Shown here piece by piece: positions 1 to 64,000 of a stretch of DNA of 64,000 bases. The notes under the pieces were generated by a model. That model made no database searches. It worked only from the letters and a program-made list of their open reading frames with translations, and had not been told where the DNA came from. Every line of letters begins with the position of its first letter. Position 1 is the stretch's first letter. The position numbers were made by a program, and so were the translations under genes. Source of the stretch: Romanomermis culicivorax (Eukaryota > Nematoda > Enoplea > Mermithida > Mermithidae); contig CAWUHX010000039.1 in NCBI GenBank assembly GCA_963922205.1, positions 1 to 64,000 on the forward strand. Direction: 5' to 3'.

Positions 1-35
1 ATGTTGCCAATTTGATTCTTCTATTTTTTCTGTAG

Positions 36-902
36 TCGACAATTCGAAATTAACGATTATCCGTTGATACCGAAATTGGAGACTTTTGAACGTGACTACT
101 TATCGAGAAAAATCGCTGAAATACAGGAACTGAAGATGCAACATTATCAGATACAACAACTTTCTCATCATATCGATAAGAATACCAAAAGTACGGTGTT
201 GTCGACGTCTGCTGCAAATTTTGCTGCTATCAAAGAAAAAGATGAAAAAAATCCAGGAATGATGACCAGGAACAAGTATAGGAAAATCATCACCAAATCA
301 ATGAAAAATCGTACTTGCTCAAGTATGTATAGCTACATTTTCCTCTTCTTATTTCTTTTCAGATTGTACATAATTACTACATCCACGATTGCCTAAATTT
401 TATTACTTTTTGTTCGACTTTACCTGTTTTAATCGTTTCTTTTTTCACTAATGAACTAGGTTCGATCTTCTTTTGAAGTTTTTTGAATTTTTCGCCGTAT
501 ATTTTATGTGTAGTACATGGCTCTACGTGCCAAAAGCCAAATTTCGATTGTCATGGTGATTTCACCCGCAGTACTTTCAACAACAAAAGTAGCCAACATT
601 TCGCTTCGACCAATTCGAATTTGGCCACCATAGCCGTTTTGGAGAATAATCGTCATCCAATGAGCAACGTTTTTTGCGATCAAGCTTGTTGGGTGAAAAA
701 TATGGCGGGAAAGAATAACGAACATTCCGCAAGCCTGAAAAGCTACAACAAATCAAAAATCGACGCCGTCGATGGACGTTGGCCGATTACGTCACATCCA
801 GGTGGTCACTACGAAAACAGCGTTTTTGGTCATTCCAGATTTCATCTGAAGAAAATCAGTACATCTGTTCAACAATTAAACAGTGGAATCTCTCGCGAGT
901 GA
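36..902 (+). CDS. 3' end of an unrecognised gene (two exons, 5' part outside the window)
   Basis: Two exons join cleanly. Exon 36-322 follows a T-rich acceptor ending tctgtag and stops before a GTATGT donor. Exon 514-902 follows a TAG acceptor at 511-513, and the phases match (one base plus two). The stop is TGA at 900-902. About 224 residues are visible. The first exon encodes a charged, probably helical stretch rich in Q, K and E (for example RKIAEIQELKMQHYQIQQL). The junction produces a Cys/His cluster, CSIHGSTCQKPNFDCHG, that could bind zinc. The rest is rich in S, N, H and K and looks disordered. I recognise no family. The gene reads on the same strand as HDAC3, about 9.7 kb upstream of it. 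Support comes from matched splice phases and coding-like composition; no homologue could be checked. Confidence 0.5.
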
Positions 903-2030
903 ACGTTACTTTTTGTTTGAAGAAAAAGCTTTATTCACATTTACTGGTATAATAACTGTCCGTTATTAACAAATTTGGTGACAGTATAAAATGTCAGTAT
1001 ACGTTTACAGGTAGGTTCTGATGATTCCAAATGATTTTGTACTGCACGTTTATCCTCTACAAACATGTTTTGTACAATTTTCCGTAATTACTGTTCGTGT
1101 TGGGAATCCCTACTAAGCATTGGCAGTGTCTATTGACCGGATCCGGTCAATATTTTTTCAGCTATTGACAGGATCCGGGCAGGAGAAGATGCTATGGGAG
1201 CGTGATATTGACCGGACGAAAAGTACAGTAAACTAACTGATCACGTGATCAAACATGCAAAAAGTTGAAACCTGCAGATCATTTGCAGAAACATACATAG
1301 CTGGTTCCGACGAGCTTCTTATTCCATATAGCACCTTATACAACGCGGTACCGAAATATATCTTCATAGGGGCGGGGGGCAGAGGAGGGGGTAAACCTCG
1401 TTACCTGAGACTCTGGCTCAAAAAAATCGTGAAACACCCCCCCCCTGAACGTCTTTCAAGACAGTTTCTTTAATGATTTTCCTGCATATTTTGTATGAAA
1501 AACAAGCTCGCAGAACTTTTTTCTGTTTTTTTGCTCGCCCATCTCCTAGCCCATAATAAAAAGTCCAAGGACCCCCTCCCCTGGAAAGTTCTTGACGTGC
1601 ATGTCAGATATCCAACCTTGATTATGTGCCTAGACAAGGAAAAAATAGTAGTGCGAAAAGAAAACTTTCTTCAAGTCATTTTCCTCAGTGTCGGCCTTAA
1701 TTTTAGTTTATCAATGGCGAACATCACAGTCGACTTTATTTTGTCCCATTTGATGGTCGAGTTTTTAGTCCCGATAGTTTTTTGCCAATTTTCGGCATTA
1801 CTAAGAGATCCCTCGTGGGCAAGATAATGACAAGATAACAAGGCAGATAAAGACAGGGACGATAATCGAAAGAACGCCAAACTGCTAACTACAAGATCTA
1901 GTCTGTTTCTTTTGTTATTCTTTTAAACATTGATGGCAGAAAGAAAGTAAGGTGTTATTAGATATTTTGTGATTTTATGCAATAAAAACTACTTCTAAGC
2001 AATTTTGTATCATATTTTGATTAACAGAAA
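903..2030. other. Intergenic stretch without a recognised gene
   Basis: No convincing gene. The stretch holds GC-rich palindromic motifs near 1131-1190, a G/C homopolymer-rich patch at 1370-1450, and A/T-rich filler. Short open frames at 1255-1473 and 1495-1827 have no coding character. The stretch probably consists of decayed repeats. Confidence 0.5.
1131..1152. repeat. Perfect 22-bp palindrome centred on GGATCC
   Basis: Positions 1131-1152 read the same on both strands (half-site TATTGACCGG). Imperfect versions follow at about 1165 (ATTGACAGGATCCGGG) and 1207 (ATATTGACCGGACG). The cluster resembles the subterminal motif arrays of other transposons in this window, so it may be a decayed transposon end. 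Confidence 0.6.
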
Positions 2031-2039
2031 TATTTTAAG

Positions 2040-2340
2040 GACACTTAATATAATAGTCCTATTTTAATTATGCTAATAATTGAAAAGTAAGTACTGTCCC
2101 CAAAGTCGTTTAAACAAAGCCTTAATTGAGATGTATTACTCAAAAAATTTACTGAGCATTATTTGAGTATGGTCACAAATTTCCTGTCTATGTGACATAC
2201 AGTTTAGGAGAAAATCATTAAATGGAAAATATTATTTTCTCTCGAGTTCAGTTCTATTATTTGCCAGCATTTCAAGAAAAACAGCCTATAGTTGTGATAG
2301 CAGACAATTCGGACCATCGACAAAGAATCGGATATCCATT
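2040..2340 (+). repeat. Decayed relative of the 6326-7113 transposon interior
   Basis: Resembles 6570-6800. Both share the order: ACTCAAAAAA near a TTACTG, a GGTCACAAATTTC or GCTCACAAATTTC block, a GTGACATA-like block, and a terminal CAGCATTTCAAGAAAAACAG-like block followed by a TATAG. No intact ends are visible. Confidence 0.4.
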
Positions 2341-2446
2341 TTGCTTGGATTCATGCTGCATCGCCATTGTTCCTGAAAAAATATATAAACGTTGAAACAT
2401 TAATATTCAAAACGATATCATAGACACTCATAGCAATTCCCATAGC

Positions 2447-2804
2447 ATGACCCGATCCTCAAATTATAAGACTTGTACAACTTTTGAGAGAAAGGGTCAC
2501 ATTAGGGGCGTTTGCTTCGTGTTGCAATCCCAAATTCCGGACACTGCTAGTTTGAATGCGGCACAAATAAAAATACAATATATTCGATGTGATCACGCAT
2601 TACACGCTTCAAAATCAAACAACAATATCAAATTATAACAGAACTGTCACGTACAGACAAAATCAGAATTTTCAGTGTCAATAATTGAAGTAATATATTA
2701 ATATTGAACATACAATATCGTAATATTAGTATGCTTTGATAAATGCAACATTAAAAAAGTGTACATGCCACATGGAGCACATAAATGCCATAAAATTGAT
2801 AAAC
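2447..2804. other. No gene seen
   Basis: AT-rich sequence between a decayed repeat and the first GTGCC-type transposon. An open frame at 2447-2638 has no recognisable product. Confidence 0.4.
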
Positions 2805-4912
2805 CAGTGGTTTTTTGTGCACAGACATTTGTGCCAATTGGCACAGAGAGCCAAAAAAATTTGTGTCAAATGGCACATAAAAAATTTTTTCACCTCAAAA
2901 ATACGCTGAAAATCCTTAAAAAGTTTTATGTCAAAAACAGGTTTTTTTAGGCCAATTAGGAGCCATGGCTCCTAAAAATTCTGACTGGCTTCTAAAAATT
3001 CAGAGGCACAAGCCGAATTGGCTAGTAAAAATTAGAGCCTAACGATTCTTTTAATAAGGTGAGTTTCCTATCTGGAGATGCATTGCTATGCACTTTAATA
3101 AAGAAATACTAAAAATTTTCCGCACTTCGCACCAGATTTCAAATCATCTATGATTCTTGGTATCATTTCTCTTGTGCGGTTGGAAAATGTTGGCCTAGCT
3201 TAGGTCTATAGCTTTTAAACATCAGCATGTTATGGATGAATATTTGACCTTGTATTGCTTTCTAACATATTTGACGAAAACCTAGATCATTTTCACAAAA
3301 TCGTTTTGTGGTCCTTTAGAATTTTCGACTTTCATGAACATAACTTTTTGCATTTGGAAAATGATTAAGACATCATCAGCATAGAAAAGTGGCAGACCTT
3401 CTATCTGAAAAAGCCATTCAAATTCTCTGTTGCTTGCCTAATTTTTTAATTTTAGTTTGCCTGACTGAAAACACATTGAATTCACTGAAAAATTAGACCT
3501 TTCATGCAGGAAATAGATATTAAAAATACTCATTTTCCAACGTTATAGAATATCAAAATCCAAAATTTTCTTCTGGTCCTAAGCGCTGGCATTGATTTCT
3601 GATATCCAAGTCCGAAGTAAAATACCTACCACACTTTTTATGCCTTATATGTTTGAAAACAATCACGAATAATTATGATTGGTATAAATACTGGCTCCAG
3701 ATATATTAGATCGAAAATGATAGAGAAACTTTTGAACGCTTCCGCCAACTAAATGGTGAAAACATCGTGATCGGTCATCAGCAGTTGCAGTAGAATGGGT
3801 TGAAAAATGCGTTTTCGGCCTGGAAATCAAAATTTTTCGGCGCTGGGCGCCGAACAAGTTACTGTAGCTAGCCTTATGATTTTTCCTTCAAAACTCAGGA
3901 AAGTCAGTTCTAACAGTCTGGAACTAACATGAAGTGAATGAAATACAAGAGAAGTGATTTTGCATCATTTTTATGATGAAACGAAGCGAATTTATCAATT
4001 TTAGTGTGATCAACTAAAAATGTGCAGCCAAATTTTTCCGTTTGCAAAAAAAACCTGACGATTGATTTGAATAATGACTGATCTAATATGTGATCATTGT
4101 TATTCTTTGTTTGATTGAGTATGTATTCAAAATGATTGATCTGTTGGGCTTCTACTGTGATTTTGAAGAGCGTTTTTGAATAAATTTGTTGAAAGAAACA
4201 TTGTTTATCAGGGTTGGCGGGCATTGGGTTTTTGGGTTGATGGGTTAATAAAACTTTAGATATGTTGCATTTGCTTTTCTTTAATTCAGATCCACAATTG
4301 TGAAATGAAAAAACCCTGATTAAACCCAGAAAAACCCATGAAAAAACCCAAATTCGAAATTTTGGAAATGTTTTTTTCCCAACCCTGGCTGCGAGAATTC
4401 AGACATTTTTATAGAATTTGTCGGGCAGTCAATATTTGTGTTTTGACTTTCTTTTATATTGACTTTCTTTCTAAAACCGATGTAAATATTAATTCAACGA
4501 TGTCTATAATTGCTTTCTCCTGATAGTCCCGTCGCGTAAATTTTTTGTTGAAAAATTGTGCCAACAAAACAATGTTAATTTTTCTGTTCGAATGAAACAC
4601 CAAATTTCGGTTCCGAATCACCACTGAATGAATAAGGGGAGGAAGTTAACGATTTCTACTCATTATCAGTCATTCTCAATCTCCAAGTCTGTTGCGATCA
4701 TACAAACAGAATTCGCTCGCGTTCTAGACAAATAAAAGTAATATTAGAAGACTAGGCGCGAAGCGCCTCGAAAATTTTGCTTTTTCAGTCCCTAAGATAA
4801 CTAAAAATCAAGGAAATTCAGTTTTAAAAAAGTCAAAAAATTGTGCCAATTAACTTTTTGTGCATTCCAATTTTTTTGCGCCAAAAACCATACCTTGGCA
4901 CAAAAACCACTG
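2805..4912 (+). mobile_element. Non-autonomous hAT-like element, GTGCC-motif family (copy 1)
   Basis: Left end CAGTGGTTTTTTGTGC; right end GGCACAAAAACCACTG. The flanking 8-mers TGATAAAC and GGATAATC look like a decayed TSD (6 of 8 match). Subterminal copies of GTGCC, and its palindrome GTGCCAATTGGCAC, occur at both ends. The 3' half (about 4540-4830) aligns with 32090-32340 in the 764-bp copy of the same family. No transposase frame was seen. The element carries an internal insertion at 4209-4387 and a GGCGCGAAGCGCC palindrome at about 4755. Confidence 0.7.
4209..4387 (+). mobile_element. Short element with CAGGGTTGG ends, nested in the GTGCC element
   Basis: Begins CAGGGTTGG and ends CCCAACCCTG. 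Both halves carry repeats of a GGGTTTTT/AAAAACCC motif in inverted orientation, the layout expected of a small hAT-type element. The paralogous host sequence near 31920 continues across the insertion. No clean TSD is visible. Confidence 0.5.
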
Positions 4913-5484
4913 GGATAATCTATGAAAAACGTGTTTATAGATTTCATACCTACAGTAACTGAATATTGCAACATCGATTTGCTAAAAGCCATTGCACTTC
5001 ATTTTGTATAGTGTTGACGCTAAAACGCAGTACTCGCCTTCTTCGACCAGGCATAATCATGACGTTATATACATCGGATGAGGTTTTCACTAAGGTATAT
5101 TTCTGAGTGTGATCGACATGTTTTAATGTTTTGCATGTTACAATCACGTGATCAATCGATTTACAAGCATTTAGGGATAAAGTGTTAGCCCTCTTCTGAT
5201 TGGCCGAAATTACCGCGCCGCGCCCCAGACGGTTTTTCGCCTGATATGAATTTTTCCTTTAAAATTTTCTTTGGGCTTAGGCTTAGGGTACAGCGCTGTT
5301 GAGGCTCTTCCAAATGAAGTTATTAGTTAAAACCATTTAAAACGCATATAATGCATTTTCGACATCTCAAAAATTTTGACCAATCAACAAGGGGACGGTA
5401 ATTTCGGCCGATCAAAAGAGGGCTAACACTTCGTCCCTAATGCTTAGTAGAATTTCTGACTCAAATTCTCGGTGTCGTGCCGGT
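4913..5484. other. Spacer between two GTGCC elements
   Basis: No gene. About 5170-5440 contains an inverted pair of similar phrases (AGGGATAAAGTGTTAGCCCT near 5171 and AGGGCTAACACTTCGTCCCT near 5421), consistent with the ends of another short inverted-repeat element of roughly 270 bp. Confidence 0.45.
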
Positions 5485-5682
5485 CAGTGTTTTTTTTGTG
5501 CCAAAACATGGTTTTTGGCACAAAAAAATTTGGAATGGCACAAAAAATTTTGAGCGTTTGTGCCAATTGGCACAAAATTTTTTATTGGTCAAACACTAAA
5601 TTCCCTTGATTTTTAGACGTTTCAGGAGCGGAAAAAGCAAAAAATTTTCGGCGCTTCGCGCCGAATCAATGTATACAATATT

Positions 5683-6100
5683 CATACCTGTAGGACCTCC
5701 GACAGTTTGGGGGGGGGTAGAAAAAGTCGAAATTTTTCCCAAAAAAGGCCCAAAAAACATACACTCTTTTGCAAATTTTTTGATTTTTTTCAAACTGGGG
5801 GGGGGGGGTTGGGTGGGTGATGTTGGGTACATGGTTGGCCAAGTTGGTGGGGGGGGGCCCCCAAGTACAGGTATGACCATACCTGTACTTGGCGGGGGGG
5901 TTGGGGGGGACCCCCCCCCCCAACTTGGCCAACCCAGTACCCAAAATCATTTCCCCCCCCCCAGTTTGGAGTTCAAAAAAGTGATGTTTTTTGGCCTTTT
6001 TTGGGAAAAATTTCGACTTTTTTTCTACCCCCCCCCAAAATTTCGGATTTACCCCCCCCCCCCCCCCCAACTGGTCGGAGGTCTTACAGGTATGGGTATG
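5683..6100. mobile_element. Foldback element with CATACCTGTA ends and 8-bp TSD
   Basis: Flanked by perfect duplications ACAATATT (5675-5682 and 6101-6108). Starts CATACCTGTAGG and ends TTACAGGTATG followed by GGTATG. At the centre two ends meet (ACAGGTATGACCATACCTGT), so the unit is two roughly 200-bp copies head to head. It carries long G and C runs. Three simpler copies of the same family occur at 22506, 28109 and 31128. Confidence 0.8.
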
Positions 6101-6325
6101 ACAATATTAATTAACTCGTATATTTGACCCGAGTGCAAACGAGTTCTCTTCGAACAGTGTATTAGTATCGTTGCAGCAAACTTTATAGGCTGACAATGAC
6201 TGATGTATCAGAAAAAATTCTGAATATTCTCTGTTCATTCAGTCAGATTCAGGTTTAGAACTGAAATGCTTACTATTTGTGTTTGATTGGTTCAAATAGA
6301 AAAATCGATAACGTTGGTATACGAT

Positions 6326-7113
6326 TAGGGCTGTTTCGATCAGAGAATTTTAGTAATTTCGAGTTCGAGTTTGGTCTTTTTGCTTTTCCGAGTTCGAGTT
6401 CGAGTTTAAAAATTGTTCCGAGTCGAGTTCGAGTAATTCACTATTGTATATAAGCGTTCATTTTGTTACATAATGCCAGTCAATATTATTATGCACCTGG
6501 TCTGGTACAACTGAACTACATAGAACTGTTTAGCATATGTCATAGTTACTATAGTCTGTTTTTTATAAAATGCTTCCAAATAGAAAATTGACACAAATCA
6601 GTATCGTCGTCAAAATCGTTTACAAAGAGTTCTTACTGTAAAATTTTTCACTCAAAAAATTGTTAAAGGTTAGGTTAGTATGCTCACAAATTTCTATTCC
6701 TCTGTGATATATTGTTTATCAGAAAATCGTGAAAATCTGAAATACTACTTACTTTCCACTTTCATTATTTGGAAGCATTTCAGAAAAACAGACTATAGGT
6801 ATAAAATTTTATGCAGTCACTATTTGTGTCATACTTGCAGGTTGAAGCAGATCGTATTTTGATAATGAAAAATGTAGTTTGTTAGATGAATAAAATGTTT
6901 AGGAAATTATGTTACTTATGACATATCTTTATCTTAAACACTAAGCAGGATTTCTTAATTCCATTATATTTTAAAGTTTAAACTCGAAAAGAACTCGAAA
7001 TAATGGTTGAAAAAAATCGAGTTCGAGTTTTAAATTTCGAAGTTTTCGAGCTCGAGTTGCCAAAATTGTCGAGTTTTAATCGAGTTCGAGTTCGAGTACT
7101 CGAAACAGCCCTA
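6326..7113 (+). mobile_element. Non-autonomous hAT element with CGAGTT motif arrays
   Basis: Perfect 8-bp TSD TATACGAT at 6318-6325 and 7114-7121. Perfect terminal repeats TAGGGCTGTTTCGA / TCGAAACAGCCCTA. Both ends carry arrays of CGAGTTCGAG (about 6360-6435 and 6985-7100). Length is 788 bp with no transposase. TAGGG-type ends plus an 8-bp duplication are diagnostic of hAT. Confidence 0.88.
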
Positions 7114-7179
7114 TATACGATGTTTCGACCGAAAACAGTATGTTTCTGGTAGAAAAAAATTTTTTGTGCCAATGTATAA

Positions 7180-7560
7180 TAATATAATAATATTTATTCT
7201 ATAGTCGATTGTAAAAAAGAATACAAAAAAACGATTAGCAAAAAACAGTCAATAGAGAAAAATGTAATACGGATAATAAAGTGTAATAATCGACTATGCA
7301 GGCGACTGAAGGCGAAAAAACGCGCTGACACAGACGCCTAATTAATTACTTAATAAAATTTGTTTGTCTACATTTTTCAGACGATGCATGAAAGATGTTA
7401 CATTAGATAACGTGATAACAGACTGAGGAAGCTTGTTAAAAAATTTGTAAAACCCAAAGCGTGAAAAAATTTTTACGAATATCTATTTTACATTTTGGAA
7501 TGGAAAGTTTATATTCGTGAAGATGTCTTGTTTTGGTAACATTTGAGAAAGAAAATAATG
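7180..7560. other. No gene seen
   Basis: AT-rich interrupted remnant between two GTGCC-type ends. An unusual run of AATAAT/ATATT repeats lies at 7178-7200. No coding features. Confidence 0.4.
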
Positions 7561-7571
7561 TTTTGGTGGCA

Positions 7572-7629
7572 TGTGCCATTTCAAATTTTTTTGTGCCACA
7601 AACCATGTTTTGGCACAAAAAAAACACTG
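7572..7629 (+). mobile_element. Right-end fragment of a GTGCC-motif element
   Basis: GTGCCATTTC, GTGCCACAAACC and GGCACAAAAAAAACACTG occur in the same order and spacing as at 32401-32456. No matching left end in the same orientation was found. Confidence 0.6.
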
Positions 7630-7899
7630 GTGTCGTCCACAGTTTTTTTTCCTCGAAGATTTTTTCACATGAGAACCGGACCCAGAATTTTTTTACTCAT
7701 TTTCCAAAAAATTTCCAGATTTTTAAAAACGTTTATAATGTGTCTACGGATGCTTGAAACCTGCAAAAATGAGGAAAAGAATTGAGAAAATTCTGGTTAT
7801 GTTAGCCAAAATGAGCTGATGAAGAATATATTGCGTTCTGCAGGAGCAGATAAAGCAGTTTAACGATAGAGTTCTCATGGATTAATCGGCTATTAGCAT

Positions 7900-9010
7900 T
7901 TCTGTGGTTCCGATTAGAATTATCTAATTTTATTTAGTTCTTGATCCGGCGCGGAGCGCCGGAAAAATTTGTGGATTTTCACCTTCTAAAACGATGAAAA
8001 ATGAATCTTCACAATGTTGTGAAATAAATTAGAATCAAACTGATGAAGTGTAATTTTTTCTTCATTCCACTGGCGCGAAGCGCCGGAAAAATTTTCGAGT
8101 TTTTATATTCTAAAACGTTGGAAAATAAATCTCTCTAACAGATATTCATGAACATAAGTTCTAAAATCACAGTCTAGAATGATGTCTACAATTTCCATTT
8201 CCAATTAACGCAAAAGTCCATGTTGCAACCGTTTGCAAGATTACTAGTATCGAGAGAAAAATTTAGAGAATTGATGAAAAATCTCTATTTTCAACGAAAT
8301 ACTGACTGTTAAAGATTAGAAAATGAGACCAGCTAGCTTGACTGATAGAAAATGTTGAGCATTAATTAGTTAGTGGAAGTAGATATGCTAACGGCCGCGC
8401 TTGATAAAAAATAATGATGACCGGCACCATGCGCTGGGAAATTTTAGGATTTTCACCTTTTAAAGTCCACCTGAATGCACCTTTTCTGTTTTTAATACAA
8501 GTCAGTATTTTTCCGCTAAGTGAGATTTTCCATCAATCTTTACAATTTTCTCCTATCGTCTCGCTCGATACGCCGTTTTTCCTCAAATAAGGTCTTTTGA
8601 GCAAAAAAAATTGGAAATTAAGAAAAAATTTGGGCATGGTTCTCATTTAGGAAAAATCATTGTTAGTTTTGTATCAGGCGCAGCCGCTAGCATATCTACT
8701 CCCACTTACTAATTAAACTTCGACAATTTCTATCAATTGAATATTTCATCTCTTTTTTTACTAGTTAATAGTCAATATTTTGCTGATAATTGAAATTTTG
8801 CATCACTTTTTAAAATTTTGTTCTCTCGCTTCATTTACAATCCGAACGTTTTGAAACGTGAATCTTCGCAATCCGCGTAGAAAAACGATAAAAATGTCAT
8901 TCTGAGACTGTACTTTTAGAGCTTCTATCCAGAAATAATTTTTACGAGCATTCGTTTCCCAACATTCTGGATCACAAAAATCCGAAAATTTTTAAGGTGC
9001 CGCGCGTCTG
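7900..9010. repeat. Dispersed repeat with inverted halves and GGCGCGAAGCGCC palindromes
   Basis: The left half (about 7905-8440) matches 41085-41590, including CCGGCGCGGAGCGCCGG, GCGAAGCGCCGG and AGATATGCTAACGGC. The right half (about 8685-9005) is an inverted version (GCTAGCATATCTACTCCCAC). No gene within. Boundaries are approximate. Confidence 0.55.
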
Positions 9011-9136
9011 AAATAAGAAAGTTATTACTATCCATGAGTTTGATTCCCTTTTATTTTCATTGCTATGAAGATTCATTTTTCAGCATACCTGGACCTGGAT
9101 CAGCATACCTATCGGTTCATCTGGTACCAGCCAGCC

Positions 9137-9575
9137 CAAAAAAATGGTTGGTTCCCCGACTGGCTAGTTGATTGATACCTCCATTGTTTAGTTGGTATAT
9201 TCATTGATTCTTTGATTGGTTGGCTGATAATGTGGTTAGTTAATTAGTTTATTCCCTGATTGATTGGTTGGTCGGTCGTTTCCCTCAATGGTTGCTTGGT
9301 TGATTCCATGGTTGATTGATTTATTTCCTGGTTGATTGCTTGGTTATTTCCCTGATTGGTTGGTTGGATGTTTCCCTGGTGGGTTGGTTCGTTGATTCCA
9401 TGGTTGGTCGTTTCCGTAGCTGGTTCATTCATTCACTGGTTTGTTGATTGATTTAGTGATTAGTTGATTCACTGATTCCCCGACTCATTAGTTCACCGAT
9501 TTCCTGACTGATTGGTTGATTATTTGATTCTCTGGTTGATTGGCTGACTCCCTGTTTGCTTGGTTAGTCTTTGAA
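9137..9575. repeat. Degenerate TTGATTGGTTGG minisatellite
   Basis: About 440 bp made of imperfect repeats of GGTTGATT, CCCTGGTT and TTGGTTGG units. A repetitive N/Q/T-rich frame on the minus strand is a by-product of the repeat. Confidence 0.8.
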
Positions 9576-9844
9576 TTCTCGATCTCATTCTCTGTCAGTT
9601 AAAATCGGTTCACACAAAAAACACGATCTGGTGCGTCATCTGGTATCGAGATCGCCTCATCTGATACCGAGTTGCATCCAGTTGAACCTATTGTCCAGGT
9701 GTGTTTTCCAGCCCTTTAAAATGTAAGAAACTGAAAATTTACCCGGCGCAGCTTCACAAACTTTTTTTCCGGTCTTCAAAAGTTTTTGAATATTGTTAAC
9801 CTGATCTTCCTGCATTTAACGCATGTGAGACAAAGAAAAGCTGT

Positions 9845-10010
9845 ATAATAGATTATTACTACCAGGATCCGGATCCGTATGTAGTGGAGCTGATTATCCG
9901 GATCCGTGAAACTCATTTCCCATTACCCGGAACCGAATGGAGGCAAGTTGACTACCCGGATTCGGAAGATTAAAAATCTCGGATCCGTTCCATCTTTAGA
10001 ATCAATAATC
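9845..10010. repeat. Array of CCGGATCCG motifs
   Basis: At least six variants of CCGGATCCG (GGATCCGGATCCG, CCGGATCCG, CCCGGAACCG, CCCGGATTCGG, CGGATCCG) in about 165 bp. It resembles the subterminal array of the element near 38385-38626, so it is probably one end of a related transposon. Confidence 0.5.
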
Positions 10011-10079
10011 ACATCTATAAATAGTAACGTTTTACATTCTAAATTGGATAAAGTCAATTTTGATCAACTGTAAGAGCTC

Positions 10080-10597
10080 TACGAATAAAAATAAAAGAAA
10101 AACCCTGTCTTGTTGATGTTTGGTATACGACATCGCACCCCTTGGAGCAGCAGGGCGGCCCGGGGTACATACAGGGTAGTGCCGTAACTTTCACGGTGAA
10201 AAATAGCCGGGTTAAAAATGCGAGATAGCTGTGGTATCAATCTGTATCCTGTCCGCCTCGAGAGCTTGATTTCATTGAGTAATTCCCATACGCAAGTCAG
10301 TCAGGCATAAGAGATGGTAAGAGCCTTTCCGGACATTTTGGATGATTTCTTGAAATGTGTGGACTTCTAACAAAGTGTGACAACTCCATATGATTTTATT
10401 GTGCGTTTATTGACAGAGAATTTCTTCAGGCTATAGAAGTCAAAGGCAATATGTAAAGGTTCACGTAGAAAATTAACCGCCTAAAATATTTCAGATTTCA
10501 CATATCGTAAGATTTTATCATTAAATTTCTGTTATTTATTCGGAGGAATTTCGTTCAAATTCAAGTAGGAATTCTATCATTCGAGCGTCGACGCGTA
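10080..10597. other. Region just upstream of HDAC3, content uncertain
   Basis: Contains a GC-rich block at about 10130-10270 unlike its surroundings, and a good donor-like sequence (GATGGTAAGAG near 10314) that could end an untranslated HDAC3 exon. No promoter element is certain. The HDAC3 promoter should lie here or slightly upstream. Confidence 0.3.
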
Positions 10598-13500
10598 ATG
10601 TCGTCGCGCAAAAATGTGGCGTACTTGTATCACCCGGATGTGGGAAATTTTCATTATGGTGAACCATTATTAATTATTTATGATCATTGTCCAACTATTT
10701 CCACCTCGACGTTTACGCCAGTTTTTATTTTCAGGTCCTCATCATCCTATGAAACCTCAACGTATGGCCGTTACTCACAGTCTTATTTTAAACTATGGTC
10801 TGACGAAGCATCTGCAGGTTTTTAGATACATATTGTTGCACGAAGTTAATGTGACTCGACAAAGACATGTTTTTTGAGCAGGAAGTGAACATTTTTTTAA
10901 TCCTCTATCGAACATTTTAGTGGCATTCAACCAATGAAATTCTTTAAGTTTTGGTACATCTATTTCCCCTTTAATAGTAGATCATGTCTCAATTTTGGGG
11001 AATTTTAGTTTTCTGTTAGCTCGATGTGTAACGCTTATAATTTTTTAGTGTTTCAAGTCTTACAAAGCCAGCGCCCTCGATATGTGCCGGTTCCACGCTG
11101 TTGATTATATTAGCTTTCTACAAAGAGTTGGTCCTTCGAATGCTCAAGAATATACTCCTTACTTCAGTCAGTTCAATATTGGCGATGATTGGTTAGAGGG
11201 TTTGCTTGTCTCTCTAATCTAGATGCAAATTTTATTCGTTTTTTCCAGTCCGGTTTTTGATGGTGTTTTTGACTTTTGTTCGCTTTACACAGGCGCTTCG
11301 CTTGAGGGGGCTGTTCGACTCAATAGAGGAGTAAGTTTGAGAATGTAGAAAATATACTGTATTAAAAATACTTAAAATTGAGGGAAATTAATATTATGGC
11401 TATTCCTAGATTCTTGTGAAGTGTCAGCCCCACCCCCCGTTGACTATTTCAGTTTACGATCTGAGTCCTGTTACTGTTTATCTCAAATTGGGAATTATGT
11501 TTTATTGAAATTTTACCATGAATTATTTCTCCAGTACTAATCTTGGAACTCATCGAGATCGAAGTTTTTCAGTTGTGTGATATCGCAGTCAATTGGTCGG
11601 GTGGCTTACATCATGCAAAAAAATTCGAAGCTTCGGGATTCTGCTACGTCAACGATATTGTTATTGCCATATTGGAACTGCTAAAGTATGTTGCTTGATT
11701 TGATTCCCCAGTACCGCGTTTTTAGTCGGTACATGTGCTAGGCTATCGGCGCCGATACCGGTATCGTTACTTTTCTCATAATATAGCATTTAAGGCAAAT
11801 TTTTTTTGGTTTGGAACAAAAAAATCGTACCGCATGTCGGAAAAGCTTCTCGTTTTCGTGCAGATTGCTGGAACAGTTCCTAGTCCATCTATTTTTATGG
11901 CTGAACAATGGGCATAAATTTTCTTTCTAACAAAAGGTCATGCTTGGTCATAAATATTGACAAAACGCAAAAATCACACTATGGTGGTACTATATTGAAA
12001 TAGACGGAAAAATGAAACTTGTTTCCAAAGCTTGCTTGGAAACAAGTTTCTTGTTTCCAAAGCTTGTGTCACCCTTCTTACAAAAAAAAGAAACACTTGT
12101 TCGAATTATAATCTTCTGCATTTAAATAATTCAGATATCTCATGAAAAACATTCTTGTAAGAGGGAAACATAAATCAAGGGATGGTAAACCCAGATTTTC
12201 CCGGAACTAGGCTATGTTTTCTTCAGATGTTCGTCAAATCTCAAGTCAATAGGAGAATTAGAAATGTTTCTAGAATGATGAAAAAAGATGAGTTTTTGAA
12301 CAAAAAATTAGAGTGAAACAAGGTTTCAATGCGAAATCCAATAATACAACTTGAAAATCACATTTATGTACAAGAGGTGCCAGTACCGGCTCATTTTTAT
12401 GCTGATGCCGACATATATGTTAAGGGGCCCGTGGTCTGGGGGATCAGGCGCCTGTTTTGGGGCCGGGGGTCAGTGATTGCCCAAAAATTTAGGAGAGAGG
12501 TCCATGGAAGAAAAAAAAGATTTTTTTCATCAAAAAGGTGAAGAAAACGGTTTAAAAAATAGTAATTTTTGTCTAATAAACTGTAAAAAATGTATTTATG
12601 TCGCGAAGCGCCGAGAAAATTGACGTTTTTGATCATTTTTTGTTCAAAAATTGACATTTTTCATTATTTTTCCCACAAAAAGTATGGGGGTCCCAATGAC
12701 TACCATATGGCTAGCCATACCATTGGAAAATCCTGGGGGCGTCGCCCAATGGCTAGCCATATGACCGACGATTTCAGGAGGGGGTTCCAATAGCACTTCC
12801 CATCCAATTACATGTATGGACCGGTGCTGATAAGTTCCCCTTTCACGATTCGAGACCAGCATTTCTATAAGAGCGTCAGTCGTTTGCAGGATCTTCGGAA
12901 ATGCGCAATCCTTCAGAATTTTGTTTTTTTTTTGACTGAATATCTTCGTTTTGCCTTGTACTGTTTGTTACAGACGACTATTTATCTACGTGTCGGTATT
13001 GGCTTAGTATTGCCTGCTTCTACCGACAGAAAAACAACCAATATATTTGTAATGCGCATTGTTTTTGCAGATATCACACTCGTGTTCTATACGTAGATAT
13101 AGATATTCATCACGGTGACGGTGTTCAAGAAGCCTTCTACCTGACTGATCGCGTTATGACTGTTTCATTCCACAAATTTGGCAGCTTATTTTTCCCTGGA
13201 ACAGGTATGTTATTTTCGTTTAAAAAATAGAGAAACAGCAATGTTGTGGGTAGTCTTAGAACCTGATGAAACAAAGGGAAAACAGTTGTTGAGAGTGGCC
13301 AAAGCAGCCACCTCAACTACGAATTGTTGCAAAAACGAGAGCGCCTTTCCCGCTGCTCGGTTGGCTCAGTTGGTTAGAGGGTGCGGACGGTAGCCGCAAG
13401 GTCCCGGGTTCAAGTCGCGGACCGAGCCTAACTTTTACTGAAGCCCCGAGTGGCGGGAAAAGGTTGCCTCAACACTGGTGGCCCTTGACGGTCCGTCAAA

Positions 13501-16500
13501 CTCGACGGCGGAGGGATGTTGAGAGTGGCCAAAGCAGCCACCTCAACTACGAATTGTTGCAAAAAGAGAGCGCCTTTCCCGCTGCTCGGTTGGCTCAGTT
13601 GGTTAGAGCGTGCGGACGGTAGCCGCAAGGTCCTGGGTTCAAGTCCCAGATCGAGCCTAACTTTTACTGAAGCGCCGAGTAGCGGGAAAAGGTTGCCTCA
13701 ACACAGTGTTATTTCTTTAATGAAACAGTGGAATAATCACAACCAGTGTATTTTTTTGCCGGAGGCAAATGAAAATTTTTTGGGGCAAACGTACATGTAC
13801 AAACGGCTCTTTCCCTGTTTAGGTAAGAGAACTTTGGGGACAGGATACAGAAAATATGCATTTTGGCGCATTTTAGAAGTCCATAATCTCAAAATTTTCC
13901 GGCGCTTCGCGCCGGTTATAACTTCAGTTATCATTAATTTGTGGTACCTTGCTCAGACGCAATTTTCAGAATGTCTACCTTCACCTATCATTTAATGTGT
14001 AATAGTTTTCATCATCTCAAACGTATTGTCTAATGTTTTAAGTGGTAATCTTCAATATTTTATCTTGATATTTAATGGATTCGTGTTTTTTCCTTGAACT
14101 ATTTTTCGAGAAAAATCAATGTCAAGTCTCTAAACTTTTCAAAGCGATTATTCCTTTCGTAACGTAAAATCAATTTGAAAGCTTTATGGAAGTAGCCTTC
14201 GGAAATTTCTACTCTTCCACTCATATGTTTTCGGTCAAGTTCATGAGAGAACGAATAAATTACCGGTTTTAAAATTTTTCAAATGATAAAATTCTAAAAA
14301 TTACGACTTTTGAACACAAAATTCGAATCTAATTCTTGAAACAAATGTTTGAACAATTGATTTTCCAGCGTCGCCTAATGTAAATACACAAAAAAATTCC
14401 CTTGAATTTTTAAATACTCTTAGTAAGGTTTAGAGCGAACTTAACGTTTGTATTCATACATGTAACGGAGCCCCAAGATCTGGGGGGGGGGGGATTGGGC
14501 CACTTTTTTGGGGCCGGGGTCAGTAATTCCCAAAATTTTGGGAGGAGGGGTCTCTGAAGGGAAAAGATCGATTTTTTCACGAAAAAAAGTTCGAAAAACA
14601 GTTCAAAAAATACTAATTTTTGTCTAAAAAATGATAAAAAAATGTATCTATGGCGCGAAGCGCCGAGAAAATGGACGTTTTTGACCACTTTTTGTTCAAA
14701 AATTGACATTTTTCGTCAAAAAAATTGACATTTTTCCGACCAAAAGTATGGGGATCCCTAGGGCTACCCTATGGCTAGCCATAGGATTGGAAGATCCTGG
14801 GGGGCGGTCGCCCAACGGCTAGCCTTATGGTCGACGATTTCTGGAGGGGGGGTTCTCATACTGGTTTTTTTTGACTTACTAATTTTATAATATCAGTATA
14901 CGTGAATAAATTCCAATGCTAGGTTATTCTTTAAAGAAATGTATATATTGAGCATCACGGCAATCGATCAAAAAAGAGATGTCATTCAACATTATTCAAT
15001 AACATTTTAGAGCCGTTAATTCATTAAAATTCAGGAAACATTTGAAATTTTTGAGTTTGATCGAAGTCTAATCTACGAGCATTGTGGAACAAATTTTCCA
15101 GCAAACTATCCAGGAACATAATGACTTTGAATTACATGAGAAATCAACGGTTAAGTCCTCTGTGATGACAAGTGAGAGCCCAAAAAAGCTATTAATCTTT
15201 CCTGCCTGAAAATCCGGAAAAATTTTTTGGGTATTGACATTCTGCGATGCTGGAAAATCAATTTTCCAAACATTTATTTGAAGAATTAGATTCGAATTTT
15301 CTGTTCAAAAGTCGTAATTTCTAGAATTTTATGTTTGAAAAATTTTAAAACCATCAATTTATTCACACACTCCATGAACTTGGTGGAAAAGATATGAGTA
15401 AGAAGAGTAGAAATTTCCGAAAACTACTTCCATGAAGCTTTTGGATTCGTTTGACGTTAAGAAAGGAATAATCGCTTCAAAAAGTTTACAGACTTGACGT
15501 ATTGATCTTTCTCAAAAAATGTGTCAAGGGAAAAATGTGAATCTTCATTAAATATCAAGATGAAATATTGAAGATTACCAATTAAAACATGAGATAATAC
15601 GTTTAAGATGATTAAAACTATTAAAGATTAAATGATAAATGAAGGTAGACATGTTAGAAGTAGCACCTGAGCTAGGAAATAGATAGTAATGCTTATTTAA
15701 TTTATAACCGGCGCAAGCTCCGGAAAATTTTGAGATTATGACCTTCTAGAATGCACCAAAATGCATCTTTTCTGTATCCGATTTGATCAAACACATGACT
15801 CAAAAAATTCTGACTAGCCATTTTGGCTTGTTGGACTAAAATTCTACAAGCCATATTGTTTTTATGAGAAATATTAGTTTTATTGAAAAATATAGTTGAA
15901 CGTTTTTACGTTTACCTTTCTCAACTAAGATAAACCATGAAGATGAGAGAAGTCAAGTGACTGATTTTGTTCTCCATCCATAAGTTAACTTCACTACATA
16001 TTCCTCTCAAATTCTTTTATGAGTAGAAGCGCGGTCTAAATTTCCGTTTGTACTCGGGGGTCATTTTATGTGTGACGTACAAAAAATATTAAAGGCGAGT
16101 TTATGTCAGGAATTTCTGTGCCATCTTGTTTCTCTTTCTGTCATATGGATATGTTTTATTGCTAAGATTACAGCTCAACAGTTATTTCAAGAATAGCTGT
16201 CAGTCACGACAACAAAATTGGTCTCAGGGATCTCAGGAACAGAGAATATTTCTGTGTGACGTAATTTAATCGCCGTCTATAATTCGGTCCTTAATAACCA
16301 TACATGTAATTATAGGAGGAAGTGCTATGGGAACCCCTCCCCAGAAATCGTCGATCATATTGCTAGCCATCGGGCGACCGCCCCTCCCCCCAAATTTTTC
16401 AATCCTATGGCTAGCCATATGGTAGTCGTTGGGACCCCCATACCTTCCGTCGGAAAAATACAGAAAAAATGTCAATTTTTTGATGAAAAATGTCAATTTT

Positions 16501-19500
16501 TGAACAAAAAATTTTCAAAAATGTGAATTTTCTCGGCGCTTTGCGCCATAAATAACTTTTCCGGTCTTTTTCGTAAAAAAATCGATTTTTCCCCGTGAGA
16601 GACCCCTCCTTCCAAAGTTTAGGGAATTACTGACCCCCGGCCCAAAAGAGTCTACCGAATCCCTCCTTAGATCTTGGGGTCCCGTTACATGTATTTTAAT
16701 AACGCCGTTGTTTACATAAATCTGTATAAAAAGGCTGCTCATAGAGCATCGTGTACGAAACAAAATCGGGTTCAGACATTAAACGTTCATATTTCTCATA
16801 TTTTGTGGGCACTCCGTAGTTGATTTTTACCAACTATTCAACACTTTCTTTCATGACTTTTCTTCATTTTTAAATAGAAGTACCGAATAAGATCGATATT
16901 TATGATGAATACTTTCTGACGTCATTCGGAAAGTTAAACATTTTTACCATTCGTGCTAATAATCATAAGCGCGTCTCGATTTTTTTCTTGTGTTTTCAGG
17001 CGATATGCTAGATATTGGTTATGATAGCGGAAAATATTACAGTATAAACGTACCATTGCGCGAAGGCATAGACGATGAAAGCTATTTAAGCGTCTTTAAA
17101 CCTTTGATGAAATCCATAATCGATAAATACCAACCAACTTGTATCGTTTTACAATGCGGCGCGGATTCGTTGGGTTTGGATCGGCTGGGATGCTTTAATC
17201 TTAGCTTTAAAGGTCACGGGTACGTTTTTTTCAAGTTATATTCGTTGAAATTTATCAACCAAGAACTTATTTATTTTTTATATTTTGGTTTTTTACTTCT
17301 CGATATTTCTTTTCATTTGTCCGAACCAGACATGCCAATTACAGTCGTAAAATTTTATTTATGAATAGTTAAAATTCTTTTTATAATCTCGGCCCGTGGT
17401 TTCAGCCGAATGTACTAAATTTATTGTAAGATTTTTACTTAACTGACTTTCGTTAGCTAGTTTGAGTTAAAGAGACTGAGTTTTGACCAACTCATTAGAA
17501 AAGATCGATGTTCTTCTTTTTCTGTTGTGATCAGGAACAGCAGGCTTTCATACATGTAACAGCTACCTGACAGAGATTCAAAGATCTTTTGAGTGAAAAT
17601 TCCAACATGCGACTCATTTTTCAGACGGGATAAAAACCTAATTTGAGCCTCAGAGTCTTATTACGAATAATCGCTACCTGACAAAGTAGGAGCCAATGGA
17701 ATTTTTTTGGCGGGGAAGTCGGCTAAACATGTTTCACTGAAAAAAAATAAGTATGTTTCACCGACTTAGATCTGATAAGCGTTGGTGTCAGACAACAGCC
17801 CTGAGTTTAGGTTCTACCGGCCGTTGTAGAAGAATTGCGGATACCATGATATGTGATGTTCTCATTTCACTTCATGTCCCCAAGGCACATTATTCAGGTT
17901 TTTTGTTTTTCAGCAATGATATGTAAAATTCTTTCCCTTATCATTCAGCGAATGTGTGGCCTATATGAAAAAGTTTAATTTACCTATGCTTGTTTTGGGT
18001 GGCGGTGGGTATACGGTAAGAAACGTAGCACGTTGTTGGGCGTATGAAACTGCTATATTAGTTGACGAAAATTTGTCGAACGATATACCAGACACTACGG
18101 GTTAGTTTCACTCTATGTTGTGCATTGCTTGACCATCCGTTTGGGACAATATTAGGAATACGGCTTGGAGCATAAAATTTCTGATTTCGTGTAAATTGTA
18201 TCCTACAAACAACTTCAGTATTCTGTTTTTCAGAGTATTTGGAATTTTTCGCTCCGGATTTCTCTTTATGCCCGGAGTTACCCAGACGACAAGAAAATCA
18301 AAACTCTAGGGACGTACGTTTTATATAGTTCTACGTGTTTATGAAGCGATTTTGCGCCTTTTAAAGTATTTACAGAGCATCAAGCAAGCCGTTTTGGAAA
18401 ATTTGCAATATTTAGATAGCGCCCCGAGCGTTCAAATGCATAGTATTCCGGTTAATTCGTTCGTTCTTACTGATAATACTAACGAAAATTCGATGGATGA
18501 TAGACCACCTGTTACAAGGTTCGTGAGTTAATGAGAAACTGTCAGTGGTAGCCATACATGTACGTGGGGGGTTTGACCCCCAGAAGATTTTTATTGACCC
18601 CCAGCAATGATTGAGAAGTTGACGAAGGAAAATGAGCAAGAGAGAAGAGAAAATCGTCATAAAAATTGAAATGATGCTGTAGTTCGATAATTTTTTTTTG
18701 AATAAAGCATACTTGATTCCAAAGGAGTAACATTAAAACTTTAAAAAGTGCTGTCTAAGCAAATTATTTCACATGTCTGACTGGTATAGTTGCAAGAATA
18801 TGCTGCTTGGATGTTAGGAGACCTTTTTTTCATTATCAAGAACGAAAAAATGCGTATTCCACTCCCTGGGTATTAGCATAGCATGTCTCCACATGAGTCA
18901 AAAATCGATTGAAAAAAGTTTTGAGTTTAAATTAGAATTTCTTGGGTAAATCGATGTCGCTGATTACGAATATGATATCAGAAATTTTAAAGAAGCAAGT
19001 CTCCTTGTGTTTTTCCAATAAATATAAATTCAGAGATCAATTAAAATTTATTCTTGCAAAGTTTTTTGTGTACACCACAAACTCCCGTATTCTTTTCGAT
19101 GTAAGCTTTTTCGCTTCATAAACTATCTCAGTACAACCAAACGTTCCAAGCCGACAGTTTAATTGATTTGAGCTCAAAAGTTGCTTTTGCCTAGCAAATT
19201 GTGTTGCCATAGTATGTGATGTGATGTGTGACGTAAAGACTTGTTCCTATAAAATTTTTAATATCATATTCGTAATCAGTGACATCGTTTACTCATGAAA
19301 CTATTCTAATTAAAACTAAAAAATTTTTTCAATCGATTTTTGGCCCATGTTAAAACATGCTATACTAATACCTACCCCTGTGCTGGGTGACCCCCGGCAA
19401 AATTTCCATGCTGTGCATGTATGGTGGTAGCTGGTAATGCCCAAAAATCCAAGCTTTTTCCGAAATGTGCTCCTGAAATGATTGATGAGCTGCAGAACTG

Positions 19501-20206
19501 AATGCATGTTTCAAGCCCAATTCAGTAGTGCAGTTGCCGACTGTCGACGAATTGGATTTTCTGCAAATACTTATTCATTCCATAGAGTCGCCGAAAAAAT
19601 CGTAGCATTTTTCACTTCTGAATAGAGAATGATGTCTTTTTCATCATATTATAATCAATTTATTCTGGAAGGACAAAAAATTTTAAAAATGGTCCCATGA
19701 AAGTAAGTACACAACATGAAAAAACTGAAATCTGGTAAGCTTATACAGTACTGTATAGAGAAAAAAATTTCCCAGTCCATGTGCAGCAAAACGAATAAGT
19801 AGAAATTTCCTCCAATAACTTATGGTTAATTACCGAAAATTTCTCAATTGGCACTCAGATGTCGACATAATTATGTCCGAATCAAAAGTGAACAAGTATG
19901 GTGTTTTATCTATTTGGTCTCCCGTTATGAATAAATTTAGCATTTTTCTGGAGTATCTAGTTTTTCACTGAAAATCGCGTGTCAAATTGATCTACTTTTA
20001 TTGCCGCTGCATCTCTCATATCAAAATGAATGAGCTATATTGGTATAACAACACAGAAGTGCCTTGATTCCAGTTTTGACGAGTCCTGTGTCGAACATAG
20101 ACAAATGCCTTCGAATTTCGCGGTATTAAAAATTATTTTCAGACCTCAACATCACGGCGAATTTTACAGCGACGATAAAGATCAAGATAAAGAGAATATT
20201 AGATGA
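10598..20206 (+). CDS. HDAC3: Histone deacetylase 3 (class I, zinc-dependent), 11 exons
   Basis: Exons: 10598-10658, 10735-10817, 11049-11191, 11249-11330, 11573-11685, 13071-13204, 17000-17219, 17949-18100, 18234-18313, 18376-18518, 20143-20206. All junctions are GT/AG with matching phases and give 424 residues plus TGA; vertebrate HDAC3 has 428. The enzyme removes acetyl groups from histone lysines in the NCoR/SMRT corepressor complex. The start [20 protein letters not shown] aligns with the family N-terminus. Visible motifs: GGLHHAKK with catalytic H136/H137, DIDIHHGDG with zinc ligands D172 and H174, CGADSLG with zinc ligand D261, and [10 protein letters not shown] with transition-state Y300. 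The short acidic tail ending [15 protein letters not shown] is typical of HDAC3 rather than HDAC1/2. Nothing is truncated. Introns 5, 6 and 10 are swollen by transposons. No AATAAA was seen just downstream. Confidence 0.96.
12014..12050. repeat. Perfect 14-bp-arm hairpin in HDAC3 intron 5
   Basis: Arms GAAACTTGTTTCCA (12014-12027) and TGGAAACAAGTTTC (12037-12050) are separated by 9 bases. A third half-copy (TTGTTTCCAAAGCTTG) follows at once. Confidence 0.8.
12412..12818 (+). mobile_element. CATACATGTA-family hAT-like MITE (copy 1), HDAC3 intron 5
   Basis: Starts CATATATGTTAAGGGGCCC and ends AATTACATGTATG, with the same internal order as the other copies: a GTCTGGGG block, CCCAAAATTTTGGG-like block, GCGAAGCGCCGAGAAAA, and CATATGGCTAGCCAT. 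No clear TSD remains. Confidence 0.75.
13355..13427 (+). tRNA. tRNA-like head of SINE unit 1 (not a functional tRNA)
   Basis: A 73-nt segment with a perfect acceptor stem (GCTCGGT/ACCGAGC). The anticodon stem is TGCGG/CCGCA with loop ACGGTAG, and the T-stem carries one mismatch. Position 33 is C instead of the near-universal T, and both units share it, so this is probably a retroposon head. Confidence 0.4.
13584..13656 (+). tRNA. tRNA-like head of SINE unit 2 (not a functional tRNA)
   Basis: A 73-nt cloverleaf. Acceptor GCTCGGT/ATCGAGC (one G-T pair), anticodon loop ACGGTAG (formal anticodon GGT), and a perfect T-stem CTGGG/CCCAG. It folds better than unit 1 but has the same C33. It sits in an intron inside a duplicated retroposon unit. 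Confidence 0.45.
13743..14400 (-). mobile_element. CACTG-family hAT-like element (truncated, inverted)
   Basis: From about 13830 it matches the reverse complement of 20605-21624: GCATTTTGGCGCATTTTAG, CCGGCGCTTCGCGCCGG, GTCTACCTTCACCTATCATT-like block, and GTCAAGTCTCTAAAC. It begins CAGTGTATTTTTTTGCC. The distal third is missing. Confidence 0.6.
14455..14858 (+). mobile_element. CATACATGTA-family MITE (copy 2), right end lost
   Basis: Starts CATACATGTAACGGAGCCCC and keeps the canonical interior, including GGCGCGAAGCGCCGAG at about 14653 and TATGGCTAGCCATAGG. It breaks off after the GGAGGGGGGGTTC block, without the terminal ACATGTATG. Confidence 0.7.
15003..15790 (+). mobile_element. CACTG-family element fragment, HDAC3 intron 6
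   Basis: Shares GTTAATTCATTAAAATT, CAAACTATCCAGGAACATAATG, GACTTGACGT and CACCAAAATGCATCTTTTCTG with the full copy at 20605-21624, in the same order. Both termini are missing. Confidence 0.65.
15791..16290. other. Intronic stretch without recognised features
   Basis: AT-rich part of HDAC3 intron 6 with no repeat boundaries or coding signal that I can identify. Confidence 0.4.
16299..16695 (-). mobile_element. CATACATGTA-family MITE (copy 3) with perfect TSD
   Basis: Perfect 8-bp duplication TTAATAAC at 16291-16298 and 16696-16703. Ends are CATACATGTAATTATAGG and CCGTTACATGTATT. Inverted relative to copies 1 and 2. 397 bp. Confidence 0.88.
18553..19423 (+). mobile_element. CATACATGTA-ended element, 871 bp, HDAC3 intron 10
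   Basis: Perfect 8-bp TSD GTGGTAGC at 18545-18552 and 19424-19431. Ends are CATACATGTACGTGGG and TGTGCATGTATG. Matching GACCCCC blocks lie inside each end. No coding capacity. Confidence 0.85.
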
Positions 20207-20596
20207 TTTTTTTAATTTCGGAAATGTAGAGTGAAGTTTTTGTACGTTACAGTAATTTTAGTGTACTCATAGTTTTGCACTGTTAATCTGATATTGTAAA
20301 AGAGTACGGGTGCGATGATGAGGTATGATCTGCAATTTATTCGCGTTAGTTGATATTCCACCAATTTAGAACATTGGATACTGTGGAAAGTGCGGCTTTG
20401 TTGTCGAGCACGCACCCGATCGGCGCGTTGCTAACCGCGGCGTTTTTCACCCAAACTCGTTTTTTTAGTTTGCGGTTTGAATTGATTTACCGCGGGGCTT
20501 TTATTCTGATTTGAGATTTTTGTTTAACAAGTGATATACGGCAAAACTTGTTAGTGCAAAAGGAATTGAAGGGCTAAGATTCTTAGCCTAAGAAGG
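20207..20596. other. HDAC3 3' flank
   Basis: No AATAAA in the first 250 bases. A CpG-rich patch at about 20415-20500 (GATCGGCGCGTTGC, CCGCGGCG, ACCGCGGGGC) stands out from the AT-rich background. It could be a promoter-like remnant or repeat; no gene follows it. Confidence 0.35.
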
Positions 20597-20604
20597 CCCG
20601 GCAG

Positions 20605-21624
20605 CACTGTTTTTTTTTTTCCCCCGGGCCTTTTCCCCAAATGGGGAAAGAGGCCAAAATTTTTTTCCCCATTTTCCCGGAGTCGTTTTTTTCGCCTAAA
20701 AATGCTCACAGACGCTTTATTTAGGTGTTTTTGAGCCTTTTCAAGCCTCCTGGTGTTTTTAAACCCGTTAATTCATTAAAATTGAGGAAAAAATTGAAAT
20801 TTTCGAGTTCAAAGTTTAATCTACAAGCATTGGAACAAATTTTCAAGCAAACTATCCAAAAGCATAATGACTTTGAGAATTTCATGAGAAATCGATGGTT
20901 AAGTTCTTTATGATGACAAGTGAGAACCCAAAATGAATGTTAATTTTTCCGGCGCGAAGCGCCGGAAAAATTTTTTTGGTATTGATATTCTGCGACGCTG
21001 GAAACAATTTTCCGAACATTTATTTCAAGAATTAGATTTGAATTTTGTGTTCAAAAGTCGTAATTTCTAGAATTTTACTTGGAAAAATTTTAAAACCAGT
21101 ATAATTTATTTGTAAACTCTGATACTTGGTCGAAAATATATGAGTAAGCAGAGTATAAATTTCCGAAAGATATTTCCATGAAGCGTTTGAATTGATTTTA
21201 CATTAGAAGAGAAATAATCGCATCAAAAAGCTTAGAGACTTGACGTTATTGATCTTTCTCAAAAGGAAAAAATGCGAATCTTCATTAAATATCATGATAA
21301 AATATTGAAGATTACCAATAAAAACATGAGATAATACGTTCAAGATGATGAAAACTATTATAGACTATATGATAAATGAAAGTAGACGTGCTAAAAGCCG
21401 CGCCTGAGCTAAGTAATGCATAATAATGATTATTAAAGTTATAATCGGCGCGAAGCGCCGGAAAATTTTGAGATTATAACCTTCTAAAATGCACCAAAAT
21501 GCATCTTTTCTGTATCCGATCCCCAAAATTTTCTTCCCCAAATGGGGAAAGAGCCCAAAATTTTTTTCCCCTTTCCGAATTTTTTTTCCCGAAAAAGCAC
21601 GATTTGGGGGGAAAAAAAACAGTG
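20605..21624 (+). mobile_element. CACTG-family hAT-like element, CCCC-motif type (complete)
   Basis: Perfect 8-bp TSD CCCGGCAG at 20597-20604 and 21625-21632. Ends are CACTGTTTTTTTTTTCCC and GGGGAAAAAAAACAGTG. Both ends carry TTCCCC motifs and the palindrome TTCCCCAAATGGGGAA. Two CCGGCGCGAAGCGCCGG palindromes flank the interior (about 20950 and 21447). 1020 bp, no transposase. Confidence 0.9.
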
Positions 21625-21644
21625 CCCGGCAGTGGCGGACGTCA

Positions 21645-21900
21645 ATACTGAAGTATAATATTGGTTACTTTTATTTGTCTAGAATCTGAGAGAATTGTAT
21701 TCGAATAGTTTTTTGTATGATCGTGACAAACTTTGACATTGTCAATGACTGAAAAATGAATAGAAATGGTTAAACTTAACTTCCACTGTTCATTGTGATT
21801 AGAAACCGAAATTTTTATTTCTGGTGTTTGATTCGGACAGAAAAATTGACCTTGTTGCAACAATATTTCTGCCAAAAATTTACGAGACGTGACTTTCGGC
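21645..21900 (-). mobile_element. Interior fragment of a GTGCC-motif element
   Basis: Reverse complement matches 32090-32340: ACTTTTATTTGTCTAGAA, CACTGTTCATTG-like block, and GAAATTTTTATTTCTGGTGT then TTGATTCGGAC. No termini. Confidence 0.5.
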
Positions 21901-22016
21901 TTAGTTTTTATTCAGGAGAAAGCAATTATAGACATCCCCAATTTCACTTCACCGTTATTTTCCCTCAAATCGTGCTTTCTGGGGGGAAAAATTTTTGGAC
22001 TCTTTCCCCATTTGGG

Positions 22017-22440
22017 CAGGCCCGTATTTAGAGGGGGAAATAACCCCCCTAATTTTTTTTTGAAAAATATTTTCTGCAATATCATTGTATTGTATTTGTA
22101 ATGTAAAGTGGGGTGACTTTGATCAGGGACGACTTTGATCGGAGTATGGCATTTGATAACTATTAGAGATCAGCGGGTCATTTTTGCTGTGTAAACAGCA
22201 CCCCTAAATTTTTTTTAGAAAAAAATTTTCAGCAATATCATTGTACTTATACATCACAATTCCCAAATTAAATTATTGCATACTTTTCGTCAAACATAAA
22301 ATTTAGCCACTAATCAAGGCACATATAAACTAAATAAGTCGTCTCCGAATGATTTTGATTTTCTTTTTATTCGGTAAATTCTTAAAGGATTTTGGAAAAT
22401 TCCCCCCCCCCCTTTTTTGAAAATCCTGGATACGGGTATG
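22017..22440 (+). mobile_element. CAGGCCCGT-ended element (short copy)
   Basis: Starts CAGGCCCGTATTTAG and ends TCCTGGATACGGGTATG, with long C runs inside the right end. It gives the empty-site reference (CACATATAAACTAAATAAG near 22319) for the 4.76-kb insertion in the longer sister copy. Confidence 0.65.
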
Positions 22441-22505
22441 GTCCAAATCCTAAAATTTTTCGGCGTTCCGGTTATAAGATACATAATCTATCTACCTCCA
22501 GGGCG

Positions 22506-22642
22506 CATACCTGTAAGAGGTCCGACTAGTTGGGGGGGGGGGGTCGAAAAAAGTCGAAATCTTTCCCAAAAAAGGCCAAAAAACATACACTTTTTTGCAA
22601 ATTTTTTTCAAACTGGGGGGGGTCCCCAAATTACAGGTTATG
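22506..22642 (+). mobile_element. CATACCTGTA-family MITE (short copy)
   Basis: Starts CATACCTGTAAGAGG, then TCCGACTAGTTGGGG. Interior has AAAAAGTCGAAATC and TTTTTTTCAAACTGGG. Ends TTACAGGTTATG. 137 bp; no clear TSD. Confidence 0.65.
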
Positions 22643-25600
22643 TATTTAGTCTGTAATAGTTTTCATCATCTTAAACGTATTTATCGAATGTTTTAATTTT
22701 ATCCTGCGATTTAAAGAAGATCAGGCCCGTTTTTAGGGGGGAAGGGGGGGGGGAATTCCCCCCCCCCTAAATTTTTTTACTTTAAAAATTTCAGCAATAT
22801 CGTTGTACTTACACATCACAATTCTCAAATTAAATCTGCATCATAAAATGGAGAATAGTGAAAATTTTCCGGCGCGAAGCGCCGGACTTTTAATATTTGA
22901 AAATTTTTCTATATTATTCCAATGCGCAGTTAGAAAATGTCATTCTAGCTAATTATCAACATATTATAGATAAAGGTATGATCCTGTGTTGTTTTTTGGC
23001 GAATTTAAGGAATAGAAAGATTTTTCTCGGTTATTTTCCCAAATTTTTTTGCGATTTTCACAAAAATTGTGACACGTGTGTGATTAAAACATTTTTAGTC
23101 CTGGTCGAAATTCTTGGCGGTTGAAGAATTAAAATTCTTCGTTGCTTTCGTAGTTTTTAAATTGTAGTTTGCCCGACTGAAAATACATGGAACTTGACTG
23201 AAAAATTTAACCTTCTGTCTACAAAATAAGGAGTGAAAAAATTCATTTTTTTAGGCTTAGGCTTAGGGTACAGCAGCTGCGCCCGAAGGGCGCAACGCTG
23301 TTGAGGCTCTTCCAAATGAATAATTTGAAGAACGATGAAGAAGAAAAGGTGGACGAATATGGGGACATCATTGCATAAGTGATGCAAATTTTTTCCCATA
23401 ACTTCGCTTTGGCGCTTTTCCCATGCATAATTTCACTTGTTCTTTCTTTCCTTCATCATGAAAACCCCCAAAACCGGCGTCAGAGAAATTTCGGCGTGGC
23501 CATCACCATCCTTAAAAATTCTAAAAAATTTCCGGCGCTACGCACCGAACAAGTTAATTTATATCAACCTTTTTCATTTTCTCTCCAAAATTCAGAAAAT
23601 TGGGTTTTGAAAGTTGAAAACCGACGTAAATCGAATGAAATACAAGAAAGCTAGCTTCTGATATTTTATTCGATAAGCTAATTTATTGATTTCAGAGCGC
23701 GCAACCACAAATCTATCAGTGCAACTGGAATTTTTCTCCAAGTTGCACATGGCAACCTAGCCTGTGCGAAAAAACCTGAATCCAAGCACACATAAACTAA
23801 CTGAAAATAAGGGCAGTGGTTATTCAGCGCCCGGCGCTGAATAACCAAGCATGTTAATTTTTTTATGCGGCGCTGGGCGCTGAATAACATTTTATCATTA
23901 CGTTGGTTATTCAGCGCCCGGTTTTATTATGTTACAATATACTTCTCTCGTTGCACCTGTAGAGTTTATGTTTCATCAAAATATGAGTTCCATCATCCAT
24001 AATACGTTGCTCCGTAGTAAGTACGCGTCAGATTCGGTTAAACCCCTCTGAACTGCGATCAAACTATGGCTGCTCACTTGCAGTCGGTCCGGTTAAGAAT
24101 GAATTTTTTGACAGCTTACAATTGTTTACCATTACAATTGGATTGTTTCGAGTGATTTGTGGTTAAGGAATATGATTTTAATCTAATCCTCATTAGTTTC
24201 GTTGCAATATATACAACGCCAGTCTATTTCTAGAAGTCAGATTCTAATATAACGTTTCTACTACTGTGACTATAACTCGCAAAGTTTTCACCCCTATTAG
24301 GTCTTTGGACTTTTGCTGGAGTCTCGAAAATGATTGAACACGAATTGCAATCTGCTTAGAAATAAAGAATTGGCTAGTCAAAAACAGTTTCTCATCAAGC
24401 ATACGATTTTTATCATTTGGTGGGTGTACAGCGAAGCTTGAAAATCGTGAAACAAGTCATGAAAAAATTTCACAGAGCACACATTCCAAGTGGTGGCGAT
24501 CTTTCTGTTCATCAAGTTCTGCTAGCAGCAACCTAGAAGTTCAACAGCGTTATTTTGCACTGTATTAGGTCAGGAGCTCAGGATTACTTGCTTGTTCACT
24601 TGCACAAAACACTCCTAGAGTAGTTCTTTTTCAACAGGTTCAGGATTAATTCTATTCCAACAAAGCAAATTCTTATAGTTTTTTCGCTTTTTGTGTTTTA
24701 TATGTCTCGAATGCGAATATTTTGTTCACATGACGGAAACATTAGATTCTTGACAATCACATGAAGTAACCACTAGAAAAAATGGTCAAAGTATCATATA
24801 TACATGGAAAATAGCTCAACTGGCAACTACCAGACAGACTAGTTCTCGGCATCAGACAAGGGGCTAGATGTACCGAACGCATCTGAGCCTTTCTATTGAT
24901 TCAGTGGCGTAAAAATTGACCAAAACCAAACTCTGCACCACGGAACTGACACACACTGCACCACAAAAAATAATAATGAACTGAACTAATCGAATGGCGT
25001 TTTCTCTTGCATCTACTTCAATTTATAGGTACCACTGAACCTTAAGAAGAGTTCAGGGCACTCTATAAAGGTTTTGCTTGGACCAAAATGTAGCGGTTCA
25101 GTGATACTTTATTGTGCAGATTTCCAGTTGTCACTTAGATAATTGTTTTCATGTACCCAAGCCAATTAGCTATAGAAATTTCACAATTCATGCACTAACA
25201 ACCAGAGTATGTGTAGAGCAATGTTCGAAAAACTACTCACTATTTCCCACTTCGTTGGCCAATTTCAGATGCTCACGTTAGAAAACGCACCAATATTGTT
25301 TTTCGTGCGTCGATAATTAACATTTTCAGCTTTTTTAAACATTTTTCCCAAATAAGCATAATTTCGAAAAACAGCGGATTTTCCAATTCCAAGAATTACA
25401 ACATAGATTCCTGCACTAGGTGCCAGAAAACTGTAATCCCGACTAATTGTATTTGTGCTTTCTAAAAACATACCACAAAAATCTTCGTACGGAGCGAAAT
25501 ATGTTTGTCTCCTACAAAAGCCAGTGGTTCTGTACAGCTGTCAAATTTTTCACTTTCATATATCAAAATCATTTATGCAATAGATACATTTTCAAACCTG

Positions 25601-26773
25601 TAGACACGATAAACATACTTTTTTCATACTGACCACGAACTTTAAAAAAATATCCAATAGCAGTTCTTCCAAAAGTGTCCGCTTACTCATTTCCTTCAAA
25701 TTGGCTTACCCATTATGACACTCCCCAAAGTTTTGTGTACCTGTGGCCATTTTTGTCTCATTTCACCAGTAAGTCATTCTTACTGGGGTGGTAAACGAAT
25801 ACCCAAACATGAGACCGCGGTAATATCCCGTTTCCCCCTATGGGGTGCTCTGCTTAAAGCCTTACAGTAGATGTATTTCGCTTGAATAATGTAGGGAGAA
25901 AAAATTTCTTGTGGATTTGAAACAGGATTACAGAGAATTTTAGTTTACGGATAATAATAATTTTCTAAGTAACTTTATCTGCAAGGGAAGATTTACTGAC
26001 CTTCGCAAGTCGTGTTATGCAAAATTTTAGTTTTCCATTCATGAGATTAAAATGCACTTTAACATTCTTCACGTGATAAGAAATACATTATTACATTCTT
26101 TTTACATGTTATAAACAAGAATGTGAACACTACTGAAAAACTAGAAAATCAACCTTTCTAAAAGTCGTTGATGCAAGCGGACAACGACTCAACCACCGTA
26201 CTTGTGAATTGTAAAAGTAGCCCCAGATCAAAAATTGAGTCAGGGCCAGTTTGATTGGAAAACTGGCTAACAGTACAGAGAAAAAAATTATGTTCAACAT
26301 GATAATTTCATTTTTATTTTGTTCAAAAGTGTCCAGACTGTCCCATAGGGAGGGGTACGAGGGGGTATTACCCCTACCCGAAGTTCTAAGAATTGATCAC
26401 TGGGTAGCTAGTTTTGTCAAAACTGGTGCATTTATATTGGACATTTAGCTATACATTGCCGCCGCAAATTATTAAATTTACTACTATCTGAAAATCTGAC
26501 CTTGGGAGCTCTTGATAGACCAGAGGTCCCCAAGGTTGAAAATTTAGGTAGGGGTAAAATCTTAAATTTTAAGGGTAGTACTTGAAATATGCCGTGACCT
26601 TTTTTTTGCTCTCAACTTTTTGCTAAGGAGGGGGAGTTGTAGTTTCTCGAACTTACAAAAATGATTAGTGCCCCTACTTATGCTTTTTACAGTCAAAAAA
26701 CATTTACTTCAACTCCATTTTCCAGCTCCCAATCATGCAGCTTTAGTGCACTAATTATACGTACAGAATAGTC

Positions 26774-26995
26774 ACCAAACATTGTTTCAACCAGCATCTT
26801 CAGCATTATGGGCTTATCTCATCACTGATTAGGCTTGGAACAGTGCTTCCAATTGAGAGTCCTGATGCTGAATGTGGCTTTAGTATTATTAATCCCATTA
26901 CACTATGAACTACGAGTTTGAAACCAAGTACCACTCCTGATCCACGTCAACTGACCTCACATGTCTCAACTCATAGCAGGAAAGTATGCCACAGC
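26774..26995 (+). pseudogene. hAT transposase C-terminal (dimerisation) remnant
   Basis: The plus-strand frame reads LPIESPDAECGFSIIN followed shortly by a stop and further residues. This resembles the conserved C-terminal hAT dimerisation signature (L-P-x-S-x-A-D-x-E-R-G-F-S-x-x-N). The stop codon and missing upstream frame mark it as broken. It shows what kind of transposase once occupied this element or an insertion in it. Confidence 0.5.
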
Positions 26996-28108
26996 TTGGG
27001 TAACCATATGCGCACAGAAGACCCAACGCAGAAGCGGGGAAAAGGAAAGGAGAGCATGAAGAGGCAGAATTTTAAGAACATAATGTTTTTCTTCCCAAGG
27101 GGCGATTTTTTTATTAATCACATATACATAACGCATTATTTCATCTCCCAATTATATTTATAATGATTTCCTACAGGTACTATATATTAATGTGCTGATA
27201 TCCTTTCCTAAAAATCGTTATATGGCACAGAAGTTGCATACTTTCCCATTATAATTTGCTCAGTAAATGTGTCAAAAAGCGCAGTGAGTAATTCCTCAGA
27301 ATCACACATTCTGCAATTTTTCTCGAATTAGTATAACCTACTGGGGAGAGGATGAAGTCTACCAAAATTTTTTGCTATAGTGAGCTGTTTTTATGGGGGT
27401 AGTAAATGAATTTCCAAATCTAAGAGGGCCCCCCATACCCGCCCATGGGGTGCTCTGTGATAGACTCTGAAATAAGCCCGACAATCAACTCTGATTGTAC
27501 TTTGTCTATTTTCTTCGAAATAAATATACTACAGCCGGTTTTCTAAGCTAGTTCGGCTCGGGAAAGACGGAGAGGATTTGAGAACCAACCGAATTTCTGT
27601 ATGGACTGACTACAGATAAGCCCATGTTGTTTTTGCAGGTATATGCGATTGTTATGATAGCATGCTCTTTCATGTTAGAGTCATGCGCAGTGTTGGACAA
27701 TGAGAGAAGTTCATGCTGGTTGAAGAATCCAGATTTTCGGTTGGGGGCCAGATCTCTGATCTTCGGTTGTCTATCATCAATCCAAAATTAATGTGATTTT
27801 TACCGTTTTGCCCATTTCTAGCTGATTTTTTTTGTTATCCAGTTGGTTGACCGCAGTGTCTGGCTGATTGAAAACATCAGTACATCGCCCATGCCTAGTC
27901 ATTTGCTACATGGTCATCTCAGTTCATTTTGACATACACTATTCAAAGCTCACACATGAAAATCCACAAAATTAAATTATCAAATTAAGCCTCTTCCTTG
28001 AACTTCAGTCTTGAGAATTATGTTGTTACGTCTTATAATCACTCATGTCAACGTTTCATGAATGCGGAAATCCATAGGCAACTCCTAGAATAGTTCAGGA
28101 ATCACTGG

Positions 28109-28303
28109 CATACCAGTAATTGTGGGAGAGTTGTCGAGGACCTCCACCCCCAACTTATTCAACCCTATACCCAACCCCCCCCCCCCCGCACACTTGGAAA
28201 AAAAGTGGCTTTTTGGTAAAATTTTCGAAATTTTATGCGTTTTTACTACCCTCACACCCAAATTTTGGGATCCCCCGAACGGGTCGGACCTCTTACAGGT
28301 ATG
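28109..28303 (+). mobile_element. CATACCTGTA-family MITE with perfect TSD
   Basis: Perfect 8-bp duplication ATCACTGG at 28101-28108 and 28304-28311. Starts CATACCAGTAATTG and ends GGACCTCTTACAGGTATG. 195 bp; nested in the 4.76-kb element. Confidence 0.85.
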
Positions 28304-28687
28304 ATCACTGGTGCAAGCGGTTCCTATTTCTTATGACTTTCGTTCACTATTATCGCTGATAAGGTTAGTATTTTCAGCATATAATAATTTAAGTCTCGAT
28401 TACTGTAGTTATCATCGCCGGGCGCTGAATTACCGTATGTCATGCCACTGGTTATTCAGCGCCCGGCGCTGAATAAAAAAAATCAATGCTTGGTTATGCA
28501 GCGCCGGGCGCTGAATAAAAAAATAATGAAATACTGTTATAGAGCGCCGGGCGCTGCATAGCGCCTGCCGAAAATAAGTCGTATTTACTGCAAAACTGAT
28601 TTTCTTTTTACTCAGTAAATTCTAAAAAATGTTGGAAAATTCCCCCCCCCCCTTTTTTTGAAAATCCTGGATACGGGTATAATGAAG

Positions 28688-30143
28688 TAGGGATCGGCCG
28701 AGGGTAAAATAAAAAGCCTCGGCCGAGCCGAGGATTTTTTTAACATGATATTATATTAATACACTGGTCACTGGTAATACTAATAAGAGACTTCTTTACT
28801 CTTGCCTTTATGATCTTCATCAAGTAATTCAAAACATAAAAAAATTTATTGTAAAAAATTTATTGTAAAAGTGTAACACTAAATAGGTAAATTAACGCAA
28901 AGATGTCTTCTATGCAAATTTTGTAGAATTTATGGAGTCAACCCGTCACTTTGATGCACTGTTTTTTTTCCACGAACTTTTTTCCACAAATGTGGAAAGG
29001 GGTCAAATTTTTTTTCCACATGTGGAAAAAATTTTTTTTTCGTCTTAAAATCCGTTTTTTGGCTTAAAAATGCTCACAGACGCTTTATCGCACTGTTTTT
29101 GAGCTTTTTCAAGCCTTCCGGTGTATTTAGAGAAGTTAATTCATTAAAATTGGAGAAAAAATTGAAATGTTCGACCTAAAAGCCTAATCTACAAGCGTTG
29201 TTGAACAATTTTTCTAGCAAACTATCCAAGAGCATAATTGACTTGAATTACACAAGAAATCAATGGTCAAGTCCTCTATGATGACAAGTGAAAGCCCAAA
29301 AAAGATGGTACTTTCCGGCGCAAAGCGCCGGAAATTTTTTTGGGTATATTGACATTCTGGGATGCTGGAAAATCATTTTTCCGAACATTATTTCAAGAAT
29401 TAGATTCCAATTTAGTGTTCAAGAGTCGTAATTTCTAGAATTTTACTTGAAAAATTTTAAAATCTGTAATTTATTTGTAAACTCTCATGAACTTGGTCGA
29501 AAATATATGAGTAAGAAAAGTATAACTTTCCGAAAGATATTTCCAAGAAGCTTTTGAATTGATTTTACGTTAGCAACGAAATAATCGCATCATAAATCCT
29601 AGAGACTTGACGTGTATTCATCTTTCTCAAAAATAAAAAATGCGAATCTTCATTAAATATTATGATAAAATGTTGAAGATAACCAATTAAAACATGAGAT
29701 ACTACGTTTAAGATGATGAAAACTATTATAGATTAAGTGATAAATGAAAGTAGACATGATAAAAGCCGCGCCTGAGCTACTTAATGAATAATGATGATTA
29801 TTAAAGTTATAACCGGCGCGAAGCGCCGGAAAATTTAGGGATTTGGACCTCCTAAAATGCACCAAAATGCATCTTTTCAATATGAAAACCCCAAATTTTT
29901 CTTCCACATTTGTGGAAAGACCTCAAAAATTTTTTCCACATTCCAGATTTTTTTTCCACATTATAGTGCAAATGTGGAAAAAAACAGTGCTTTGATGCAG
30001 TAAACATTTTACATCAAAAATATCCTGCTTGCTTTAGAGTTGCAAATAATCCTCGGCCATTTTTGATCGACACCCTCGGCCGAGGCCGAGGGTGGCCGAG
30101 GGTACCAATCCTCGGCCGAGGCCGAGCCCTCGGCCGATCCCTA
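28688..30143 (+). mobile_element. Composite hAT element, copy 1 (TAGGGATCGGCCGAGG ends)
   Basis: Perfect 8-bp TSD TAATGAAG at 28680-28687 and 30144-30151. Terminal repeats are TAGGGATCGGCCGAGG / CCTCGGCCGATCCCTA. CCTCGGCC motif arrays lie at both ends. A 1033-bp CACTG-family element is nested inside (28957-29989), leaving about 415 bp of outer element. A near-identical inverted copy is at 54175-55647. Confidence 0.92.
28957..29989 (+). mobile_element. CACTG-family hAT-like element, CCAC-motif type (nested)
   Basis: Perfect 8-bp TSD CTTTGATG at 28949-28956 and 29990-29997. Ends are CACTGTTTTTTTTCCAC and TGTGGAAAAAAACAGTG. Same interior as 20605-21624, but every subterminal CCCC motif is CCAC here. 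Two CCGGCGC(G/A)AAGCGCCGG palindromes (about 29314 and 29813). Confidence 0.92.
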
Positions 30144-30954
30144 TAATGAAGATCCGCATTTTTCTATTCAGTATTCAGATATTTTCCGAGAAAGATTAAT
30201 ACGTCAAGTCTCTAAACTTTTTGAAGTGATTACTTCTTTCTTAACGTAAAATCAATTAAAAAGCTTCATGGGAGTAGTTTTTGGAAATTTCTACTTTCCT
30301 TATTCATATATTTTTGGTCAAGTTCATGAAAGTTTACGAATAAATTAGATACTGGTTTCAAAATTTTTCAAATAATAAAATTCTATAAATTTCAAAATTT
30401 GAACAGAAAATTCAAATGTAATTCTTAAAATAAATGTTTGAAAAATTGATTTTCCAGCGTCGCGAAATGTCAATCCCATTTTGAGCTCCCAGTTGTCATA
30501 CTTAACCGTCGATGTCCAATAATGTAATTGAAAGTCACTATGCTCTTGGATATTTTGCTGAAAAATCTCCTGCACAATGCCTGTAGATTAGACTTCAAAC
30601 TCGAAAATTTCAATTTTTTCCTCAATTTTAATGAATGAACGACTCTAAAAACACCAGATGGTTTGAAAAACCCAAAAACACTTACATAAAACGTCAATGA
30701 GTAGTTATAGAAGAAAAAACGACTTCGGGGAAAATAGGGAAAAAATTTTGGCCTCTTTCCTCATTTGAGGAAGAGGCCGGCGGGAAAAAAAGAAACAGTG
30801 CTGAATTTATTTATATCGGTGTTAAGAAGAAAGCCGAGGCCGAAAATTGAAGAAAAATATAAAATGCCCTGAAGAGTTCTATAAAAATATCTGAATTCTC
30901 GCAGCATCCGATTTCTTTCCGAATCGTATAAACTGCCTTCTTGGTCAGACGTGG

Positions 30955-31330
30955 TTAAGATGAAATAGAGTTGGCACGATTTTTATGCAAATTATTGCGG
31001 CGAGAGTATCTTTAGTTATGTTTTCATCAAACTTTTCGCATAAAACTTTTTAAACGTTTTCAGTATGTTTTTAGCATGGAAAAAATTTTTTGTGCCGCTG
31101 GCACAAATTTTTTTTGGCCCTTCAGGTCATACCTGTAAGGGGTCCGACCAGTTGGGTGCGGTGGGGGTAAACCCGAAATTCTGGGGTGGGGGATCGAAAA
31201 AAGTCGAAAATTTTTCCAAAGAAGGGCACTTTTTTGCCCATTTTTTCTAATTCTTCTAAGTCAGGGGGTTGGGTACAGGGTTGGTCAAGTTGGGGGTGGC
31301 TGCCCCTTATGCTTCAGGCTTATGCAGAAT
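30955..31330 (-). mobile_element. Left-end fragment of a GTGCC-motif element
   Basis: Reverse complement matches the left part of 31693-32456: ATCAAACTTTTCGCATAAAA, TTTCAGTATGTTTTTAG and GTGCCGCTGGCACAAA. Interrupted by the MITE at 31128-31311. Confidence 0.55.
31128..31311 (+). mobile_element. CATACCTGTA-family MITE
   Basis: Flanked by CTTCAGGT (31120-31127) and CTTCAGGC (31312-31319), 7 of 8 matching. Starts CATACCTGTAAGGGGTCCG; the right end has decayed to CCCCTTATG. Confidence 0.75.
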
Positions 31331-31692
31331 AAAACTTAGTGATGTTGCATTTGCATTGTTTGGGTGCTTTGCTACGCTCTTAGACCTAAGCAATAGTATG
31401 AGTGTATAGCTGTCGGATTATCTTGCAAGTATCGGCTTTAGCTCACCACAATGCGATGAATGTGTAAGTACTGTAAATATCTCAAAGGAAAATCATTCAA
31501 GGTCAAATTTCTTGTCCTTTCTGCGTTTTCTGCTCGGAATTTTTAACTAGGATTCCCGTACTGGCGCCCGACAATTTAATTTTGTTTTTCAAGTCATCTA
31601 CGATAAATTTAGGTATAACTCAACGCTACACATTCTGCATTCTAGCCGCCTCCTCTCTATCATCAGGCTAAAATGAAAATGGCAGCTAGAAG

Positions 31693-32456
31693 CAGTGTTT
31701 TTTTGTGCACGGAAATTTGTGCCAATTGCACAAAAAATAGTTTTCCCCCTAAAAACATACTGAAAACATTTAAAAAGTTTTATGCCAAAAGTTTGATGAA
31801 ATTAAGATACTTTTACCCCACTAATTTGCATAAAAATCGTTCCTAATCTTTTTTTTTATCCACGTCAGTGAGATAAGAAAAACTGATCGAAAAAACGGTT
31901 TACACGATTCGAAAGAAACCGAATTTTGCGAGAATTGAGATATTTTTATTGAATTTGTCAGGAAATCTATATTTTGCTTTAATTTTCGGCTGTCTTCCTA
32001 ACAACGATGTAATAAATTAACTTAACTATGTTTACTATTGCTTTCTCCTGAAGAAAACTAGTCAAAAGTTGCATAAATTTTAGGTCGAAAAATTGCGCCA
32101 ACTATTTCAATTTTTCTCTTTGAATCAAACACCAAAAATAAAAATTTCGGTTACCTGTACGACCACTGAATGGACAGAAGAAGTTCAAGATTGCTATTCA
32201 TTCACCGGTAATGGACAAGCTATAGCTGCAGTGATACAAATATACTATTCAAAAATAATTCGCTCGCGTTCGAGGCAAATGAAAGTAGTTGAATACTTTT
32301 GCACTCTCAGCCCCTAAAATAATCACTTAAAATCAAGGAAATTTGGGCCTGGACCAGCAAAAAGATTTGTGCCAATTGGCACAAACGCTGAAAAGTTTTT
32401 GTGCCATTCCAAATTTATTTGTGCCAAAAACCATGTTTTGGCACAAAAAAATACTG
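31693..32456 (+). mobile_element. GTGCC-motif hAT-like element (compact copy, 764 bp)
   Basis: Left end CAGTGTTTTTTTGTGC, right end GGCACAAAAAAATACTG. Flanks GCTAGAAG and ACTAGAAA (6 of 8) suggest a decayed TSD. Palindromes GTGCCAATTGCAC (left) and GTGCCAATTGGCAC (right). It is the clearest reference for the family. Confidence 0.78.
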
Positions 32457-32468
32457 ACTAGAAAGACA

Positions 32469-32681
32469 TAAGGGTCGTGTATAATTGCTTTTTTCGACGA
32501 AACGGAACAGATCGCCAACAGCTTCAAACGTTCAGCCTCAGCCGGAAAGGACAACTGCAATGTTGTGAAAAACGACCGACGGTAACCTATAACCGAACGG
32601 AACGAGAATTTTCCCTTCGTTTGGTTACTGTCGATTGCATTCCGTTTCATCGGAAAAGGCAAGTATAAATGGCCCTTTAAT
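32469..32681 (+). mobile_element. Inverted-repeat MITE with AAGGGCCATTTATACTTGCC-type ends
   Basis: The left half (AAGGGTCGTGTATAATTGC, then CGACGAAACGGAAC) is inverted in the right half (CCGTTTCATCGG, then GCAAGTATAAATGGCCCTT). A second copy lies at about 44640-45275. Confidence 0.7.
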
Positions 32682-32937
32682 CCTATCGGGTGTCATGGCG
32701 TTATGCTATAGAAAATCCCTATTACAATAGGAATACAGTAATAGTGGGCACACAAAAAAAGAACGATAAGTGAAGAAAATAAGAGAACTAAAAAAAGAGA
32801 ACACGCGATATGTAAAGAGGTGATTCGACAAAAAAAAGAAAAATGACACATTAAGGAAATATACAATACGTAATGCACGTATAATCAAAACGTGCTCTTT
32901 CCAATGGTGTTAAAAATAAAAAGGTCGAAGGTGGGCC

Positions 32938-33119
32938 CAAGTGCGGATCTAAGGGTCGGGGGCGGCCGCCCCCCCCCCAAACTTTTGAAATACGATTTTT
33001 TTCTGTATACCTATAGGCAAATTTGAAAAAACTTTTAAAATTTTTTGAATTTTTTTGGAAAAATACTTAATTTTGAGCACCCCCCCCGCCCCCGAAAAAA
33101 ATTTCTGGATCCGCCACTG
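32938..33119 (+). mobile_element. Short hAT-type MITE with CAGTGGCGGATCC-like ends
   Basis: Perfect 8-bp TSD GGTGGGCC at 32930-32937 and 33120-33127. Right end GGATCCGCCACTG; left end CAAGTGCGGATC (mutated). 182 bp with C/G runs near both ends. Confidence 0.82.
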
Positions 33120-33198
33120 GGTGGGCCCAACAATAAAATTTCGCTTCAAAAAATAACTTGTGATGTACTATAGCTAAAAAAGATGATACTGCTCAAGT

Positions 33199-33624
33199 AT
33201 GATAACACATTTGGCCCTCAGTCTTCTATTAAATCAGGGCGTTACCTACTTTAGTGTTGGAGCTTCATATAGATACCTGAAGTTTGCTCCAAATTCTCCG
33301 CGACAAATTTTGTGTGACACTTTCAATCCAAATAACTTAAAGGCTGGAATTTTCCGCCCAATTCGCATAGGTAGTATAAATGTATTCAGAACCGGGATTT
33401 ATGCTTGTATGAAAAATTTCAAACCAATTGATAAGTTGGTTATTTCACAAGAACTTGTCGAAGTTGACCATTTTTTGCGCGCAGAGTTCTTCCAACCTAG
33501 TGTGGGTCTACAAAAAGTGCCCTGGCTCCTCGAATACTCAATAAATCGAGCTGAAATTTTGCTTAACATCCTAGCACATGTATATGTACACAGTACGCCA
33601 ATAAGAATTTTGAACAACATCTGA
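33199..33624 (+). CDS. Unrecognised 141-codon open frame, doubtful gene
   Basis: The longest open frame between HDAC3 and vigilin, starting ATGATAACA and ending TGA. The product begins MITHLALSLLLNQGV, then is mixed polar and hydrophobic with no domain that I recognise. It has no obvious upstream promoter and sits between a MITE and a tandem repeat. It could be a fragment of a transposon-encoded protein or chance. Weak evidence: length only. Confidence 0.2.
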   Translation: MITHLALSLLLNQGVTYFSVGASYRYLKFAPNSPRQILCDTFNPNNLKAGIFRPIRIGSINVFRTGIYACMKNFKPIDKLVISQELVEVDHFLRAEFFQPSVGLQKVPWLLEYSINRAEILLNILAHVYVHSTPIRILNNI

Positions 33625-33663
33625 GGTGCTCGAGCGTGGACCATTTCTGATATCACGACAGTT

Positions 33664-34271
33664 GACATGAAATGACCCTGATGTATTCCACATGGTCGAA
33701 GTTCCCCCCCCCCCCACCAAAAAAAACTCGTGGAAATGCATTTGTTTACATTCAGGATAAGTTTTATGTAAAGTTACCGTATCTATTGAATTCCCTATAG
33801 TCAGAAACCCCTTCGTCCAAAAATCCAGGAAATGCGCTTGTCTACACTAGAGATAGTTTTTGTGTCACTTGACTGCATCCATCGAATTCTCTATAGCCGA
33901 GAACCTCTCCCTCAGATACATCGCAGAAATATGTTTGTTAACACCTATGATAACTTTTTTATGTAAAGTGATGGCGTCCATTGAATTCTTGGTGGTCAGA
34001 AACTCCTTCCACTAAAAAATCGCGGGGATACGTTTGTTTACACTCGGAATAATTTTCTGTGTGAAGTAACCGCATCCATTTAATAACCCCTGACCGAAAA
34101 CCCCTCCCACTCAAAAATCACGAAAATGCGTTTGTTCACGCTCGAGATATTTTTTGTTTGTAAAGTGACCACGTCTATTGAATCCCCCATGGTCGAAATC
34201 CCCTGTCCTTAAGAAACTACGGAAATACCTTTGTTTTACGCCCAGGATAATTTTTCATGTAAAGTGAATAC
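33664..34271 (+). repeat. 98-bp tandem repeat, about six units
   Basis: Units are marked by GTTTGTTTAC variants near 33741, 33837, 33933, 34032, 34130 and 34229, giving a 96-99 bp spacing. Each unit contains a TCGAAA-CCCC block, a GGAAATGCGTTTG block and a GTAAAGTGACC-ATTGAAT block. A seventh unit (34504-34580) is separated by an inserted element. Confidence 0.8.
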
Positions 34272-34503
34272 CAGGGCCATTCTTGGGGTTTTAGCGGCCC
34301 CGGGAGAACTCGGGTTTGGCGGCTTTCAATTTTTTCAATATTTATTGTGCACAACTTCATTTTTAGGTAAGTAGATGATTTACTACTTTTTCCTGTTTGC
34401 TATAACAATGAAAATTTTACCAAGGGCCGCTAGAAAAGGCATTCTTCAAGCGTACACTAATTAAAGCTTAGCCCCAGTTCACTCCCCCCAAAGAACGGCT
34501 CTG
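34272..34503 (+). mobile_element. CAGGGCC-ended element inside the 98-bp tandem array
   Basis: Ends CAGGGCCATTCTTGGGG and CCCCAAAGAACGGCTCTG are inverted repeats. It interrupts the array between units six and seven. Flanks GTGAATAC and CTGACCGC fit a decayed 8-bp copy of the expected unit sequence GTGACCGC. Confidence 0.65.
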
Positions 34504-34581
34504 CTGACCGCTTCCATTGAATTTCCCATGGTCGAAAACCCCTTCCCTAAAAACATCACAGAAATACCTTTGTTCTACACT

Positions 34582-34721
34582 AGGGTTGTAGCCTATGATC
34601 TGTAGCTGTATCGGGTAGCATATTTTGAAAATAGCGAATCCGGGCCCGGAATTTTAAGAATAGTCCGAGTCCAACAAAATAGTCGGGTAATTTCCGGTCT
34701 CATTTTTAGGCTTGGTACCCT
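34582..34721 (+). mobile_element. Possible TAGGG-ended short element
   Basis: Starts TAGGGTTGTAGCC and ends GGTACCCTA, with CGGGTA, CCGGGCCCGG and TCGGGTAA motifs between. No clear TSD. Confidence 0.35.
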
Positions 34722-34739
34722 ATACATCTCTACTGTTTT

Positions 34740-37320
34740 CTAGTAATAATTTTTCTTATTTGGGTTCGGTACAAATTCCGAAGAGTTTTCAAAGGAAATA
34801 ATTGATGACGATTAACGTTTTTTTATGAAGTTATTGGACAAAAATACAAAAAAACATACAACTTCAAAAGAGAACTATGGTCAATTTTCTTATTTTTTTT
34901 AGGAATTCTTATTTAGTTTTTCCACCTGTGTTTTGTATTATTCCGGAGAGAAGGTACCTATTGATTCGAGATTATTCTATTTTTCAAAAGTAAAGTTTTT
35001 GCTAAGCTAGGTGAAACTAGACAATATACGGTCAGAAAATTGTACTTCGAACTGAAGGTGCTGAAAAACTAATGTATTTCTAGTGGGATTTCTAGTGGGA
35101 GGCAAAAAATAAACTAAATTCTTCAGCTAAGAAACTAATAGTTTCTTCTGGCGTAATGATTCACATCGATGTGAAATACATATAAATAAGTCTGAAACTG
35201 ATCGCGTTCAGCTGAACCACGAGAGAAAAAGCGAAGTCAATGTACTAAGTTTCTTAATAATCACATAAACCCATACTGAATCAGATGTGGTAGAATGAAA
35301 AAGAAACACAAATTAAGCGGAAACTATTAGTAATAGGAGAGAATAAACTGATGTTAAAATGCCGCAAAGAAACTAGAAATTTTCTTGATTCTATGCTATT
35401 TCCAAATCAGTTTGCTTTGATTTTAATTATTTATTTAATAAATTAATTTTTTGCTCAGACTTTCGTTTTTTATTTGTATTAAGAATTTTCCCCAGTCTTT
35501 TTCCGCCCTCTCAATTAGATTTATTATAATTAATATATTTCTGTTCTTTTGTTATTTTGCATTTTTACTACTAATTTGCATTCATTATTTATTTGATTTT
35601 CTTCCTGTTTGTTTAGGTAACACCATATGTGCAAAGTTATCAGGCGCCAAAAAGACAAGTCGTCTTTAAATAATGTGCATACGGGCGACATATAAAATTA
35701 AGAGTCTTGTTTTGACGCCTATAACAACACTGGACGCTAAGTTGAGTCAGGCGTCAGGGCAAGACGAGCGCCGAAGTACGACCATACCACAATTCTAGAA
35801 AACGTTTTTAGGATTTGTCTCTCATCTAAAATTGGGAATGTATGTATGTTTGAGATCATTGAATTAAGTTTAAAAATAGCATGCAATGTTTAGATTTTCG
35901 TTCTGGTATATTTGAAAACAGTGAACACGACTTTAATTTTTTCCTCGTTTCCGTTCGATAGTCGATTTTTTGAATATGAGATGCTGTTTTAGAAGTGCGT
36001 GTTGGTGAGTAATAAGATTTTCCTCGTGCAACGTGTTTTTTGGCCAGATAAGTATCATTTTCTAGCACAAATAGTGTTTGAACCTAGTTTGATTAAACCG
36101 TCGTAAAACCTTCTTTCGGAAACATTTTACAAACCGAGTTTTATTAAATTGAGCTTTAACTCGGCTTGGCGAAAAAACTGAGTTTATTAAAACTTCCTCT
36201 CGGAAATCCACTCACCGAATAACAAGGAATAAAATTTGAAATTTTCGTTTCTAATTCATCAAAAATTTCTATTGTCCAATATCCGAATCGTGCACATAAA
36301 TATACAACCTGCGCAAAAGTAAATATTTCCGGACGTCGTTTATTCACCCTGGTGCCAGTTTTTGGTTTGTCCAAAAACAAACAAAACCTGAAATTTTGAA
36401 GTAGGCAAGCGCGCAAACTGTATTTTCGTGTCTTTTGCCTATTTAGTCCGCTGAGCGTATTTTATTGTCTGATGTGCATATCGCGTCCATCTGTAGATTT
36501 TCATGACGATTTAAGCGGTCATTTCAGGTTGAAGTATCGTATTTTTATGAAAATAGTAACATGATTTAAACAAAAGGGTTCGTTTATCGGTTTGACGGTG
36601 CAAGTTTATTTCAGACAACTTCTATCTTATCCAGACGCCTCCTTGAGTTTGAGACGTATAAAAAAATTTTAACCCCAAATCATTTTTTGAATTTATCGAT
36701 TAAATTTTTTGTTTGATGTTCGATTTATCTGTTTTAATCGCGGTGCCTGAATTTTCTGTCTAAAATATTTGTTTCAAAAATGGAATTGAAAAAAAGAAAT
36801 GAAGATAGAAACGATCAAAATCATAACGTCAGCGTCGGGGTTCGATTGGTCTTATTTCAACTGGAGTCCGGTTGCCCGACTCAAATCTCAACTAATGTAT
36901 TCTTAAAGTCCATCTTTAAGACTGTTCCTTTTGCTCGACTTTAGCCTGAAGCCACCATAAAAAGAATTAGATAACGTTAATTCGGCATTATTTTCTATTC
37001 TTAAGGTATTTACGGACCTAACTTAGAAAATAAGCTTTGGCGCAACCATTAAAATTACTGAACGAGAAACAGAAACAAATATCGTAGCGACACAATAGTC
37101 CTGTTAAGATAAGCTAAAGGTCCATTGGCTTATAACGAGCAACCCGATATTTTTGATATTTAGTTAAGGTTGCTTTCCTCGATAGCCGCGTTCATGTCCA
37201 TGTAATAACAAAAAAAGGATCCGGAGGTTTTGAATAAAATTATTCAGAGAAAATATAGACAAATAGCAATTGTCTACTGGAATCTAAAGCATAGAGGCGC
37301 TTTTTGTACGTCGAAAATGT
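34740..37320. other. Intergenic stretch without a recognised gene
   Basis: AT-rich sequence. A CpG-containing patch lies at about 35720-35790. Short frames at 35451-35669 and 36156-36416 (-) have no recognisable product. No transposon ends were identified. An unannotated exon could be hidden here. Confidence 0.4.
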
Positions 37321-37333
37321 GCTTCATCTCAAA

Positions 37334-37686
37334 CGTATATGTAACAGGGCATCGTAGTCTGGGGGGTCATGCGACTCCTTTGGGGCTGGAGGTCACTCAT
37401 TCTCCAAAATTTTAGGGGAGTCTCTGAAGGAGAAAAATTGAATTTTTTGTCTAAAAACCGTAAAAAATATATTCATTGGCATTTGTGACTATTTTTGGTT
37501 CAAAAATCGACATTTTTCATCAAAAAATTTACAGTTTTCAATATTTTTTCGACCAACGTATGGCGAGGCCCTATGACTACCATATGGCTAGCCATAAGAT
37601 TAGAAAACTGGGAGTCACCCAATGGATGGCCATATGGCGCACGATTTCTGGGGGAAGCCTACCATTTACCCCCAATTCCATGTATG
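37334..37686 (+). mobile_element. CATACATGTA-family MITE (copy 4)
   Basis: Flanked by ATCTCAAA (37326-37333) and ATCTCGAA (37687-37694), 7 of 8. Starts CGTATATGTAACAGGGC and ends AATTCCATGTATG. Interior has CATATGGCTAGCCATAAG. Confidence 0.8.
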
Positions 37687-37904
37687 ATCTCGAAGCACGG
37701 CAAATGCGGCTTAAATTGATAAATTTTTCTGGTATATATTCAGGAAAATTGTTCAAGCTGTAGTATCTCTATTTTCGACTCGACGGTTATATTGAATTCA
37801 GCAGATCCGAGCGATCCACTGGCGTTGAAGGCTTGAAATGTTGTTTACTCCCCTCGGAAAAATGACTCCGTTGACCGATTGAAAGGAAGGATTTGAGGCA
37901 GACT

Positions 37905-38110
37905 TCCCCCATAGGGAGGGGTATGAGGGTAGTATTACCTATACCTAAAGTCCTAAGAATTCATCACTGGCTGCCCAATTTTGGGAAAAATGGCGCGAAT
38001 AGTGACATTTGGCTGGACTATCCCTCAAATTTTTAAATTTACCCCCACCTGAAAATCTGACCTTGGGGCCACTGATTTAAGGCTTTAAGGGTATGCCAAA
38101 GTTTGTGAAG
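37905..38110 (+). repeat. Dispersed repeat shared with 26330-26540
   Basis: Both copies share CCATAGGGAGGGGTA, a GTATTACC-CTA-CC block, TCCTAAGAATT or TTCTAAGAATT followed by ATCACTGG, and CTGAAAATCTGACCTTGGG. No ends were defined. Confidence 0.55.
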
Positions 38111-38219
38111 TGTCCTACTACTAGATAGGCTAATTGGAGAAAAATGAAAAAAAATTTTGTTTTCTCAGTTTGGAAAATTTACTGCGTACCTAAAACACAA
38201 CAACAAGGGCCGCAATTTT

Positions 38220-38890
38220 GGTAGAAGTAGGTGTATAAGTCGATGATTTTATCGGAGTAGCAACATGAACTTCGTCTGTCGATGGCGTGTGCAACGGGGA
38301 ATTTCACAGACAGTACGTTATAGCTATTAAACATGCCCTCTTATTTTCTCAATCAACTGAAAATCAGCCATTTTCCATAAATTTTCTGGGACGGACCCAC
38401 TTTTTTGACTGAATCGGATCTGGATCTTAAAAAATCGCCTCATCGGATCCGTATCTAGAAAACTGCAATCGTCGGATCCGGATCCTGAACAGCATATCTG
38501 ACCGAATCCGAAACGCAAGTGAATATAGTCCCCAAAATGACCGGATCTCAGTCTTCGACAGCGTCGGATTAGGATCTAGAAATTTGGGTGGATCTCCGCG
38601 GATCCGGGTACCCGTCCCACCCCTACAAATTATGCGGATTTCAAGCCAATTGTAGGCAAACTGATTTCATGACTATGGAAATTGAACTTCCGCAATGTTT
38701 TTGCTCAGCTGAATTCCTTTCTACCAATATGCTTTTTTCATGATAATAACGTCTAATTTGGATAAAAACTGTACACTTATAGCTCGAAGTAAACATAACT
38801 ATAGTCGAAATCAAGTTTTCGCAACTCATTTTTCAAAAAATTCGACCGCCTAGTGCATCATTTTCCTTGGCTAGTAAATATTTTTCCAGT
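38220..38890 (+). repeat. Dispersed repeat shared with 56590-57010, split by a short element
   Basis: Halves 38220-38380 and 38630-38890 match vigilin intron 15 (shared: TTATGCGGATTT, GCTCAGCTGAATT, ACCGYCTAGTGCRTC). Between them a CGGATCC-motif element (about 38385-38626) ends CCCGTCCCACCCCTA. Confidence 0.55.
38385..38626 (+). mobile_element. Short TAGGGG-ended element with CGGATCC arrays
   Basis: About ten variants of CGGATCCG or CGGATCTGG. Right end CCCGTCCCACCCCTA; left end decayed (TGGGACGGACCCAC). It interrupts a repeat whose continuous form is in vigilin intron 15. Confidence 0.55.
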
Positions 38891-38930
38891 CTCCAGACCC
38901 CTGGTAGGGGTAATACCTCAGGAGCCCCGT

Positions 38931-39055
38931 GGTCTGGCCAGATTCCCATAAATTTTAGGGGGTTCCTGAAGGAAAAAAAATCGATTTTTCCCAAAAAGTC
39001 CGAAAAAGAATTTAGAAAATAGTAATTTTTGTCGAAAAAACCCGTAAAAATTGTG
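38931..39055 (+). mobile_element. CATACATGTA-family MITE fragment (copy 5)
   Basis: GGAGCCCCGTGGTCTGG, TTTTAGGGGGTTCC and AAAAGTCCGAAAAAG follow the family interior. Both termini are missing. Confidence 0.5.
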
Positions 39056-39059
39056 TTTC

Positions 39060-40108
39060 AAGAAAAGCTACTGTCTAGGCAGGCAACAAACAAAATAGCA
39101 CGTGGCACGACAAGCTGCCATCTCCATTAGCTAGCCCATTTCAAAAATCTTTTGGATACTACAGCTGGATTATTCCTTGATCTGCCCCAAAATGTTTCTA
39201 TAGAACTTCTAAATGACGTTTACATTACTGAAATTGTCCACGTTGTTTTCTCTAGGCATCACTATTATTCATGGGAATATGATATTAGAACCCCGCCTCC
39301 CTGTATACCTATTGTATTATAAGTTTCAAGTTTTTCACATCGGAAACGAACGGTTTACCAGTTCGATTCCGTAAGGCTGCTCTTGTGAAAATCTGTCAGC
39401 GCGTTCACTGTGCCTATAGTAAATGGTCGATCAAGAATAACGCTATAAATGCCCAGCCTATCCCATCCAACACTGCAGAACTTGGTGTACACGTTTAACT
39501 ACAAAACTTTTGTAGGCACAAACTTGACGATCTTCATTACAATGACGACACTAAATATACCACCATCATACATTATCGTGTATGAATAGAAGGCTCATAA
39601 CACGCATGCCCCCTCTCAGTTTTCATTTTTGTACGCGTTTTATACCGTATAGTATGGCTGGTTTTTACCATCCGTTTCATATTTGAAATTCGTAGGTTAA
39701 CCGCATTTTTCCGTTTTTTCGCGAGCGAAAAAGTTTGTCTCATATATACACAACATTTTGATGTTTGTATTCTATTTTTCCTCGTAGATCGACGTAGAGA
39801 ACTTTTGTAGTCTTATTCTTCAACTTTCGACTGATAACAGTTTTTGATAATAAACAACCCGTAATTTACCTTGCTGCAGCCGGGTTATCTTACCTATTTG
39901 TTGATAAATTGTGGAGTTTTATATTTTCGCCGTTTTCCAGGCAGTATTTCTCTCAATTAATTAATAAATATTACTAATTTTTTGATCAACTAACGTCTAC
40001 GTCGTTAGAGCCGATAGAATTACCGCGAAACTGAAGAAGTAAATTTCGAATCCTTTCCTTCGAGCGCCTTTCCTGGTTGTTTGACCTCGGACCGCTTTTC
40101 TAAAGGCT
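39060..40108. other. Upstream region of vigilin
   Basis: Probably contains the vigilin promoter and 5' untranslated sequence. CpG density rises close to the start codon (about 40000-40100). I cannot place a transcription start or an untranslated exon. Confidence 0.35.
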
Positions 40109-43100
40109 ATGAATCCAGACGTGTGTTTGATTTACAATCCAGCGGATCTGCCCCCAAACGTGCCTGTTGTTACAGGTAAGCTTTCTGTGCAACCGTGCAT
40201 TCAAAAATCATTGAGTATTAATAGAAAGTCGGAAACCTAAAATCTTTTCTCATTCGTGAAAAACATTACTGCATTTCAGATCATTCCAAAGTGAGTTGCG
40301 ATTAGATCCAAAAATAATATTTAGCTGCGAAGAAATAATACTGAAGAATCATAAAAATTTGGAAAATTGTTCGGTGTGAAATTTGTGAGATTGCTAAAGC
40401 TTAATTTATATAACGGTATGTCCAAATGTGATGTGCAGTTTTCTAACTGTTACGTGCAGGTCCGTACCCAGAAATTTTTTTAAGAGGGGGAATTCCAAAA
40501 ATTTTTAACATAGACGAAACTCGACCTAGTAAGCTCGTGTTGCTACTGAATGTCATGCTGAGAGTTTCAGAATGGTGCGCATAAGAGCAATCTGGTGGGG
40601 TCTACAGTATAAATCGACTTTTAGCTACTCTGGGCTCGAAAAAACTCCCGAAAATGGATTGTTAAAACAGATAATTTAGACTACTCATGATCAAAATTTA
40701 TGTTTATTACTAAACTATGAGTAAAACCATCTATTCAAATCAAATGAAGTGGTATACGTCCATCACCTATCATTACTTTCTGATTCCAAAATTGTTTGTC
40801 TCATTTTCCAAAAATATTTCGCAAAAAGGTTCATATTGTAGCCATGAATGTTTTTTCCGCATTTTAGGAGCATACCCAAACGTTTAAGGAGTCAATAACC
40901 TGCGAAAATGTGAAAAAACAGAGAAAATAATCAGATAAGTCACGTCGAGCTGATGAACGACACATTGATTTTATGTTTTACAACAGTTGAAAACATATTA
41001 ATGATAAGTTTCTTTCTGCTATGAACGTTTTTGTGATTCTGATTATGGATATCGAATTTATTGTATTTCTTGTTCCTGTGCATAGCGCCGGAAACATTTT
41101 GCGGTTTTTCCACTCTAAAACGTGGTAAATGAATCTTCGTAACATTGAATTGTGAATTAAAATCATACCAATATATTGTTATTTTGTTTCTCATTGTTTT
41201 AGAATATAAACATTTTTGAATTTTTATATTCTAAAACGCTGGAAAATCAATCTTTGCAACGTGCATTGCTGAATAGAAGCTCTAAATTTACAGTCTAGAA
41301 TGATGTCATCAATCTACATCGTTTATAAATGCAAAAGTACACATCGAAAACGTGTGAAATGTTCCAAGCCAGTGAGAGAAAAAAGTCAGAGGATTGATCG
41401 GCAAAATAAAGACTTAACGAATAAAAAAAGATGAAGTAATTCGAATAATTCGATTGATAGAAACTGTCGCAGATTAACTAGTAAGTGTAAGCAGATATGC
41501 TAACGGCTACGCCTGATAGTAAATAATTATTATAATTCGTGATCGGCGCGAAGCGCTGGAAAATTGAGATTTTGGCCTTCGTAAGTTCATCAAACTAGTA
41601 TATCTTTTCGGTCGAAGCTGCATTATCAGACGGGCTAAAAATTTTTTGTTCGATTTTATTTCAGGTGGAATTTCCGTCATTCCCCGCTCTAGTTACTGGC
41701 GTGATTGCATGTGTGACTGTATTTTGTTTTAAACTTTAAATTTATGTTACTCTCTTTATTTGCAAGGATTTCAAAGGTATCCAAAATTCGCGGACTGATC
41801 GAGGTGGCTTATCACCAGCTCTTAACCTTTTTACTTGTCGCTTTTGGATAGCTTTCGAACGGGAGAAAGTCAGCTCTTAATTAGTGATATGCGCCAGCAA
41901 AATTTCTATATCCGTATATTTTTAATGTTGTCTGCAAAGAGGTAAAAAGAAGTCAAATATAAAGTAATAATACACTGGGTCAACTACAATACTACTGAAC
42001 CTTTTCTTGTTTTGTTGTTGAAACTTGTGATAATATAGGGTCTATTCCGATTCCCAATCGGGCGATTCCAAATAAGAATTTAATAACACTTTCTTCACAT
42101 TTTCCTTCTTTCCCTTATATTTTTCTTTGTGTATATTTGTTTTTTTTCTTTCGTTCTGTGCGTTATTTATGTTTTCGTTTCTGTATATTTTTGCGTTTTT
42201 ATCTTTTGTCTCTGCTTTCTTTCATTTTCTTTTTTCTTGTCATCTACTTTTTCCTTTTTTGGTCATAAAACAATATATACATTACAAGTTGTCATTTTTA
42301 ATAAGCATTGTCTCTCATGTAATTCTTATTTCTTATACGATTCGGCATGCTCTATTTCTTATTTAATTTTATCCTTTATGGTTTTTTCTTTGTTCTTACT
42401 TACTTTTCGTCTTGGTTTTATACTTTTTCTTCTTTATCTTCGTCTTCTGATCGTCTGATTCTTTTTTCACATTATTTTTTCCTTGCTGCTTGCTTCTCGT
42501 TTCTTTTTCATGTATTTTTCTTTTTATTATTTTTTTATTTTTTTCCGTTTCCTTTCTCTTGATGTTTTGTTTCTTCCAACACTCTTTTGTTTCTACTTTT
42601 ATGAAGATTTTCACGCTTGAAACGATGGAATACTCAAGCTTGCCGAACTGTACAAGAATTATACGGAAGACTACGGTCATTTAAAATGACAACTTGTATT
42701 GTAATGTATTGTATCATGAACAAAAAAGAAAAAGTTAGATGACAAGAAGCAAGAGAATGAAAGAAAAAGGCACAGACAAAAGATGAAAATGTAAAAACAT
42801 ACATAAACGAAAACATGTGCAACACATAGAAAACGAAAGAAAAAAGAAATGCATGCAAAGAAAAATATAAAGTAAAGAAAGAAAATATGAAGATAGCGAG
42901 TGTTGTTAAATTTTTGATAGCTCGTTTGGAGTCACCCAATTCGGAATTCGCTCAATTGGGATCGCTCACATGGAATTCGCTAATTGGGAATCGCTCACCT
43001 GAAAATCGCACACTATCACTCAATTCGGAATCGCTCACATGAAAATACCCCACAATGTAGCGCCTAACTTAACCTTTACTTCCTTTTTGAACAGTGAAAA

Positions 43101-46100
43101 CATCCGGATATATCTGGATATTTTTTCACATCCGGATGTCCGTTTTTCAAAATATCCGTCCTTATATCCGACGCACACCACTACTCTTAATGTTAATCTA
43201 AGAGCTATGACTTGGTTTTAGTTACTTTAAATAAGAACTTTTGATCAGCTATTTTTATTATTTTTAATTATTTGAATAATGTAGAACATCCTGGAATTTT
43301 CCAGTGCTTTAGTTGTAAGGATATGTCACCTGCACATCAAAGTAATTGTGGTGGCACCTGCACATTAAAATACATAGTGATACTGTAGTGAAGCAGGAAC
43401 AACAAAAGAAATTACTTACTCTTTCATGATACACATCTAAATGAAAGCTGTCACCAAAAAATGCAATATTTGTTGTTAGGCTGGACAAAGAGCCCAACGT
43501 TCCAAATGTGGAACATTGTGATATAAAACGTCATTACACACTGTTTATTGGCCTTTTTAAGGTGTGATACACATCAATAAGAAGAGAAAAATCTGTTGAT
43601 TCCGATTCAGGCAATAATAAATCCCAAACAATCTGTCCATGACACAGTCCTAAAAATTAGGTACCTGACCTCAACTAGTCATTTTTCCTAAACTTTGGGA
43701 TGATGCAAGCAAGATGTGTTCCACAAGTGGAACGTTGGGCCTTGAAAGGTTAAACTTTCATGGTTTATTTTTGTTGTAAATCATAAGTTTCATACCAATC
43801 AAAACTTGGCGTATATTTATCGCGTCATCTACCTATTTTAGGCAACTTCACATCCGGTTCCGTACTTCCCAACGGCATTCCCGTTTCCGTTCCCGTTATA
43901 ACCGCCGCCGCCCCGGGCGCCGTTCTAGTCGATAGCCAAGGTAACACTTTTGTAGCAACCACTGCCGCAGCACCGCCGACTCCATCCGGTGTAGTCATCG
44001 ACCCGCAACAACAAGCGCCGCCTCCGCAAATGATGATCGACACGTATTCGAATCTTTACGCGGCAAGTACGACGTTCGCCGTCGCGCCTGGCGCTGAACA
44101 TTCGGCTCATAAGCTGCAACAGCAACAAAATATGTCGAGTACGACGCCGGCAGCGGTGACGACAACAAACAATGGGCATCAACACCACGTAAGTCTTTAG
44201 GTTCAACTTCAAGGTTTGACCTTTATGCCTCTACGCCGAAAAACGAATTAGGGCTGACCCGAGGTACGACTATATACTTAAGGTCCCTGCAATTTGCATG
44301 TGCTTAAACGCGATGGCGTCTTTATCCAAGATAACCCTAATCCGCTTCATACTCGATTTGTGCATATTCTTAATTCGTCATTTTTCCTTTTCGAAATGAT
44401 AAGTTTGAATCAACTGAATTTGAGTTACCTATTATTATTATCCGTCAAAATTATGATTCGAAATATTTGTAGTAAGGCTCAAATATGTTATTTTGAAGAT
44501 CTTAAAACGAAAATATGTCTTAACAAAGCTTTTAGATTTTCAGATTCCTGATTAATTATGAAAATTACAAAAAATGAGTTTTTTCTTTTTCTGGTAATGT
44601 AGATTTCCAAAGTATGCGTATTGAAAATAATATTCATCCTAATGGTTATTTATACTTGCCTGTTTCGACGGAACGAAACAGAACCGATCGCCAACAGCTT
44701 GAAAATCAACCTTCGATCGCAAAGGATAACTGCAATTTTCTAAAAAATGATCGACAGTAACCTCCAACCGAACAGAACGAAGATTTCGCTTTCGTTCGGT
44801 AACGTTGTGTCGATTGCATTCCGTTCCGTTCTGCCGAAAAAGGCAAGTATAAATCATACATGTAACGGTGCCCCGAGGTCTGGGGGTGCTGGGCCACTTT
44901 TTTGGGGCCGAGGTCAGTAATTCCCAAAATTTTGGGGGGAGGGATCTCTCAAGAAAAAAAATTGATTTTTTCACGAAAAAAGTCCGAAAAATAGTTCAAA
45001 AAAATGTATTTATGGCGCGAAGGGCCAAGAAAATTCACATTTTGTACCATTTTTCGTTCAAAAATTGACATTTTTAATCAAAAAATTGACATTTTTCAGT
45101 ATTTTCCCGACCAATAGTATGGGGGTTCCTACGGCTACCATATGGCTAGGCATTGGATTGGAAAATCCTGGGGGCAGTCGCCCAGCCATATGGTCGACGA
45201 TTTCTGGGGGGGAGTTCCCATAGCACTTCCCCCCCCCCCAATTAAATGTATAGTATAAATGGCCCTTGACTCACCTCATGATGCTAAAAAATCTGGAATG
45301 ATAATTTATTATCTAATAAAAGTTCACGCATGTAATTGATCCAAATTAATTCAGTCACATATGCTGTAGAATGAATTAGCTAACACAGACTACAAAAAGT
45401 ATTCATTTCGATTCTCAATTGTGTCCCATCGGGAAATATTTTTTCAAGTTCTATAAAAAAGTTAACAGTGATGAAAATTCGTTTGATGTGCTGATGTTTT
45501 CTATCAGCCGCCATCGAAAATCGTCGGCCATATGGTGACCCCCGAATTTGTCAGTCATGTAGTTAAATAGAAGCTAGTTATAGGAGCCCCATCCTTTTGA
45601 ACGAAAAAAGCTGCGTAATGCCTATAGTTCGTGGTAATGGTTATTTTTAAACGGCGCCTTGCGCCATAATTACAAGGTCATCCCTTCTAGATTTCGAAGC
45701 TCTGTTACATGTATGTAGGCAACCAGACAAAAAATTGGAGTCCAACCAGCAATAAGCGTTATCACTGTCCATCAGTTTGCACTCAAATTATCAGAGTTAA
45801 ATATTCAATAACACATTGCATCTTGATAAGAAGGGTCAAAACTAAATCTCAACGTGTCTGTTATTCTTAATTTCGTAGTTTGAACAGCGTGGGGTATTTT
45901 TTTTTATCCACCTTGTATATATGAATGATATGAAAAGAATATCTGAAGTTCGTAACGTCTGAAACTCAAAACTGACTTTATCAAAGATTCCGTGTTTTCT
46001 TATATTACACCTAATCTTTATGCATTTCAGAGACCTGCATTGCAGTACAAAGTGAATGGTCATTTTTCCTTCAATGCGCAGTTCTCTTCTATAGTTCATT

Positions 46101-49100
46101 CCTCTTATCAAATATCAGTGACGTTTGTTTATCTATACTCGTGGGGTCTAATGTAGCTCTGATGAAAATAGCTGATATGACTTGTCAAGCCGGCAATTTT
46201 CTTTGTTCGTCCTGTTGTTTCGTTTAAATGGATTCAGTTCGAAAAAACTCATTTCCTCTTACAGTGTTGCTCACTCGAAATATGTCCCATTTCACTACGT
46301 AGCCGTATTCAAATGTTTTTGTTTGAATATTTGCGCGGTTAGTTATATTTTGCAGAGGACAATTCCTCTAATATCCTTGTATGTAGGCAATGGACTCTCA
46401 ATCGCAAAAGAAAATCGTCATGGATTATGAATCAGATTTCCCAACGCTTGCACCGATCGATAACCAAAACGTCCCGTCCAGCAGTGCCTCTACTTGGAGC
46501 AATCAGAACGCCAAACCGATGATGTCAGTCAAGTCAACTACAGTAACTCAGGTAAAGTGTTTTTATCGATTTCTTAACTTCATTCGTCATATTTGGTTTG
46601 ACCAGATTTGAATTTCCTATTTACAAAGCTTTGGTGGACATGAATTCAGAAAATTTTGTTTCAGCGATTTCGACTTGACCGCAAAATATACGTTTGGTCT
46701 GACCCTGATATCAAAGCTTTCTGAGATACAATTTTTAGCAATTCGTGTCAGATCAGCTTTTTTTCTTCACGCCTTCATTTGCACGCTGTAGTGGCCCGAA
46801 AATTCTTCCGTTTCAAGCTGAAATCCCTTGAAAAATCTATAAAATGAGCTAGAATTTTAGATTGCCAATCTTGAAACGTATCTCTTTTCCTTGCTCGAAA
46901 ACATTAAGTGAGCAGAATTAATAGTTGTTGCTGGCATTTCTCTAATTGGAGTTGGATATTTATAGATTTCAATTGATTTTTCATAATCTCCGGGTTTTTC
47001 TATTCTAGAACGCTGGACATAAGTCTTTTCAACTCTTATTCTTAAAATGAAAATCTTGAAATGAAATTTCCAGTCGAAAATTTTGTATTCATCGTTTCCC
47101 AAGACAAAATCTGTGTTCACAAAGTTAAGAAAACTTCAATCGAGAGAAAGAATTTGTGCAGATCAATGAAAAATTTTGACTTCCAACAAAATCCAAACCG
47201 AATACCGAAGATTACCGACCGATAAATGAAATGATGAATTTTAAATCGTGAAACCACGAACGTTTAATTTTTATGATGCGTAGCACCGGAGAAAAAGTTG
47301 ACCAAAAAATTTTTCGCACAACCAAAAAATTCGCACTGTCAGGATTTTTGTTCGTGCGGAAAAAACCCGGTGTCAGATTATTTTGAACTACATATTATTG
47401 CGCGAGTGTTGTGTTTGGCAGTGAACTATATATTTAAGGTTTTCCACTTTCCTGCCGATGAACGCCGTCATTTGAACATGTCAGACCAAGGCTTTGGTGA
47501 CAAGAGTCAAGAGCAAGACGAATGCAACAATATATCGCTGAAAACTGGTATTTTTCCTTCTACATGTCGTTCGATACATTTATAGAAAAGCTATTCAATT
47601 ATCGCAGCCGTGAAAGACTTTTCTTATCAAAAAATGCTCATCAGGATGTGAATTTGCAAAACGTCACCCTGTTGCGTGTATCATAGTTTGTTAATAGTTT
47701 TGTGGTATTTTGTGCAGGTTTTCGTGTTTTTTCCTTATTAGTATTTGTATTTAAGGAACGAGCATTGATTTGTGCCAGAATAAGGATTCAAGTTTAACCA
47801 TCGTCGTATCCGGAAAACGTGCCAACGTCGAAGAAGCTAGAAAATGGATCGTCCAATCTTTACAAACGCAGTGCCACCGTGAAATACGCATTCCAAAAGA
47901 TCACTACAAAATTCTGATCGGTAATTGCACTTTGTGACGGCTGCGCCTTAGGTTTTGTCACGATCAGTGTTTTACTGAGAATATAGAATCAAAACCACTT
48001 GGCAGGCCCGTACTCAGGAATTTTTTTCAGTTGGTATTTCCAAAATTTTTTAACATAGACAAACTTTGACCTGGTAAGGTCGCTTAGATAGTGAATATCG
48101 GGTTGAGAGGTTTTTAATGACGCGCCTAAAGGCCTCCTGATGTAGTCTGGGGTCAAGCTCCATAAAAAATCGATTTTTAGCTACTTAAGGCTTGAAAAAT
48201 GTCTAGCCATGGCTAGCGAGAACAGATAATTTGGACCACTCATCGGAGTTTTTTGTGCGGGCCAAGTTTTAGTATGCGACTTGGGCCAAGAATTCGGTTG
48301 CACAGAGAAATTTTTGGTCGCTCACTCTGAAATTGATGAGTTTACTTGCTTTCATCAACTGTTAATTTTCTTGAACTTCATTCAAATCACTTCAGTTTTA
48401 AACTTTTGTAACTGGATTTCATGAGTTTTGGGGGAAAATAGTGGAAAATCTGGCAAGACTGCCTTATTCGGCGCAGAGTACCAAATAAATTTTCATTTCA
48501 GGGCTTCTAAAATGTCGGAATTTTTTAGATTATTCTTATACAGCCATCATTTTTTAGATTATTCTTATATTATTTTAGATTATTCTAGATTATTCTCATT
48601 TTTTAGATTATTCTTATGCATTTTTTAGATTATTCTTATACAGCCATCGGTTATCGATCTTAATCAAATCATTGTTTTTTTAGCAAAGATAATCATAATA
48701 ATGCATCCAAAGAGATTGTTTCCAGATGATCTAAAGAACGAGAATGCAGGCTACAAAGAAGTCAGCGGCAGATATTCCATCTTCTAATCGAAGATCGTCA
48801 ATTCTGGCGCGAAGCGCCGTAGAATTTCCTAAATTTCAATGTTCTAGAATGCAGCGAATTCGGTGATTTTTAAGTTGAAATTTAAGTCAAAAATTAGGCA
48901 CGCGACCAATAGTCTGGATTCCTCTAGTAGAGAAAACATATGTCATTCTTCTGCGCTGATGATGTGTGTTGAATCGCATTCTCAGTAGTTCATGTTCACA
49001 AAACACAAAAGTATTTAAACACTGCATAAAAATTTTCAAGAAATAATTAAGAAAAATCTTGATTCTGTCCAATTATGCCTAGAAACAACACAAGATTAAA

Positions 49101-52100
49101 CATTCACCTATGATTTATCGATGTTTAGAGGCTGTAAATAAAATAGAATAAATAAAATAATAAATAATAATAATAGAATAAAATAAAAATAATAAAATAG
49201 GATGACATTTTTCGTTTGTGAGCAAGAAATAACTTGAAGAATTGCAAATCGTTTAAAATCCGGTACCAGCCGTCGGAAAATTTCCAGAGTTTTTCATTTT
49301 AAAACGTATGGAAATGGATTCCCGGACAGGAAATCCTACAACTTAATCAAAAAGGTTGCCAGGCTTAAGGTTGCTCTGCGCAACTGGGCAGAAAAGTTTG
49401 GTTGGTTGCGCATTCCGTGCTGTGTGCGAAAAAACTCTGCTACTCGTGATCGAAATTTATTTTTGAATTGATACTAAGCTATAAATAAAATCATCTATTC
49501 AAATTTTACGAAGCGGTATGCGTCTATCACATAGCATCACATTATAATAAAGCTGCGTTACCTGGCCGTATGTACATGCAGATGTTGAATATGGCCTGTT
49601 GGACTTACTTTTTTGTTCAGTCTTCTCGAAAAAACTGTGACAAGTTTAATTTTTCTCGTGCAGGACGAGAAGGCAAAAATTTACAAGCGTTAGAAAAAGA
49701 AACCGACTGTCGAATCATGATCCCTAACCGTGATACTCCTTCGGAAATGATCAAAATTATCGGACCAAAAGAAGGCATCGAAAAGGCTATCCATAAAATT
49801 CAATTGATATCCGACGAGCAGGTTCTTTTTTTTAGTTTTTCTTATTTAAAAAGATGTTTCGTTAGTGTATTCTTTTTGTTCTTATTCAAGTCCAAACTAG
49901 CGCAAGAACATTTAACAATACCAAAAGTCTTCTACCCGTTTATCCGCGGACCGTACAACGAAATAATCGATCAAATAACACACGAAACCGGAGCTCGGGT
50001 CAACATACCGCCTTCCACCGCTGCTAGCGAGATCATCGTCGTTACGGGTGAAAAAGAAGGTGTTCACAGGGCTGTTGCAGTCATCAAAAAAATCTACGAA
50101 GAAAAGGTAGAGATGTTTGTCTATTAACTCTAAGAATATCAACGTTTGATTAAACATTCGCGTAGCATTTAGCATCTTGTATTTTATATTAAATCAAGTT
50201 TTTGTATGAGCGTCGAATAATTCTAACTGTGAATCATGATTTATTTATTTTTCCAGTCGCTTTTTAGATTCAAGCTATGTAAACAATATAGATTTGACAC
50301 GCCGATTCTAAAAAATCGATCATTCATTATGTTCCTTAAAAGATGCATACATTACATATACAAGAGGGTGACTGATATCGTTAATCGAAATTAACTTTTT
50401 CAAAACGATGTTTTATTTTTCTGACCACAGATCAATCAAGCTCTTCATAAATAAAAATAATAGAACACGAAAAATCGCGATTCTGTTTTCTTTGAGCTCG
50501 CACCGAATCTGCTTATGAACTTTGGTAATTTTTGCTTCTTCGTACCGCATGTTCATTTTTCTTTCAGAAAAATAGTCAAACTGTAGCCGTTCAAATCGAT
50601 AAAAAGCAACACAAGTTTATTATTGGTCATCAGAGATCCGGATTAGCCGAAATTTTGAAAGAAACGGGTGTCAGCGTCGAAGTACCGCCCGAAGATTCCA
50701 ACTCTAACGAAATAACATTGAGGGGCGATGGAACTAAATTAGGCGCCGCGCTAGCATTAGTTTATACGAAAGTAAAGACACATTTCTTTTAGCATATGTC
50801 TAAATCTAGTTAATTCGCCTCATAATTTTCAGTTTTTTCATAGAATTTCCTATTGAAAACCGTTTTAATCGTAATAGTCTCTGTTCACATGCCAATTCTT
50901 CGATTTTTCCATTTAGGCTAGTAGCATTTTGCCCGCAACTATTGAATGTCCATCATGGTTGCACAGGTATATTATCGGACCCAAAGGATCTGGTATAAGA
51001 GCTATTGTCGGTGAAGATGAAAATGGCGGCAAGTCACAAGTATGATCTTTTTCCATTGGTTTTCTGATTACTTATCCACAAATTCAATTGTGAAACTTTT
51101 TAGGTGCAAGTTTCTTTCGAAGAAGGTCAAATATTTTTGGAAGGTCCGGCCGCCGAAACTAAGCGAGTGAGAGATGACTTGACTAAAATCGTCAAAGATT
51201 TGCAAGCCGAATATACATTCGAAATTTTACACATAGACCAAAATTTCCATAGGCATGTCATCGGTAGAAGTGGATCGAATAGTAAGAGCTTATTTTTATA
51301 ATATTTATGAGAGAAGAAGCCTTCAAAAAATTTATTCGAATTCTTATGCTAATGCAACTTTTTGGTTCGTACTGATACAGTGAATTTTGCAACTGAACAA
51401 AAGGTTATGATCTTTAACTGCAGAAATGTCATGTTTGTGAATTATGACAAATATTGTTTAAAAATAATTTTATTCACTTTTTTATTTTAGTATCGAAAAT
51501 TAGACAAGAAACTGGCGTCAACATTTCTATCCCGGCCGATGACAGTAATTCCGACGAAATTAGAATCGATGGCAAGAAAACCGGCGTAGCTCAAGCTAAA
51601 GCGGAAATAATGGAATTGGTGAAGAAAATGGTAAGTCATCCTTCATTAGCATTGGTTTTCTCTTGTAATTTTTCCAATTTCACAACTCGTTTTCCTAAAA
51701 CATGCTGACCCTGAAATTTCTGCTTTATGTTTTTGTGATAATTTTCTTGGGCATCTGTTCTCGCGTCGAAGAAAAAATTTTTTCCACAATGTTATATAAA
51801 TATTTATCTATATTCCTTTTTTAGGAAAATGAGAAAAGCCGCGACATTGTGATTGAAAATCGCTTTCATCGTCTTATTATTGGCACTAAAGGCGAATCCA
51901 TTCGCGAGTTACGGGACAAATTCCCGGGCGTCAATGTACAATTTCCCGAACCCGGACGTAAAACTGACATTGTTTCATTACGTGGTCCCAAAGAAGAAGT
52001 CGATAAATGTCATAAACACTTGCAAAATTTAACTAAAGAATTGGTAGAATTCAATTTTTTCAGTATTTTCGTTTCAGCTTGGACTTTGTATCTAATTTTT

Positions 52101-55100
52101 TAGAAAGAAAACAATTATCAAGAACGCATACAAATTTTCAAAGAATTCCATCCGCACATCATCGGAAAAGGCGGCGTCAACATTAAAAAGGTAAACATTA
52201 ACTTCAGGGTGTCCAGCCATACTGGATAAAAAAAATCAGAGAAAAAAGTTATACCTGGTAAACCTCGAGAATTCAGGGAATTTCGTTGAATTCTTATGAT
52301 GTTGTAGTATATAGTTGTTTTTATTGCAAGATACATAAGGTCGAATCATACATGTAATGGGGTTCCGAGGTCTGGCGAGGAGGGGGGGGGTTGGGCGACT
52401 TTTTTGGAGCTGGGGGTCAGTAATTTCCCAAATTTTGGGGGGAGAGGTCTCTCAAGGAAAAAAAATCAATTTTTTCTCAAAAAAGTTCGAAAAATTGTTT
52501 AAACAATAGTAATTTTTTCTAAAAAGACCGAAAAAATGTGAGAAAATTCACATTTTTGACCATTTTTTCTTCAAAAATTGACATTTTTCATCAAAAAATT
52601 GAAATTTTTCTGTATTCTCTGACCGAAGGTATGGGGGTACCAACGGCTACCATATGACTAGCTATAGGATTGGAAAATCCTGGGGGCGGTCGCCCAATGG
52701 CTGGCTATATGGTCGAGGATTTCTGGAGGGGGGTTCCCATAACACTCCCCCCAATTACATGTATGGCTCGAACTATTGTAAGATAAGCCAAATGCCCGTT
52801 TTCGAAGTTCAGAATCTCAGAATTTTCCAACGCTTTGTTTTAGTGCATCTGTAGTTCTGTTTCATGTATAGATATTTGTTTTTTTATCATTAATTAGGAT
52901 CTCAACTTTTTTCTGATTTCATTATGTTTGCTAACTTTTTTGTAACGTTACCATTGATGAACATCAAATAGCTTACTTGAACGAATTGTCTAAAAAGTTC
53001 AAAAAATTACTCAATCCAAAAAATGTTTAGGCACAGTAGGTCATTTGGCTAAAAATAACTTTGATAGAAAAACTTTGTTAACATGATGAGGTCTAGAATA
53101 AGCAGGTTTTACTATTGTACTGTTATTTAATTGAATTTTTGATTTTCCGGTAACATTACATTCAAATCTTTAATACAATTGACTGTTTTGGGCAGAAGTT
53201 CATCATTTTCCTTGTATCTTTTTTTCGGATTATTACTACCAAAATTTGGTTGGTGGCAGATTTAGTTGAAATTGTGATGAGCATTAAGCCATTAGATTTT
53301 CAGTACACTGTGTTGTAGATACATGAAATTATTCGTCTGTATTATGATTTCTACATCATCAGCAAAAGTAAGCGTTTTAACATTAAAGTTGTCTTCCGAT
53401 AAATGACAAATGTTTGTTATGTAGCGTAGGAATAAAACAGGTTCTAAACGTTTCCTTGAAGTACGAGTACACCACTCAAAACGCAAATGTCAACTGTTTA
53501 TGTGCAAGTTAGAATAATGAATACTTATTGCAGATATGAGATAAGTATTCATTACTTGCACTGCACATGAACATATCAGATTTTTTAGCAGAAACGTGAT
53601 CTAGAAAATCTTCTATACGTGAGAAGAAATTAGGAACTTTTACACAATTTTGGAGAGAGGTTCGGGCCATAAACACTGATTCTCGGCTAAAGGAAGCTGA
53701 CAGAAAACTGAAACACAATTATTTGAAGGAAAATAGACAGCAAATGAAATGAAAAAAATGCGTCAGCTGAAATTAAATTGTTGAAAGATAAAGTATGTAA
53801 AACAGAAGAAAATTGAAAAAAAGAAAAAATTGTTGAGCTTCCTTACAACTCGCTATCAATTTAATAAAATTTTTGTATGATCATGTCTTCTATATAATCA
53901 TTACGCGGTTAACAGAAGTTGGTGCTCGTCGAAGAATCTCAATTTTTATTTGGTGCCTGGCTTCTGCATTTTACATGCCTTTTTCAATTTTACATAAATT
54001 TAGTCCAAACAGCAGATGATCTGATATCTGCTGTTTGGATCAAATCTATGTAAAATACCTGATTTCTAACTGATATTTTTGGTTTCCTAGTTGGTTTGAT
54101 GACACCACCTAGGTGCTTCAAGACATCAGCACGTTCACGTCACTCTCTGGTATATACAATTTTACCATTTTATGTAGGGATCGGCCGAGGGCTCGGCCTC
54201 GGCCTCGGCCGAGGATTGGTACCCTCGGCCACCCTCGGCCTCGGCCGAGGGTGTCGATCAAAACTGGCCGAGGCCGAGGATTATTTGCAACTCTAAAGCA
54301 AGTAGGATATTTTTGATGTAAAATGTTTACTGCATCAAAGCACTGTTTTTTCCACATTTGCACTATAATGTGGAAAAAAAATCTGGAATGTGGAAAAAAA
54401 TTTTGAGGTCTTTCCACAAATGTGGAAGAAAAATTTGGGGTTTTCATATTGAAAAGATGCATTTTGGTGCATTTTAGGAGGTCCAAATCCCTAAATTTTC
54501 CGGCGCTTCGCGCTGGTTATAACTTTAATAATCATCATTATTCATTAAGTAGCTCAGGCGCGGCTTTTATCATGTCTACTTTCATTTATCACTTAATCTA
54601 TAATAGTTTTCATCATCTTAAACGTAGTATCTCATGTTTTAATTGGTTATCTTCAACATTTTATCATAATATTTAATGAAGATTCGCATTTTTTCTTTTT
54701 GAGAAAGATGAATACACGTCAAGTCTCTAGGATTTATGATGCGATTATTTCTTTGCTAACGTAAAATCAATTCAAAAGCTTCTTGGAAATATCTTTCGGA
54801 AAGTTATACTTTTCTTACTCATATATTTTCGACCAAGTTCATGAGAGTTTACAAATAAATTACAGATTTTAAAATTTTTCAAGTAGAATTCTAGAAATTA
54901 CGACTCTTGAACACTAAATTGGAATCTAATTCTTGAAATAATGTTCGGAAAAATGATTTTCCAGCATCCCAGAATGTCAATATACCCAAAAAAATTTCCG
55001 GCGCTTTGCGCCGGAAAGTACCATCTTTTTTGGGCTTTCACTTGTCATCATAGAGGACTTGACCATTGATTTCTTGTGTAATTCAAGTCGATTATGCTCT

Positions 55101-58100
55101 TGGATAGTTTGCTAGAAAAATTGTTCAAAAACGCTTGTAGATTAGGCTTTTAGGTCGAACATTTCAATTTTTCTCCAATTTTAATGAATTAACTTCTCTA
55201 AATACACCGGAAGGCTTGAAAAAGCTCAAAAACAGTGCGATAAAGCGTCTGTGAGCATTTTTAAGCCAAAAAAACGGATTTTAAGACGAAAAAAAATTTT
55301 TTCCACATGTGGAAAAAAAATTTGACCCCTTTCCACATTTGTGGAAAAAAGTTCGTGGAAAAAAAACAGTGCATCAAAGTGACGGGTTGACTCCATAAAT
55401 TCTACAAAATTTGCATAGAAGACATCTTTGCGTTAATTTACCTATTTAGTGTTACACTTTTACAATAAATTTTTTACAATAAATTTTTTTATGTTTTGAA
55501 TTACTTGATGAAGATCATAAAGGCAAGAGTAAAGAAGTCTCTTATTAGTATTACCAGTGACCAGTGTATTAATATAATATCATGTTAAAAAAATCCTCGG
55601 CCTCGGCCGAGGCCGAGGCTTTTTATTTTACCCTCGGCCGATCCCTAATTTTATGTAATAATTATTGATTTTTGCTCTCTCCGAAAAACCCGAAAAATGT
55701 CGTGGAAAAGTCAGTGAATTTCGTTTTGTAAAACTGTTCGACCAAATGTCGGAAAATACTCAAAAAAATCATTCATCCTTATTAGATAGAAATGTTGATT
55801 ATTTTTCTAGATTCGCGACGAAACTGACACGAAGATTGAATTACCGCTAGAAAACAGCACTAATGACGTCATTACAGTAACAGGAAAACGCGTGAACGTC
55901 GACAAGGCCAAAGAAATGTTGAGGAAATTAGAAGGCGAATTAGTAAGCCAGATTTTAATTCTCATGAAAATTTTTCTCTGTTTTTTAGGAGTTATTTTTT
56001 ATACATTTTTTGATGTCTTGTTTTTGGTATTTCTTTACCTACTTATATTTTCTGCAGAATTTAATTGAATATTCTTCGGTATTCTCGAAAATCAGTTTAT
56101 CTTTCTGTGCAGTTGTATCATATGTAATATTTTTTGACACAATGCGTGCAACACGTAGAAAATACGAAAAAAATAAATTTTTGAAGTGAATTTGAATGAT
56201 TCTTTAGGCTAGCGTCATTACGGCCGAGATTAGCGTGCCACACAAAATTCATAGCAGCTTAATCGGCGGTGGCGGCCGCCTAATTCAGCATATTGCTCAA
56301 ACGGAATGCGGTGGTGTACAAATTAAATTTCCGAGTGAAAAAACTCAGTCGGACAAAATTACAATCCGCGGACATAAAGAAGGCGTCGAAAAAGCCAAAA
56401 AAATGTTGACCGATTTGGCCAAAGATCGCGAATTGACCGGATATACGGCCGAAGTTAAAGCCAAGCCGGAACTGTTCCGTTTCTTGATAGGACGAGGCGG
56501 ATCTAAAATTCATAAAGTAAGTTTTGCAGCATAATTACTTAGAATATTCAACCATAAAATCAACAGTCTGAAAATTTTTTGGAGTAAGTTTTTTGTGTCA
56601 ACGACATGTCGTACGGGAATATCACGTCTCAGCTTACTATAGCTAATAATCGCGTCCTCTTATTCGCGTAGTGATGTCAAACCAAGTAGTTATCCATATA
56701 AATCGGCCAAATTCTCTAAATTCGGAGAAAACAGCGTAGATTATGCGGATTTTAAGCTGTGGATAGATCTGATTTCAAAACTAAGGAAATCAAATAAAAA
56801 TGTTTTTTACTTTCGCAATGTTTCTGTGCTCACTGCTCAGCTGAATTTTTTTCCAATACGCTTTCTAATAATAATAACTGTCTAATCACGTCGACTATTG
56901 CTTGAAGTACACTGCACTATATGCTAGATCAACTTTTCTCACACCATTTTTCAATGAATTTGACCGTCTAGTGCGTCTTTTTTTCCGGGGTAATAAATGT
57001 TTTTCAGAGTAGAGGAATTTTTCCCCTCCCATACGTTGTCTTCAAGGTAGAGGTTAATACCTCCATATGTCTGGTAATGATAATATTGCTGTCTGTATTC
57101 AACGTTCGAGCAGTGAGTCAACAGCACAGGAAAATGTTTGTATAGCAGTCAGACAGTCAGAAATCAAATACTTTCGCGAAGAGAATGATTAAAAAATCGA
57201 CGATATAATTTTTCATAGAATTTTAATGGGGTCTTACTATGTATTTTAATCTCTAGAAAAGTTATCTCTCAGTATTCTACGGTACTACATCGGCATGTTT
57301 CGCCTTCAAAAAATTCAAATAATGTTTATTAAATACGTAAATACGTATGGTGCGCTTTCGATTTGTTTACTTATATGAAGTCCATGGACCACAATGAGAT
57401 GGTGTCATCTTTGTACTGACTTATGAGTTTTAGCTGAATTTATATACTGCATTCTAGGGATTCAACGGGTACCCGAACCATTTTCAGCTACCCGAAACGA
57501 ACCTGAATTAATTGCTTCTCAGATACCCAAACCCAAACAATTCGAAATCCACCACCCATTCCGTCCCTAGCATTCACAAGGTATTGCTTTCCAGCTGCGA
57601 GAAAGTAATCCGAAAGTCAAAATTATGCTACCGAGATCAGATGACGCAGATCAAGAAACCATCCACATCGTTGGATGCAAAGAGGACGTCGAGGCAGCTA
57701 AGAAACAGCTCGAATTAATTGTTACGGAATTGGTAAGCATAAAATTTGTCGTATCCTGAATCTCCAAAATTTTTGCGGGACTCACATAGTTTTTTTTATT
57801 GTTGCAAATCTATTCGTATATTTCGAAGAACTCTCCGATTTTAGAATGATTTAACCGAAATACACGTTGATATCGACCCCAGACATCATCGACATTTCGT
57901 CGGAAGAGGCGCCACCGTCATACACGAAGTTCAAGATCAATGCGGAGGTGTAGTCATATCATTCCCTAAACAGAATACCAATTCATCGGCAGTGAGTGTC
58001 AAGGGTGGAAAAGAATGTTGCGAATCGGCCAAAAAACGGTTATTGGAAATTGTGGACGATTTAGTAAGATTCCAGTTGCACAGTACATAGTTCCTTGAAA

Positions 58101-61100
58101 TATGGCGTTTTCCGGAGTTCATTTCAATATTCTTGATAGTGGTGAAACAATAGTGATGCATGTATATTTAATTGCAACTCTGAATTATACTGTCAGGAAT
58201 CGCAAGTGACCATTAAAGTGGTCATTCCACAACGCCACCACGGCCAATTGTTGTCCAATCGAGGCGCAAAAATACAAGAAATTACTCACCGTTGTAACGT
58301 GCAAATCAAGTTTCCGGAACGCGGTGGTCGTAATAGCAACGCTACGACTCAGTCGGATCAAACAACGTCAAATTCGGCGTCGCCGGTCAATAATACGGCG
58401 ACATCGAATGGGCACGATGCCAGTCCCAATGGTACATCCGACGCTACAACGACTGAAGATGAAAATGCGACGGATTCAAAAGACATCATATCGATTACCG
58501 GACGCCCGGAAAAATGCGAAGAAGCTAAAGAGCTGTTGATCGTAAGAAACCTGTTGTTCAATTATGTAATATTTGGCTGATTTAAATGTCAATCTTTCCA
58601 CGACTACCCCAATGACGGGGTTAAAAGTTCGAAACGATTTTTCTCAGCTTCGAGCCTTCGTACAAAAGTATCAAAATTTGTCTTTATTCCGGAAACTTTT
58701 TTTGATTTTCGAGGCAAGATTGCCAAAGTTCAACTGAAGTTTCTGATCTATCCAAATTAGTAAGATAAGATCTTGCTTAATTTCTAAAAGGCCGAAATAC
58801 CAGTGAGCGAAACCGTTAACGTTCCATTCGACTTTCATCGCATACTAATCGGTCGAAATGGCGCTGAAATTCGTAAATTGATGGATCGGCATCACGTTTT
58901 TATACGCATACCGCAACAAGAAGAGCATTCAGACGAAATAACGGTCACCGGATCATCGAGCAATGTTGCAGAAGCAATTTCGTCTTTGATGGCTAAAGTT
59001 GAAGAGCTGGAGGAAGAAGCGAAAGAAAAGGTTAATAACGTAGAAATCATTCTTCAGAACGTGTAAAAGGACATTTTCATCAAAGATTTGCATCATGAAT
59101 TAAAAATTTTATCTTAAAATTTTTATGTTAGTTGCATTTTCTGTAAATTCATACTCTAAAGCACGCATTTTAGGAACTGAAAAGTTTTCAAGCTAGTGTT
59201 ATCGTACCGGCCGAATATCACTCCAAGTTAATCGGTCCGAAAGGTAGCGAAATAAATCGAATTCGCCAGAAATTCGACGTACAAATTACCATTCCGCTCA
59301 GAAACAGCGAAAATGTCGACGAAATTATTATTACGGGTATGATAACACGGGCTAATATGCTGAAGCCCATACGCTGAAATACCAGCTGTATACACATCAT
59401 ACATGTGCATGGTACCAGTTTCAGGCCGGGGATAAATCCAAAAATTGTTGGATTGGGTAGCAAATTTTTTTCCTAATTTTATAAGAGAACAGTTTATTTA
59501 GGATACCAACATGATGTTCAGTTATTTATACCGACTGGCACTTTTGATGTTCAGTGTAAATATCCATTTATCAATAAAGGGGTTGTCTAATAAACAGGTT
59601 GTTATTGACAAATAACGACCTGTTTATTAGGCAACCACAAAAAACTTGCAACCCTTCATACATGCACACGGGGTATTCACAGGGTATGGATTTACCCTAC
59701 CCAAAAAAGTTTGGCAGAAGCTTACTATAGGCCAAAAATTTGGCAAAGTAAAATGCAACAAACATTTCGAAAAATTACATTACAAAAAAGATCGATTTAA
59801 CAAGCAGTTTATGATTAATGTCAGCAAACAACTTTATTGTTTGATTATTGATACAAAAGGCAATAAAATTTCATTTTAAAGTCAAAAAATTACTACATAT
59901 ATACCTGAGTTCTGGAAAAAAATTACTAAAGGACCAATTTTGGTCATTTTATATACCCTGGTACCCCTGACCGTGTGCATGTACATGCAACCGTTGATTG
60001 TACAGCTGAAGACTGGTTGGCCAAAATTGACCAACAGTAAATCCCTGACCTAAGGCCCAGCCCAGGGATAATCCCCGGGCTCCCCCCCCCCCCCCTATGC
60101 GCATGTATGATACACATATATTCTGTAATTTTAGATTAGAAAAATGTTTTTTCTCGCTTCCAAGTTTTCAAAATTGACGATTTTTATCGTAATTTGTTAT
60201 AGTTCGAATTTTACCTTTCAGAGATTTCAGAATTGCAGCATAACAGTGATTGAAATTTTTAAAGCTAAGAATGATGCATATGTCTTATTTTCTGTCTGTC
60301 TCATTTATAGTAGTCGTTCAAAGTCGGAAATGGTTTCATAAACTTATAATCTTAGTTTATAGCTTTGTTACTTTAAGCGATAACGTTGATAGTAATCATT
60401 CTAAATATTTCATAAAACTAAACATCAAGATTAGGCAAATGTCTCGCCTCTTCAAGTTTTGGTCCCATCTCGCCATTTAAGACTACCAAAAATTGATTTT
60501 ACTCGTTCAGGCTTCGAAAAGAATGCTAACGAATGCAAAGAAGAAATCGAACGCATAATTTCTGAATACAAATCTTTATATACGATTGAAGTAACGTTGG
60601 ATTCGCGGATCCATAATCGTATAATTGGTCAAAGAGGTCGAAGTGTTCGCAAGGTATATAGGAAACGAAGGTCTGCTCCTAGTGTGATACTCCAATCACT
60701 ATATGTTGAAAATATTCCTCCAGTCTTTGCATTTGTTATTTGCATTACTAGCTTTCGATTGAAACTCTAAGAATATAGATTTCAGTTTCATAATTTACAA
60801 AGCATTGCGTATATCTGCGTCTTTGTTCAATTTTAGATCATGGATGATTTCGGCGTCGAAATACGTTTCCCTAGAAGTACCGATCCCAATCCCAACTTGA
60901 TCGTTATTACCGGTAAAAATGAAGAAACTGTTTACGACTGTATCGATCATTTGCGCAATTTGGAAGAAGAATATCTACAAGTGAGCAATCTATTCTGAAT
61001 GTTCTGAAGATTATTCATCCGAGAAAATGAAATTTAATTAACTTCGTCATGTGAAACAGCTGTCATAACCATCATTTTTACATGACGATTGATTCATCTT

Positions 61101-62483
61101 TGATAATTGTTCTTCCCTGGCAGGCTTTCTCGATTTCACGATTGCCATCAAAACTGCAAAGAAAATGAATTATCATTACTCAAAATTTATCGGTTATTTC
61201 ATTCTCTTAAGTCGAATTATTTCAGATGTATTATTTTTGATTGTTTCAGAAGGTCTGAAATTTTTATTATTTTAAGCTGAAAAGTCTTGTTAGTCAAGAA
61301 CGAAAAATGACACCAACATTCAAGTTTTTGATAAAGAACAAAATTTGTATAACCAAGTGGTTTCGACTTGCATCCTAGACATGGTTCGGGGGAAGGTTTC
61401 TATCTTGACCGGGATCGATCAATCACCATTCCGAGAAAAAGCGTTCGGAATCGGAGTTTTTGGGCACATGCTTCATAAGTGCGTATAAAACTATCATTTG
61501 GTTAATTTAACATTTGTGAACGGTCTTTCAGAAATCTCAGGTTGAATATGCTCGCGGCGTGTTTGGGAGGAAATGATAATGCTCTCCGTTAATTTCATAA
61601 TGGGTCACTTGCACTGAAAAATTTCCCACTTTTTTCATCCGAATCTGTACTGTTTCTACTTCCGTAAACTCAGTTCCAGAACTGAAAATACCAGAAATCT
61701 TCGAGAAATTTTTTTAAATGACATTGAAGCCCATGCCATTGGGACTATTTATTGTTAATTTCTTAAATTGGGTAAGAAGTCATGAAGACTTTACAAAGCG
61801 ACATGTGGAATTTAAAATAATCCATTGAAAGAAAGTCTCCATAAAGAAATAGCCAAACATGGCTAATGAATTGAATGTTACGATTACCGAGTATGTACCT
61901 GGTTTTCGTTAAAAAGGACTCATTTGTGAATATTTTGAGGAGATCGCGTGTTGGATAAAATTTTGACCTTAACGAAAAATCAGAATGCTTGATTTGAGAA
62001 ACTGATATACTTCACTGCGTACGCGAGAGTAATTGTAAACTTCAGACAAACTGAAATCGGTGTTTATTTCAAATTCCAAAAGAATCGGTTTCAGAAAACA
62101 TGAAGCAAATCGACTCTGCCCTACATTTTTTCAATAATTTGTGATTGAAATAAGTTGAGAAGCGGGAGGCTTCTGATTTAACGTCATTTGAACCATATTT
62201 TGCTGGAGTAGCAATCCTATAAAACTATTTACTGGTCCAGGACATCGCCGAGCGCTACCGCGACCCGCAGCGTTCCGAACCGGCCCGCATGAACGGTTCG
62301 GCGTTAAACGTTGACATGGAAATTGCCGGCAGGACGCCTTGGTCAGCATCTGGGCCCCAAATCGTACCCGACATGTCGAACATGTCCGATTTTCCCAGCA
62401 TGGGCGGCGAAAACGGCGGCATTGCTCCGGCGGCTGCCAATTCGACGATGTCGAACCCGAAATGGGGCCGTCAACAACGATAA
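40109..62483 (+). CDS. HDLBP: Vigilin (HDLBP/Dp1-type multi-KH RNA-binding protein), 23 coding exons
   Basis: Exons: 40109-40175, 43842-44188, 46387-46551, 47439-47547, 47756-47920, 49664-49821, 49891-50106, 50568-50771, 50917-51039, 51104-51281, 51491-51630, 51825-52043, 52104-52190, 55811-55942, 56208-56516, 57595-57732, 57845-58063, 58197-58541, 58791-59030, 59174-59336, 60511-60653, 60837-60980, 62241-62483. All phases agree, giving 1417 residues plus TAA; human vigilin has 1268. Residues 1-193 are a low-complexity A/P/Q/T-rich leader. About 194-1337 form 14-15 tandem KH domains (IIGTKGESIREL, LIGRGGSKI, IIGQRGRSVRK and others). The C-terminus keeps MSDFPSMGG and ends in a basic WGRQQR. 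Vigilin binds mRNAs and tRNA and associates with ribosomes and ER. KH1 and KH3 lack a canonical GxxG, and KH12 reads SNRG with a long S/T/N insertion. AATAAA signals follow at 63421 and 63444. Confidence 0.96.
40455..40850 (+). repeat. Dispersed repeat in vigilin intron 1, shared with intron 5
   Basis: Starts GCAGGTCCGTACCCAGAAATT. The phrases TTTTTAACATAGACGAAACT, GATAATTTAGACTACTCAT and AAAACCATCTATTCAAAT recur at 48002-48250 and 49440-49545. The start resembles the CAGGCCCGT-ended elements. Confidence 0.55.
41085..41590 (+). repeat. Second copy of the 7900-8440 repeat, vigilin intron 1
   Basis: Shares CGCCGGAAA, CTAAAACGYTGGAAAAT, CAGTCTAGAATGATGTC, CAGATATGCTAACGGC and CGGCGCGAAGCGCTGG with the earlier copy, in order. 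Confidence 0.6.
42036..43047. mobile_element. Long foldback element, T/C-rich arms, vigilin intron 1
   Basis: Arms of about 190 bp (about 42110-42320 and 42670-42880) are inverted versions of each other, for example ACAAGTTGTCATTTTTAA versus TTAAAATGACAACTTGT. The left end reads TAGGGTCTATTCCGATTCC. The right end is an array of GGAATCGCTCAC motifs (42935-43030). Hydrophobic open frames in it reflect the T-rich arms. Confidence 0.6.
43095..43185. mobile_element. Fragment with ATCCGGAT motif array
   Basis: CATCCGGATATA, CTGGATAT, ATCCGGATGTCCG and ATATCCG in 90 bp. The right end GCACACCACTAC resembles the inverted TAGTGGTGTGC end of hAT-type elements. Confidence 0.4.
43476..43753. mobile_element. 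piggyBac-like MITE with TTAA-type flanks
   Basis: Inverted ends GCCCAACGTTCCA-x-TGTGGAACA (about 43491-43515) and TGTTCCACAAGTGGAACGTTGGGCC (split here: TGTTCCACAAGTG then GAACGTTGGGCC, about 43717-43742). The right flank is TTAA and the left TTAG. The assignment rests on the TTAA-type flank and the ends only. Confidence 0.45.
44640..45275. mobile_element. Second inverted-repeat MITE of the 32469 family, interrupted
   Basis: Left half TTTATACTTGCCTGTTTCGA; right half GCCGAAAAAGGCAAGTATAAAT, split by the CATACATGTA MITE and then continuing GGCCCTTGAC. Lies in vigilin intron 2. Confidence 0.65.
44855..45252 (+). mobile_element. CATACATGTA-family MITE (copy 6) with perfect TSD
   Basis: Perfect duplication GTATAAAT at 44847-44854 and 45253-45260. 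Starts CATACATGTAACGGTGCCCC and ends AATTAAATGTATA. The uninterrupted target is visible at 32655-32665. 398 bp. Confidence 0.88.
48533..48650 (+). repeat. TTTTTTAGATTATTCTTATA minisatellite
   Basis: Five to six imperfect units of TTTTTTAGATTATTCT, with ATACAGCCATC spacers in the first and last. Vigilin intron 5. Confidence 0.75.
49139..49202 (+). repeat. AATAA-rich simple repeat
   Basis: About 60 bp of AATAAAAT/AATAAT variants. Vigilin intron 5. Confidence 0.75.
52347..52765 (+). mobile_element. CATACATGTA-family MITE (copy 7), vigilin intron 13
   Basis: Starts CATACATGTAATGGGG and ends CCAATTACATGTATG. Flanks GGTCGAAT and GCTCGAAC match at 6 of 8, a likely decayed TSD. 419 bp. Confidence 0.8.
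53292..53486 (-). pseudogene. Fragment of a non-LTR retrotransposon reverse transcriptase
   Basis: The minus-strand frame contains LFLRYITNICHLSEDNF and VKTLTFADDVEII. The latter carries the F-A-D-D catalytic-site signature of LINE reverse transcriptases, preceded by the usual LxxxYI block at the right distance. About 64 codons remain; the rest of the protein is gone. A charged plus-strand frame near 53600-53751 (QFWREVRAINTD) may be other element debris. Confidence 0.5.
54175..55647 (-). mobile_element. Composite hAT element, copy 2, vigilin intron 13
   Basis: Perfect 8-bp TSD ATTTTATG at 54167-54174 and 55648-55655. Same TAGGGATCGGCCGAGG ends as 28688-30143, in inverse orientation, and the same nested element at the same internal site. 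1473 bp. An 84-codon stretch inside is identical in translation between the copies, so they separated recently. Confidence 0.93.
54341..55371 (-). mobile_element. Nested CACTG-family element, CCAC-motif type
   Basis: Inner duplication CATCAAAG at 54333-54340 and 55372-55379, the reverse complement of the duplication in copy 1. 1031 bp versus 1033 bp. Confidence 0.92.
56590..57010 (+). repeat. Uninterrupted copy of the 38220-38890 repeat, vigilin intron 15
   Basis: Shares ACTATAGCTAATAATCG-like, CCTCTTATT, TTATGCGGATTTTAAG and GACCGTCTAGTGCGTC blocks with the earlier copy, in order. Confidence 0.5.
57455..57569. mobile_element. 115-bp TAGGGA-ended element next to the exon 16 acceptor of vigilin
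   Basis: Starts TAGGGATTCAACGGGTACCC and ends CATTCCGTCCCTA. GCATTC lies directly on both sides (57449-57454 and 57570-57575). Motif TACCCGAAACG or TACCCAAACC repeats inside. Only 25 bp separate it from exon 16. Confidence 0.55.
59398..60109 (+). mobile_element. CATACATG-ended element, 712 bp, vigilin intron 20
   Basis: Perfect 8-bp TSD ATACACAT at 59390-59397 and 60110-60117. Ends are CATACATGTGCATGG and ATGCGCATGTATG. An internal near-copy of the end (CATACATGCACACGG near 59659) and a 26-bp-arm hairpin at 59581-59636. Confidence 0.85.
59581..59636. repeat. Hairpin with 26-bp arms
   Basis: Arms 59581-59606 and 59611-59636 are inverted copies around a 4-base loop (GACA). Only three mispairs or wobble positions. 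Core TAATAAACAGGT / ACCTGTTTATTA. Confidence 0.8.
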
Positions 62484-63449
62484 CCTTTTTGACGGTAAAA
62501 ACATATTTCTCTTTTTGAGCCTTCGAAATTTTGTCGCCTAAAAGTAGAATTTATGGGGTAATAGAGTTGAAAAAATACGCACCCAAAAGATTATTATATA
62601 TTAAGTGCGCAGCCTTACGAGTAAAGTATAAATTTGAAGTTAGCAATGGCAAAATCGTGAGAAAAGAAAATATATTTCAATTTCATTTTTTCTACCTAGC
62701 TGACGTCAAATTTACCAACTTTCCTCCAACACGAAAATGTTATTGTTGTTGTTGTTTTCTGTTCACTTTCTTGTTGCTGTATTTTCCTTCAAACAAGCTA
62801 TGTATTTCCTCTTCGGGAGAATTACACACACGCACAAAATTCAAAGTTCGCGACTATTTTATGTGCAAATTTGTCGCGAAGCACCAGATATTCATCATTC
62901 GCACTATATTATACATAAAGCGTTACTTTTTGGGTTAGGAACTTTCGACGGACGTGTGCCTTACGGAATACTATTTTCTAATTATGCTCACGGTTTTAAT
63001 TAATTTATTAATAATAATAATAGGAGTTTATTAGTCCTGCTGCGGGGCGAGAAGACTAAATTTGGCGCGTTTTTACTCGCAAATAAAAAAACGGTCGGTC
63101 CTATAATATAGAAGTTATATTTATTATATGTTCATATATTTTGGTATGTTGTTTTTGTTCTTCTTTGGAAATGATTATTATTGATACTATTATTGCCCAA
63201 AATGTTATTAAGATCGCGGCGTGTATATCGTATCTTTCTTATTGTTTGGGAAAATGTACGTTTTTCGCTTATTTTTTATTAAACAGTCCGGTTTCTGTTT
63301 CGAAAGTGGCGCCCAGCTCGATTGTCGGCCAGCATTTTTAGATCACAAAAAATACATGTTTTTCTCAAGCGGAAGTTAGTGTAGTCGGAGTAACACATCC
63401 TCTTGGAAAGGGTGATCATAAATAAAGACTATGTACAATTTTGAATAAA
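62484..63449 (+). other. Probable vigilin 3' untranslated region
   Basis: No gene-like frames. AATAAA hexamers at 63421-63426 and 63444-63449 are the first good polyadenylation signals after the stop. A short inverted repeat TTAGTC/GACTAA brackets 63030-63058. Confidence 0.5.
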
Positions 63450-63743
63450 AGTTTGACTGCGACCTTGCCTCATCGATCATTTCAAAATGAATGGAGTTGT
63501 ACTTACAGTATTGATCTTGAATGGAAGATGCAGCGAATCGAAGAAAGTAAGTTCTATTACGAAAAAATTGGCGTAAAATATACTGTAATCAATGAAAAGA
63601 ACTTTCTCCTCCTAATGAAATGCGCACTAATGAAACGATTGATTTTTTTTCTAATGGCCTGATCAAATGCGTTTACGTGCCGGTGCTGCGCTATTCACAT
63701 TAAAACGGATAAGCATGATTTTGGCATCCCAATAAATTCATAT

Positions 63744-63749
63744 TTTATT
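63744..63749 (-). promoter_or_regulatory. Polyadenylation hexamer of the minus-strand gene
   Basis: TTTATT on the plus strand is AATAAA on the minus strand, about 40 bases past the predicted stop of the converging gene. Confidence 0.45.
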
Positions 63750-63789
63750 AAAGTATAGTTCTTCGTAAAAATTGTGCGTCGGATTCAAA

Positions 63790-63866
63790 CTATTTTTTCG
63801 CTTGTCGCTGCATTTGCAATTGGGCTGCACCCCTGAACGTCGCTCCTCCCAAGTTTCGGTGTAATT
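63790..63866 (-). CDS. Probable terminal exon of an unrecognised gene converging on vigilin
   Basis: On the minus strand an acceptor ending ttatatccgtag is followed by a 77-base exon that reads two phase bases and then LHRNLGGATFRGAAQ and a basic Q/K-rich tail (LQMQRQAKK) to a TAG stop. An AATAAA follows about 40 bases downstream. The composition looks protein-like and is unlike its surroundings, but the exon is short and I do not recognise the family. The upstream exons lie beyond the window. Confidence 0.45.
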
Positions 63867-64000
63867 CTACGGATATAATATAGCAAAAAATGTTCAGCAG
63901 GTACGAAGTTGTGGAGTTTTTTATTACGACAGAAAATTTTGTTTTTATGCCTTTCGATCATTGCTAGGGGTCAGCAAGAGCTACTGAAGGTTAAGATCAC

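Follow-up and report, generated by a model that had tools for sequence, protein, structure and literature searches.

How can the ends of a transposable element keep one arrangement of short repeated sites while the word written in those sites differs from element to element? The question is raised by the first 64,000 nucleotides of contig CAWUHX010000039.1 (assembly GCA_963922205.1) of the nematode Romanomermis culicivorax, the stretch of DNA analysed here and termed the window. The genome measures 359 Mb, and the window carries non-coding elements of high copy number, which end in CACTG/CAGTG tips and are flanked by duplications of 8 bp. The original prediction held that elements of three kinds share a terminal layout in which only a word X differs (TTCCCC, TTCCAC or TTGTGCC), that X is a recognition site, and that lineages have switched it as a set.

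The CCCC-code non-autonomous element (E1) is 1020 bp long and occupies 20605..21624 on the forward strand. Its left end (20619..20670) contains TTCCCC sites starting at 20619(+), 20633(+), 20643(-) and 20665(+), and its right end (21534..21613) has sites starting at 21534(+), 21544(-), 21566(+), about 21586(+), with one mismatch, and 21608(-). The CCAC-code non-autonomous element (E2; 28957..29989, forward strand, 1033 bp) carries TTCCAC sites starting at 28968(+), 28982(+), 28992(-), 29014(+) and 29022(-) in its left end (28968..29027), and at 29902(+), 29912(-), 29934(+), 29954(+) and 29974(-), that is at offsets 0/10/32/52/72, in its right end (29902..29979). A further CCAC copy on the reverse strand (54341..55371) has the same flanking duplication as E2, and a larger repeat encloses both (28727-29983 against 54346-55601, 98-99% identity); this copy is therefore no independent insertion. 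The TGTGCC code is found in E3 (31693..32456, forward strand), with right-end sites starting at 32368(+), 32378(-), 32400(+), 32420(+) and 32440(-), and in E4 (2805..4912, forward strand, 2108 bp), which has left-end sites at offsets 11/25/35(-)/57/67(-), with a single mismatch in two of these, and a degraded right end. A TGTGCC-code right end in inverse orientation (5485..5616, reverse strand) is 89% identical to that of E3. A relative of the CCCC element on the reverse strand (30173..30800) shows 75% identity across the first 675 bases and no match to the right end; its left palindrome is TTCCTCAAATGAGGAA (30757-30772), and 22 such palindromes occur genome-wide. At 7638..8500 on the forward strand, with an approximate right boundary, is a decayed relative whose left end is of the CCTC type (TTTTTTTTCCTCGAAG...).

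Members of the hAT superfamily have short terminal inverted repeats of the CANTG type and a target preference of nTnnnnAn. The tips here fit this type, with CACTG...CAGTG in E1 and E2 and CACCG...CGGTG in a CCTC element elsewhere (locus L023). Exact 8-bp duplications flank E1 (CCCGGCAG, at 20597-20604 and 21625-21632) and E2 (CTTTGATG), while those of E3 and E4 are imperfect (6/8 each, judged by eye). An anchor from the interior has 8487 genome matches when up to three mismatches are allowed (reversed control, 0). The 70 anchor matches considered include the CCCC copy of the window itself (L001), and 16 have no end recognized by pattern, at least eight of these having ACAAGCC ends with CTATG-like tips by eye. 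Among 27 full-length copies, 20 are flanked by exact 8/8 duplications (17 distinct sequences), and the remainder comprise three with 7/8, one each with 6/8 and 3/8, and two that are uncallable. The target preference of the 17 distinct duplications is weak, with T at position 2 in 11 and A at position 7 in seven. Consensuses and per-copy counts are based on 25 of the 27, excluding one copy with an uncalled left tip (L025) and one with a miscalled tip (L049). Lengths range from 991 to 1038 bp in 25 copies. Neither E1 nor E2 contains an open reading frame of at least 150 amino acids (stop-to-stop). The elements are thus non-coding, of high copy number and uniform in length, as is expected of MITEs.

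The shared layout predicted for these ends is borne out. The terminal 110 + 110 bp of E2 contain 10 TTCCAC/GTGGAA sites and the interior none, a concentration of subterminal repeats near the tips that is typical of hAT elements; 10,000 base shuffles gave a mean of 0.07 and a maximum of 2. With one mismatch allowed, the right-end offsets 0/10(-)/32/52/72(-) are identical in E2 and E3, and the left-end offsets 11/25/35(-)/57 are common to E2 and E4 (two E4 sites being mismatched); E3 lacks the left-end site at 57. Three words, TTCCAC, TGTGCC and TTAGCC, share the right-end register, and elsewhere in the genome ends carry TTCCTC, TGCAC, CTGCAC, ACAAGCC and TTAGCC. It had been conceded that low-complexity A/T runs might account for the layout; this explanation is rejected because the offsets recur across unrelated words and the motif count lies far above that of shuffled sequence. 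A search for further codes beginning with A or G returned 1465 matches (reversed control, 2), and the 30 with letters listed revealed none, 25 being TGTGCC and five another GCAC-like end.

Between the CCCC and CCAC words, the difference is confined to one letter. The consensuses of the two CACTG families, built from 13 CCCC and 12 CCAC copies, differ in the fifth motif letter at 9/9 shared sites and agree in the other motif letters at 44/45 (hypergeometric 1.9e-9 for the contrast). Single copies are equally uniform: the CCCC-family sites read have C in 102/104 cases and the CCAC-family sites A in 105/106. Palindromic partners had been predicted to change in step, and genome-wide they do, since among 4082 palindromes 2638 are A/A, 1397 C/C and only 47 discordant, where independent halves would have given 1852; copies are not independent, however, and these counts reflect inheritance within families, such that separate switches may number only two. 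Right-end sites 2 and 3 likewise agree in 95 of the 100 matches listed (of 2464), where 41.7 would be expected and the maximum in 10,000 shuffles was 59. A fourth TTCC-N-C channel, with G, was not established: the corresponding palindrome, TTCCGCAWWTGCGGAA, has 0 matches genome-wide despite TTCCGC sites in a small element (L068) whose left register is similar.

Could such concerted change be mimicked by artefact, through biased mutation, hairpin-templated correction of the palindrome or T runs common to all ends? A hairpin could indeed let the palindrome halves correct each other, and T runs abound in the ends. However, single sites outside any palindrome have changed as well, T runs would not place sites at the same offsets in families whose words are unrelated, and a C/A difference at 9/9 sites with 44/45 neighbouring letters unchanged fits no mutation bias known to us. 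We regard an artefact as very improbable.

The sequence between the motifs had been thought unchanged, but the spacers tell otherwise. Between the CCCC and CCAC consensuses, 735/826 interior columns are identical, compared with 82/119 end columns outside the motifs and only 33/61 spacer columns outside runs (13/23 on the left and 20/38 on the right). Identity ranges from 80 to 96% in interior windows and falls sharply at the right end, from 95/106 to 20/38; at the left end the shift is more gradual (13/23, 57/71, 63/75). Because the spacers have changed to this degree, the ends look older than the common interior, the switch of letter may be old, and end exchange or conversion of the interior forms part of the pattern. 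The same interior accompanies other ends. Five ACAAGCC copies retain about 785 bp of it, 83-84% identical to the CCCC consensus, between ends that are wholly different, and three of the four TGCAC copies tested retain 611-871 bp at 79-82%. BLAST shows no match between the TGTGCC interior and those of the CACTG elements.

These observations lend weight to a rival account, in which the CCCC, CCAC and CCTC ends are old, separate lineages that diverged in the ordinary way with their transposases, and interiors were later exchanged or homogenized by recombination or gene conversion. The divergent spacers, the sharp right-end fall and the interior kept behind ACAAGCC and TGCAC ends all speak for it. 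Modular exchange alone leaves two things unexplained, namely that the difference is limited to one motif letter, with 44/45 of the others conserved, and that the TTCCTC family contains mosaics. We therefore consider it possible, but on the unlikely side, that exchange is the whole story.

The mosaics bear directly on the manner of change. In the TTCCTC family the word at one site is TTCCAC in 1006 copies and TTCCTC in a further 513, which indicates that the change was not made all at once; A was probably the ancestral letter in this lineage. Of the 49 listed rows that have T at the third site, 47 entered the analysis; the two excluded have CCAC- or CCCC-type spacers. The prediction that all copies of X changed together thus fits the nine shared CCCC/CCAC sites, which bear the same letter, but not the TTCCTC family, which is a mosaic from site to site. 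That lineages switched specificity as a set is not supported as stated, given these mosaics and CCCC/CCAC ends that have diverged more than their interiors. As a recognition word, X fares better: it is uniform within each copy, differs by one letter between CCCC and CCAC, covaries within the palindrome and keeps a fixed register.

A protein that reads the word was sought among the hAT genes of the genome. A total of 150 matches to the hAT dimerization domain were scored and 41 loci were read in part (30 with flanks of 1.5 kb, another 10 by 0.9 kb of 3′ flank, and a 4.5-kb gene region); among these 41, none showed a hAT domain flanked by its own CC-type or TGTGCC ends, and the autonomous partners envisaged by the original prediction were not identified. 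CC-type, TGCAC or TGTGCC arrays do occur in the flanks of seven loci. At six of these (L060, L066, L067, L071, L084 and L093) a differently worded array, with a tip of its own, is closer to the domain; at the seventh (L098) the flanking array forms the left end of an element starting beyond the gene. No array of the gene's own was recognized 3′ of the domain in L068, L073, L074, L083, L092, L097 or L098, which leaves these seven as possible partners. For 30 loci the protein sequence covered was the dimerization domain, about 80 residues long. Two candidates were rejected. A CCAC end on contig 4 lies 2.77 kb downstream of two hAT domain matches, but that hAT (L091) has, by eye, its own GGTTCC-like array and a CCTCTG tip about 230 bp past the domain. 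The locus with the longest open frame (L089, 844 amino acids) encodes a hAT whose tips, judged by eye, are of the CAGAGCCGTGCC type and which has no such array.

As no autonomous partner was identified, the protein side is inferred: the reader of the word would be the BED domain of a hAT transposase, and the change of word would have had a selective cause, for which escape from silencing or cross-mobilisation had been suggested. On balance, we think it fairly probable that X represents subterminal sites of hAT-type transposases, with the word tracking protein specificity site by site, the geometry fixed by the complex and the interiors exchanged. The ends would be arrays of short subterminal sites for BED-finger-like DNA-binding domains, and a multimeric transposase complex would set their geometry: a palindromic pair followed by single sites at intervals of two or three helical turns, all at a set distance from the tip. 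The word would be free to change once transposase specificity changes, in the TTCC-N-C families by one letter (A, C or T). Sites would then convert singly until nearly all bear the new letter, those still unconverted being visible in the TTCCTC family. The interior of about 780 bp may have come to lie between its differing end sets (CCCC, CCAC, TGCAC and ACAAGCC) via end exchange or interior conversion, and, having moved among them, would be a passive passenger that changed drivers.

A more specific version is offered tentatively, as something we would not yet bet on: a single changed base-contacting residue in a hAT transposase may have created incompatible A-, C- and T-channels, which elements followed site by site on an invariant geometry, with starting, partly converted and finished states all preserved. 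How a protein and some 10 sites can shift specificity jointly while retaining function has yet to be explained, for transcription factors as much as for transposons. Since thousands of copies share one rigid scaffold, the order of site conversion could be reconstructed and the matching protein change searched for. The elements could also supply sets of transposon ends without cross-reaction.

In Ac/Ds and other hAT systems, the subterminal word is specific to the autonomous family and is found also in its non-autonomous copies. A different kind of reader is suggested by the VANDAL elements of Arabidopsis, whose VANC motifs coevolve with a binding protein (PMC5735166). By analogy, X might be bound by a host repressor or anti-silencing factor, with the letter change serving escape or recruitment. 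VANDAL elements likewise have many short motifs each, of types that differ by one letter among subfamilies, but these are arranged in tandem within non-coding regions, and their turnover proceeds by repeat formation (PMC5735166). Here, single sites at fixed end offsets, not in tandem arrays, differ by letter, and the sites are terminal (with none in the CCAC interior), partly palindromic and registered to the tip, as a transposase complex predicts; a host factor seems improbable. Transposase recognition, the reading preferred here, is closer to Hermes, a hAT element with short repeated sites near its tips, a palindromic pair, tip phasing and 8-bp duplications; the Hermes study describes BED domains binding precisely phased subterminal repeats, the palindromic pair cooperatively, and a 1-bp shift that impairs cleavage (PMC10368747). 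Hermes repeats are arranged differently at the two ends and those of the right end are not BED-bound in the structure (PMC10368747), whereas here the arrays are similar at both ends and, unlike in Hermes, several families of one genome have different words at identical offsets. Within the parts of the literature covered by our searches, no precedent was found for a single register with words swapped among close relatives. The nearest parallel on the protein side is provided by CGG-binding proteins (CGGBP) and their parent hATs: that work finds widely different motifs among related hAT BED proteins and, for those tested that are hAT-encoded, motifs that match the subterminal regions of the hATs concerned (PMC8097297). 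It views recognition from the protein, mostly across species, whereas the R. culicivorax elements show it from the DNA, in a single genome, resolved to single letters and including mosaics.

Two full-length, non-coding elements in the window, which opens contig 39 (its first 64 kb) in an assembly of 359 Mb and 595 contigs that is probably eukaryotic, judging by size and content, carry CACTG/CAGTG tips and an exact 8-bp duplication: the CCCC element (20605-21624), named for its repeated end motif TTCCCC, and the CCAC element (28957-29989), with TTCCAC. A second CCAC copy (54341-55371, minus strand) sits within a larger repeat and is therefore not an independent insertion. A CCCC query gave 5667 first-look candidates genome-wide; 40 were scored, yielding 41 long matches at 94-100% identity, the window copy among them. 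A 24-base anchor from the shared interior has 8487 matches when three mismatches are allowed (reversed control, 0). Exact 8/8 duplications (17 distinct) flank 20 of 27 full-length copies from the window and fetched loci, while the duplication matches at 7/8 in three, 6/8 in one and 3/8 in one, and is uncallable in two. A third family, CCTC, is represented outside the window by a 1023-bp element (locus L023) with CACCG/CGGTG tips and duplication GTGTCTAT; this family has 74-80% identity to the CCCC consensus over the longer aligned pieces. At another locus (L024, 566-2597) a CCCC element is nested within a CCTC element; the host copy therefore predates that CCCC insertion. The window also holds two tRNA-Thr(GGT) genes, in a tandem repeat (13287-13704; 229-bp unit, 1.8 copies), and an open frame (49489-50127) with vigilin KH-domain likeness by eye.

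The CCAC motif array is real: ten TTCCAC/GTGGAA sites lie in the terminal 110+110 bp and none in the interior, and 10,000 base shuffles gave a mean of 0.07 sites and a maximum of 2. Majority consensuses built from 13 CCCC and 12 CCAC copies have unlike fifth motif letters at nine of nine shared sites, C versus A every time (the tenth CCAC site is missing in the CCCC element), and are identical in the other motif letters at 44 of 45 positions (hypergeometric 1.9e-9). Single copies have C at 102 of 104 read sites in the CCCC family and A at 105 of 106 in the CCAC family. The noted motif difference between the two CACTG elements is confirmed, in the same letter at every shared site. Palindromic partners also agree with each other: among 4082 TTCC[AC]CAWWTG[GT]GGAA palindromes genome-wide, 2638 are A/A, 1397 C/C and 47 (1.2%) discordant, against 1852 discordant expected under independent halves. 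The genome has 22 T/T palindromes with this structure, one of them in a CCCC-element relative in the window (30757-30772), and 0 G/G palindromes. A scaffold pattern over the second and third right-end sites has 2464 matches (reversed control, 0); the two letters agree in 95 of the 100 matches listed, with 41.7 expected and at most 59 in 10,000 shuffles. These counts show uniformity within each family, not frequency of switching; because copies are related by descent they do not measure switch number, and separate switches may be as few as two.

Right-end sites, counted from the first, lie at 0, 10(-), 32, 52 and 72(-), the minus denoting the reverse strand, in the CCAC element, the TGTGCC element at 31693-32456 and a single TTAGCC end (locus L082; one mismatch at 10), with 16-17 bp between the start of the final site and the tip in all three. 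The same offsets under differing words confirm the shared terminal layout, and a register locked across words answers the doubt that low-complexity A/T runs explain the likeness. Right-end offsets are 0, 31, 51 and 71 in the L023 CCTC element, and 0, 10, 32, 52 (one mismatch) and 74 in the CCCC element. At the left end, sites at 11, 25, 35(-) and 57 from the tip are common to the CCAC element and a second TGTGCC element (2805-4912), in which 11 and 57 carry one mismatch. The first TGTGCC element has 11, 25 and 34(-) and none at 57; the CCTC element 11, 26, 56 and 75; a TTCCGC element (locus L068) 10, 24, 35(-) and 56; and in the CCCC element the sites are displaced by three (14, 28, 38, 60). 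The right end of the second TGTGCC element is degraded; within this element (2925-3030), a series of GGAGCC/GGCTCC-like words next to T runs, noted by eye, may be another end code. With steps of about 1, 3, 5 and 7 helical turns, the sites would all face one side. In the spacer that separates right-end sites two and three, CCAC and TGTGCC share 14 of 15 positions, and seven of the first eight, a level reached in 0.25% of shuffles; spacer likeness is beyond chance in some family pairs.

The claim that the sequence between motifs stayed unchanged fails. End columns outside motif sites are identical between the CCCC and CCAC consensuses at 82 of 119 positions, and without homopolymer runs at 13/23 on the left and 20/38 on the right, versus 80-96% in interior windows on the same measure; the drop is sharp on the right and more gradual on the left. 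Position, motif core and T runs are preserved, and on this comparison the ends seem to predate the interior. Over about 785 bp, five ACAAGCC copies match the CCCC consensus at 83-84% and depart from it at both ends; three of four TGCAC copies align over 611-871 bp (79-82%), the fourth over just 49-60 bp. Of the anchor matches in the window and in 50 anchor loci (50 among the 100 exact matches that head a listing ordered by contig, hence not a random sample), 46 had an end recognised by pattern (CCAC 23, CCCC 11, TGCAC 5, ACAAGCC 4, CCTC 3); eight query loci, picked as CCCC-like, add eight CCCC ends, giving 54 of 70 anchor matches with a recognised end. Different ends thus stand on one interior, and end exchange, or interior conversion between families, therefore contributes to the pattern.

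The CCTC family, with T at most sites, is a mosaic. At the first half of its right palindrome, 1006 copies read TTCCAC and 513 read TTCCTC; among 45 listed copies from contigs 1-4 in which the next two sites both have T, this half carries A in 21, T in 12 and neither exact string in 12. Nine fully read right ends have TTCCAC (five), TTCCTC (three) or neither (one) there, and by eye five of seven left ends have CCAC in the left palindrome half. Such mosaics are the partly converted states predicted by a site-by-site switch, and A would be ancestral to T at the mosaic sites. Change in the CCTC family was not simultaneous, and switching as a set is not supported in the form proposed.

Tips of CANTG type, subterminal arrays and 8-bp duplications fit hAT elements, of which these are likely members, and they resemble hAT subterminal-site recognition in mode of working. 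In Hermes (PMC10368747), the short subterminal repeats are recognised by hAT BED domains, with cooperative binding of a palindromic pair; the repeats keep a rigid spacing from the tip, a one-base shift impairs cleavage, and right-end repeats are unbound in the structure. Motifs differ widely among related hAT BED proteins (PMC8097297). A hAT-like element of 788 bp in the window (6326-7113; tips TAGGGCTG...CAGCCCTA, exact duplication TATACGAT) has 18 TCGAG/CTCGA words across its two terminal 200-bp stretches, whereas the central 388 bp lacks them.

hAT genes are numerous in this genome (150 of 1837 candidate domain matches were scored), and by eye a good number of those read have their own terminal words: GGATCC, GGATATCC, GGGTCC, GGGTTC, GGTTTC, GGTTCC, GAGTCC and AACCTA. 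Also by eye, many hAT dimerisation domains at the fetched loci L059-L088 and L090-L099 have an end array after them whose word is specific to the family, and at several the palindrome beside the tip varies with the word (GGGTACCC, GAGTACTC, GGTTAACC, GGATATCC). Among 41 hAT loci read in part, none was shown to have a gene between CC-type or TGTGCC ends, so on the protein side the reader of TTCC-N-C (N, the fifth letter) is a putative transposase. CC-type or TGTGCC arrays lie near the hAT genes of L060, L066, L067, L071, L084, L093 and L098; a nearer array with a different word is present at each except L098. In the parts read of seven loci (L068, L073, L074, L083, L092, L097 and L098) no own array was recognised after the hAT domain, and these are still candidates.

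Among the papers listed by a literature search, with subscription journals mostly outside its coverage, no single register with swapped words was seen. For concerted motif change the closest analogue in print is VANDAL/VANC (PMC5735166), in which one-letter motif types likewise occur, but the VANC motif types spread through tandem-repeat formation.
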